This document shows, piece by piece, positions 1 to 45,425 of a DNA stretch of 45,425 nucleotides; the first letter of the stretch is position 1, and each line of letters begins with the position of its first letter. The DNA is from Bacillus sp. AFS055030 (GTDB lineage Bacteria > Bacillota > Bacilli > Bacillales > Bacillaceae_G). The stretch lies in NCBI RefSeq assembly GCF_002574545.1, contig NZ_NUGT01000029.1, forward strand, positions 1-45,425, in the 5' to 3' direction. Both the position numbers and the translations under genes were made by a program. The notes beneath the pieces were generated by a model. The model was not told where the DNA came from. It saw nothing but the letters and a program-made list of their open reading frames with translations, and ran no database searches.

Positions 1-85
1 GATCTACATTTAATTCCTTCTTACCAAAATTAAAGTTACTTATGGGGAGTTTGAAAATGAGAATTAACAAGAGTCAGCATTTGTA

Positions 86-148
86 ACTGTAGACAAACTC
101 AAATTTCATCGAGTTTGTCTACAGTCTGAAACCACCTAAAAAAGGTGG
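86..148. terminator. Two adjacent hairpins, possible transcription end
   Basis: Positions 86-100 and 111-125 form a perfect 15-bp inverted repeat with a 10-nt AT-rich loop. A second small hairpin (132-137 with 143-148) follows at once. No long T-run follows, so terminator function is only likely. It probably belongs to a gene beyond the left edge. Apart from this, bases 149-646 are AT-rich and I see no gene in them. Confidence 0.4.
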
Positions 149-646
149 CATGTCATATAACATTGATGCTTAAATATATTAAATTCATAAAAATTTTATA
201 GAATAAAAACAAAATAATTAAATAATCTTTGCTATATAGTATTTAGGAATAAGGTTATTTAATTATTACACCTTTTTATATGATTTAAGATATCCACTGT
301 TTTTTAAATCTTCTAATTGATTTATTAAACTGAAGTTAAAAAAAATGTAAAAACAAATCATATTTACTCCATTTTATTTTTTTTTACTTTTGGAGTAAAA
401 TACATGATAATCAACATCTATTAACTTTCAATTAAAACTAAATCCATATTCAACTAGTTCTTTTCGAAAGTACCGAAATTAATCTAACTCTTATACCTAA
501 ACGTTAGAATGATTTCGTTATGCTTGTAATTACTAACTTTTAATACTTAAAACATTCCTTCACATTGAAGATTTGACCGTTAATTCCTCTACCAGACTCT
601 TAATTTATTTTGACTATATTTCTTTTAATCCATTAGTAAGAATTCC

Positions 647-684
647 CAAAAATAAAAAACCTGTATGGATTATCTCTATACAGG
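647..684 (-). terminator. Rho-independent terminator of the alcohol dehydrogenase gene
   Basis: Read on the minus strand, a 7-bp stem (CCTGTAT / ATACAGG) closes an 11-nt loop and is followed directly by TTTTTTATTTTT. It lies about 110 bases past the stop of the minus-strand alcohol dehydrogenase, as expected for its terminator. It also argues against the short TTG-initiated plus-strand reading frame at 573-812 being a gene. Confidence 0.75.
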
Positions 685-792
685 TCGGAAATTCTATTAG
701 TTTTTCAATACTCTTTAATGATTCTTTTTTAAACAATCCTATAGTGCTAACCATGTGTTCGTTATTATGGATAGTACTTATAGGTTTAGGAT

Positions 793-1794
793 TTATTTGT
801 TTGGTCTGGTAAAAATACGACCTCGCGTATTTCCTTGCGCGAATTGTTCTAATACTTCGTCTAATTCGCTAAAAGGAACTTCAGTAAGCTCTGGCTTATA
901 CACACCTTTAACGATCAAATCGTAAACTCTTTTAAGATCTTCTTGTGTCCCGCCTGACGATCCAACTAACTGAATTTGTTTCGTAACAAGTACATTCGTA
1001 CTAATTGTTGACTCGATTTTTCCAAGCCCAACTTGAACGACCCGTCCGTGTTTCGCAACGGCTTTAATAGCATCAGCTGTTGTGGTACCGAATCCGGCAA
1101 AATCAATAATTACTGATGGTTTCATGGCAGTTAGTTCTGAAACATCTTTAAAACAACCCGCTGCGCCATTTTTAATGGCTTCCTGAAACTGCCCTTCATT
1201 AACATCTACACCATATACCGTCGCACCAGCAAAGGCAGCAGTACGAAGCCCGTTCATCCCTAGACCTCCGAGTCCAATTATACCGACAACATCATCAGCC
1301 TTTACTTTACCAGCTGTCATAACTGCACTATAGGCGGTAGTAATAGCGTCGGTAGCAATGGCTCCCATCTCGAATGGTACACTGTCGGGCAACGGAATTA
1401 GACGAGATGCACGAACAACCGTTTGTTCTGCATAACCTCCATCTACATGCAGACCAGGCGCGCTGCCGCCGCGGGGCCCTTTTGCAGTCCCAGTACCTAA
1501 TCCGACATCATCCTCATCGTGCCCTTGCCTTAGAGCAACACCAACTCGATCGCCAACTTTAAATCCGACGACGCCTTCTCCGATTTCTGCGATAGTGCCA
1601 GCAACTTCGTGACCAAGCACGATGGGTCTATGGTCAACAGCATAAGCCATTGTACCATCCACTATTCCTACGTCAGAATGACACATTCCAGCAGCCTCAA
1701 CATTGATGACAACCCACCCGGGTTTAGCTTTCGGATTAGGCAAGTCAACCAACTTCATTTTTTCTCCAACGTTTTCAAATAACCAAGCTTTCAC
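793..1794 (-). CDS. Zinc-type medium-chain alcohol dehydrogenase, no structural-zinc lobe
   Basis: A 333-residue cytosolic medium-chain dehydrogenase/reductase predicted to oxidise an alcohol or hydroxyacyl compound with NAD(P). The N-terminal GroES-like domain carries catalytic-zinc ligands C38-H39 and G61-H62-E63; the Rossmann domain has GLGGLG near residue 174. The position that is Cys in classical enzymes is D149 (TDAITTAY), as in some hydroxyacyl-CoA-type members. The four cysteines of the structural zinc are absent; the segment around residues 85-110 is a Gly/Asp-rich stretch instead. The gene is visibly richer in G+C than its surroundings (for example around 1440-1510), suggesting transfer. 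It lies downstream of the acyl-CoA operon in the same direction but behind the palindrome at 2102-2157, so it probably has its own promoter. The substrate is unknown. Confidence 0.9.
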   Translation of the reverse strand: MKAWLFENVGEKMKLVDLPNPKAKPGWVVINVEAAGMCHSDVGIVDGTMAYAVDHRPIVLGHEVAGTIAEIGEGVVGFKVGDRVGVALRQGHDEDDVGLGTGTAKGPRGGSAPGLHVDGGYAEQTVVRASRLIPLPDSVPFEMGAIATDAITTAYSAVMTAGKVKADDVVGIIGLGGLGMNGLRTAAFAGATVYGVDVNEGQFQEAIKNGAAGCFKDVSELTAMKPSVIIDFAGFGTTTADAIKAVAKHGRVVQVGLGKIESTISTNVLVTKQIQLVGSSGGTQEDLKRVYDLIVKGVYKPELTEVPFSELDEVLEQFAQGNTRGRIFTRPNK

Positions 1795-1985
1795 TTTCTT
1801 TCACCTCATAATTTGATGCATTTTATCTATAGGGAGTATTTGGAAAGATTAATGTATTATCCCTTATTTAGTATAGAACAAGTAAGTTGTAACTTAAATT
1901 AGACCTTAGTTAAGAATAGTTAACTTATAGTTAAAACTGGACTTCCATGAGCTTCTATTAATAACTAGAGTAAGTTGTTGAAGTT

Positions 1986-2114
1986 ATGAAAACAGGTTCA
2001 TTGTCTAAAGTAGCAAATAAACTGAATGTCTCGCTACCGACGTTAAGACAAGACAATCCATTTCAAACTTTTAGGGTAAAACAAACAGCTACAGCTAAAT
2101 TTGAATATAAGTAA
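1986..2114 (+). pseudogene. Possible remnant of a LysR-type regulator N-terminus
   Basis: A 42-codon frame contains GSLSKVANKLNVS followed by LPTLRQ. This resembles the helix-turn-helix of LysR regulators (typically GSLSKAA..L.VS.P.LS.Q). After about 20 residues the similarity is lost, and the frame runs into the palindrome at 2102. There is no ribosome binding site worth the name. I read it as a decayed scrap of a regulator rather than a working gene; it could also be chance. Confidence 0.35.
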
Positions 2115-2157
2115 ATAAGCCTCACTGGTACCAGTGAGGCTTATTTACTTATATTCA
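2102..2157. terminator. Perfect 56-bp palindrome, bidirectional terminator-like
   Basis: Bases 2102-2129 are exactly complementary to 2130-2157, giving a loopless palindrome of two 28-bp arms centred on GGTACC. As RNA it would fold into a very stable hairpin with a GC-rich upper stem (CCTCACTGG) and an AU-rich base, so it can act as a terminator in either direction. It separates the minus-strand acyl-CoA operon and the hydrolase remnant from the alcohol dehydrogenase gene. Confidence 0.6.
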
Positions 2158-2217
2158 TCAGATTACTCAATTATGGACTAAACTCTGCTTATTTAAAAAT
2201 TCTAGTAATAGTTCATT

Positions 2218-2458
2218 TTACTTTTCCTTGCATTCTATAACTGGTGCATGTCCACATTTATCAAAAATGACTAATTTTGCTTTGCCTAATGTCATGAGGT
2301 GTATCTGTCTAGCCAATATTACCGGCAAAAATTTATCGTATAATCCACCAATAAGATTCTGAAAGGAAAAATTGATTTCTCCACATTTCTTTTATACTTC
2401 TTAATCCATGTATCAACACTAACGGTTCACCCTTAACAATTTCCAGATAATGGAACAC
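2218..2458 (-). pseudogene. Decayed alpha/beta hydrolase with internal deletion
   Basis: On the minus strand the first half reads EIVKGEPLVLIHGL and KEMWRNQFFLSESY, an alpha/beta-hydrolase N-terminus with its oxyanion HG. It then stops. A second half in another frame reads YDKFLPVILARQ and KLVIFDKCGHAPVIEC, the typical C-terminal segment with the catalytic His, ending at a TAA at 2218. The middle with the nucleophile elbow (GxSxG) is missing, and both halves are in different frames. It directly follows the acyl-CoA ligase gene and probably once was the last gene of that operon, perhaps a thioesterase or lactone/ester hydrolase. Confidence 0.75.
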
Positions 2459-2504
2459 TCAAAATAACTCCTTAGTTATAGATAATGTAATTAGAAAAAA
2501 GTAT

Positions 2505-4058
2505 TCAGAAGATAGTTTGATTGTTAGTCTTAAGCCCTTTCATCCGCAGTTCTCTTTTTAATATTTTCCCAGAAGGGTTTCTCGGAAGTGAAGGAACCAC
2601 TTCAAGCACTTTAATGTTCTGATATTTTGCTAGTCTTTCATTGCAATAATCTATCAATTGCTTTTCGTCAATTTCTGATTCTGGCTTTAGTACGATAAAT
2701 GCTTTTACTGCTTCCCCCCACTTCTCATCCTCAATGCCGATAACTGCTGCGTCCAGAACGGATGGATGTGTAAAAAGAACTTCTTCAATATCTTTCGGAT
2801 AAATATTTACTCCACCGCTAATAATCATATCTTTTTTGCGATCCAACAAGTAGTAAAATCCCTCATCATCCACTTTGGCCATATCCCCAGTTTTGAACCA
2901 ACCGCCTGGTAAAAATGATTTTTCCATTTCTTCCGGCAATTTATAATACTCACTAAATAATCCGGCACCTCGAACGACAAACTCTCCTTCTTGCCCCACA
3001 CCTACATCTATTCCTTCATCATCAACAAGCCGAACTTGATAAAAGGCACACTGCTGTCCAACACTGCTTGTTTTACAAATAACATCATCAGGACGAAGAA
3101 TAATAAAAGCACTTGTTTCTGAACATCCGAAAAATTCCGATAAATTCGTCTGGAACTTCTCTACAATTCGCTTTTTAACAGATTCAGCAAGCGGTGCCGC
3201 TGCAGAAAGTAACATCCGCAAAGAAGATAGATCAAATTTTTCAAAATCTGGAACCTGCAACATCATGATATATTGTGTAGGTACAAAAAACGAAAACGTT
3301 ACCTTTTCTTCCTGAATCAACGATAATGTATGTTTCGGATCAAAATCTCTAGCAATGACAAGCTTTGATTCACATAATCCTAAAAAAAATGAAAATAAAT
3401 GCCCAACACTATGGTACATTGGAACAGAAATTAATACAGTATCACCATGATTTATTTTCCATTCATTTGCCCCAATTAATGTCCGGTAAATTATTTTTTC
3501 ATGTGTAAACAAAATACCTTTTGGTAAAGACGTAGTCCCAGATGAATAAATCATTGCCGCAACGTCTGTCCCATTCACTTCAATATTAGGAGGCTCAATT
3601 GATCCGCGATTAATTAAATCCTCGTAATCCAGGTAAGTTGTATTTGGAGGGGTTCCACCGACGATAATCGTTGAACTTGAGTTAATAGTGTGAAGAACAT
3701 CTAATATCGTTTCAAAAGCTTCTAGCTTTTCCACCTCTACAATGGCATGAGTAGCATCCGAACTATTCACTAATGTGCGTAAATCATTCCCTTCAATCAT
3801 GTAATTGATAGGTACTGCAACCGCACCAGCCGTTGATAGTGCATAAAAAACTTCCAGCATTTCTAATCGGTTTCTCATGTACAATACAACGTGAGAACCT
3901 TTTTTTACCCCCGCCTCAATAAGTGAATTGGCTAGCGCATTTACTCTTTCAGATAGTTCCAAAAATGTCCGCGTTGTTTCCCCGTATACAACAGCTATTT
4001 CGTTTGGTTTGTTTTTTGCATACAGTGGTAAGCGTTCATGTAGATTCCCAATATCCAT
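2505..4058 (-). CDS. AMP-forming acyl-CoA synthetase (LvaE/FadD-like)
   Basis: A 517-residue adenylate-forming ligase that activates a carboxylic acid to its CoA thioester through an acyl-AMP. The P-loop-like motif YSSGTTSLPKG lies near residue 170. The A8 hinge region is TGDMAKVDDEGFYYLLDRKK, followed by ISGGVNIYP. The C-terminal catalytic lysine lies in NPSGKILKREL near residue 500. Length is normal for class I ligases. It is the last intact gene of the kinase-ACAD-SDR-ligase set, 107 bases after the SDR stop. Substrate cannot be read from sequence: medium/long-chain acids are the family default, but its neighbours suggest a 4-oxo or 4-hydroxy acid, as for LvaE of Pseudomonas putida. Confidence 0.92.
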   Translation of the reverse strand: MDIGNLHERLPLYAKNKPNEIAVVYGETTRTFLELSERVNALANSLIEAGVKKGSHVVLYMRNRLEMLEVFYALSTAGAVAVPINYMIEGNDLRTLVNSSDATHAIVEVEKLEAFETILDVLHTINSSSTIIVGGTPPNTTYLDYEDLINRGSIEPPNIEVNGTDVAAMIYSSGTTSLPKGILFTHEKIIYRTLIGANEWKINHGDTVLISVPMYHSVGHLFSFFLGLCESKLVIARDFDPKHTLSLIQEEKVTFSFFVPTQYIMMLQVPDFEKFDLSSLRMLLSAAAPLAESVKKRIVEKFQTNLSEFFGCSETSAFIILRPDDVICKTSSVGQQCAFYQVRLVDDEGIDVGVGQEGEFVVRGAGLFSEYYKLPEEMEKSFLPGGWFKTGDMAKVDDEGFYYLLDRKKDMIISGGVNIYPKDIEEVLFTHPSVLDAAVIGIEDEKWGEAVKAFIVLKPESEIDEKQLIDYCNERLAKYQNIKVLEVVPSLPRNPSGKILKRELRMKGLKTNNQTIF

Positions 4059-4165
4059 TTTTCATCTACCTTTCTTTTAGGAATGGTACAAATGTGCACT
4101 TTTCATCTTCAATACACAGGAATATCATTAATTTATTCCCATAGAACAAGCACTTCCCAAGTCAA

Positions 4166-4924
4166 TTATTCCGTTAAAACACCTCCTTCAATAAAAAACG
4201 TTTGTCCCGTCACATAATCGGAAAGATTTGATGCCAAGTATAGGGATATATTAGAAATATCGCTCGGTTCCCCCATTCTTCTTAGGGGAATGGTCTTCAG
4301 CATTTTCTCCAGCCAAATGGAGTTTTTTCGTTCACCTTCATTAATGTCTGTCGCAATCAAACCTGGTGCAATCGAGTTCACATTCAGATTATAACGGGCC
4401 CACTCTGATGCCAATCCCCGTGTCATATGAATAACAGCTGCCTTACTACCAGCATAAGGAACAATCCGCTTATAGGGCTTCACACCACCAGTTGAGGACA
4501 GGTTGATGATTTTCCCTTTGTTCTGGGGAATCATTATTTTGGCAGCTTTTGTACAGCAGAAAAAAAGGCCCTTTACATTCACATCATAAATATCGTCAAA
4601 TTCTTCTTCCGTTACTTCTATCGAAGATTTGGTAAAATTGATGCCTGCATTTTGAATAGAGACATCAAGTCTGCCGAATTCTTTCACTGTTGCATCAAAC
4701 AAGAGGTCAATATCATCTAATTGTGCAACATCACCCGGTATGGGCAATACTTTTACTCCCAGCTTACTTATCTCATGCGCGGTTTCTTCTGCTTTTTCCT
4801 TATTTCTCCCAGAAATGACAATGTTTGCGCCGTTTCTTGCAAAATCAAACGCCATTTGTGCACCAAGTCCACGGCTACCTCCTGTTATCAGTACAGTTTG
4901 TCCACTAAAATCATAATGACTCAT
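4166..4924 (-). CDS. Short-chain dehydrogenase/reductase in the kinase-ACAD operon
   Basis: A 252-residue classical SDR with the cofactor motif TGGSRGLG at residues 14-21, NAG, a catalytic Ser (NLSS) and YxxxK as YAGSK, ending in the usual GGVLTE-type tail. I start it at the ATG at 4924, eight bases after AAGGAG; an upstream TTG overlaps that site. It should interconvert a hydroxy and an oxo group on an acyl-CoA or free acid. By position (between an ACAD10/11-like gene and an acyl-CoA ligase) it matches the place of LvaD, which reduces a 4-oxoacyl-CoA to the 4-hydroxyacyl-CoA. That assignment is inference from context; 3-oxoacyl reduction is the alternative. Confidence 0.88.
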   Translation of the reverse strand: MSHYDFSGQTVLITGGSRGLGAQMAFDFARNGANIVISGRNKEKAEETAHEISKLGVKVLPIPGDVAQLDDIDLLFDATVKEFGRLDVSIQNAGINFTKSSIEVTEEEFDDIYDVNVKGLFFCCTKAAKIMIPQNKGKIINLSSTGGVKPYKRIVPYAGSKAAVIHMTRGLASEWARYNLNVNSIAPGLIATDINEGERKNSIWLEKMLKTIPLRRMGEPSDISNISLYLASNLSDYVTGQTFFIEGGVLTE

Positions 4925-4987
4925 CTTCAATTCTCCTTCGTTTAAAGTTCTTTGCTTACTCTTAAACTTCTAAATCTGTTGAAAAGC

Positions 4988-6193
4988 CTACTTTTGAAAT
5001 TTTTTTAATTCCAGTTTCGTCACTGTTTCTGCGTGCACTTCGTCTGGTCCGTCTGCCATGCGAACAATTCGTGCAGCTTGCCAAAGTTGTGCAAGCGGGA
5101 AAACATCGCTAAATCCGCCTGCTCCGTGAACATGAATAGCTCGATCTAGTATCTTTGTCGCTACCTTCGGGCCAACCACTTTGATCATGGCAATTTCAAG
5201 CTTCGCCTCTTTGTTACCAACCGTATCCATCTTATGTGCGGCAGTCAATGTAAGCAAACGAGCCTGATCTATTTCCATCCTAGATTCAGCAATCCACTGA
5301 CGAAGAGTACCTTGTTGAACTAGTTGCTTTCCGAAAGCAATACGGTCGATAGACCGTTTACACATTAGTTCAAGTCCACGCTCCGCCTGTCCAATAAGCC
5401 TCATGCAGTGGTGAATTCGCCCTGGGCCAAGGCGACCTTGGGCAATTTCAAACCCTCGACCCTCACCGAGAATTAAATTAGATGCAGGTATACGTGCATT
5501 GTTGAATTCCACGATAGCATGTCCGTATGGAGCATCATCGTAACCAAAAACAGGAAGACTACGTTGAATCTTTACACCTGGAGTATCCATAGGGACAAGA
5601 ATCATCGATTGTTGATTATACTTATCTGCATTTGGATTGCTTTTCCCCATAACAATCATAACTTTGCAAGCTGGATTCATCGCACCGGAAATAAACCATT
5701 TTTTACCATTAATTACATAATCGTCTCCATCTCTCTCTATCCGTGTAGCAATATTCGTAGCATCTGAAGAGGCTACATCTGGTTCAGTCATAGCAAAAGC
5801 CGATCGAATCTCGCCATTCAACAACGGAAGTAACCATTGTTTTTTTTGCTCCTCGTTGCCATAACGATGAAGCAGTTCCATATTCCCTGTATCAGGAGCG
5901 CTGCAATTAAAGACTTCTGGAGCTATGACAGAGCGCCCCATAACTTCACATAATGGAGCGTACTCGAGGTTCGTTAATCCAGCACCGTGTTCACTATCCG
6001 GCAAGAAGAGATTCCACAAACCCGCCTTTTTTGCTTTTGATTTCATTTCTTCCATAATAGGGACCGTTTTCCAACGGGTGATGCCCTCATTTAGTTGTTC
6101 TTCATAAATCCTCTCATTCGGATACACAACTTCTTCCATGAAAGTAAGCAATTTTTCCCTTAACAATCTTGTTTTTTCATTTATTTCGACCAT
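4988..6193 (-). CDS. ACAD10/11-type acyl-CoA dehydrogenase (LvaC-like)
   Basis: A 401-residue FAD-dependent acyl-CoA dehydrogenase. The FAD-binding loop reads [14 protein letters not shown]. The C-terminal half has [26 protein letters not shown] and a terminal ADGPDEVH motif. GRIHHCMR and ADGPDEVH are what I know from ACAD10/ACAD11 and their bacterial FadE relatives rather than from ordinary fatty-acyl dehydrogenases. I start at the ATG at 6193, behind AGGAAGGGGG, rather than at a further upstream ATG. The gene lies 111 bases after the APH-fold kinase gene, the same two domains that are fused in animal ACAD11. Likely role: dephosphorylating conversion of a 4-phosphoacyl-CoA, or plain dehydrogenation. 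Confidence 0.9.
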
Positions 6194-6304
6194 TTCAAAA
6201 TCCCCCTTCCTTTCTTTCATCTTTTGTATATAGAACAAGTTGTTCAAAGTAGAACTTTCCTATTTATGTACACGTACATTTCAAACTAAAAAAGTGTTTA
6301 GTTA

Positions 6305-7384
6305 CTACAAGCTAAAATCGCTTTTTTGCTGTGAATGTTCATTTGCATGCTCCATAAAAACTTTAACTGTATGATTGAAGGTGGCGAATCTCTCGTCTTT
6401 AGTGGCTCCTATTTTCCACCGATAATACATTTGTTGCATAGCAATCGCTATCCTGAAATAAGAAAAGGTTAAATAGAAGTGGATATTTGAGACATCACGC
6501 TTTGTTTTCTTTGCATAACGTTCGACAAACTCTCTTCGACTAATAAAACTTGAATGGGCTGTAATACTTGGTATCCCCAGCTTGATTAACTCCGGATCAT
6601 CATGTTGAATCCAATATCCAAGTGTTGTTCCTAAATCAAATAAAGGATCCGCAATCGCTGCCAATTCCCAATCAACCACTGCTTCTACTCTTTGAAGATC
6701 ATTCGAAATCAGCATGTTGTTTAATTTGTAGTCGTTATGAATAAGAACAGCATCACTTGAGGGAGGAATATTCTCGATCAACCATTTGGAAATCTGGTCA
6801 AATGGTGAGATTTCTTCCGTTTTGCAAAGTTGGAAACGTTTAATCCAGCTATGTATTTGCCTTTCCACGAATCTTTCTGGACGGCCAAATTCATCTAACT
6901 TCGATTCTTTAATATCGACCGAGTGCAGTTCCGCCAGAGTATCTACCGCCAAATAAGACACCTGTTTGCAGTCATCATCAGAAAAGCTTTTCCCCTTTGG
7001 GAATTCCTTATCCAGAACCAACCCGTTCTTTCGTTCCATCACATAAAATGGTACCCCGATGATACTTTCGTCTTCACAAATTACATATGGTTTAGGTACA
7101 TACGAAAAAAACGGATAGAGTCGGGACATAATTTTCGACTCTCTCCCCATGTCATGGGCTTTTGGTGGAAGCGGACCAGAAGGAGGCCGGCGCATAACCG
7201 CCTCCCAGTCTCCGCATTGAATCAAGTAGGTGAGATTGGATGCTCCTGCCTGAAACTGCCTAACTGTCAATGGTTGATCCGGGATCCCATCTATATGTTT
7301 TTGCAAATATTTTCTAATTGCCTCCCAGTTCAATTCGTCCATTCCACCTACTAATATCGTATTGGCATCTAACTCTTTATTCAT
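6305..7384 (-). CDS. APH-fold phosphotransferase of the ACAD10/11 (LvaA) type
   Basis: A 359-residue protein of the aminoglycoside-phosphotransferase/choline-kinase fold. The catalytic loop is HNDYKLNN (H216, D218, N223) and the metal site is DWE at 238-240, followed by DPLFDLG. The N-lobe has GASNLTYL near residue 47 and RRPPSG with HDMGRE, typical of the ACAD10/11 N-terminal kinase domain rather than of antibiotic kinases. Start chosen at the ATG at 7384, behind GGGAG; an ATG five codons upstream overlaps the binding site. It is the first gene of the kinase-ACAD-SDR-ligase run. Inferred role: phosphorylation of the hydroxyl of a 4-hydroxyacyl-CoA. It should not be read as a resistance gene. 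Confidence 0.88.
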   Translation of the reverse strand: MNKELDANTILVGGMDELNWEAIRKYLQKHIDGIPDQPLTVRQFQAGASNLTYLIQCGDWEAVMRRPPSGPLPPKAHDMGRESKIMSRLYPFFSYVPKPYVICEDESIIGVPFYVMERKNGLVLDKEFPKGKSFSDDDCKQVSYLAVDTLAELHSVDIKESKLDEFGRPERFVERQIHSWIKRFQLCKTEEISPFDQISKWLIENIPPSSDAVLIHNDYKLNNMLISNDLQRVEAVVDWELAAIADPLFDLGTTLGYWIQHDDPELIKLGIPSITAHSSFISRREFVERYAKKTKRDVSNIHFYLTFSYFRIAIAMQQMYYRWKIGATKDERFATFNHTVKVFMEHANEHSQQKSDFSL

Positions 7385-7680
7385 GCTAACATCTCCCATT
7401 CATTAGTACACAAACACTACTCTTTTATTGAATGATTGTTTTAACTTAAACGCTATATAATGGTGTTATTCAAAATACCATAGCTTCACACATTTGTTTT
7501 CAAACCAGAATGGCATTCTAGTGAAAGCGTATTCATTTCTCCGCGGCCACAAAAATCTACTTTCACCATTCTCTTCCAAAAAAACAAGTTTTTTTTGCTT
7601 AGAACTTTTTTTAATCATTGACGTTTGACGAAATATTTTATGATCTTATATTAAAATAGGATGATTCATTTGTTTTGAGG

Positions 7681-8823
7681 TTATTTCTGTAGTTGTTCAA
7701 GAGGTATTAATATTTCTTTGTTATTCTCACCCAGTTCGACTCCGATATGTTTATACTCGGGTTTAAAGACAGTTGACTTAATCGGGCAGGCAATTTGTTT
7801 TTGATAGCCCCTATTTGACTTAGGAACTTCTACAATCATTCCGCGACCCGCAATTTGCGGATGCTCACAGGCCTCGGCAAACGTAAGGACCGGTTCCACG
7901 CAAGCCTCGATTTTACCGAAGATCGTTTGCCACTGAGTAAATGTTTTCTCAAGGAAAGCAGTCTGTACTTCCTTCTTAAAGGCATGAATATCATCCGGCT
8001 TCTCGCTAAAGCTAAGTTCAAGTAAGTCTGTGCGTCCAATTCCTTCGCATAAAAGCTTACGGAATTTTGGCTCAATGCTTCCTACAGAAAAATACCGGCC
8101 ATCTTTTGTTTCATAATAGTCATAGAAGGTACCACCATTTAACATCGTCTTCTCAAGCTCAGGATTAATTCCCCCCATCAAATAACCAGCTGCAACAGTA
8201 GCATTCAAGGCAAAACTACAATCCGTCATACTGATATCAATCCATTGACCTTCACCCGTACGTCCTCTATAGATAACAGCAGATAAGATTCCAATAATCC
8301 CATGCAAGGAGCCGCCAGCTACATCCGCAATTTGAATTCCCGTAGGTGCAGGTCCTCCTTTTTGACGACCTGAATAACTTGCTATGCCGGAAATAGACAA
8401 ATAATTATTATCATGTCCGGGGCGATTACGGTACGGACCAGTTTGCCCATAACCTGTTATAGAGCAGTAAATTAATTTTGGGTTAACTTCTTTTAAAGTG
8501 TCATAACCTAGCCCTAATCGTTCCATTACACCTGGACGAAATTGTTCTAATACGATGTCATATTCTAAAACTAATTTTTTAATAATTTCAATTGCATCCG
8601 CTTTCTTTAGATCTAATGTAATCGATTTTTTAGAACGATTGATATAACCATGATTTACAGAATCTTTTCCATCTCGTGGGACCCCATCTCGCAACAGATC
8701 GGGCCTTGTAGCTGATTCCACACGTAAAACTTCAGCTCCAAGGTCTGCTAGCATCATAGTTGCATATGGACCAGGAAGCAAAGTAGAAAAATCCAAAATC
8801 TTTAATCCTTTAAGCAATGTCAT
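7681..8823 (-). CDS. CaiB/BaiF family protein, alpha-methylacyl-CoA racemase-like
   Basis: A 380-residue class III CoA-transferase-fold protein. Its residues fit the racemase branch: H137-D138 in PGHDNNYLS, D167 in IADVAGG and E251 in SIEPKF line up with the catalytic His, Asp and Glu known for 2-methylacyl-CoA racemases. It would epimerise a 2-methyl-branched acyl-CoA, or move CoA between acids if it is a transferase. Start ATG follows GGAGAGAAG. It lies about 300 bases upstream of the kinase gene and after the acyl-CoA dehydrogenase at 9083-10267, all minus strand, so it may share their regulation. The choice of racemase over transferase rests on these residues only. Confidence 0.85.
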   Translation of the reverse strand: MTLLKGLKILDFSTLLPGPYATMMLADLGAEVLRVESATRPDLLRDGVPRDGKDSVNHGYINRSKKSITLDLKKADAIEIIKKLVLEYDIVLEQFRPGVMERLGLGYDTLKEVNPKLIYCSITGYGQTGPYRNRPGHDNNYLSISGIASYSGRQKGGPAPTGIQIADVAGGSLHGIIGILSAVIYRGRTGEGQWIDISMTDCSFALNATVAAGYLMGGINPELEKTMLNGGTFYDYYETKDGRYFSVGSIEPKFRKLLCEGIGRTDLLELSFSEKPDDIHAFKKEVQTAFLEKTFTQWQTIFGKIEACVEPVLTFAEACEHPQIAGRGMIVEVPKSNRGYQKQIACPIKSTVFKPEYKHIGVELGENNKEILIPLEQLQK

Positions 8824-8884
8824 ATACTTCTCTCCATCCTCATAACTTGTTTTCTATCAATCTTCTATCGTAATATTTCAGAAT

Positions 8885-9075
8885 TTAATAGTACTCAAAT
8901 TTCGGAATTAGTTTGACTAAAAATTCACCCTTTCCTTTGAACTTGTAAAGGGGAGTGTCTAAATAATCTTGGGCCATAGCTACAAGTTGCAGTGAGTAAT
9001 TTAAATGTTCTCCAATACTGAGCCGTTTTGTTCAAGACTAATGCATTCAATTGTAGTTTCAATTTGAACCTCTTA
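8885..9075 (-). pseudogene. Unrecognised gene remnant between ACAD and CaiB-like genes
   Basis: On the minus strand one frame encodes ETTIECISLEQNGS and, after a frame change near 9016, continues as IGEHLNYSLQLVAMAQDYL, then TPLYKFKGKGEFLVKLIP and a stop at 8885. The residue pattern looks like a real protein C-terminus, but there is no start, no ribosome site and no recognisable fold motif. I cannot name the family. It sits directly after the acyl-CoA dehydrogenase stop and probably marks a former operon gene. Confidence 0.4.
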
Positions 9076-9082
9076 TACTTTA

Positions 9083-10267
9083 CTAATTTAATCCTAAGTT
9101 GTTAGCAATAATTCCTTTCATAATCTCGTTAGTACCTGCAAAGATCGATAGTACTGCTACATCTCTGTACCATCTAGCAATCTCGTACTCTTCCATATAT
9201 CCATAGCCCCCGTGAAGCTGCATACATTCTGAGGCTGTTTTCTTTGCCAATGCTGTTGTCCACCATTTTGCCATGGACATTTCAGTAATAATATTCTCTT
9301 TAGCGATGTGCTTCTCAATTACATTATCCAAAAACGTACGTCCAATTTGGATCTCTGTTGCAAGCTCAGCAAGTTTAAATTGTGTGTTTTGGAAGGAACT
9401 GATTGATTTTCCAAATGCTTTACGCTCTTTAACATAGTCTAATGTAATTTCTAACATTCTTTCAGCACCAATAATAGCTGAAATCGACACTAATAGTCGT
9501 TCCTGTTGAAGCTTAGACATTAAATAATAAAACCCTTTATTCTCATCTCCTAGTAGATTTTCGACTGGGACAATCGCATCTTCAAATATAAGCTCGGCTG
9601 TATCCTGTGAATGCAATCCTATCTTTTTCAATTTCTTTCCTCTCTTAAAGCCTGGAGTACCTTCCTCAACGACTATTAAACTAATTCCCTTATAGCCTGG
9701 AACTGCATGTGGATCTGTTTTACATGCAACAACAAACAGATTCCCTACAATACCATTTGAAATAAACGTTTTCTCACCGTTTATGACAAAATAGTCCCCT
9801 TTCCTTACAGCAGTTGTCTTAATTGAAGCTAAATCAGACCCCGTACCTGGTTCTGTCATAGCAACTCCTGATATAATTTCTCCTGAAACGGCCCCAGGTA
9901 ACCAACGTTTTTTCTGCTCTTCCGTGCCATAGCTTTCAATGTATGGCATAACAATATCACTATGTAGGCCAGAAGCACCACCAGCACCTAACCCTAATTT
10001 ATTTAACTCTTCATTGATTACGACTGAATAACCAAAATCTGCATTTAATCCTCCGTATTCTTCACTTACCCAAGGGCATAAATATCCTTGTTCCCCCATT
10101 TTTTTCAAAAATGTTAAAGGTACTGATCGATCTTCTTCCCATTTTTCTATGAAAGGAGCTGCTTCCTTTTCTAAAAATTTTGCAAATGCTTTTCTGAATA
10201 TATGGTGTTCTTCTTTCAAATAACTTTTATGAGTAATATTAGTTTTTCCCGTCAATGTTTTTGCCAT
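9083..10267 (-). CDS. Acyl-CoA dehydrogenase, long-chain type
   Basis: A 394-residue FAD enzyme of fatty-acid or branched-acid beta-oxidation. FAD/substrate motif AMTEPGTGSDLASI lies near residue 137, with ERKAFGKSISSFQ and the C-terminal LHGGYGYMEEYEIARWYRD. At the place where short- and medium-chain enzymes have the catalytic Glu (YEGT) this one has FAGTNEI, so that base is absent. E256 in LQQERLL instead matches the base used in long-chain and isovaleryl-CoA dehydrogenases. Start ATG follows GAGGGGTAAG. It is flanked by gaps of about 440 bases upstream and 260 downstream, the latter holding a gene remnant. Confidence 0.92.
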   Translation of the reverse strand: MAKTLTGKTNITHKSYLKEEHHIFRKAFAKFLEKEAAPFIEKWEEDRSVPLTFLKKMGEQGYLCPWVSEEYGGLNADFGYSVVINEELNKLGLGAGGASGLHSDIVMPYIESYGTEEQKKRWLPGAVSGEIISGVAMTEPGTGSDLASIKTTAVRKGDYFVINGEKTFISNGIVGNLFVVACKTDPHAVPGYKGISLIVVEEGTPGFKRGKKLKKIGLHSQDTAELIFEDAIVPVENLLGDENKGFYYLMSKLQQERLLVSISAIIGAERMLEITLDYVKERKAFGKSISSFQNTQFKLAELATEIQIGRTFLDNVIEKHIAKENIITEMSMAKWWTTALAKKTASECMQLHGGYGYMEEYEIARWYRDVAVLSIFAGTNEIMKGIIANNLGLN

Positions 10268-10709
10268 CTATCTTACCCCTCTTTTGTATATGATTTGCAT
10301 TCAATTGCTTCTTCTCAGATATTTCCAAATCATGCTTTTTTTGTATGAATCTACTGTATTTCATTTTCTGGTGCTTAGCAGAAATAGACCTGATCACTTA
10401 ACTAAGTTACCCAGTGATTTTCCTTAATAACCTCTTTTTAATTTTTATAATTCAACAAAAGAATATTGCGTTGTTATTAATAGTTCTTAATTCCTAGATA
10501 GTCCACTATTTTATTAGTAGACATTCGGAAAATAATTGTAGGAATTATGACAAATACTTTTCAATTTGAAAACTGAGTTTTCGAAAAAATCAGACGATGA
10601 ATTAACCAACATTAAGCAATTATCATATCTTTGCTAATAATGCGAACCACCGCCTAACTTTTAATTTTTCTTGAATATAACTTACAATGCAATAACCTGT
10701 AGATTCATA
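10268..10709 (-). other. Intergenic region without a gene
   Basis: The 442 bases between the enoyl-CoA hydratase stop and the acyl-CoA dehydrogenase start are AT-rich, and I see no protein remnant, clear hairpin or RNA in them. The promoter of the downstream minus-strand dehydrogenase would be expected here, but I cannot point to convincing -35/-10 boxes. Confidence 0.5.
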
Positions 10710-11486
10710 TTATTTCCCTTGGAACTGAGGGCGCCTTTTTTCCAAAAATGCTTGTACACCTTCTCTAACGTCCTCTGTCAGGAAAAGTTCTTGAAACAAT
10801 TCTGCCTCTTTTTCGAGAGCCTTATTAAACGGTAATTCAATGCCTTCATCTACCGCCCTTTTTATATTTCTCACTGCAGTAGGTGAGTTTTTGCATATTT
10901 TCTTTGCTAGCTGAAGACCAGCTTGTAATCCTTCACCCCTTGGGACAACTCTATTTACTAAACCGATTCGCAAAGCCTCTTCTGCGGTAATATGTTCACC
11001 TGTAAACATTAACTCCTTTGCTTTGGCTTCACCAATAAGTCGTGGTAAGCGCTGTGTCCCTCCTCCACCAGGGAATAATCCAAGCGTTGATTCAGGTACT
11101 CCAATTAATGCCTGCTCTTCTGATATACGGATGTCACAAGTTAGTGCAAGTTCACATCCACCGCCAAGTGTATAACCATTTAATACGGCAATCGTAGGTT
11201 TTGGAGAGAAATCAATGCTATTTAATACCTCATGTGTCTTTGAAAAACTTGGGATTAAATTAGGATTTCCAATTTTTTCAGGGAACCCTTTTATGTCTCC
11301 TCCTGCCATAAATGCCTTTTCCCCAGCACCTGTAACAATAATTGCCAATACCTCAAGATCATTATTTAGGTTTGCGAATTGTTCCCCTAATTCTTGAATA
11401 ACTGCTTCACTCAATGTGTTCATAGGTGGGTTGTCAATCATTACAATCGCTATGCTGTCTTGCTTTTCAACTTTAATGAGTGCCAT
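10710..11486 (-). CDS. Enoyl-CoA hydratase/isomerase family protein
   Basis: A 258-residue crotonase-fold enzyme that hydrates a trans-2-enoyl-CoA to the 3-hydroxyacyl-CoA. Both catalytic glutamates are in place, in GGGCELALTCDI and VPESTLGLFPGGGGTQRLP, along with the oxyanion-hole AFMAGGDI segment. I use the ATG at 11486, five bases after GAGGTGAT; the GTG three codons upstream lies inside that site. It follows the 3-hydroxyacyl-CoA dehydrogenase-like gene by 54 bases and so forms a three-gene beta-oxidation unit with it and the thiolase. Confidence 0.93.
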   Translation of the reverse strand: MALIKVEKQDSIAIVMIDNPPMNTLSEAVIQELGEQFANLNNDLEVLAIIVTGAGEKAFMAGGDIKGFPEKIGNPNLIPSFSKTHEVLNSIDFSPKPTIAVLNGYTLGGGCELALTCDIRISEEQALIGVPESTLGLFPGGGGTQRLPRLIGEAKAKELMFTGEHITAEEALRIGLVNRVVPRGEGLQAGLQLAKKICKNSPTAVRNIKRAVDEGIELPFNKALEKEAELFQELFLTEDVREGVQAFLEKRRPQFQGK

Positions 11487-11540
11487 TAGTATCACCTCTA
11501 AAAGATTTTGATAAAAAATTGCAAGAAAACTCTTATTCTA

Positions 11541-12311
11541 TTATTTTGGCTGCATGCGAATCGCACCGTCTATACGAATGACTTCACCGTTTAACATTGG
11601 ATTTTCGATGATAGTTTGGACAAGATGAGCGAATTCACTTGGACGCCCTAAACGTTTAGGGAATGGAACCATTGCACCAAGAGAATTTAATAGTTCTTCA
11701 GGAGCACCATCAAGGATTGGAGTTTTGAAAATGCCCGGTGCAATCGTTAGAACGCGAACCCCGTAGCTTGCCAGGTCACGAGCGATTGGAAGTGTCATGC
11801 CTACAACGCCGCCTTTAGAAGCACTGTAGGCAGCTTGACCAATTTGTCCTTCAAATGCTGCAACAGAAGCAGTGTTGACGATTACTCCTCTTTCTCCGCT
11901 TTCATTTGGCTCGTTTTGAGCCATCTTTTCAGCTGCCAATCGAATCACATTAAATGAACCGACTAAGTTTACATTAATAACTTTTTTAAATTGCTCAAGT
12001 GAATGAGGACCATTTTTTCCAACAGTTTTTTCCCCAATTCCAATTCCAGCACAATTGATAGCTGCAGTAATCTTACCGAATTTTTCAACCGCTTGATCTA
12101 ATGCAGATTGAACATCTGATTCATTTGCTACATTTGTTTTTACATAAAGCACATTATCTGATCCAAGTTCTTCAACTAAATTGGTTGCTTTATCATCGTT
12201 TAGGTCAATAATAAGAGCCTTTCCACCATTTGCTACTGTATTTCTTACTGTCGCTTCTCCAAGTCCTGAAGCTCCACCTGTAACAACTACTACACTATTT
12301 TTCAATTCCAT
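11541..12311 (-). CDS. SDR, 3-hydroxyacyl-CoA dehydrogenase type-2-like
   Basis: A 256-residue SDR with TGGASGLGE at the N-terminus, NCAG, a catalytic Ser in [11 protein letters not shown] and Tyr/Lys in YSASKGG, and APGIFKTP. The overall pattern (including [12 protein letters not shown] and the end [15 protein letters not shown]) is that of type-2 3-hydroxyacyl-CoA dehydrogenases (HSD17B10-like), which oxidise 3-hydroxy- and 2-methyl-3-hydroxyacyl-CoA with NAD. Start at the ATG at 12311, eight bases after AAGGAG. Between thiolase and enoyl-CoA hydratase it supplies the third beta-oxidation step. The 2-methyl-branched specificity is inferred from family and from the racemase-like neighbour. 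Confidence 0.9.
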
Positions 12312-12347
12312 TTTCAACACTCCTTAATTATTAAATTTTGTAAAAAT

Positions 12348-13487
12348 TTATAATCTCTCAATAATTGTTGCATTAGCTTGTCCGTGACCTTCACAAATCG
12401 ACATTAAGCCATATCTTCCACATGAACGTTCAAGTTCATGAAGTAAGGTAGTCATGATACGAGCACCTGTACCGCCAATTGGATGTCCAAGAGCAACCGC
12501 CCCACCGTTTACATTTAGCTTGTTCAAATCAGCACCAAGTTCTTGTGCCCACACCAATGGAACAGGAGCAAATGCTTCATTCACTTCATATAAATCCATA
12601 TCTTCGAGAGTAAGTCCTGCTTTTTCCAAAGCTTTTTTAGATGCTGCAATTGGACCTGTCAACATTAATGTTGGATCAGAACCAACAACACTCCGTGAAA
12701 TAATACGAGCGCGAGGTTTTAATTCTAATTCTTCAGCTTTATCACGGGACATAATTAATACAGCAGCCGCCCCATCACTTATTTGACTAGAATTTCCGGC
12801 ATGAATTTTTCCATTTTCTTGGAAAACAGGTTTAAGCTTTGCTAATTTTTCTAAACTAGTATCCCCTCTTGGTCCTTCATCAACGGAAACAATTGCTGTT
12901 GTACCATCTGGAAGCGTAACTTCGATAGGAGCGATCTCTCTTTCAAAGCGGCCTTCTTTTTGTGCATAAACTGCTTTTCTGTGGCTTTCTATAGAAAATT
13001 CATCTAATTGTGTACGACTAATGCCCCATTTATCGGCAACACGTTCAGCTGATACACCCTGATGAATGACCTCATATCTTTTAAAGTACTCCTGACTATG
13101 ATCTGAAATCGCCATTGGTAAAACATGTGTCATACTTTCAACACCGCCAGCAATAACAACATCCATATCACCACTTAATATTGCCTGTGCTGCAAAATGG
13201 ATTGCTTGTTGACCTGATCCACATTGACGTTCTACCACAACTCCAGGTACTTCAATTGGAAAATCTGCGATTAACGCAGCTACTCTAGCAAGGTCAAATG
13301 ATTGTTGCCCAACTTGCATTCCGACACCAAAAATCACATCTTCGACAAGCTTTGGAGAAATTCCAGTTCTTTTAATAAGCTCCTTTAATGTATGTGCGGC
13401 TAACTCTTGAGGATGAGTAGCACTTAAAGCCCCTTTATGTTTCCCTATTGGTGTTCTTACCGCTTCGACAATTACTACTTCACGCAT
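12348..13487 (-). CDS. Acetyl-CoA acyltransferase (thiolase)
   Basis: A 379-residue thiolase that splits a 3-oxoacyl-CoA with CoA. Acyl-enzyme cysteine C89 lies in VERQCGSGQQAIHF, the catalytic His in GHPIGGTGAR, and the second cysteine in SICEGHGQANATI near the C-terminus (more often CIGGGQG). The NEAFA motif is present. Start ATG behind AAGGAG. It is the first gene of the beta-oxidation set; 270 bases upstream hold no gene, so the operon promoter should be there. Confidence 0.95.
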   Translation of the reverse strand: MREVVIVEAVRTPIGKHKGALSATHPQELAAHTLKELIKRTGISPKLVEDVIFGVGMQVGQQSFDLARVAALIADFPIEVPGVVVERQCGSGQQAIHFAAQAILSGDMDVVIAGGVESMTHVLPMAISDHSQEYFKRYEVIHQGVSAERVADKWGISRTQLDEFSIESHRKAVYAQKEGRFEREIAPIEVTLPDGTTAIVSVDEGPRGDTSLEKLAKLKPVFQENGKIHAGNSSQISDGAAAVLIMSRDKAEELELKPRARIISRSVVGSDPTLMLTGPIAASKKALEKAGLTLEDMDLYEVNEAFAPVPLVWAQELGADLNKLNVNGGAVALGHPIGGTGARIMTTLLHELERSCGRYGLMSICEGHGQANATIIERL

Positions 13488-13785
13488 GTGTTTCTCCTTC
13501 CTTTCTTTAAAAATTATTTTTCATATTATTGAAAATCAGTAGGCGCAATATAAAATACAGTTCTCATATGGCCTATTGAGAATCATCAAGTCTACTTCCA
13601 AATTAAAAATCTTATAAAAGTAAATAATTAAATACCCAAAATATTAATCAACCTGTTTGATTAGAAGACCGAAAATTCTGTAAATTGAAATTATTAGTAT
13701 TTATTTCATTCTATTTTTTCTTTTCATTAATGTAAAATACATAATAATTAACGATAATTAACTATTAGTTAAGTAAAGGTAATAG

Positions 13786-14101
13786 CCCCCTCTACCCCAC
13801 AATTGATGAATATAAGGCATTACCTTCTCAACATACTTCACATCAAGTTCCATATGTTCATAGGAATGTTTCAAATAAAGCTCACCGTTTTTTAAATAAT
13901 CGCCCTCTTGAACAACGATATATGGGATACCTCCATTTACTCGACTAACAACAAGTTGATCTCTTACATTTTCCCATGCCTTATCGGTATCTTTATATTT
14001 CTTACCTTGTCGCTGGAATAGATACATATCTTCACGCATAACAAGCTCTTTCGTTAAATAGTTTCGGATGAATGAGCTGTCAGATTCTAATTCTCGTACC
14101 T
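13786..14101 (-). pseudogene. spoVR 3'-fragment B
   Basis: About 105 codons match the C-terminal part of SpoVR encoded intact at 20865-22286, from RELESDSSF through HQLWGRG. The similarity begins abruptly at 14101 and stops abruptly at 13786, after which the frame runs on into unrelated codons. Many third-position differences from the intact gene show it is not a recent copy. There is no N-terminal part and no start. It lies 165 bases left of the dead IS3-family element. Confidence 0.85.
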
Positions 14102-14314
14102 TACCTAAATGAGATAGAAAAAAATAAGTTGAAAAAAGAACCGATTACATGTGAAAAAATTTTAATACAAAAAAGACACTATCTTGTATTTAAACGACGT
14201 AAAAAAATTGCCTAAACCGAATGGTGTCAGTTTATCTATTTAAGAAAAAAACACGTGATATAGAAGTGCACCCCAAAAGTTAGACATAGTCTAACTTTTG
14301 GAGGTGCATTTTTT

Positions 14315-14767
14315 ATGACAAAATTTACTATTGATGAGAAAATATTTGCCGTAAAACGTTACTTGGAAGGGAATGAATCTCAAACAGAGATTTCAAATTC
14401 TATCGGAGTTCACCATTCTGTTTTTCAAACATGGTTACAAAAATTTCAGTATCATGGTGAACAAGGTTTTCAAAAAAGATATACTTCATACGATTTGCAG
14501 TTTAAACTAGATGTACTTAACTATATGAACGAACAAGGAACATCGATCAGAGAAACAGCTGCAATTTTTAACATTCCTACTCCTTCTACTCTTTTTCAGT
14601 GGAAAAGGCAGTTAGAAATAATCGGTACAGATGCCCTTGAATTAAAGAAGAAGGGGCGTCCACCATTGTCTAAAAATAATTCAAACACTAGTAGTAATAA
14701 GGAAGTAGATAAAGGATCAATTGAAGCTTTAAGAGCTGAGAATGAACGTTTACGAATTAAGGCATGA
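14315..14767 (+). pseudogene. IS3-family OrfA, C-terminally truncated
   Basis: A 150-codon frame with two helix-turn-helix units (RYLEGNESQTEISNSIGVHH and later IRETAAIFNIPTPSTLFQWK) and the start of the leucine-zipper segment EALRAENERLR. Normally the zipper continues for some 30 residues to the slippery frameshift site; here it ends five codons later. An internal deletion has removed this end together with the start of OrfB, and OrfB is not in the usual -1 frame relative to OrfA. Start ATG lies behind GGAGGTGC. Confidence 0.8.
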
Positions 14768-15587
14768 ATTTTCGGTAAAGTCCCTTCTACAACTCGCAGA
14801 CATCCCACGTAGTACGTATTATTATTGGGTGAAAAATTTAGATCGTCCAGATCCAGATGCAGAGCTAAAAGTGTTAATAAAAGCTATTTACGATGAACAC
14901 GAAGGTATTTATGGCTATCGTAAAATACGAGATGAGCTTACAAATCGAGGATATACAGTAAATCATAAAAAAGTTCAACGTCTCATGAAAATAATGGGAA
15001 TAAAATCACTAGTGAAGGTAAAGAAATATCGCTCTTACAAAGGCAAAGTGGGTAAAACAGCTCCTAATATTTTAAATCGAAATTTTCAAGCATCTAAGCC
15101 AAATGAGAAATGGGTTACAGACATAACCGAATTTAAATTATTTGGAGAAAAGCTATATTTGTCACCTATGTTGGACTTATATAATGGTGAAATAATTACT
15201 TATACAATCGGTTCAAGACCGACCTATTCACTTGTTTCAACTATGTTAGAACAGTCTTTTGAACGATTAAAAGTTTCTGATACATAGCTTATTCATTCAG
15301 ATCAAGGGTGGCACTATCAAATGAAACGGTATCGTAGTGCCCTTATTGAGCATGGCATCACACAGAGTATGTCTCGAAAAGGAAACTGTTACGATAACGC
15401 AGTAATAGAAAGTTTCTTTAGTATCATGAAATCTGAACTACTCTATCTTAAGGAATTTAAAAGCATCGCACACTTTAAACAAGAACTAGCTAAATATATA
15501 GATTACTATAACAACAAACGAATTAAGGCTAAATTAAAAGGCATGAGCCCGATAAAATACCGAGTTCATGCCCAACAGGCTGCCTAA
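14742..15587 (+). pseudogene. IS3-family OrfB (DDE integrase) with in-frame amber stop
   Basis: The frame begins within OrfA (YELRHEFSVKSLLQLADIPR, a typical near-N-terminal OrfB segment) and carries the DDE core: first Asp in WVTDITEF, second Asp in [10 protein letters not shown], Glu in [15 protein letters not shown] at 15285-15287 interrupts it between the first and second Asp; the frame then continues unchanged to the stop at 15585-15587. With the stop and the lost N-terminus it should be inactive. Confidence 0.85.
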
Positions 15588-15624
15588 TTAAAATTACCAG
15601 TCTAACTTTATGGGGTCAGTACAT

Positions 15625-16197
15625 TCTCAATATTCGTCTCTAAATGAACTCCCCTACCCCACAATTGATGAATATAAGGCATTACCTTCTCAACATACTT
15701 CACATCAAGTTCCATATGTTCATAGGAATGCTTCAAATAAAGCTCCCCATTTTTTAAATAATCGCCTTCTTGAACAACAATATAAGGGAATCCACCGTTA
15801 ACCCTACTAACAAATGATCTCGTACATTTTCCCACGCTTTATCCGTAACTTTATATTACTTACCTTGTCGCTGGAATAAATACATATCTTCACGCATGAC
15901 AAGATCTTTTGTTAAGTAGTTTCGTATAAATGAACTATCAGACTCTAACTCTCGTACTTCAAACATTTTTTCTCGACCGCTGCCAGGTTTAACACCTAAC
16001 TCTCTCATTTCTTTGCTTGGATTATTATATCGCTCTTCAATATCTTCAAACATTCTTAGTCTAAATATTACGGGTTAATGCTTGTTTTTGATGGCTGTAC
16101 AACACCTGCGTTTAGTTTTGCGTATTCGATTGCTTCGTTTGAGTCTAGGTTTAGTTCGCGCATGATACGGATATGCCAATAACTTGCCCAACCTTGT
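15625..16197 (-). pseudogene. spoVR 3'-fragment A
   Basis: A second partial spoVR copy, matching the intact gene from about [13 protein letters not shown] to VHLETNIEN. It is broken by a nonsense codon (GAA to TAA in RQGKEYK), by a 4-base deletion near 15811 and by single-base losses near 16061-16068. It has no 5' part; homology starts abruptly at about 16197. It is cut at its 3' end by the right end of the IS3-family element. It shares several bases with fragment B against the intact gene, so the three are separate alleles. Confidence 0.88.
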
Positions 16198-16261
16198 TTT
16201 TCTCAAAGAACTTAAAATGTTCTTCTTTATTTAAGAGAAATATAGAGTATCCATAAATAAT

Positions 16262-17197
16262 TTACTTTCTTACGTATTTATTTTGAAGCCCATCTTTATA
16301 CTCACTTATTTCACCTTTTGCAACTAAATAACTTAAATAGGCATTAGTCTCTCCGAGTGCAATCCACTTATCTAGTACACTTGAAGCTATTGGAAATAAA
16401 CTATTTGATACTTGGTACGCACTCATCTCTCCTGTAATCTGCTCGAGTACAAAACCAATTCGATCTTCATAATGATTTAGTAGTTCGTTAATTCGCTCTT
16501 GTGCATCCATAAAAATGGGACCATGTCCTGGTAGAACTAATGAAATTCCCATTAATTGCATTGATTTTAATGTCTCAAGATAGATACTTAATGGATTTTG
16601 ATTTCCGTAGCCATGATATGAGATATAAGGTATAGTTTCTCTAGTCAAATGATCTCCTGACAGAAGAATCTGTTCTTCACTATTATAAAAACAGATGTGC
16701 CCATCCGAATGACCAGGCATTGGTATAGCTTCAAAAAGAAGCTCACCAATTGGATAAAGCCTATTTGTTTCTATGGTACACACGTTCTTCGGAAATCTAT
16801 TAGCTGATGTGTTCACAGGTTGTAATTGCTTTACTAGTTCCTGTGGCACGCCTGCTGATAAATAAAATCTTGAAAGTGATTCCACATCTAGATTATTCTG
16901 TGCGATTGCTTGTTCTTTCTCACTTAGAAAAACATTCGCTCCAGTCTGCTGTTGTAATTCTCTTGCATATTCAAAATGATCAGGGTGATGATGGGTTATC
17001 AAGATACGCTCAACATCTCGAAGTGGTTCAATACTGTATTTATTAAACGCAGCTTCCCAGGCCAAGCGAGTTTCATTGCGATTCATTGCCGTATCGATTA
17101 TTGTCCACTTTCCTTCTCTACAGGCTAAGTAACAATGAACATTATCATTCCAAAAAGGTAGTGGAATTGTTACTTGATAAATGCCATATCCTTTCAT
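16262..17197 (-). CDS. MBL-fold metallo-hydrolase
   Basis: A 311-residue metallo-beta-lactamase-fold hydrolase with the metal motif THHHPDH, a further His in PGHSDGH, Asp in LSGDHLT and His in LPGHGPIF. This set fits a two-metal hydrolase of thioesters, lactones or similar bonds (glyoxalase II/LACTB2-like), not an antibiotic beta-lactamase. The C-terminal 60 residues form a helical winged segment seen in LACTB2-like members. I take the ATG at 17197, behind AAAGGA; an ATG ten codons upstream has a poorly spaced site. Last gene of the hydrolase-MFS-MBL cassette. Substrate unknown. Confidence 0.85.
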   Translation of the reverse strand: MKGYGIYQVTIPLPFWNDNVHCYLACREGKWTIIDTAMNRNETRLAWEAAFNKYSIEPLRDVERILITHHHPDHFEYARELQQQTGANVFLSEKEQAIAQNNLDVESLSRFYLSAGVPQELVKQLQPVNTSANRFPKNVCTIETNRLYPIGELLFEAIPMPGHSDGHICFYNSEEQILLSGDHLTRETIPYISYHGYGNQNPLSIYLETLKSMQLMGISLVLPGHGPIFMDAQERINELLNHYEDRIGFVLEQITGEMSAYQVSNSLFPIASSVLDKWIALGETNAYLSYLVAKGEISEYKDGLQNKYVRK

Positions 17198-17277
17198 TTT
17201 TTCAATTCCTTTATTAATTAATTGCATAATAGGCTATTTCACCTCTACTTTAGCCATTTGTTAAACTAAGATTTATT

Positions 17278-18603
17278 TCATACAATCTGATTATTTACAG
17301 CGTTTTTAACTATTTCACTGGTTTGAACTGGTTTTTCTTTTAGGAATAGAGCACTAACTGCTGCTATCGCTGCAAGTACTGAGAAAAATATAAATACTTT
17401 AGTGAAATCAAAACTTCCACCTGTACGAACTGTTATTAGATAACCGGCTACTAACGGGGTTACAAATGCCCCCAACTGACCACAACCATTAACTATTCCC
17501 GTTACACTACCGACCACTCCACTAGGGTATCTTTTTTGAAGCGCAGCTGTTAAAGAACCAGAGTTAAATGCTACAAAAAATCCTGACGCCAATAGCAAAA
17601 TTAATAGCATAGGTGTATTTCCCTTATTAACTGATCCGAGCATCCAAAGCACAGGGATACATCCAATATAAGCAATCAGAGCAATTGGTTTCATTTTATT
17701 AAATTTATCCATCAACCAACCTCCCATTAAAATACTGATGATACTAATTATTGGAGGTAATGATGAGACAAACCCCATTTCCTTAATATTAAAGTTGTGT
17801 TGTTGGACTAAAAAAGTGCTAAGCCACGTTGTGAATCCCCAAAGAATACCGATCTGACAAAACATCATCAGGCAAATCACATAGAAGGTACGATCTTTCA
17901 AGTAAATCTTGTGGTTAACTTTTTCCTTCGTAGTTACTTGTAGAGTTGCCCCTTTATTCTGATTAATAAAATCTAATTCACTTTTACTTATTCTGCCTTT
18001 TTTATACATTTCTTCTGGTGTATCTTTAAAGAACAACCAAAGTAGTAATATACCAATTACACCAGGAATAGCTAGTGTAAAAAATACCGGTCTCCACTGA
18101 CCGTCAAATAAAGAAGCAGAGAGATTAGTTAAGATAATAGGTACAAGTGCTAAGCCAACATAATTGGAAGTATTAAAAATTGAAAGGGCTTTACCGCGAT
18201 CTGAATATGGGAACCAATTACTAATTGCTTTAGCCGAAGGGGGAAAATGATGTGCTTCTCCTAGCCCTAAACCTATTCGTAAAGCAATAAACTGGGTAAA
18301 ATTTTTGACAAATCCAGTCACTACACTTACTAATGTAAAAACAATTATGGCAACATTCATGACCTTTTTTGGTCCGAATTTATCTGCTAAAAATCCAGAA
18401 GTAACTTGTCCAACCGCATACGCGAAAAAGAAGGCGGAAGCGATTTGTCCAACTTGTACTGGCGTTAAGTTCATATCTTTTTGTATAAATGGTAAGAAAG
18501 TTAACACAGCCACACGGTCAAAGTAATTGATTATATATAGTAGCCAAACGATAAACAAAATAACGTATCGATATCCCCATACTTTCCTTACTGCATTTGA
18601 CAT
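17278..18603 (-). CDS. MFS transporter, anion:cation symporter type
   Basis: A 441-residue membrane carrier with about 12 hydrophobic segments. The motif GFLADKFGPKK between segments 2 and 3 and RIGLGLGEAHHFPPS in segment 4 are those of the ACS family (sugar-acid and other organic-anion proton symporters such as GudP/ExuT relatives). The N-terminal NYFDRVAV also fits. Start ATG follows AAGGAAGGGAAG. It is co-directional with an alpha/beta hydrolase 39 bases upstream and an MBL-fold hydrolase 80 bases downstream, so it probably imports the carboxylate these enzymes act on. The substrate is not readable from sequence. Confidence 0.9.
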   Translation of the reverse strand: MSNAVRKVWGYRYVILFIVWLLYIINYFDRVAVLTFLPFIQKDMNLTPVQVGQIASAFFFAYAVGQVTSGFLADKFGPKKVMNVAIIVFTLVSVVTGFVKNFTQFIALRIGLGLGEAHHFPPSAKAISNWFPYSDRGKALSIFNTSNYVGLALVPIILTNLSASLFDGQWRPVFFTLAIPGVIGILLLWLFFKDTPEEMYKKGRISKSELDFINQNKGATLQVTTKEKVNHKIYLKDRTFYVICLMMFCQIGILWGFTTWLSTFLVQQHNFNIKEMGFVSSLPPIISIISILMGGWLMDKFNKMKPIALIAYIGCIPVLWMLGSVNKGNTPMLLILLLASGFFVAFNSGSLTAALQKRYPSGVVGSVTGIVNGCGQLGAFVTPLVAGYLITVRTGGSFDFTKVFIFFSVLAAIAAVSALFLKEKPVQTSEIVKNAVNNQIV

Positions 18604-18642
18604 ATATTTTTACTTCCCTTCCTTTATTGGCTTTTATTTTTT

Positions 18643-19479
18643 TTAATCTTTCAATAAATTCCTAACCTCATTAACAATGCTGTCCCATACTTTTGAATCT
18701 GGATCAATAATTTCAAAGTGTTCTACATTAGGAAACGTAATCATCTTAACTTGATCACCTGCTTTTTCGGCAAGTTCTTTATATAGGGCACTTAATTTTA
18801 CTGGAACATTTACATCTAAATCACCATGAATCAATATTTGGGGAATATTTAAAGGAAGCAATTGAACTGGTGAAACTTCAGCATATCTTTCAGGTACTTC
18901 ATTTGGCGTACCACCTACAAAGTCAGTTACTGGGTTATCAATTTTCATATTTTTTACCATTTGTTGTTTGTAATTGATCAAGTTATTCATAAGTTCTAAG
19001 TCAATTATGCCACCTAAACTGACTACTCCTTTAAGTAATAGAGGGTCACTGGACGTTTTTAATATACTATCTTCATGTAGATGATTACGGCCCGCTAACC
19101 AAAAAGCAAGCTGTCCTCCAGCAGAGTGACCCATTGCAACCACTTTTTTTAAATCTAAAGAATATTCTTCCGCTATTGTTACTAAAAAGTCTGTAGCATT
19201 GGCAACATCATTTAATGTGCCAGGATATGCACCTCCAATGTTGCCTACCCTTCTATATTCAATATTCCAAGTTGCTAGTCCACATTTTGTAAGGTCTTCT
19301 GCAACGGCATCCATTAAATCTGCCCCAAATATCGATTTCCAAAATCCTCCATGAATAACAACAACTACTGGATGTGGTCCTGGTCCATCAGGGATACGTA
19401 ATTCTCCATATTGCCATTGATCCTCACCATAAGTCAATCGTATCTTTTTTGTTTTTTCAATCCGATTATCAACTGACAT
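18643..19479 (-). CDS. Alpha/beta hydrolase, carboxylesterase-like
   Basis: A 278-residue alpha/beta hydrolase. HGGFWKS provides the oxyanion hole, GHSAGGQLAF the nucleophile Ser, HGDLDVNVPV the acid Asp and NVEHFEI the His. This HGG/GHSAGG combination is that of BD-FAE-like and hormone-sensitive-lipase-like esterases. No signal peptide, so cytosolic. Start ATG at 19479, eight bases after GGAGG. It is the first gene of a three-gene cassette transcribed away from the TrmB-type regulator, with three operator-like repeats in between. Likely an ester or lactone hydrolase. Confidence 0.88.
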   Translation of the reverse strand: MSVDNRIEKTKKIRLTYGEDQWQYGELRIPDGPGPHPVVVVIHGGFWKSIFGADLMDAVAEDLTKCGLATWNIEYRRVGNIGGAYPGTLNDVANATDFLVTIAEEYSLDLKKVVAMGHSAGGQLAFWLAGRNHLHEDSILKTSSDPLLLKGVVSLGGIIDLELMNNLINYKQQMVKNMKIDNPVTDFVGGTPNEVPERYAEVSPVQLLPLNIPQILIHGDLDVNVPVKLSALYKELAEKAGDQVKMITFPNVEHFEIIDPDSKVWDSIVNEVRNLLKD

Positions 19480-19587
19480 GTAAACGCCTCCATTTTTTTG
19501 GATAACTAATGTTTAACTTATTGAACTTACATCTCGCCTCCTATTTCTTAGTTTGTAAAACAAATTAAAAACCACTTCAACAAAATA

Positions 19588-19609
19588 AGTAGTATTACAC
19601 GATACTACT
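19588..19609. promoter_or_regulatory. Operator-like inverted repeat 1
   Basis: A perfect inverted repeat: AGTAGTAT, six-base spacer, ATACTACT. It is the best match of three sites with the same 8-6-8 layout in the region between the hydrolase cassette and the TrmB-type regulator. It lies about 110 bases upstream of the hydrolase start. Confidence 0.6.
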
Positions 19610-19664
19610 CTTGTTAAATTATTATAGTTATTTTTCAGAATATTATCAATATTAATTTTAAAAT

Positions 19665-19686
19665 AGAAGTATTTTTTGGTACCACT
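19665..19686. promoter_or_regulatory. Operator-like inverted repeat 2
   Basis: AGAAGTAT, six-base T-rich spacer, GTACCACT. The left half matches site 1 at seven of eight bases and the right half at six of eight. Its centre lies 77 bases from that of site 1. Confidence 0.45.
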
Positions 19687-19785
19687 ATAACTTAATCATA
19701 TCTATTCAATCATGTATCATTCATAAACAGATTAAAAATTTAAAAATTATGAATTGCTGTATAGCTTGATTATTTTGTTCAATCT

Positions 19786-19807
19786 AGTAGTATTTATATA
19801 TACTCAT
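19786..19807. promoter_or_regulatory. Operator-like inverted repeat 3
   Basis: AGTAGTAT, six-base spacer, ATACTCAT. The left half is identical to site 1 and the right half differs at two bases. Centre 121 bases from site 2, and 52 bases before the regulator start codon, a position suited to autoregulation. Confidence 0.5.
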
Positions 19808-19858
19808 CTACAATTAACAACAAAAAGATAAATATAATAATTGTAAAAGGAGGTACAT

Positions 19859-20650
19859 ATGGTCGAACTTTTAAAAAAAATAGGATTATCTGACCTTGAA
19901 GCACGTTGCTATTTGGCATTACATGAAGAGCCTGGAATATCGGGTTATGAAGTAGCTAAAAGAGTGTCAGTTTCACGTACTAATGTTTATTCTGCTTTGA
20001 GATCATTAACGGACAAAGGTGCTTGTCGATGCATAGAAGGAGATCCAGCTAAATACGATGCTGTCCCCATAGAACAATTAACGAAACATTTACAAACAGA
20101 ATTTGAACAAGTAACAAAAGTATTAGTAAACCAACTAAAGTCTCCCCCTATAATTGCACCTTCTTTTTATAATTGGCAAGGAGATAAGCAACTTAGTACA
20201 ACTATTCGTCGAATAATTGCCAACGCAAAAGATTTCATTGTAATAGACATATGGTCAGAGGATTTACATTGGGTTGAAGAAGACCTACTTGATGCTGAAA
20301 ATAGAGGTGTCAACGTGATACTTATTACAATTGGAGAATGTCAAACATCGCTTAAGAACATTTTTGTCCATATTCGAAGTGACGATTGGAGCATTTCTAA
20401 TTTAAGAAATTTTTCCATCTTATGCGATTCAAAAAAAGCTTTAATCGGTGGATTTGGAAATTCAACAAGACTCACTGCCTTAGAGACTGACCATCCATCA
20501 GTAGTTGGAATGTTAAAAACTGCTTTTTACCATGATCTAATCATGCAACATATTGAAAAAGATTTTCAGACAGAACTTGTAGAGAAATATGGTGAAAAAT
20601 ACAAAAAAATACTAGAATTTTATGCTTTTGAAAAAGGCTGGAATATCTAA
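19859..20650 (+). CDS. TrmB-family transcriptional regulator
   Basis: A 263-residue regulator. The N-terminal winged helix (LSDLEARCYLALHEEPGISG, then YEVAKRVSVSRTNVYSALRS) is the TrmB domain; the C-terminal part resembles the PLD-like effector domain of bacterial TrmB proteins (residues about 100-250, with FIVIDIWSEDL). Such regulators sense small ligands, often sugars. Start ATG with an excellent AAAGGAGGT. It is transcribed away from the hydrolase-MFS-MBL cassette, and the three inverted repeats between them are its most likely binding sites. A terminator follows at 20683. Confidence 0.9.
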   Translation: MVELLKKIGLSDLEARCYLALHEEPGISGYEVAKRVSVSRTNVYSALRSLTDKGACRCIEGDPAKYDAVPIEQLTKHLQTEFEQVTKVLVNQLKSPPIIAPSFYNWQGDKQLSTTIRRIIANAKDFIVIDIWSEDLHWVEEDLLDAENRGVNVILITIGECQTSLKNIFVHIRSDDWSISNLRNFSILCDSKKALIGGFGNSTRLTALETDHPSVVGMLKTAFYHDLIMQHIEKDFQTELVEKYGEKYKKILEFYAFEKGWNI

Positions 20651-20682
20651 GTTTTATGTCCTATCCTTTAATTAAACAATCA

Positions 20683-20718
20683 AAAAGAAAAGGTTGCTTC
20701 CGCAACCTTTTCTTTTTT
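20683..20718 (+). terminator. Terminator of the TrmB-type regulator gene
   Basis: A perfect 15-bp stem (20683-20697 with 20702-20716; core GGTTGC/GCAACC), 4-nt loop and a T-run. It lies 33 bases after the regulator stop. Confidence 0.85.
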
Positions 20719-20816
20719 CCCATCCAATCGGACCCTACATTTATCTGGCAAAGGATCGCCAACTTTCTAAAAGTGCTGAACGTTTTATGGAGGCACTACA
20801 TACAAATCAAGCATGA
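20719..20816 (+). pseudogene. C-terminal remnant of a LysR-type regulator
   Basis: In one plus-strand frame from about 20719, IGPYIYLAKDRQLSKSAERF is followed by MEALHTNQA and a stop at 20814-20816. This is the usual end of the LysR effector domain (iyLa..rr.lS.aa..F...l). Nothing upstream continues it because the regulator terminator abuts it. It is a leftover at the edge of the inserted cassette. Confidence 0.5.
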
Positions 20817-20836
20817 CTATAGCTTTGTATTTGGTG

Positions 20837-20866
20837 AAAAAATACCACCTCTAAAGAGATGGTATT
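20837..20866 (-). terminator. Terminator of spoVR
   Basis: On the minus strand the hairpin AATACCATCTC / GAGGTGGTATT, 3-4-nt loop, is followed by TTTTTT. It overlaps the spoVR stop codon. Confidence 0.7.
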
Positions 20867-22286
20867 AAATATACTTCCGATGAATATTCTTCCCATCATA
20901 ACTAAACAAAACAGACTTATTCTCAATATTCGTCTCCAAATGAACCCCTCTACCCCACAACTGATGAATATACGGCATAACCTTTTCAACATACTTCACA
21001 TCAAGTTCCATATGTTCATAGGAATGCTTCAAATAAAGCTCCCCATTTTTTAAATAATCCCCTTCTTGAACTACAATATAAGGGAATCCACCATTTACTC
21101 GACTAACTACAAGTTGATCTCGTACATTTTCCCATGCCTTATCAGTAACTTTATATTCCTTACCTTGTCGCTGGAATAAATACATATCTTCACGCATGAC
21201 AAGATCCTTCGTTAAGTAGTTTCGTATAAATGAACTATCAGACTCTAACTCTCGTACTTCAAACATTTTTTCTCTTCCGCTGCCAGGTTTAACACCTAAC
21301 TCTCTCATCTCTTTGCTTGGGTTATTATATCGTTCTTCAATATCTTCAAACATTCTTAGTCCTAAATAATACGGGTTAATGCTTGTTTTTGATGGCTGAA
21401 CTACTCCTGCATTAAGCTTTGCGTATTCGATTGCTTCATTTGAATCGAGATTTAGTTCTCGCATTATTCTTATGTGCCAATAACTTGCCCAGCCTTCATT
21501 CATAATTTTCGTTTCAAGTTGTGGCCAGAAGTAAAGCATTTCCTCTCGTAACATAGTCAGGATATCACGTTGCCATTCTTCTAGTTCTCTTGAGTATTCT
21601 TCGATAAATAATAGGATATCTTTTTCGGGTTGAGGTGGGAATTGTTTTCGTTTAATTGGGATCAGGTTGGCGTCATTTTTCTTTTCTTTACTTTGATCCA
21701 TATTCCATAAGTCATCATAAGGTGTAACTCTTTTTTTCTCTTTTATTGGGAAATCAGTTTCTAAATCATAAGCCAGTTTTGGCCGCATTAATGATGGGTC
21801 AATATGCTCTTGAATTGAGAGTACTGCATCTAGGAAATTTTCTACTTCTTGTTTTCCGTATATATGTTCATAGTGTTTTATTCGTTCAGCAGTAGCTGCC
21901 ATACTTTCAACCATATCTCTTTTCGTGTTTGAGAAACGAATATTATTTTTAAAGAAGTCACAATGAGCTAAAACGTGTGCAACGATTAATTTATTTTGAA
22001 CGAGAGAGTTTGTATCTAATAAAAACGCATAACATGGATCAGAGTTGATTACCAATTCATAAATTTTGCTTAACCCTAAATCATAATGAAGCTTCATTTT
22101 ATAAAATTGTTTTCCAAAGCTCCAGTGGGAGAATCTTGTAGGCATACCGTATGCGCCAAATGTATAAATGATATCTGCAGGACAGATTTCATAGCGCATT
22201 GGGTAAAAGTCTAGCCCAAATCCTCTCGCAATCTCTGTTATTTCGTCAATAGCATATTCTAACGCTCTATAATCACTCGCCTTCAT
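20865..22286 (-). CDS. spoVR: Stage V sporulation protein SpoVR
   Basis: A 473-residue SpoVR-family protein of full length, needed for normal spore cortex formation in Bacillus subtilis (family knowledge). Visible family features are [39 protein letters not shown] with [47 protein letters not shown] and the C-terminal [11 protein letters not shown]. Start taken as the ATG at 22286, eight bases after AGGAGG, with a GTG just upstream. It is intact, unlike the two partial copies at 13786-14101 and 15625-16197, and marks the border between the accessory region to the left and core-like genes to the right. Confidence 0.95.
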
Positions 22287-22803
22287 CACACTCTCCTCCT
22301 GTCCTCTTCTTATATTATTCTATGAACTGAAAATTGAATTAATGTAAAAATACTCACTTCTATACTATATTCATATGCCCAATTCGGATTTTTTTGAAAT
22401 CTTAAACGCAAATAAACGTATGAAAAAAATTCATACGTTAGTTTATGTTATTTTTTCGACTCGTTCGATATAACTTTATTCTATTTATTTCTTTATTTTT
22501 GAATAAGCAAAATCATAATTCAGTTTGGAGTACATAGTTTCCCTAGTATTGCTTCTTATGATTTTAATCATATTATCCCTGTTTCTTATAAAATTATTCT
22601 TAAGTCTTGAAAAAAATTTTATCTGTAATCCCAAACTAATTGTAAAAAATCACAACCTAATACTTTCTTTTTACCCTATCGTTTCTGTACTTAACCATCC
22701 TTTTTTTACCTAACCTCTACCGTAACCTTTTGTTAAATTCTCTCATGGCTAATTAATTTTTTTCGCCATAAACTATGTGTACCCTCTAAAAAGGAGGTTC
22801 ACA
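22287..22803. other. Intergenic region with one hairpin
   Basis: Between spoVR and the yhdB-like gene, these 517 bases are AT-rich. A perfect 9-bp stem with a 7-nt loop lies at 22415-22439 (AACGTATGA / TCATACGTT) and could end a transcript. A TTG-started hydrophobic frame at 22525-22713 has no ribosome site and I do not call it. Promoters for both divergent genes must lie here. Confidence 0.5.
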
Positions 22804-23061
22804 ATGCAAGTACAATCCGATTATGATTTAGCATTGTATTACACTTATTGTTGTCAATGGGATAAGCTTCTCGTGTTAATGGTAAATACGAAAGATGAGC
22901 TTTTTTCAAAACGTATCGAACATTTTCTACATGCCTTTAAATACGAGAGGGACTTAGCGATCATCGATGAAAAACTTAAAGGTATGTTCCAACATATTGA
23001 GCATGCCACTAGGGAAGAAAGCGTCGAGGAACAATCTTTTATTTCATCATTAGAGGTTTAA
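22804..23061 (+). CDS. yhdB: YhdB-like small protein
   Basis: An 85-residue cytosolic protein resembling B. subtilis YhdB: an N-terminal DYDLALYYTYCCQWDKLLVL and KRIEHFLHAFKYERD are as I remember that family, whose function is unknown. Start is the ATG at 22804, behind AAGGAGGTTCACA; an in-frame ATG nine codons upstream has no site. A terminator follows 12 bases after the stop. Its place beside spoVR and pgcA agrees with the yhx/yhd neighbourhood of Bacillus. Confidence 0.75.
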   Translation: MQVQSDYDLALYYTYCCQWDKLLVLMVNTKDELFSKRIEHFLHAFKYERDLAIIDEKLKGMFQHIEHATREESVEEQSFISSLEV

Positions 23062-23073
23062 CTAAAATAAATG

Positions 23074-23104
23074 AAAAGAGCGACTAAATAGTCGCTCTTT
23101 TTTA
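23074..23104. terminator. Bidirectional terminator between convergent genes
   Basis: An 11-bp stem (AAAGAGCGACT / AGTCGCTCTTT) with an AAAT loop and T-runs on both strands. It serves the yhdB-like gene (plus) and, overlapping its stop, pgcA (minus). Confidence 0.85.
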
Positions 23105-24826
23105 GACTAATACTTCAATTTTTTCCATAAATGCTTGTTGTAAACGATCCAATTTTTGGATGCTATCTTGACGGGATTGTCCAACAATTCCAAAGTAAAA
23201 CTTGATTTTTGGTTCAGTTCCAGATGGACGTAAGCATACCCATGATCCGTCTTCAAGTTGATACTTTAATACATTTGATTTCGGTAGAAGAATTTGTTCT
23301 TTTTCTCCTGTTTCTAACGTTGTTTTTTCTTGAAGTTTATAATCCTCAACCGTAACAACTTTTAGGCCATTTATATCAACAGGAGGGTTTTGACGGTAAT
23401 TTGTTAAAATCGATTGGATTTTTTCTGTACCTTCAATCCCTTTTAATGTTAATGATTTTAATCCTTCTAAGTAATAGCCATATTGCTCATATAAGCTATT
23501 TAGTCCTTCATATAAAGTCATACCTTTTGTTTTGTAATAAGTAGCTATTTCAGCAGCAAGTACTGTTGCTTGGATTGCATCTTTATCACGAACAAATGGT
23601 TTAATTAAATAACCATAGCTTTCCTCATATCCAAATAAGAATGAGTATTCGTTCGTTTGTTCATATTCTTTAATTTTTTCACCAATAAACTTAAATCCAG
23701 TAAGTGTATCGATTGTTTTAACACCGAATTTTGATGCGATCACTTGTCCAAATTCTGATGTAACGATTGTTTTAAGTAATAGTGCATTTTTAGGTATATC
23801 TTGTTGACTTAATAAATAATGCAGCATTAATGCTCCTGTTTGGTTTCCAGTTAGGACTACATATTCGCCGTTTTCATTTTTCGTAGCGATTCCTAAACGG
23901 TCAGCATCAGGATCAGTTGCAATTAATACATCTGCATCAATCTCTTTACCGTAACGAATAGCATATTCAAACGCTGCGTGTTCTTCAGGATTCGGTGATT
24001 TTACAGTTGTAAAATTCGAATCTGCTTTTGCTTGTTCTTCAACAATTGTTACATTTTCAAAGCCAACTGCTTTTAATGACATTGTTGCAGGTACTAATGC
24101 TGTACCATGTAAAGGTGTAAAGACAATTTTTAAATCCTTACCATGTTTTTGAACTAATTCGTTGTTAACAACCACTGTTTTTAGTTGCTCAACATATAAT
24201 TTGTCCATTTTTTCATCTAATCTATGTATTAATCCTTTTTCAACCAATTCTTTTTCAGAAGATACTTCAATTTCTAACTCATTTTCAAACGAATTAACGT
24301 ATTCAATTACTTGATCAGCAGCAGCTGGAGGTAATTGACCACCGTCATCACCATAAACTTTAAATCCGTTATATTCAGGTGGATTATGACTTGCCGTAAT
24401 GACAATACCACCGAAGCAGTTTAACTCACGTACTGCAAATGATAATTCTGGTGTAGGACGTAATTCATTAAATACATACGCTTTAATACCATGTGTCGCA
24501 AGTGTTTTTGCTGCTTCCATTGCAAACTCAGGACTTTTATGACGAGAATCGAAAGCAATTGCAACTCCACGGTTTTTTGCTTCTTCTCCAAAGCTTTCAA
24601 TATATTTTGCAAAACCAGCAGAGGCTTTACGAATAGTATAGATGTTCATACGATTCGTTCCAGGTCCGATTTCCCCGCGCATACCACCAGTTCCAAATTC
24701 TAAATTTTGATAGAAACTTTCCTTAAGTATAAGCTGATTATTCTCAAGTTTAATTAATTGTTCTTTAAGTTCTTGATCTAATGTCGGTGATTGAATCCAT
24801 TTTTCATAAGTTGTTTTCCAATTCAT
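23102..24826 (-). CDS. pgcA: Phosphoglucomutase/phosphomannomutase
   Basis: A 574-residue alpha-D-phosphohexomutase interconverting glucose 6-phosphate and glucose 1-phosphate (UDP-glucose supply for glycolipid and teichoic-acid synthesis). The phosphoserine loop is [11 protein letters not shown] with S146; the Mg site is DPDADRLG; the sugar-binding loop is GYEESYGY; and the C-terminal phosphate-binding loop is [13 protein letters not shown]. Size matches the B. subtilis enzyme (PgcA/YhxB). Start ATG behind AGGAGGAG. Monocistronic. Confidence 0.95.
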
Positions 24827-24997
24827 ATTGTTCTCCTCCTATACTTAATCTGAATATATTTCGATAAAAATCTTCCTAACTCCTTCTTTCTTGATAAAAG
24901 TTTACAATATTCTCAGAAAAATTTCTATCATGTACCATGTTTAATCTGAATGAGATTGAAAAGTATGTAGAAAATAAAACAAAAGGAGGGCGAGTTC

Positions 24998-25210
24998 ATG
25001 CCAGAAATTAGATGTAGTGTTGCAAATTGTAATTTTTGGGGGCAAGGAAACTTTTGCCAAGCAGACTCAATTCTTGTTCAAACTGAAGCATATGAATACT
25101 CAAATGACTTTGATTTAACGATTCAAAATGCCGTTTTAGACGGTGAAATAACTACTTCTGCTGTACATAGTGGTGAAACTTGCTGTCACACGTTTCGACC
25201 TAAGTATTAA
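24998..25210 (+). CDS. DUF1540 domain protein
   Basis: A 70-residue protein with a DUF1540-type metal-binding-like motif: CSVANCNFW, then C at FCQAD, and CCHTF near the C-terminus. Function unknown; the paired cysteines suggest zinc or other metal binding. Start ATG with AAAAGGAGGG. Followed by a bidirectional terminator. Confidence 0.85.
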   Translation: MPEIRCSVANCNFWGQGNFCQADSILVQTEAYEYSNDFDLTIQNAVLDGEITTSAVHSGETCCHTFRPKY

Positions 25211-25212
25211 TG

Positions 25213-25254
25213 AAATGGTGCCATATTCAATTTTTGGATATATGGCACCATTTT
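25213..25254. terminator. Bidirectional terminator
   Basis: A 14-bp stem (AAATGGTGCCATAT / ATATGGCACCATTT) followed by T residues. It separates the convergent DUF1540 and yhdF-like genes. Confidence 0.8.
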
Positions 25255-25260
25255 ATTAGT

Positions 25261-26130
25261 TTATCCGTTCACAATTACTCCACCATTAACATGAATTATT
25301 TGTCCTGTAATATAGGAAGCTTCATTGCTAGCTAGATAAAGATATGCTGGTGCAAGCTCTACTGGTTGTCCAGCCCGTTTCATTGGAGTTGTACTGCCAA
25401 ACTTCGCAACTTCTTGTTCGTCAAAACTTGCTGGGATTAATGGTGTCCAAATTGGCCCGGGAGCTACACCATTAACACGAATTCCTTTTTGAGCAAGATT
25501 TGTAGAAAGCGAACGAGTAAATGTGACAATCGCTCCTTTCGTTGCTGAGTAATCCAATAATTGATCATGTCCTTTATATGCAGTTATTGACGCAGTATTT
25601 ATAATAGAGTCTCCTTGCTTCAAATGTGGAAGGCAAGCTTTTGATAAATAGAACATTGAAAAAATATTCGTTTCAAATGTTCTTTTTAATTGTTCTTCAG
25701 TAATGTCTTCCAAATTCTTTTGTGGATATTGAACAGCAGCATTGTTCACTAAAATATTAATTTTGCCAAAGGTTTGAATTGCATTTTGAACGATTTGTTT
25801 ACAAACTTCCTCTGTTCGAATGTCACATCTCATTATTTCACAATTTCCACCGAAATCATTTATATATTTCTTTGTATCTTGTGCATCAACATCCTCATCC
25901 AAATACGGAATAAAAACTGATGCCCCTTCTTTTGCAAAAAGGATGGAAACAGCTCTTCCAATCCCACTATCTCCTCCAGTAATAATGGCTACTTTATCCT
26001 TTAATTTACCACTTGGTTTGTAGTTAGGATCATCTGATATCGGTATTGGAGTCATTTCTTTTTCGATACCTGGTTGCTTATTTTGATGTTGCGGAATAAA
26101 TTTAGTCGGAAACTGTTTCTGATTATTCAT
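25261..26130 (-). CDS. yhdF: YhdF-like short-chain dehydrogenase
   Basis: A 289-residue SDR with a long N-terminal extension (FIPQHQNKQPG) typical of the YhdF/YghA-like group. Cofactor motif TGGDSGIGRA, NNAA, Ser in NTASITAYKGH, Tyr/Lys in YSATKGA, and APGPIWTPL. B. subtilis YhdF, which it resembles through most of its length as far as I recall, has no settled substrate; stress-linked roles are known for this group. Start ATG behind AGGAGG. Divergent from the NCS2 permease. Confidence 0.88.
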   Translation of the reverse strand: MNNQKQFPTKFIPQHQNKQPGIEKEMTPIPISDDPNYKPSGKLKDKVAIITGGDSGIGRAVSILFAKEGASVFIPYLDEDVDAQDTKKYINDFGGNCEIMRCDIRTEEVCKQIVQNAIQTFGKINILVNNAAVQYPQKNLEDITEEQLKRTFETNIFSMFYLSKACLPHLKQGDSIINTASITAYKGHDQLLDYSATKGAIVTFTRSLSTNLAQKGIRVNGVAPGPIWTPLIPASFDEQEVAKFGSTTPMKRAGQPVELAPAYLYLASNEASYITGQIIHVNGGVIVNG

Positions 26131-26256
26131 TTCTACATCCTCCTTATAAATAATTCAGATTTAGCATACCCAAACTATACTTTAAGGAATACTAAACAGA
26201 AGTGAATTTGTTAAAAGATGTAAAATTCTAAAAAACTATTGCACTTTCACAATAAA

Positions 26257-26293
26257 ACGAATATTATTAATAACTGTTGAGTTAATCATTCGT
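26257..26293. promoter_or_regulatory. Imperfect inverted repeat before the purine permease gene
   Basis: ACGAAT at 26257 is mirrored by ATTCGT ending at 26293, with partly complementary inner bases. Both halves vaguely resemble PurR-box cores (CGAA), but spacing and flanks do not fit the known arrangement. No purine riboswitch is visible in this leader, unlike some pbuG relatives. Confidence 0.25.
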
Positions 26294-26316
26294 ATTTTTT
26301 AACAAGGAGAACGTTT

Positions 26317-27618
26317 ATGTTTAAATTAAAAGAAGCTAACACTTCGATAAAAACAGAAATTATAGCTGGCTTTACTACTTTTTTAACAATGGCTTACATA
26401 ATAATTGTTAATCCTATCATATTATCCGGGGCTGGCGTTCCATTTGACCAAGCATTTACTGCAACAATCATAGCGACTTTAGTCGGGACACTATGTATGG
26501 CATTGTTCGGAAACTACCCAATTGCAATTGCTCCCGGAATGGGAATGAATGCATACTTTGCCTATTCAGTTGTTTCAAAGGCACATGGTATTTCCTATCA
26601 ATTAGCTTTCTCAGCTGTATTTATTACAGGTATCCTATTCATCATTCTATCTTTAACGAAATTTAGAACGCATTTAATTGATGCAATTCCAAATACATTA
26701 AAACATGCCATTAGTGTTGGAATTGGTTTATTTATCGCTTTTATAGGTTTACGTCTTTCAGGTATTATCGTTGCGAATAAAAGTAATCTAGTTGGATTAG
26801 GTGATCTTCATTCTCCTGAAGTAGTTCTTACTCTAGTCGGAATTGCAATTACGGTTATCTTATTTGCATTAAATGTAAATGGAGCTCTATTCTTCGGAAT
26901 GGCTTCAACAGCAATCATTGCTGGTTTTGCTGAAAAATTGCATATTAAAGGAAGTATTTTTTCTTTCCCAAAATTGCCTGAACAGATCATTGTTGCTAAT
27001 CCAATAACAGCAGCTTCAGATGTCATTCATTATGGACTATATTCGGTTGTCTTTTCATTCTTATTAGTGACAATTTTTGATACGACAGGTACTTTCTTAG
27101 GTGTAGCTTCTCAGGCTGGTTTATTAAATAAGAAAGATGAAAAACGTACAGGTCGTGCGATGCTTTCAGATTCATTCGGTACGACAATTGGAGCAATGTT
27201 TGGTACTTCTCCTACATCAGCTTATATCGAATCTTCTGCAGGTGTTGCAGCTGGGGGTAGAACAGGTTTAACGGCACTTGTTGTTGCATTACTATTTGTT
27301 TTTGCAGCATTCTTTAGCCCACTTGTTAATTCACTTTCTGGTGTAGCAGCAATTACATCTCCATCTTTAATCGTAGTAGGTTGTTTAATGATGGGTAGTG
27401 TTCGTCATATTGAGTGGGATCACTTTGAAGAAGCATTCCCTGCATTTCTAGTTATTATCACAATGCCACTTACATCAAGTATTGCTACAGGGATTGCACT
27501 TGGGTTTATTTCCTACCCATTATTAAAAATCGTTAAAGGGAAAGCAAAAACTGTTAAACCAGTTATTTATCTATTTGGCGTTTTATTCCTAATCCAATTG
27601 ATTTTCTTCCCACATTAA
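26317..27618 (+). CDS. NCS2-family purine permease (PbuG/AzgA-like)
   Basis: A 433-residue membrane protein with 12-14 hydrophobic segments, of the AzgA-like branch of NCS2 that imports hypoxanthine, guanine or adenine with protons. Features: TFLTMAYIIIVNPIILSGAG near the N-terminus, GNYPIAIAPGMGMNAYFAY, FDTTGTFLGVASQAG and GTSPTSAYIESSAGVAAGGR. Start ATG behind AAGGAG. Followed by its own terminator. Confidence 0.92.
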   Translation: MFKLKEANTSIKTEIIAGFTTFLTMAYIIIVNPIILSGAGVPFDQAFTATIIATLVGTLCMALFGNYPIAIAPGMGMNAYFAYSVVSKAHGISYQLAFSAVFITGILFIILSLTKFRTHLIDAIPNTLKHAISVGIGLFIAFIGLRLSGIIVANKSNLVGLGDLHSPEVVLTLVGIAITVILFALNVNGALFFGMASTAIIAGFAEKLHIKGSIFSFPKLPEQIIVANPITAASDVIHYGLYSVVFSFLLVTIFDTTGTFLGVASQAGLLNKKDEKRTGRAMLSDSFGTTIGAMFGTSPTSAYIESSAGVAAGGRTGLTALVVALLFVFAAFFSPLVNSLSGVAAITSPSLIVVGCLMMGSVRHIEWDHFEEAFPAFLVIITMPLTSSIATGIALGFISYPLLKIVKGKAKTVKPVIYLFGVLFLIQLIFFPH

Positions 27619-27631
27619 TAATAATTTTCTT

Positions 27632-27671
27632 AAAGCACATAATCCTTAAAAAGATTAATGTGCTTTTTTAT
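27632..27671 (+). terminator. Terminator of the NCS2 permease gene
   Basis: Stem AAAGCACAT..AATC paired with GATTAATGTGCTTT (one bulge), then a T-rich run, 14 bases after the stop. Confidence 0.8.
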
Positions 27672-27753
27672 TTTTTATTTAGGTACTAGCCTTTCCTTGA
27701 TGGGACATCTATGCATACTTTGTTATGTAGATTATACAAGGAGGTGTTCTACG

Positions 27754-28002
27754 ATGTGGAACAACCAAGATCAAGTCAACATGAACTCAAGTAATTGTAG
27801 ACGAAAATGTGATTGTGATGATTGCCATCGAGATCGTTGTGATTGTCATATTCATGATTGTCACTGCAATTGCAGATGTTGTTGTCATAGAAGAAAAAGT
27901 AACTGTGGATGTATGAATCCATGTTTAGGTGTCGATATGGTAATGTTTGAAATGATGATGAAAAACATGATGAATAATAACAATAAAAATAATAAGGATT
28001 AA
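27754..28002 (+). CDS. Cysteine-rich small protein, function unknown
   Basis: An 82-residue protein with 14 cysteines and 5 histidines packed between residues 15 and 57 in CxC, CxxC and CCC groupings, then a Met-rich amphipathic stretch (VMFEMMMKNMM) and an Asn/Lys tail. Start ATG at 27754 follows AAGGAGGTG; a longer frame upstream has no binding site. The composition resembles metal-binding or disulfide-crosslinked coat-type proteins of spore formers, but I recognise no named family. Single gene between two terminator-like hairpins. Confidence 0.75.
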   Translation: MWNNQDQVNMNSSNCRRKCDCDDCHRDRCDCHIHDCHCNCRCCCHRRKSNCGCMNPCLGVDMVMFEMMMKNMMNNNNKNNKD

Positions 28003-28030
28003 TCTATTTTCTCCCTCCCCCATAAAAAAA

Positions 28031-28051
28031 CAACCTGAATTTAACAGGTTG
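28031..28051 (+). terminator. Hairpin after the Cys-rich gene
   Basis: CAACCTG / CAGGTTG, 7-nt loop, preceded by a run of A. Lies 28 bases after the stop; the T-run on the plus strand is poor, better on the minus strand. Confidence 0.5.
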
Positions 28052-28156
28052 ATCAAACTGATGCAAACGTTCCCTTTCTTAGTTGTTTAGCCCCCGTACT
28101 TAGAATGACGAACGTTTTTGAATTAGTAAAAAATAGTTTAATTTTCTATACACTTA

Positions 28157-28184
28157 AACGACCTGATTTAACAGGTCGTTTTTT
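28157..28184 (+). terminator. Terminator overlapping the patatin gene stop
   Basis: A 9-bp stem AACGACCTG / CAGGTCGTT, 6-nt loop, followed by TTTT on the plus strand. It closely resembles the hairpin at 28031. The minus-strand patatin gene ends inside its loop. Confidence 0.65.
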
Positions 28185-29040
28185 CATACGATATAAAACC
28201 TAAAATTTGCTCACGAAGTCGCTTAGCATCTTCATAACCTTCTTTATAAAGCTCTAATAAACGCGCTTTATTTCGTTCGATTCGGCTAACTTTTAACTTT
28301 TGAATAGGACGAATGACAAATATATTTCCTAATTTTTCTTGCTCCTCAATATATTCTAACTGTTTATTATAAACTTCATATCTTTTTAGTACGGCCTGAA
28401 CAAGTCCAGGATAATTTTTATACTTTTTTTGCAAATACCAAGTTCCTTTTGAAGGTTTTTTACGATAACCAGCATTTCTCGTTAAAACAACTATATTTTT
28501 ACGATTACCATCGGCTTCAGATTTACCGATTGGAATCGGATCTGCAATGCCACCATCCATTAAGAAATGATCATTAAACTGAATGATTGGAGCCATTAAT
28601 GGTAACGAACTAGATGCCCGTATTATATTTAACATATCTGTTGATTCTACAATTTGATCTTTATCAAAATAAACAGGTTCCCCTGTAATACAATCTGTCG
28701 TACCAACTACAAACTTTTGCTCAGCTTTATAAAAAGATTCAAAATCAAAGGGATCTAACTCATTAGGAATAATATCAAATAATAAGTCCATACCAAAAAG
28801 TTGCTTATTGCGAATTAAATTTTTAAAAGATATATAATCTGGATGCTGTAAAAATTCCGTATTTACTCGCTTATTACGACCATGTTGTTTTGATAGATAA
28901 GAAGTTCCCATACAAGCACCCGCAGAAACTCCTATTACATAAGGAATTTCTATATTTTGTTCCAAGAAATAATCAAGAACACCGGCAGTATAAATCCCTC
29001 TCATTCCTCCACCTTCGAGAACTAAACCCATTCCATCCAT
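28168..29040 (-). CDS. Patatin-like phospholipase
   Basis: A 290-residue patatin-fold lipid acyl hydrolase. Gly-rich oxyanion motif LEGGGMRGIYTAGVLDY at the N-terminus, nucleophile GVSAGACMG and catalytic DGG in LMDGGIADPIP make the Ser-Asp dyad complete. Similar to the YqhO/RssA-like bacterial group. No signal peptide, so it acts in the cytosol or at the inner membrane face. I use the ATG at 29040; a GTG two codons earlier overlaps the region after the G-rich ribosome site. Confidence 0.88.
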   Translation of the reverse strand: MDGMGLVLEGGGMRGIYTAGVLDYFLEQNIEIPYVIGVSAGACMGTSYLSKQHGRNKRVNTEFLQHPDYISFKNLIRNKQLFGMDLLFDIIPNELDPFDFESFYKAEQKFVVGTTDCITGEPVYFDKDQIVESTDMLNIIRASSSLPLMAPIIQFNDHFLMDGGIADPIPIGKSEADGNRKNIVVLTRNAGYRKKPSKGTWYLQKKYKNYPGLVQAVLKRYEVYNKQLEYIEEQEKLGNIFVIRPIQKLKVSRIERNKARLLELYKEGYEDAKRLREQILGFISYEKTTC

Positions 29041-29186
29041 TTTCACAGCCCCCCCTTTTTCAATTAGTTTAGGAAAATCTATTTAAATATTTTATTATAA
29101 GAGATGACGAAAAGGAAGAAATTAGGATTGCGTGTGAAAAAAGGTGTTTAAAAACCGCTATAAAAACCACTCCTCAAACAAAGAAA

Positions 29187-29399
29187 ACAGATCTTCTTCT
29201 ATAGGTCTGTCCAGTGTGTAGACAAAGAGTACAAAAAATCTGATTTTCAGACTGATTGCAAGCGCTTGTCTTTCGAGGCGCGAAGCCTGGTGAGGAGCGG
29301 AGTTACCCTAGACGGTAATGAGCACCGCAGGCAGGCGAAGCAACGAAGAAAGCGAGCGTTTGTCAATAGTCTGAACAGACCTTCTTCTATAGGTCTGTC
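29187..29399. repeat. GC-rich intergenic repeat element with flanking direct repeats
   Basis: Two 25-base direct repeats (29187-29211 and 29375-29399, one mismatch) flank about 163 bases that are clearly richer in G+C than the window. Each repeat is itself a hairpin (ACAGACCT / AGGTCTGT in the right copy, one G-T pair in the left). The interior is an imperfect large inverted repeat centred on TTACC-CTAGAC-GGTAA. No start-to-stop gene is credible inside. It looks like a Bacillus intergenic repeat (bcr/MITE-like class); I cannot assign it to a named family. The region 29041-29416 holds nothing else. Confidence 0.65.
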
Positions 29400-29416
29400 T
29401 CATGCTTCTTGCTTTT

Positions 29417-31813
29417 CTACTTCTTCTTTGCTTTTCCAGGTTCCAATATTTGTTTTACACCTTCAACACTTTTCAAAGAAGTAGTATGATATGTTCCATT
29501 TGCCCAATCTTCCATTTGGTCACTATACCATTTGCTTCCGAGGCTTCCAGATTGTCCTGGACCGACTACGTTTACTGATTTACTTAAATCTGCAAAGTCT
29601 ACGACAGTTCTCCATGATGCACCATGGTCTACGATCCCATGGGCATCATATCCTGCTGCTTTAACTGTAGTTGAACTACCTCCTACTGGGATTGGATCTC
29701 TTGCATTAAAGAAATAGCTTAAGATTTTAATACTGGATAATGGGTGTTCGAAAGCAACTTTATGGTGATCACCCCATTTCCATTTTGCTGCATTGTCACC
29801 GTCTGTTTTGCTAATTTTTTTAATGGTTGTTTTGAAGGTTTTTAATAATAGTTTATCAATTCCCCCTTGTTCATCTACCCAGATCACTTTCTTCCCGTTA
29901 AAGCTGTCACGTAGCATTTGATCGACTACGACTTTGCGGTCTCCAAATAAATCCATCATATCACTAGAGATTTGTTGATTGAATAATGCCTTATTTATTT
30001 GAGCCATCCACATTTGGAATATAAGAGGAGAAGCTTCATCTTTATCATCTATAAAATTCCATTTTTCAAGTTCCTTTAAAGCTGTTTTTTCAACAGTTGA
30101 TAATTGGTTTTTATTTTGTTTTATTGACTTTATAAACTTCGGTGCATGCTCCTTCGCCTGTAAGTTCATTTCGTCCATTTGTAGCTTTTGCATATCTTTA
30201 ACAGTCAATTTATCATTCGTTTTTAATACTTCCTGAATGCGTAATTGACGGTAAGGTTGTGCCCATGAGTTTGAAATATGGTATGGATATGTTTCATCAA
30301 CTACTTTATTATTTGCAGATGAAATGAATCCTTCCTTTGGATTAACGCTCGTTGGTAGTTCATCGTATGGAATAAATCCTTTCCAACCGTATTCACTCGT
30401 CCAACCTGGTACTGGTATTAGACCATCACCTTTTTTACGGATTGGAATTTTTCCATTCGCTCGGTAAGCAATTGTTCCATCATCCGATGCAAATACGAAA
30501 TTTTGCGCAGGAGCTTCAAATAAAGCCAATCCTTCTTTAAACGAATTCCAATCTTTTGCAACGTCAAATTTTAGAACGGCTTCTAGCTCCGTTGTCGGTT
30601 GTAGTGCTGTCCATTGTAAAGAGAATACAGTATCTTTACCGGCATCACTTGCAAATTCCGAAATAACCGGACCATGTCTCGTTATCATAACAGGTAAAAC
30701 CTTATTCTTTTTACCTTTAATTTTGATCGTTTCATTTATAACCTGTGCCTTTTCCCATTTACCATCATATAAAAATTCGTCAGGCTTATTTGGATTTCGC
30801 TTTTCAATATATAAATCTTGCACATCCGGGCCTACGTTTGTTACTCCCCAGGCAATATGTTCATTATGACCCACAATGATTCCCGGCACCCCTGCAAAAA
30901 TGACACCACTTACATTCATATCACCAGATTTTAATTGTGTTTCATACCAAATTGCCGGTGTCGCTAATCCTAAATGAGGATCATCTGCTAATAATGGTTT
31001 ACCGGACTTGGTTTTAGAGCCACTAACAACCCAATTATTACTTCCATTCCAAACAGGTGGAATAATTGCACTTGCAAAGCTTTTTTCTACGTCTATTTTT
31101 GAAGTATTACTCGGAATAATATACGGATCTAGATCATTATTTGCTGGAAATAGCTCTAAAGCCTTATCCTTTGGAAATTTATTCATAGCGTAATAACGAA
31201 ATGCTTGTTCATTCCAGTGACCACCTAAATCAAAAGCCATATACTTACCAATTACTAGTGAGTCAATTGCCGTCCATTTAGAAGGTTTATATTGTAAAAT
31301 TTTAAATTCAACTGGTAGTTTATTTTCCTTTATTGCGGATCTTATGTACGCATTTACTCCTTCTGCATACCAATTTAATACATTTTGTCCATTTTTATTA
31401 TATTTGCTGTAAGAAGCTTCAGCAGCTCTTCTTAAACCAAGCGTTCGAAAATATGAGTCGCGCTCTACTGTAGCATCACCAATTATTTCACTTAATTGCC
31501 CGGACGCTTGTCTCCTACTTAAATCCATTTGAAATAATCGATCTTGTGCAGTTACAAAGCCTTGCGCAACATACAAATCATGCAAATTTTTCGCACTAAT
31601 ATGAGGTACTCCTTTTTCATCCCTTACTACTTCTACTTTATGGCTTAATCCACTAATCCTTAAATTTCCTTTAATGCTTGGTAATGATTTTTTTGTTAAG
31701 TACAGGCCGGTTCCCGCAACGATTAAGACAATAACAATTAGAATCGTTGATGTAACTTTAATCCACTTTGGAAAGCGCTTCCGATTTTTTGAAATCTCAA
31801 TTTGCGCACTCAT
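29417..31813 (-). CDS. Penicillin acylase family protein
   Basis: A 798-residue Ntn-hydrolase precursor. A signal anchor at residues 18-39 (TSTILIVIVLIVAGTGLYL) puts it outside the cell or on the membrane. Family features are GVPHISAKNLHDLYVAQGFV, AQDRLFQMDLSRR, the autocatalytic cleavage site NGSNNWVVSGSKT with S258 as the new N-terminal nucleophile of the beta chain, and PLLADDPHLGL. It hydrolyses an amide; members act on penicillin G, acyl-homoserine lactones or other N-acyl compounds, and the substrate is not predictable here. Start ATG behind AGGAGGG. Single gene. Confidence 0.92.
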   Translation of the reverse strand: MSAQIEISKNRKRFPKWIKVTSTILIVIVLIVAGTGLYLTKKSLPSIKGNLRISGLSHKVEVVRDEKGVPHISAKNLHDLYVAQGFVTAQDRLFQMDLSRRQASGQLSEIIGDATVERDSYFRTLGLRRAAEASYSKYNKNGQNVLNWYAEGVNAYIRSAIKENKLPVEFKILQYKPSKWTAIDSLVIGKYMAFDLGGHWNEQAFRYYAMNKFPKDKALELFPANNDLDPYIIPSNTSKIDVEKSFASAIIPPVWNGSNNWVVSGSKTKSGKPLLADDPHLGLATPAIWYETQLKSGDMNVSGVIFAGVPGIIVGHNEHIAWGVTNVGPDVQDLYIEKRNPNKPDEFLYDGKWEKAQVINETIKIKGKKNKVLPVMITRHGPVISEFASDAGKDTVFSLQWTALQPTTELEAVLKFDVAKDWNSFKEGLALFEAPAQNFVFASDDGTIAYRANGKIPIRKKGDGLIPVPGWTSEYGWKGFIPYDELPTSVNPKEGFISSANNKVVDETYPYHISNSWAQPYRQLRIQEVLKTNDKLTVKDMQKLQMDEMNLQAKEHAPKFIKSIKQNKNQLSTVEKTALKELEKWNFIDDKDEASPLIFQMWMAQINKALFNQQISSDMMDLFGDRKVVVDQMLRDSFNGKKVIWVDEQGGIDKLLLKTFKTTIKKISKTDGDNAAKWKWGDHHKVAFEHPLSSIKILSYFFNARDPIPVGGSSTTVKAAGYDAHGIVDHGASWRTVVDFADLSKSVNVVGPGQSGSLGSKWYSDQMEDWANGTYHTTSLKSVEGVKQILEPGKAKKK

Positions 31814-31941
31814 TTTTTTCCCTCCTGCTTAAACTGCATATAAAACATATACTGTATATTTATTCTGCAAGTCTTATTGCATTCCTTCTTATGGCGAATG
31901 GGGTATAATACTATTTATCAACATTAAAGGAGTGAATGGAC

Positions 31942-32496
31942 ATGTCATTAAATTCTTGGTTCGAAAAAGGCATGAGTTTTCAAGAATATGTAGAAGCAAT
32001 GAATGTAAATAAAGAAGAACTTCTAAAAATTTATAATGAAGTTACGATTCCTGAGAGTACAAAAGCAAAACTTGAACAATTAAAGAATCGTCATTGGAAG
32101 GTAGTAACTTTAACTGCAGATTGGTGTGGCGATGCATTACTGAATGTACCAGTTATTCAGAAAATGATGGAACTTGCTAATATAGATACTAGATTCCTAA
32201 TTCGAGATGAAAACCTAGAATTAATGGATCAATATTTAACAAATGGTAAATCTCGTTCTATTCCGATTTTTGTTTTCATGGATGAAAAAGGGGATGAAGT
32301 AAACGTATGGGGACCACGTTCTGCGGAGATTGAAGAAATTGTAGTTGAAATGAAAAAAGAACTTCCAGATAAAGATGATCCAAACTTCCAAGAAAAACAA
32401 ACTGCTGTCTTTAAAGCGATTCGAACAAACTTCGTTGAGGACAAAAAATACTGGAATTCAGTTATTAAAAGTGTAGAAGAGAAATTATTCTCATAA
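31942..32496 (+). CDS. Thioredoxin-like protein with a single active-site Cys
   Basis: A 184-residue cytosolic thioredoxin-fold protein. The region TADWCGDALLNVPVIQKM has the first active-site Cys, but the second (usually WCGDC or WCGPC) is Ala, so it cannot make the normal active-site disulfide; the cis-Pro loop SIPIFVF is present. A helical N-terminal arm of about 40 residues precedes the fold. Start at the ATG at 31942, nine bases after AAAGGAG, rather than at 31936, which is only three bases from it. Possibly a monothiol reductase or binding protein. Confidence 0.82.
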   Translation: MSLNSWFEKGMSFQEYVEAMNVNKEELLKIYNEVTIPESTKAKLEQLKNRHWKVVTLTADWCGDALLNVPVIQKMMELANIDTRFLIRDENLELMDQYLTNGKSRSIPIFVFMDEKGDEVNVWGPRSAEIEEIVVEMKKELPDKDDPNFQEKQTAVFKAIRTNFVEDKKYWNSVIKSVEEKLFS

Positions 32497-32506
32497 GAAT
32501 AACAAT

Positions 32507-32547
32507 GGTTATTTAGTTGAAGAACTTTCAATTAAATAGCCTTTTTA
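32507..32547 (+). terminator. Terminator of the thioredoxin-like gene
   Basis: A 14-bp stem with G-T pairs (GGTTATTTAGTTGA / TCAATTAAATAGCC) and a following T-run. Confidence 0.75.
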
Positions 32548-32551
32548 TTGC

Positions 32552-33313
32552 TTAACGAAAAATAATATCGTAGAGTTCTAATAGATTTTCAGAATAAAAA
32601 GAACTAACTAATCCACCAATCGCGATGAATGGACCAAAAGGAATTGGATTTTGCCGCTTTAATTTTCCAGACAATATGACAACTAACCCGTAAATACTAC
32701 CTGAAAAACATGCAAGCATAAATGTAATAAAAGTAAGTTCCCAACCTAAAATGATTCCTAGCACACTAAATAACTTTATGTCTCCTCCTCCCATACCACC
32801 TCTAGTAATCACATTAATTAAAAGTAAAACCGCGAATGCTCCGATCGCCCCTACTATACTGCTCCACCAAGGATCTAATGGAATTAAGATTCGCTCAATA
32901 CTAAAAATGAATAAAAAGAATAGTAGAATACGATTAGGAATTATCATATAGTTAACATCCGTAACAACAATAATGATTAATAAAGATATGATCGAAATCG
33001 TAATCATTAAATCTTTATGAAAACCAGCTTCATAGATGGATAAAACAAATAGTATACCTGTTAGTATTTCAATGAATACATATTGTTTGGAAATTAGAAT
33101 CCCGCAACTTCGACATTTCCCTCTTTGGAGTAAAAAAGAAAATACTGGTATTAATTCGATGGGACTCAATTTATGTCCACAATTAGAACACGAGGATCCC
33201 GGTGAAATAATCGATTTCCTGATTGGTACTCTTAACCCAACAACATTAAAAAAAGAACCAAATACTAGACCTAATACAAAAAAAGTAAAGTAGACTAATG
33301 CGATGATTACCAG
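32552..33313 (-). CDS. comC: Prepilin peptidase (ComC/PilD type), no ordinary start codon
   Basis: A polytopic membrane aspartyl protease that cleaves and N-methylates type IV pilin-like ComG proteins of the DNA-uptake machine. The frame upstream of the first ATG (33169) clearly codes for the family N-terminus: VLGLVFGSFFNVVGLRVP, then CSNCGHKLSPIELIP and RGKCRSCG, the four zinc cysteines. Catalytic aspartates lie in VVTDVNYMIIPNR and GGGDIKLFSVLG. The frame is closed by a TAA at 33323-33325, and no ATG, GTG or TTG lies between that and the conserved part. AAGGGG is followed at 6-9 bases by ATC-ATC. The true start is therefore non-canonical (ATC or CTG) or mutated; 33313 is approximate. Confidence 0.75.
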   Translation of the reverse strand: MVIIALVYFTFFVLGLVFGSFFNVVGLRVPIRKSIISPGSSCSNCGHKLSPIELIPVFSFLLQRGKCRSCGILISKQYVFIEILTGILFVLSIYEAGFHKDLMITISIISLLIIIVVTDVNYMIIPNRILLFFLFIFSIERILIPLDPWWSSIVGAIGAFAVLLLINVITRGGMGGGDIKLFSVLGIILGWELTFITFMLACFSGSIYGLVVILSGKLKRQNPIPFGPFIAIGGLVSSFYSENLLELYDIIFR

Positions 33314-33463
33314 CCCCTTAGTTTAGTTAAGGGTCATTATATCATTGGAATATAATCTACTTATTTATTAAAAAAGAATATTTTATGAAAACTTTACGAT
33401 TGGCGGTGATGGTGGCCTATTTGCAACACTCATCCCCCTACTAATTTATACGTTCTTAAAGTG

Positions 33464-33508
33464 CAAAAAAAATGCAATCTACCATTCTTAAGAAAGTAAA
33501 TTGCATTT
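33464..33508 (-). terminator. Terminator of the NlpC/P60 gene
   Basis: On the minus strand the stem AAATGCAAT..TAC / GTA..ATTGCATTT is followed by a run of T. It lies 11 bases after the stop. The 150 bases beyond it hold no gene. Confidence 0.75.
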
Positions 33509-33518
33509 ATGATTATGT

Positions 33519-33977
33519 TTATTTAATGACACTACCTGAGCCTGCGAATTTCGGCTTCCAATATGAATTAGAAAGACTCACAACAGCTACTCCCTTACTT
33601 GAAGTCGCTGAGATAAATTTATTATTACCCATGAAAATTCCTACATGGCTGATACCTTTTTTGTATGTATTTTTGAAGAAAACTAAATCTCCAGGAACAG
33701 GTTTTTTAACAATCGAGCTGACAGTATACATAGACGAAGCAGTTCGAGGTAATTTAGTACCTACTTTTTTGTATACAAAGCCTACATAACCTGAACAGTC
33801 AAAACCTTTAGTAGTTGTACCACCAAAACGATATGGTACTCCAGTATATTGTTTAGCGATTTTTGTAACTTGATTTTTCTTTGAGTATGGGTTATATGTA
33901 GATGCTGCTTGTGATTTAGTCGTAAAAAATACCATGCTCAGTAAGCATACGAAAGCTATAAGGACTTGCTTTTTCAT
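33519..33977 (-). CDS. Secreted NlpC/P60 peptidoglycan hydrolase
   Basis: A 152-residue exported cysteine peptidase that cuts the D-Glu-gamma-diaminopimelate bond of wall peptides. Signal peptide at residues 1-24 (MKKQVLIAFVCLLSMVFF, cleavage after QA). The single NlpC/P60 domain has Cys in GFDCSGYVG, His in ISHVGIFMG and a third polar position in NNKFISA. No SH3 or LysM wall-binding repeats, so it is a minimal form. Start at the ATG at 33977 behind GAAGGGGGAG; a longer upstream frame lacks a binding site. Confidence 0.92.
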   Translation of the reverse strand: MKKQVLIAFVCLLSMVFFTTKSQAASTYNPYSKKNQVTKIAKQYTGVPYRFGGTTTKGFDCSGYVGFVYKKVGTKLPRTASSMYTVSSIVKKPVPGDLVFFKNTYKKGISHVGIFMGNNKFISATSSKGVAVVSLSNSYWKPKFAGSGSVIK

Positions 33978-34194
33978 CTCTTTCTCCCCCTTCATTGATA
34001 TTGTAAGTCTAACAAAATACAATTTTGAAAGCCATTACAAAAGTGTTACAAATTGTCGAAGTGTTTGTAATACTATAAAACCTTGTAGATTTTTGCAAAT
34101 AGATGCATTAAAAAATGACTATCATTCGACAGCCATTTTTTAGGGAAATGAAAACAGATATGTCCCTTAGAAAGCGAACATCCTAAACAAAAGA

Positions 34195-34222
34195 AAACAG
34201 ACTGTCATTTGACAGTCTGTTT
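34195..34222 (-). terminator. Terminator of the alpha-glucosidase gene
   Basis: A perfect 12-bp stem (AAACAGACTGTC / GACAGTCTGTTT) with a 4-nt loop, followed on the minus strand by TTCTTTTGTTT. It lies 21 bases past the stop. Confidence 0.85.
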
Positions 34223-34243
34223 AGTTAATACCATACAACTATA

Positions 34244-35920
34244 TTAAGTTAAGCGATAAACCCTAGCTTCAAAAGGTTTAAATTCCATGTTTTCAACTAA
34301 TTGATGATCTGTACATTCAATGTTAGTTAAACTTAATTGTGCATTCTTTTTCGTAAGTTCTTTCGGTAAAATAAATTTTTGTTTCTCTGAAGATAAATTA
34401 GTAATGACTAAGAATGTTTCTTTTTCACCATTTCGAGTGTATGCATAAACAGGTTCATTTTTCACGTCTAGATATTCATATGGCGCGTAAACTAATGCCT
34501 TATTTTCTTTACGTAATATAATCATCTTTTTATAGAATGATAAAATTGAATCTGCATCTTTTTCTTGGATTTCAACATTTATTTCATTAAAGTTATCATT
34601 CGTTTTCAGCCAAGGTTTACCTGTTGAAAATCCAGCATTCTTTGTACTGTTCCATTGCATAGGTGTACGAGAATTATCACGGCCAGTTTTCCATAAAATA
34701 TCTAGAACATCTTGTTCAGTCGAACCATTTTCAATCATTGAATTATACATATTTTTTGCACTTACATCATTATAATCGTTGATTGATGTGTAATGAACAT
34801 TTGTCATGCCAATTTCTTGCCCTTGGTAAATGAATGGTGTACCTTGCATAAAGAAATACATTACTCCGATAGCTTTTGCTGAAATTTTCCAAAATGCTTC
34901 ATCATCATTTCCTAATGTACTGACTGCTCTAGGTATATCATGGTTTTCTATAAATAATGCATTCCATCCATATCCTTCTAAACCAGTTTGCCATTTCGTA
35001 AGTACTTCTTTTAAATCGGCGATCGAAGTTTCAGATTCATCGGTTTTCTTCCAAAGATCCAAACTTTCGAATTGGAAAATCATATTGAACTTACCTTCTT
35101 TTTCTCCAACCCACAAATGTGCATCTTTCGTTGTGACGCCATTTGCTTCACCGACTGTCATGATATCATATTTATCAAATGTTTCACGTTTTAGTTCATC
35201 CAGATATTTGTGAATCCCTTCTTGATTCATGTGCATATCAAAACTTGATACATATTTTTCTTTCTTTGGATTTGGCATATCAGGAAAACCTGGTCGTTTT
35301 CTTATATGACTGATCGCGTCTACTCGGAAACCGTCGATTCCTTTATCTAACCACCAATTAATCATGTCATATATTTTTTGTCTTACTTCTTTGTTCTCCC
35401 AATTTAGATCTGGCTGTTTTCTTGAGAATAAGTGTAAGAAATATTCATCTGTTGCTTCATCATATTCCCATGCAGATCCACCAAAAATACTTTCCCAGTT
35501 ATTTGGCTCATATCCTGTTTTTTTTCCTTCTCGCCAAATATAGTAGTCTCTATAAGGATTATCTTTAGATTTTTTAGATTCTAAAAACCAAGGATGCTCA
35601 TCACTTGTATGATTGACTACTAAATCTAAAATTAATTTCATTCCTCTTTCATGTACATTTTCTAATAGCTCATCAAAATCAGCCATTGTGCCAAACTCAT
35701 CCATAATGTCCTGATAATCTGAGATATCGTACCCATTATCATCATTTGGTGATTTGTAAAATGGACAAATCCAAATAACATCTATACCAAGTTCCTTTAA
35801 ATAATCTAATTTTGAAATCACACCTCTTAAGTCACCAATTCCATCACCATTTGAATCCATAAAGCTACGTGGATAAATTTGGTAAGCAACCGCTTCCTTC
35901 CACCAACTTTGTTTTGTCAT
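34244..35920 (-). CDS. malL: GH13 alpha-glucosidase / oligo-1,6-glucosidase
   Basis: A 558-residue cytosolic GH13 (subfamily 31-like) exo-glucosidase acting on isomaltose or maltose oligosaccharides. Catalytic nucleophile D201 in DGFRVDAISHI, acid/base E258 in TVGEANG and transition-state Asp D328 in IENHDIPR; DLVVNHTSDEHPWF is the first conserved region. The residue after the nucleophile is Ala202. Strict oligo-1,6-glucosidases of Bacillus usually have Val there and alpha-1,4-active enzymes Ala, so activity on maltose-type bonds is likely (inference). Start ATG behind GGAGGAGAG. Two cre-like sites upstream suggest CcpA repression. Confidence 0.92.
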   Translation of the reverse strand: MTKQSWWKEAVAYQIYPRSFMDSNGDGIGDLRGVISKLDYLKELGIDVIWICPFYKSPNDDNGYDISDYQDIMDEFGTMADFDELLENVHERGMKLILDLVVNHTSDEHPWFLESKKSKDNPYRDYYIWREGKKTGYEPNNWESIFGGSAWEYDEATDEYFLHLFSRKQPDLNWENKEVRQKIYDMINWWLDKGIDGFRVDAISHIRKRPGFPDMPNPKKEKYVSSFDMHMNQEGIHKYLDELKRETFDKYDIMTVGEANGVTTKDAHLWVGEKEGKFNMIFQFESLDLWKKTDESETSIADLKEVLTKWQTGLEGYGWNALFIENHDIPRAVSTLGNDDEAFWKISAKAIGVMYFFMQGTPFIYQGQEIGMTNVHYTSINDYNDVSAKNMYNSMIENGSTEQDVLDILWKTGRDNSRTPMQWNSTKNAGFSTGKPWLKTNDNFNEINVEIQEKDADSILSFYKKMIILRKENKALVYAPYEYLDVKNEPVYAYTRNGEKETFLVITNLSSEKQKFILPKELTKKNAQLSLTNIECTDHQLVENMEFKPFEARVYRLT

Positions 35921-35941
35921 AGTCTCTCTCCTCCAAATTCA

Positions 35942-35955
35942 TAAAAGCGTTTACA
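35942..35955. promoter_or_regulatory. cre-like site 1 (CcpA operator)
   Basis: TAAAAGCGTTTACA matches the consensus TGWAANCGNTNWCA at 13 of 14 positions. It lies 22 bases before the alpha-glucosidase start codon, where CcpA binding would block transcription. Confidence 0.65.
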
Positions 35956-36004
35956 ATATTAACTGTTTTAAGTAGACTTCAAATAAAAATAAGTACAATT
36001 TCAT

Positions 36005-36018
36005 TGCAACCGTTTGCA
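36005..36018. promoter_or_regulatory. cre-like site 2 (CcpA operator)
   Basis: TGCAACCGTTTGCA matches the same consensus at 12 of 14 positions and is symmetric. It lies about 85 bases upstream of the alpha-glucosidase start. Confidence 0.55.
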
Positions 36019-36150
36019 CATTATTATCTTAACATTCAACTAACTAATGTTCAATAACAGAAATAAAGAACACACTTACACTTTATTAGAACTTTCAAAA
36101 ACTACTACTATCTGCAGCTTTATTTATAAAATGTTTGTTTTTACAGAAAG

Positions 36151-36190
36151 CAAAAAAAAAGCAACTAAAGGTCTCCCCTTTTAGCCGCTT
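36151..36190 (-). terminator. Terminator of the bactofilin gene
   Basis: On the minus strand AGCGGCTAAAAGG pairs with CCTTTAGTTGCT and is followed by a run of about nine T. It overlaps the bactofilin stop. Confidence 0.8.
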
Positions 36191-37001
36191 ATAGTTCTAA
36201 TTTCTTTACATCCTTTACCTTTGCTGAAGGATGAATTTGAACATCTTCTGTATATTCTACAAGGTCGATTACACATTTTGGTCCAATTGTTACTGCATCG
36301 CCTCGTACTACACTCGCTGTCGTATAATCAATTTTTACTGCACTTCCCTCAATTACATCTGATTTAAAGTTCAATCGATGGCTAAAAAGTTTAGAAAAAA
36401 CTCGTAAAAATAGATTATTGCCATCGAAGCGGCTAATTTCTATCGTTTCTCCACCAATTTCAGGAATATAGCTATATCCATGATGAGGTATATATCCTAA
36501 ACCTCCATGGGTAATCTTTACGTTTTCTGCATTTAATAAACCATTCATTGACAAATGACCTTTAGCAGTAAATACTTCACATTCAGAACCTTTTTCCGTA
36601 GAAAGCGACCCTTTTACAGTTATTACTTCTGCCTTTACGATTCCTGTTGTTTTCATTGAACCTGAAACATTAATACTTTGAACATTTAAGTCTCCCTTTG
36701 TTTTAAAGCTACCGCTAACATTCACATCTCCACCAGAAACTTTTCCATCAATTGAAGCCGATCCACTGACACTCATTTTTTTTGCATTAACATCACTGAG
36801 ACATTTAGCGCTCCCACTGCAATTAAAATAATCAGTTTCAACATTTCCATTGAATTTTGCTGAACCACTAACTTTCACTTCATGACAATAAATATCACCT
36901 TGTATACGTCCGCTTCCACTAATTCTAACTTCATCATATTTGCCAGAACCAATTGTTCCTGAACCATTAATAATCGCATCTTGTTTTGTTTGCACGCTCA
37001 C
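36189..37001 (-). CDS. Bactofilin-like polymer-forming protein (YhbE/YhbF family)
   Basis: A 270-residue protein made largely of short beta repeats of the type ISGSGRIQGDI and VSGSAKFNG. These form the beta-helix of polymer-forming cytoskeletal proteins. The second half has a less regular segment (residues about 160-230) before the repeat-like C-terminus. B. subtilis relatives YhbE/YhbF (BacE/BacF) influence swimming motility (literature knowledge). Start is a GTG at 37001 behind GAAGGAGAG. It lies 20 bases after the yhbD-like gene, forming an operon as in B. subtilis. Confidence 0.88.
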   Translation of the reverse strand: MSVQTKQDAIINGSGTIGSGKYDEVRISGSGRIQGDIYCHEVKVSGSAKFNGNVETDYFNCSGSAKCLSDVNAKKMSVSGSASIDGKVSGGDVNVSGSFKTKGDLNVQSINVSGSMKTTGIVKAEVITVKGSLSTEKGSECEVFTAKGHLSMNGLLNAENVKITHGGLGYIPHHGYSYIPEIGGETIEISRFDGNNLFLRVFSKLFSHRLNFKSDVIEGSAVKIDYTTASVVRGDAVTIGPKCVIDLVEYTEDVQIHPSAKVKDVKKLEL

Positions 37002-37021
37002 GATAATCTCTCCTTCATAAT

Positions 37022-37639
37022 TTATTTAATCGATTTATTTAAATAGCTAGAGAGAGTAGCATTGATTAATATTGAGTCTTTTTGATCAACAAACGTTTCA
37101 TGTTGATTTCCAATAATCCATGTACCCATACCAAATTTACGAATATAAATGACAGTTGCTTTATCTATGTTAATTTGTTTTTTATGAGTTTCTACCAAAT
37201 TTAAAAACTGCTTTATTTCATCTATTGTTAAACTTCCATTTGAAAGCCACTCGTTAACAAAGAGTAAGGAACAAAGTTGAACCGTACTTAAATGCTCTAA
37301 TTTAGTATTTGGGAAAAGTGATTGATATATTTGTGAGACTTGTTTAGGAATTTGCTCCAAAGATATAGTCATATTCCTACGATCAACAACGATTTCTTCA
37401 TTATTTGAAAACACTCTAGCAATATCATCTAATGATTGATCGTCCTTCAACTCTTTTATTTTTTCAATCCGATCCAAAATTTTCTCTTTTGGAAAAAACG
37501 TTTCCTGTCCAGTAAAGCTTGATTTTTTCATAAACCATTCTTCAGGAATGATGTTTTTCCTTTTCCATCTATAAAGCTGTCCGTACGATATGCCTGTCAG
37601 TTGTAGTAAATCTTTTTTGGAAATTAATTCTTCACTCAT
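37022..37639 (-). CDS. yhbD: YhbD-like DUF4004 protein with MerR-type helix-turn-helix
   Basis: A 205-residue cytosolic protein. The N-terminal LISKKDLLQLTGISYGQLYR followed by WKRKNIIPEEWF is a MerR-like winged helix; a helical linker, then a C-terminal domain of unknown role with VIYIRKFGMGTWIIGNQHE. The pairing with a bactofilin gene is the yhbD-yhbE/F arrangement of B. subtilis. Start ATG at 37639, eight bases after AGGAGG; an ATG ten codons earlier lacks a site. It could regulate its own operon through the repeats just upstream. Confidence 0.82.
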   Translation of the reverse strand: MSEELISKKDLLQLTGISYGQLYRWKRKNIIPEEWFMKKSSFTGQETFFPKEKILDRIEKIKELKDDQSLDDIARVFSNNEEIVVDRRNMTISLEQIPKQVSQIYQSLFPNTKLEHLSTVQLCSLLFVNEWLSNGSLTIDEIKQFLNLVETHKKQINIDKATVIYIRKFGMGTWIIGNQHETFVDQKDSILINATLSSYLNKSIK

Positions 37640-37670
37640 TTGACATTCCTCCTGACACGAGTATAACAAA

Positions 37671-37761
37671 ACAATGTTTTATTGTAAAGTATTCCAAGGC
37701 AACACTTTTTGACACAACATCTATCCGAATTTACAACAATATTTTGCGTAACAATGTTTTA
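37671..37761. promoter_or_regulatory. Repeated AACAATGTTT motifs before the yhbD-like gene
   Basis: The ten-base motif AACAATGTTT occurs at 37671 and at 37750. The first copy forms an inverted repeat (ACAAT-GTTT-ATTGT). A related ACAACAATATTTTG lies between. They sit directly upstream of a gene for a MerR-type DNA-binding protein, so they are candidate operators; the AT-rich setting makes chance matches possible. Confidence 0.35.
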
Positions 37762-37784
37762 ATAAAAAACATTTTCATATAAAG

Positions 37785-37813
37785 AAAACTCGTCGATTGA
37801 CGAGTTTTTTTAG
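37785..37813. terminator. Terminator of the alkyltransferase-like gene
   Basis: A 9-bp stem AAACTCGTC / GACGAGTTT with a GATT loop. T-runs on both strands. It lies 43 bases past the minus-strand gene's stop. Confidence 0.75.
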
Positions 37814-37855
37814 GCGAAGATCGAAACTATCGTTAGAATGAGCTTTTCATTCATC

Positions 37856-38191
37856 CTAAATTAAATCTACATCTTCTTTCTCAAGAACTACATTTACTTG
37901 ATAATCCTTCAAGTTAATAGTCCTCTCACTTTCAAATTTGACTCCTTCGTTTTGGAGGAGATTCTTTTGCATTAAAAATCCTTCTTCATCATGGATTCCT
38001 ATTTCTCCTTTAGCATTTATAACTCTGTGCCATGGCAAATGATATTTTTGGCCCATCGAGTGTAAGATTCTTACAACCTGTCTAGCTCCTCTAGGACTTC
38101 CTGCTAATTTTGCAACTTGACCATATGTCATTACTTTTCCTTGTGGTATATTTTTAATAATTTCAATCGCTCTATTTGTAAAAGATTCCAT
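37856..38191 (-). CDS. Alkyltransferase-like (ATL) protein, MGMT family
   Basis: A 111-residue protein equal to the DNA-binding domain of O6-methylguanine-DNA methyltransferase. The helix-turn-helix reads MTYGQVAKLAGSPRGARQV, and the active-site motif is PWHRVI where the enzyme has PCHRV. The Cys to Trp change is the mark of ATL proteins, which bind O6-alkylguanine without repairing it and pass the lesion to nucleotide excision repair (family knowledge). Start ATG behind GAAGGGG. It abuts the truncated FTR1 remnant, so its promoter may lie inside that remnant. Confidence 0.88.
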   Translation of the reverse strand: MESFTNRAIEIIKNIPQGKVMTYGQVAKLAGSPRGARQVVRILHSMGQKYHLPWHRVINAKGEIGIHDEEGFLMQKNLLQNEGVKFESERTINLKDYQVNVVLEKEDVDLI

Positions 38192-38201
38192 TTTTTCCCC
38201 T

Positions 38202-38804
38202 TCTAAAATTAAGTCAGTAGTTTACGGTACCATTCTTGGAGTAGTTGTTAGTATTTTTGCTGGATTTTTCATATTTACAACTTTCGGTGAACTAGAAGGA
38301 AATGTTGAACATACAATCGAAGGTGTAATTCAATTAATTGCAGCATTGCTCATCTTCTATTTTATCTACTGGCTAAGTGGTCAAAGTAGCATGAATATTT
38401 CAGATAAACTAAAATCAGAAGTTAAAATTAAAGATAGTAGTATTTCATTATTTCTAATGGCAAGCGTATTCGTGATTCGGGAGGGCTTAGAGCTTGTTCT
38501 ATTTGTCTTATCAAATGCACATACAATCGACTTTGCTGGTATAATATCAATTTTATTAGGAATATTCGCAGCGATCTTAATTGCTTATTTATTTATCAAA
38601 ACTACAATTAATTTAAATATTAAAGTGATCTTTACTTTACTAGGTATTCTATTAGTTTTCTTTGGTGGCAAAGTATTCACCGAAGGCATTTTCTCCTTTA
38701 TCGATGCTACTCCACTTGTTGAACAAATTGTCTATTATGGATTTATCGTTATTTCACTGTTTATTTTATTTAAAAACAACATTCTATCATTTTTCAAAAA
38801 ATAA
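38202..38804 (+). pseudogene. 5'-truncated FTR1/EfeU-type iron permease
   Basis: An open frame of about 200 codons without a proper start encodes the later part of an FTR1-type high-affinity iron permease: YGTILGVVVSIFAGFFIF, then SVFVIREGLELVLFVLS with the second REGLE motif, and four to five more membrane segments to the end. The first transmembrane part with the first REGxE motif is missing. Codons before 38211 do not fit the family and abut the start region of the ATL gene. The first ATG-like start in the frame lies far inside (38346). I read it as a deletion remnant. Confidence 0.78.
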
Positions 38805-38844
38805 GTTAGGGTTTGTCTAACATGTCTGTCCCACATTAATGAAT

Positions 38845-38883
38845 GAAGAAAACCTGAACGCTAATTGAGGGTTTTCTTCTTTA
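38845..38883 (+). terminator. Terminator after the FTR1 remnant
   Basis: A 10-bp stem GAAGAAAACC / GGTTTTCTTC followed by a T-rich stretch. Confidence 0.65.
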
Positions 38884-38969
38884 TTTTACTAACTTTAAAA
38901 TCACTTTTCTGTATAGTTTTTCGCATTCATACTATAATATTTTTATAAGATATAGAAAGGTCGGTAAAA

Positions 38970-39260
38970 ATGAAAATTACAATTTCCGAAGATGCATTAA
39001 AATGGTTTCAAGATGAGATGAATGTAAAAGAAGGAGATACCATTCGTTTTTTCGCTCGATACGGTGGAAATAGCACAATAAATAAAGGCTATTCATTAGG
39101 TGTTACGAAAGAACAACCTGTTGACATCGGAGAATCTATTACAATTGATAGCGTAGTCTATTTTATAAACGAGACAGATTTATGGTATTTTAAAGATTAT
39201 AATTTAAGCGTAATTGTAAATGAAAATAATGAATTACATTTTGATTACGAGCCTAAATAA
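38970..39260 (+). CDS. HesB/IscA-like fold protein (YneR type)
   Basis: A 96-residue cytosolic protein related to the HesB/YadR/YfhF family as in B. subtilis YneR: ITISEDALKWFQDEMNVKEG, FFARYGG, SLGVTKEQP and the C-terminal ELHFDYEPK. It has no cysteine, so it cannot carry an iron-sulfur cluster as IscA/SufA do. Function unknown. Start ATG behind GAAAGGTCGG. Terminator follows. Confidence 0.8.
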   Translation: MKITISEDALKWFQDEMNVKEGDTIRFFARYGGNSTINKGYSLGVTKEQPVDIGESITIDSVVYFINETDLWYFKDYNLSVIVNENNELHFDYEPK

Positions 39261-39276
39261 TAAAAGGTGTATTTCT

Positions 39277-39309
39277 TAAAGGTTGTCCTCTAATTAGGCA
39301 GCCTTTTTT
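39277..39309 (+). terminator. Terminator of the HesB-like gene
   Basis: Stem AAAGGTTGTCCT / AGGCAGCCTTT with mismatches, then a T-run. Confidence 0.7.
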
Positions 39310-39332
39310 ATTTTCATATAACAGAGTTAAAT

Positions 39333-39370
39333 ACAAAAGAGTGCCCCACTATTTATGTGAGGCACTCTTC
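39333..39370 (-). terminator. Terminator of the RND transporter gene
   Basis: On the minus strand AGAGTGCC / GGCACTCT with a 15-nt loop is followed by TTTGTATTT. It overlaps the region just after the transporter stop. Confidence 0.65.
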
Positions 39371-39375
39371 ATTAA

Positions 39376-42300
39376 TTATTCTTCAATCTTTTTCTTTTTG
39401 CTTACTAACTTGTAAATAACTGGAATGATGATTAGTGTTAAGAATGTTGAAGTTGTTAAACCACCAATTACAGTTACAGCTAATCCTTTCGAAATTAAAC
39501 CAGATGTTGAATTTGAAAGGGCCATTGGAACTAATGCAAGAATTGTCGCTAATGCTGTCATTAGGATTGGACGTAATCTTGTCTTTGAAGCCTCAATTAA
39601 TGCGTCAGTTACTTCTAATCCTTTTTTACGGTTATGTTCAACACGGTCTAACAATACAACCGCATTCGTTACTACAATACCGATCAACATTAATAGTCCT
39701 ATCATTGCACTCATTGATAGTGTTTGCTTGCTAATAAATAATGCTAAGAAAGCTCCGACTGGTACAAAGATTAATGATGTTAAAATAACAAATGGTGTTC
39801 TTAAACCACCAAATGTCATGCTCATGATTAAGAATACTAGTCCAACAGCAACTACCATTGCTAATCCTAAATCACTGAATCCATCTGTAATCATATCTAA
39901 ACCGCCGCCGATTTTCATATCAACGCTTTTTGGTAATTCAATTTTATTTAAGTGATTTGTCACTTCTTTTGTAATTGCCGCTGTGTCTTTACCTTTTACA
40001 ACCGCACTTACTGATGCATACATTTTTCCATCTTCATGGTTGATTGAAACAGGTGCATCCTTTTGTGAAATTGTAACATAATCTTTTATTTCTTTCGGAC
40101 CTGTTGCAGTCATGATTTTAATTTTTTCAATATCTTCTTTTGAAGTTGCTTTATTTTTATAACCCACAGTAAGCTTATTTGTTTCTCCGTTTAAATCGTA
40201 ATTACCGATTTCAACGTCGTTAATCTTTTCATTAATAGCTCCCATAACTTGGAACATTGAAATATTTTCATCGCGTGCTTTATCGTTTAATGTAACTTCT
40301 AATTTAGGTTGTACATCTTTTAAATTATTAGAAACATTTTTCAGGCGATCATCACTAGTTAATTCTTTTTCAATTTTTGATGCTGCTTCTTTTAACTCAT
40401 TAAAGTTAGCAGAATATAAATTTACATCAATATTGTTCCCTGTTGGAGGACCATCTTGAGAAAGCTCTTTTGCTGTGATTGTTGTACCTTTTACTTTCGC
40501 ATCAACAATTGATGGAACTTCTTTGTTGATTTTTGAAAGTTCTTTATCCATGTTCTTTCCGTCTTTTAGATTGATTTGTAAGATTGCTTTATTTTTGCCA
40601 CCATCCATATTCATCATAAAATCACGTTTACCACCAACTGTAGCTTGAACACTGTCAATTTTATCTGAATCTGCAAAGTATTTTTCTAATTCTTTTGCAA
40701 CTAGATTTGATTGTTCCACCGTACTATTTGATGGAAGGGTTGCTGTCACTTGAAGTGTTTTATTTACACTACCAGGTAAAAATGAGAATCCTAATAAAGG
40801 AATCATTGATAATGAGCCAGCTAGTAAAACGATTGATAATAAGATCACGATCCATTTACGTTTTAATGCCGAACGAAGTAACTTTTCGTAACCTCTCATA
40901 AAACGAGTATCATTACTATGCTCTTTTAATGGTTTTGATAAGAATTTTGCACCTAATGTTGGAATTAAAATGATCGCAACAATTAGAGAAGTTAAAATCG
41001 ACACTACTACTGAAATAGCAAATGGTCTAAAGAATTCTCCTATAATACCACTTACAAATGCTAAAGGTAAAAATACTACTACAGTTGCAAATGTAGATGA
41101 TGCAATGGCACCAATTACTTCTTTAGTTGCATATAATGCTAGCTCTTTTTTCTTATATTGATTACCTTTTTGTTGTTTCCATCTGTATATGTTTTCAATT
41201 ACAACGATACTATCATCAACAATACGTCCAATCGCAACAACTAGACCACCTAAAGTCATAATGTTTAATGTATAACCCAATGAATTTAATACTGATATAG
41301 TTGCAAAGATTGAAATTGGTAATGATAAAATTGAAATGATTGTCGCTCTAATATTTCTTAAGAATAATAGAATAACAACAACTGTAAATAGCGCACCTAA
41401 TAGACCTTCTTTAATTAAAGAACTAACCGATTTTTCGATTTCTTTACCGTTATCCATAATGACATGCGTTTTGACATTATTGTCTTTCTTAAATGATTTA
41501 ATTTCTTTTTTAACAGATGTTGCTACATCCGCTGTATTGGAATCTTGTGTTTGAGAAACAGATAAAATATAACTTTCTTTACCATTATATCTAGAAATTT
41601 GCTCTTGAACTGATACTACTTTTACATCCGCAATGTCAGCAACAGTTACATTTTTGGGCATTACTGATTGAGCTTGTCCTGCGCCATTACCTAGTTGTGC
41701 TCCTTGATTCATCGCACCCATTTGTGTACTTTGGTCAGCTGCACTAGATAAAACTGTTTTCTTGATTTGATCAACCGAGTTTAACGTACCTTTCATTCGA
41801 ACAGAAACTGTTTTTCCATTATTCTCAACAGACCCTAATGGTACTGCATAATCTAGACCTTGAATTGCCGTTTTAATAGTATCTAAAGAAATTCCTTTTT
41901 CTTCAGCTTTTTTATTATCTACAACGATTTGAATTTCTTCAGCCTTTGTTCCTTGTAGGCTTACATCACTAACACCAGTGATTTTTTTAATTTTAGGAAG
42001 TAAGTCCTTTTCAATCGATTGTTGTAAATCCTTTACTTGGCCGTTATTTGCAATTGCAACCTGGTAAATTGGAGCAGAATCCATTGCAATACGTTGAACT
42101 GTCGCTTCTGCTTTTTCAGGTAACTTTGTTTTATTGATCACATTATCAACATCTTTTTCAATTTTATCCATATCCGTGCCAAATGGATAAATCATAAAAA
42201 TTGAAGCCATATTTTCACTTGAAGTACTTGTTAACTGATCATATTTTTCAAGCTTCATTAAACCTGATTCAATTGGTTTAGTGACCTCAGCTTCTATATC

Positions 42301-42477
42301 CTCAGATGATGCACCAGGGTATATTACCTGTACTGCAACAGCTGGAAATGAAACATCTGGAAATGTTTCAATTTGTATTTTTTGGGAAGAATATATTCCC
42401 CCTATTAAAACAAGAACACTTAAAATAATAACGGAGATTGTGTTCTTCAAACTTAATTTCGTTAAACCTGCAAACAT
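39376..42477 (-). CDS. swrC: RND-family efflux transporter (SwrC/YerP-like)
   Basis: A 1033-residue inner-membrane proton-driven pump of the AcrB type with 12 expected membrane segments and two large outside loops (residues about 35-330 and 560-860). Segment 4 has the proton-relay pair in AIGRIVDDSIVVIENI; GFSFLPGS and the terminal VIYKLVSKKK also fit. In Gram-positives SwrC exports surfactin and other amphiphiles without an outer-membrane partner (family knowledge). It follows a histidine kinase and response regulator in the same direction 104 bases away, which probably control it. Confidence 0.92.
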   Translation of the reverse strand: MFAGLTKLSLKNTISVIILSVLVLIGGIYSSQKIQIETFPDVSFPAVAVQVIYPGASSEDIEAEVTKPIESGLMKLEKYDQLTSTSSENMASIFMIYPFGTDMDKIEKDVDNVINKTKLPEKAEATVQRIAMDSAPIYQVAIANNGQVKDLQQSIEKDLLPKIKKITGVSDVSLQGTKAEEIQIVVDNKKAEEKGISLDTIKTAIQGLDYAVPLGSVENNGKTVSVRMKGTLNSVDQIKKTVLSSAADQSTQMGAMNQGAQLGNGAGQAQSVMPKNVTVADIADVKVVSVQEQISRYNGKESYILSVSQTQDSNTADVATSVKKEIKSFKKDNNVKTHVIMDNGKEIEKSVSSLIKEGLLGALFTVVVILLFLRNIRATIISILSLPISIFATISVLNSLGYTLNIMTLGGLVVAIGRIVDDSIVVIENIYRWKQQKGNQYKKKELALYATKEVIGAIASSTFATVVVFLPLAFVSGIIGEFFRPFAISVVVSILTSLIVAIILIPTLGAKFLSKPLKEHSNDTRFMRGYEKLLRSALKRKWIVILLSIVLLAGSLSMIPLLGFSFLPGSVNKTLQVTATLPSNSTVEQSNLVAKELEKYFADSDKIDSVQATVGGKRDFMMNMDGGKNKAILQINLKDGKNMDKELSKINKEVPSIVDAKVKGTTITAKELSQDGPPTGNNIDVNLYSANFNELKEAASKIEKELTSDDRLKNVSNNLKDVQPKLEVTLNDKARDENISMFQVMGAINEKINDVEIGNYDLNGETNKLTVGYKNKATSKEDIEKIKIMTATGPKEIKDYVTISQKDAPVSINHEDGKMYASVSAVVKGKDTAAITKEVTNHLNKIELPKSVDMKIGGGLDMITDGFSDLGLAMVVAVGLVFLIMSMTFGGLRTPFVILTSLIFVPVGAFLALFISKQTLSMSAMIGLLMLIGIVVTNAVVLLDRVEHNRKKGLEVTDALIEASKTRLRPILMTALATILALVPMALSNSTSGLISKGLAVTVIGGLTTSTFLTLIIIPVIYKLVSKKKKIEE

Positions 42478-42581
42478 AATGTATTTATTTCCCCTTTCGA
42501 TTGATTACAACTCTATTTACTGATTAGTTTATCAAATCTTTATGAACAGATTATGAACAATTAAGTACATAATTGAATTTT

Positions 42582-43913
42582 TTAATTCAACAAGTTTTTC
42601 GGAAGGATAATCGTAAAACTAGTTCCTTTGCCGACAACACTTTCAACCTCTATTTTCCCATGATGTATTTCGATAATTTTTTGTACAATCGAAAGACCAA
42701 GCCCCGTTCCTTTTTTATTTCTAGAACGATCAGCTTGATAAAAGCGTTCAAATATCCGATCAACATCTTCCTTACTAATTCCTAGCCCACTATCACTAAT
42801 GAGAACGTGAACGTTATGATTCAATTCCAAAATATCAATTTTTATATATCCAGCTATATTTGAGAATTTAATCGCATTTTGAAGTAAATTAATCCAAACT
42901 TGTTCAAGTAGTAAACGATCTGCTACTATTTCAGTTTGGGGTAAATTTAAAACTAATTGAAGCTTTTTACTTTCCCAATGTGGTTCTAATGCCAAAATAA
43001 TTTTTCGAATTTGTTCATCTAATTTGTAGGTAGAAGGCTGGAATGGATGTTGCTCAGAATCTAATGAAGCTAGCTTTAATAATCTTTCACTCATCATCGA
43101 AAGACGTTCACTCTCTGCCTCAATAATAGATATATAATGCTCCTTTTTCTCTTCAGTTAATTGCTTATTCCTTAAAACCTTTGCAAATCCCTTAATTGAT
43201 GTTAACGGTGACTGAATTTCATGAGAAACATTTGAAACAAATTCACTTCGCATCTCTTCTAGCTTGTTTAATTTATTCGTCATCACATTAAAGTTTGAAG
43301 CAAGTAATCCAATTTCATCCTTACGTTTAGTCTTTACTTGAACCCCGTAGTTACCTTTAGCCAGTTCCTTTGTGGCACGAATTAGCTCTTTTACTGGCTT
43401 TACTAATAACTTCGCAACAAATAAAAATGTTACTGATCCAATTATTAAGGTTGTAAGCAAACTAAAAAATAATACCCTCCGCATTTTAAAGAATCCACGA
43501 TCAATATTTGGGTGAATAAATAAAGCATATTGATGACCATCTTTTTTAAAAGGTAGACCTATAAGATAACCTTTTGTTTGAACAGTATTTTTGTTTAGTA
43601 CGTTTAATACTTGTTCCTTTTTTACATTTTTCTTTTTTAATGCTGTATTTTTCAAAACGATATTTCCGGACTCATCATACAGTGATAGATAAAAATTTTT
43701 ACTAAGAATCTGGAGAGTTGCATCTACCCCATTTTGATTATCCTGCTTTTGGTAGATCGAAATAAAATTTTCTCCAACATCTATTAGATCACTTTGTACT
43801 TCTGTTTCAACATGTTTAATAAAATATTTTGAAGAGATAAAAAAAGTGATAACTAAACTCAACATAATAACAGAAATAAAGATTAAAACTAATCTTGTAT
43901 ACATGCTTTTCAT
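42582..43913 (-). CDS. Sensor histidine kinase
   Basis: A 443-residue membrane histidine kinase. Segments at about residues 8-27 and 147-171 enclose an extracellular sensor domain of roughly 120 residues. A HAMP domain (KPVKELIRATKELAKGNYG) is followed by HisKA with phospho-acceptor H231 in SNVSHEIQSPLTS, N box LLQNAIKFS, and G boxes SDSGLGISKEDVDRIFERF and KGTGLGLSIV. Start ATG overlaps the response regulator stop (ATGA), so translation is coupled. The partner is the regulator at 43910. The signal is unknown. Confidence 0.93.
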   Translation of the reverse strand: MKSMYTRLVLIFISVIMLSLVITFFISSKYFIKHVETEVQSDLIDVGENFISIYQKQDNQNGVDATLQILSKNFYLSLYDESGNIVLKNTALKKKNVKKEQVLNVLNKNTVQTKGYLIGLPFKKDGHQYALFIHPNIDRGFFKMRRVLFFSLLTTLIIGSVTFLFVAKLLVKPVKELIRATKELAKGNYGVQVKTKRKDEIGLLASNFNVMTNKLNKLEEMRSEFVSNVSHEIQSPLTSIKGFAKVLRNKQLTEEKKEHYISIIEAESERLSMMSERLLKLASLDSEQHPFQPSTYKLDEQIRKIILALEPHWESKKLQLVLNLPQTEIVADRLLLEQVWINLLQNAIKFSNIAGYIKIDILELNHNVHVLISDSGLGISKEDVDRIFERFYQADRSRNKKGTGLGLSIVQKIIEIHHGKIEVESVVGKGTSFTIILPKNLLN

Positions 43914-44593
43914 GTGTGATTAACCTCTAATTTATAGCCTAAACCTCTTATTGTTACGATTTCAACTGTAGCCTTTAACTCTCTAAGTCTCTCACGTACT
44001 CTCTTTATATGCACATCAACTGTGCGTTCATCTCCTTCATAATCAAGTCCCCATATTTGCTCAATCAAATCATTTCTAGTAAATATTCTTCCAGCTTGAC
44101 TTGCAAGCTTTAACAATAATTCGAATTCTTTTAACGGTAACGTAATCGACTGATCATTCGCAGAAATTTCATATTTATCTTGATGAATCGTTAAATTACC
44201 TACAAAAATATTTTTATCAGATAGTAATTGAAATCTTCTTAATAGCGCTTTTACTCGGGCTACGATTTCCAAAGGATCAAATGGTTTTACAACATAATCA
44301 TCTATCCCAAGATCAAATCCCTTTAGTTTATCCTGAGATTCACCTTTTGCTGTCACCATTAAAATTGGAATATCATAATACTTTTTAACTTCTTTTGTCA
44401 GCTCATACCCATCTACCTCAGGCATCATCACATCAACTACTACTATTTGAATATTATTTTCTTCTAGTAACGTTAATGCTTCTTGACCATTTTCAGCCTC
44501 GATAACCGTATAGCCTTCACCACTTAAAAAAATAGAGATTAACTCTCTAATATTTGCATCATCATCGACAACTAATACGTTTACATGATTCAA
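43910..44593 (-). CDS. OmpR-family response regulator
   Basis: A 227-residue regulator. The receiver domain has VVDDDANIR, phosphorylation site D54 in VVVDVMMPEVDG and the conserved Lys in MVTAKGE; the C-terminal winged helix has LTPL-type features, here ITLPLKEFELLLKLASQAG, then DYEGDERTVDVHIKRVRERL and TIRGLGYKLE. I take the TTG at 44593 as start, five bases after AGGTGG, since longer readings add a poorly conserved Cys/Lys-rich N-terminus. First gene of the regulator-kinase pair, with the RND pump next. Confidence 0.92.
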   Translation of the reverse strand: MNHVNVLVVDDDANIRELISIFLSGEGYTVIEAENGQEALTLLEENNIQIVVVDVMMPEVDGYELTKEVKKYYDIPILMVTAKGESQDKLKGFDLGIDDYVVKPFDPLEIVARVKALLRRFQLLSDKNIFVGNLTIHQDKYEISANDQSITLPLKEFELLLKLASQAGRIFTRNDLIEQIWGLDYEGDERTVDVHIKRVRERLRELKATVEIVTIRGLGYKLEVNHT

Positions 44594-44682
44594 TAAATCC
44601 ACCTGCTTACATTTACAAATAATTATGTACATATTATATAAATTCATTATGAACTAAATATGAATTAAGAAACCTAAACTAA

Positions 44683-44716
44683 ATAAAAAAGAGAATGGCA
44701 TAGTTGACCACTCTCT
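44683..44716 (-). terminator. Terminator of the small membrane protein gene
   Basis: On the minus strand AGAGAGTGG / CCATTCTCT (one G-T pair) is followed by TTTTTTATTT. It ends the riboswitch-controlled transcript before the response regulator gene. Confidence 0.8.
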
Positions 44717-44776
44717 AAAGTTATGATTAAATTTTATTTCAACTTAATTAAATTCGTGAACTACAGGCAATACTAA

Positions 44777-44956
44777 TCAATCTATTCTTACGACTTTACC
44801 TGATTTTCTCTCTCTAACGATTCTCTTCTTATTACCTGACTTCCCACATCTATATTTTCCGTTTTCCTCATCTACTACAGAATCCTTACGAGTCATAAAT
44901 ACTGCTATTAGCATAGTTACAATAAGAATCCCACCAAATATATACATTTCTAGCAC
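44777..44956 (-). CDS. Small single-pass membrane protein behind a c-di-AMP riboswitch
   Basis: A 59-residue protein with one hydrophobic segment at about residues 4-22 (MYIFGGILIVTMLIAVFMT), a short acidic stretch and a strongly basic C-terminus (KSGNKKRIVRERKSGKVV) with one Cys. I take the GTG at 44956, seven bases after GGGGG, as the start; an ATG three codons later has no site. The gene is preceded by a c-di-AMP riboswitch with terminator and followed by its own terminator, so it is the only target of that switch here. I recognise no family. A role in potassium, osmotic or wall balance is only inferred from the riboswitch. Confidence 0.7.
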   Translation of the reverse strand: MLEMYIFGGILIVTMLIAVFMTRKDSVVDEENGKYRCGKSGNKKRIVRERKSGKVVRID

Positions 44957-44999
44957 TTCATAACCCCCACTTACTTCTTCGTTTATCAAAAATGAACAC

Positions 45000-45030
45000 A
45001 AAAAAGACACCGGGAAAATCTCCAGTGCCT
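45000..45030 (-). terminator. Riboswitch-linked intrinsic terminator
   Basis: On the minus strand GGCACTGG / CCGGTGTC closes a short loop, followed by TTTTTT. It lies about 20 bases after the riboswitch and 44 bases before the small membrane protein start, the expected place for the switch's off-state hairpin. Confidence 0.8.
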
Positions 45031-45048
45031 TATTAAGACATCATTTTG

Positions 45049-45172
45049 GAAACCTTCTCCCTACACGCCTACGAGGTTAGCTGTCGGATTCGGACCTAAA
45101 AAGTAGCCCTACCTAAAAAGGATTCACCCCAAAGTACAATTTGTACAAAAATTGGTTCCCCCGCTTAAAATT
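45049..45172 (-). ncRNA. c-di-AMP (ydaO/yuaA) riboswitch
   Basis: The minus strand carries the conserved blocks of this class in order: AAGCGGGGGAACCAA, TTGGGGTGAATCC, TAGGGCTACTTTTT, GTCCGAATCCGACAGCTAAC and CTCGTAGGCG. Members bind c-di-AMP and switch expression off, usually before potassium transporters, osmolyte uptake or wall hydrolases (family knowledge). Here it is followed by an intrinsic terminator and then by a gene for a 59-residue membrane protein. Confidence 0.9.
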
Positions 45173-45425
45173 GAACTGTCTCTCTAAATATAGAAGAAAC
45201 ACTCAACCAAAACTCAGCGATCTATGGTCATTTAATTTTATGTATATTACTTAAATTACAATTCAACTACTAAATTGTAAACTATTTTACTAAATAAAGA
45301 AACTAATATGTCTTTTTATTATTTGTGTTGGGTCAATTAGTGAGCATTTTAATAATCTTTTCCTAGTCTAAATAAAATACATCAAAAAGAAAAAAGGATT
45401 GCCGCAATAAAATGTACCCTATAGA
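45173..45425. other. Right edge, no gene seen
   Basis: These 253 bases are AT-rich. They must hold the promoter of the riboswitch transcript on the minus strand, but I cannot identify its boxes with confidence. I see no protein or RNA gene. Confidence 0.4.

Follow-up and report, generated by a model that had tools for sequence, protein, structure and literature searches.

Does the Gram-positive genome of Bacillus sp. AFS055030 encode the route by which 4-hydroxy acids are phosphorylated and drawn into beta-oxidation, as in the lva operon of Pseudomonas putida and in animal ACAD10 and ACAD11? A preliminary description of contig NZ_NUGT01000029.1 (45,425 nucleotides; hereafter the window) had claimed such a pathway for four adjacent minus-strand genes encoding a kinase, an acyl-CoA dehydrogenase (ACAD), an SDR and an acyl-CoA ligase.

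Gene content of the cluster

All four genes were found to be intact, with no internal stops on the ORF check and with Pfam domains over cut-off. They occupy the 3' portion of a longer directon, which begins with an ORF starting at 13487 and comprises nine intact ORFs in a row, most of them preceded by a fair ribosome site; upstream of the four lie genes for CaiB, an ordinary ACAD, an enoyl-CoA hydratase, an HSD10-like SDR and a thiolase.

2180..2480, minus strand: possible alpha/beta hydrolase remnant, pieces in two frames, seen by eye
2505..4058, minus strand: acyl-CoA ligase, 517 aa; Pfam AMP-binding, 265 bits; proposed activating enzyme (putative LvaE-like role)
4166..4930, minus strand: SDR, PRK07231-like, 254 aa; Pfam adh_short_C2, 205 bits; proposed 4-oxoacyl-CoA reductase / 4-hydroxyacyl-CoA dehydrogenase (putative LvaD-like role)
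4988..6247, minus strand: acyl-CoA dehydrogenase of the LvaC / ACAD10-11 type, 419 aa, likely start ATG 6193; Pfam Acyl-CoA_dh N-terminal, M and C-terminal domains; proposed 4-phosphoacyl-CoA dehydrogenation-elimination enzyme
6305..7399, minus strand: APH-fold kinase of the LvaA / ACAD10-11 kinase-domain type, 364 aa, likely start ATG 7384; Pfam APH, 146 bits; proposed 4-hydroxyacyl-CoA 4-kinase
7681..8823, minus strand: CaiB/BaiF family III CoA-transferase; Pfam CoA_transf_3, 321 bits; possible alternative CoA activation
9083..10267, minus strand: ordinary acyl-CoA dehydrogenase, not of the ACAD11 type (KRVSA versus RRHRD at five key positions; outside the ACAD11 group in the tree)
10710..11495, minus strand: enoyl-CoA hydratase; Pfam ECH_1, 228 bits; proposed to hydrate the 2-enoyl-CoA product
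11541..12320, minus strand: SDR resembling HSD10-type 3-hydroxyacyl-CoA dehydrogenases, a label that is our assumption; Pfam adh_short, 162 bits
12348..13487, minus strand: thiolase (acetyl-CoA C-acyltransferase); Pfam Thiolase_N and _C; TIGR01930, 456 bits versus 241; proposed last step

The start sites chosen in the preliminary description look better for the kinase (GGGAG 8 nt before ATG 7384) and the ACAD (GGGGGA before ATG 6193), which are two separate, unfused ORFs with a gap of 57 nt between them. A decayed hydrolase that could once have opened lactones had also been suggested at the end of the operon. Three-frame translation of about 2180-2480 does give two hydrolase-looking pieces in different frames (GEPLVLIHGL.. 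and LVIFDKCGHAP..), but neither piece, searched apart, reached a Pfam model and the stretch had no match among the proteins of the loci fetched by then, so that the identity of the remnant rests on inspection by eye. The cluster adjoins a spoVR cassette hot spot, with spoVR and IS debris next door, and megablast found no near-identical copy of 2505-13487 in the plasmid collection searched.

Family membership of the kinase and the dehydrogenase

The motifs claimed for the kinase (HNDYKLNN and DWE) and for the ACAD (GRIHHCMR and ADGPDEVH) are present as stated, and the kinase has the APH/PKL fold with its catalytic HxDxxxxN and DWE motifs. The arginines that contact CoA are also present: R86-E87 and R180 are invariant in 133 sequences and R180 corresponds to R176 of the mouse protein, the published R86 being matched by its description as lying beside the alphaC glutamate (counting along the chain gives 84, and the numbering is not reconciled). 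In the ACAD, R272, H280, R283 and D399 correspond to R626, H634, R637 and the catalytic D753 of mouse ACAD11. A phmmer search of PDB sequences matched the kinase to ACAD11 with 181 bits, the predicted ACAD structure had the ACAD10/11 fold as its best match, and in trees built with a quick method only, dehydrogenases of the LvaC / ACAD10-11 type, including that of the window, grouped apart from ordinary ACADs. The conserved residues and PDB matches, together with the structure prediction and phylogeny put forward earlier as a check, place the kinase and the ACAD in the LvaA/LvaC-ACAD10/11 type.

It had further been remarked that no gene is visible for LvaB, the 12-kDa partner of LvaA. We likewise found no ORF of at least 70 aa between the kinase and the ACAD, and DUF6285, which we take to be the Pfam family of LvaB, had no match in the genome of this strain and was over cut-off in 0 of 398 genomes of the class. 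By analogy, a kinase that works without LvaB, as suggested from ACAD11, is plausible: ACAD10/11 and their B. pseudomallei orthologues are described without LvaB in the available parts of PMC12440821 and PMC11342911, as is the P. citronellolis cluster in those of PMC6692424.

The window cluster is a further member of an already known kind of system and not a new kind. Set against published descriptions of the lva operon of P. putida (LvaABCDE), it has all four kinds of enzyme in common with it, namely kinase, ACAD, SDR and ligase (the last two as candidate counterparts of LvaD and LvaE), and it has the same predicted order of steps as that told in the available portions of PMC9399607 and PMC6692424. 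It differs from that operon in having no LvaB and in carrying beta-oxidation genes within the same directon; the 16 proteins that we scanned from 793 to 20650 included neither an LvaR-type activator nor an LvaFG-type transporter. The animal proteins contain a kinase and an ACAD with the same key residues, whereas in the window the two genes are separate and there is no HAD domain. The lva cluster of P. citronellolis LA18T, as far as PMC6692424 was available, also combines a kinase, an LvaC-like ACAD and an SDR without LvaB, but has a histidine phosphatase beside the kinase, and the window cluster has no phosphatase gene.

Predicted pathway and competing explanations

We consider it probable that the directon is an accessory set of catabolic genes by which 4-hydroxy (or 4-oxo) carboxylic acids are phosphorylated, lose the phosphate by elimination and enter beta-oxidation. 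The ligase (or CaiB) would make the CoA ester, the SDR would reduce a 4-oxo group to the 4-hydroxy group where needed, and the kinase would phosphorylate the 4-hydroxyl with ATP. The ACAD11-type enzyme would then oxidize the substrate, expel phosphate and return the electrons to give a 2-enoyl-CoA, and the hydratase, the HSD10-like SDR and the thiolase would finish one round of beta-oxidation. Read in this way, the directon would in principle encode the full route from a 4-oxo or 4-hydroxy acid to acetyl-CoA and a shortened acyl-CoA. What we observed is the gene content, the family membership, the conserved active-site residues and the reappearance of many of these genes at other loci; every reaction, the roles of the SDR and the ligase, a single transcript and the substrate are inferred. 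The substrate is most likely a short acid (levulinate or 4-hydroxyvalerate) or a 4-hydroxy acid derived from a gamma-lactone, levulinate itself being unproven; the preliminary description was largely right on the enzymes and unproven on the substrate.

There is about an even chance that the kinase-ACAD chemistry is the same and that the natural substrate is not levulinate but a longer or ring-derived 4-hydroxy acid (e.g., an opened gamma-lactone), in which case the SDR would serve a different step. Three loci of the window-kinase clade (L061, L063 and L064) have neighboring genes whose products resemble, on visual inspection, LLM-class flavin monooxygenases, flavin reductases and lipase-like hydrolases, which would fit routes that form lactones, and a Cupriavidus cluster has a gene for a dihydroxyacetophenone dioxygenase nearby; however, no gene of these kinds is among the Pfam-scanned genes of the window cluster, which has only the unconfirmed hydrolase remnant. 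It is very unlikely that the kinase acts on another hydroxyl (a tertiary alcohol, or a steroid or terpenoid side chain), as a 25-hydroxy steroid kinase does, with the ACAD as a coincidental neighbor, since the kinase matches ACAD11, 9ft5 is not among its 9 phmmer matches at E 0.01, the adjacent ACAD has the phosphate-handling residues, and, of 79 named loci, 45 have an ACAD11-type gene no more than eight genes away from the kinase, although the two are immediate neighbors in only 3. That the cluster has no function and is carried along while it decays, as the possible hydrolase remnant, the adjoining debris and a second, core kinase/ACAD set in the genome might suggest, is very unlikely given the nine consecutive intact ORFs and the conserved catalytic residues. 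The database-style reading as an aminoglycoside resistance phosphotransferase, prompted by the APH fold and a PDB homologue of that name, deserves practically no credence, the APH(3') NCBIfam model giving 32.8 bits against a cut-off of 205 and the neighbors encoding acyl-CoA enzymes.

Distribution and a possible phosphatase-family partner

The enzymes of the proposed four-gene pathway were largely borne out, but its extent was understated, not only in the length of the directon. The window carries a second, accessory set: the core set of the same genome (C14) has a kinase 48% and an ACAD 67% identical to those of the window, the two kinases fall in different clades of the tree, and the core cluster of Bacilli (C14 and L041) carries TetR, thioesterase, quinone-oxidoreductase-like and ComB-like genes, unlike the window cluster. 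The Gram-positive version is also not a singular find, because such kinases are common in Bacilli; close to half of the genomes sampled in the order (181 of 397) have an LvaA/ACAD11-type kinase. The window-kinase clade has 12 other loci; in 6 of them an SDR with 50-64% identity to that at 4166..4930 lies within eight genes of the kinase, and in 5 CaiB does so. An SDR 53% identical is found in L123. CaiB is also present on a Cupriavidus plasmid, gene content of the high-GC plasmid loci being taken from the records' own annotation, which is incomplete. Several other kinase loci have an enoyl-CoA hydratase 51-65% identical to that of the window, other hydratases there being only 28-46% identical.

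Among 60 related genomes, a homologue of PF04029 (ComB, 2-phosphosulfolactate phosphatase) occurs in exactly the 31 that bear the kinase, usually near it, and this genome, whose window cluster has no phosphatase gene, has a ComB-like homologue elsewhere (C14:91835-92512). We tentatively propose, at somewhat less than even probability, that LvaA/ACAD11-type kinases are retained alongside a partner of a phosphatase family, and that such partners were recruited independently of one another from folds that are unrelated. The partner would be a ComB-like PF04029 protein in Bacillota and Rubrobacter, and a histidine phosphatase in Proteobacteria, Deinococcus and Streptomyces; Haloferax would use a HAD protein, animals the HAD domain of ACAD10 and P. 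putida perhaps LvaB. It would restrain the kinase or dephosphorylate stray 4-phosphoacyl products, and the accessory kinase of the window would rely on the ComB encoded with the core set. The histidine phosphatase takes the place of ComB on some plasmids. In the ComB proteins linked to the kinase, the arginine of DVLRATS is lost, as are other charged positions common to two structures named 2-phosphosulfolactate phosphatase, with the acidic core kept, so the partner may be a repurposed enzyme or a regulator. Against the proposal count the window cluster itself and the loosening of the link beyond the 60 genomes: a ComB-like gene is absent within 10 genes of the kinase in 31 of the 79 named loci (L070, with no kinase ORF called, was dropped), PF04029 is missing from 37 of 104 kinase genomes of the class and present in 89 of 294 without the kinase (E 1e-15), and no phosphatase is annotated nearby in 9 of 18 plasmid loci, hand-picked from 40 listed of 278 matching records.

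The open literature yielded no paper joining 2-phosphosulfolactate phosphatase, acyl-CoA dehydrogenase and phosphotransferase, and among the matches listed phosphosulfolactate phosphatase did not occur with levulinate, 4-hydroxy fatty acid, ACAD11 or LvaA. How the phospho-intermediate is limited or cleaned up is a question that the available parts of PMC11342911 raise with regard to the HAD domain of ACAD10, and those of PMC6692424 with regard to the P. citronellolis histidine phosphatase, and the co-occurrence of the kinase with ComB-like proteins makes it directly testable. If our reading of the cluster holds, its phosphorylation-elimination chemistry is that of human ACAD10/11 and of the Pseudomonas levulinate pathway, which would place the ACAD10/11 route in Bacilli and offer unfused kinase and ACAD versions without LvaB for mechanistic work and for applications to levulinate or lactones.

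The nine-gene cluster and its proposed chemistry

The 45,425-base window is one entire contig of a 4.39 Mb genome, and nine intact open reading frames run along its minus strand from 13487 to 2505, separated in order by gaps of 27, 45, 442, 259, 281, 57, 57 and 107 nt:

from 13487, minus strand, thiolase
minus strand, SDR, which we take to be HSD10-like
minus strand, enoyl-CoA hydratase
minus strand, ordinary acyl-CoA dehydrogenase (ACAD)
minus strand, CaiB
6305-7399, minus strand, kinase
4988-6247, minus strand, ACAD11-type ACAD
4166-4930, minus strand, SDR
2505-4058, minus strand, acyl-CoA ligase

The enzyme assignment made for the final four genes in the preliminary description was upheld, and the starts proposed there for the kinase (7384) and the ACAD11-type ACAD (6193) are preferred by ribosome sites. 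By eye, a palindrome (~2110-2149) and ~700 nt without an intact gene lie between the cluster and a zinc alcohol dehydrogenase (793-1794). The cluster is a further member of an already known kind of system.

As described in two reports on such systems, the kinase places a phosphate on the 4-hydroxyl of the CoA ester, after which the ACAD oxidizes the product, expels the phosphate, probably via a dienoyl-CoA, and returns the electrons, so that 2-trans-enoyl-CoA is formed with no added acceptor needed; in vitro, the ACAD10 domains can be replaced by B. pseudomallei orthologues (PMC11342911, PMC12440821). The window kinase and ACAD11-type ACAD would most likely perform the same phosphorylation-elimination as ACAD10/11, to which the window would contribute a ligase for activation, an SDR that may serve as 4-oxo reductase, and the remainder of the beta-oxidation turn. 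With levulinate as input, the products would be acetyl-CoA and propionyl-CoA; we infer levulinate or 4-hydroxyvalerate as the substrate itself only tentatively, and regard it as rather doubtful. An LvaB-like gene is absent from the window cluster, in agreement with the earlier reading, and DUF6285, of which LvaB is presumably a member, matched nothing in the genome carrying the window, nothing in 10 plasmid records and, above the cut-off, nothing in 398 class genomes. The earlier suggestion of a kinase acting independently of LvaB is reasonable.

Kinase copies and the spoVR setting

At E<=1e-40, 181 of 397 genomes in the order, and 104 of 398 in the class, encode such a kinase. Two such genes occur in the genome carrying the window: besides the window copy there is a core copy, on contig C14, with its own ACAD. 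The two sets share 48% (kinase) and 67% (ACAD) identity. Eleven of 12 other genomes of the genus have one copy, 46-49% identical to the window kinase (split over contigs in G003), and the kinase is absent from the twelfth (G004). In the kinase tree, the core copy groups with 9o56 (99), whereas 15 rows of Bacilli kinases form the clade that holds the window copy (98). In this clade an SDR 50-64% identical to the window SDR lies within eight genes of the kinase at six of 12 other loci, and CaiB at five. Together, these copy numbers, separate clades and recurring neighbours indicate that the window set is accessory and probably acquired.

At three loci of window-kinase relatives (L061, L063 and L064), neighbouring genes resemble by eye an LLM-class flavin monooxygenase, a flavin reductase and a lipase-like hydrolase, a possible lactone-forming route. 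A record titled Pseudomonas sp. ISL-84 (contig JAGGRA010000015.1, locus L066) contains a typical Bacilli kinase cluster, and therefore its name or assembly may be wrong.

The 4-hydroxy-acid cluster sits beyond spoVR debris and a transposase pair:

13788-14102 and 15623-16196, spoVR debris between the cluster and intact spoVR
14315-15287, transposase pair, first ORF matching HTH_Tnp_1, IS3-like by eye
16262-20650, cassette of TrmB-type regulator, BD-FAE hydrolase, MFS transporter and metallo-beta-lactamase-fold protein, also present in loci L243 and L246
20865-22289, intact spoVR

Alongside the intact gene, 10 of the 13 genomes of the genus carry 3' fragments of spoVR measuring ~100 residues or more. 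All nine start-preserving fragments, from seven loci, break at codon 265, at a site resembling AAGGCTGGGCAAGTTATTGGCA (window copies at 16174-16195 and 21475-21496), and eight of the nine are preceded by a common end sequence resembling GATCTTTGAGAGAAAC. Displaced spoVR 3' parts alternate with cargo operons in the window and in loci L241-L250, and the same sets of cargo genes are met next to spoVR in more than one species; no recombinase was found among eight cargo proteins scanned. In Gottfriedia-type genomes spoVR looks like a cassette hot spot. The 4-hydroxy-acid cluster may have entered here as an old cassette, but its outer end falls outside the contig.

Phosphatase-family neighbours of the kinase

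The window cluster has no ComB-like or other phosphatase partner gene; the ComB-like PF04029 protein of this genome is encoded upstream of the core ACAD (C14:91835-92512, locus L041). Of 80 kinase loci retrieved, some of them from one genome, 79 are named; among these, a PF04029 homologue lies within 10 genes of the kinase in 48 and directly adjoins it in 39, with gaps often short or overlapping. Across 60 relatives, this genome included, PF04029 occurs in 31 of 31 kinase-bearing genomes (as a fragment in G021) and is missing from the remaining 29, and the two starts are <8 kb apart in 27 of the 31. By genus, 20 have the pair and 25 do not, one of the 20 being mixed, with G004 lacking both genes. 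At class level the association weakens: PF04029 occurs in 67 of the 104 genomes with the kinase versus 89 of the 294 without it (Fisher 1.2e-9, ignoring kinship and assuming the same genome draw), and the family also includes proteins of other function.

When 71 ComB-like proteins from kinase loci were compared (chain numbering of structure 1vr0), D38, E82, T115-N116-G117-T118, N137 and D167 were kept in all, while three residues common to 1vr0 and 2yyv were replaced: R41 by L (67/71), N95 by P (70/71) and H213 by V (63/71).

On plasmids, a histidine phosphatase follows the kinase within two genes at eight of 18 loci viewed (L142, L144, L145, L146, L259, L260, L261 and L262), from Ideonella, Azospirillum, Pseudoalteromonas (two), Deinococcus (two), Streptomyces and one Rhodobacteraceae strain. 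At a Haloferax locus a gene for a HAD hydrolase lies two genes ahead of the kinase, and nine of the 18 have no phosphatase annotated nearby; a Pfam check covered two of the loci. According to published accounts, P. citronellolis has a histidine phosphatase by the kinase and no lvaB, the phosphatase being suggested to act, perhaps, on the phospho-intermediate (PMC6692424), and the HAD domain of ACAD10 keeps the kinase in check, its own phosphatase activity being negligible (PMC11342911). From the ComB co-occurrence and residue changes, the histidine phosphatase and HAD neighbours and these reports, we read the position beside the kinase as a partner slot occupied by unrelated phosphatase folds, and this phosphatase-partner pattern is the part that a specialist may not expect.
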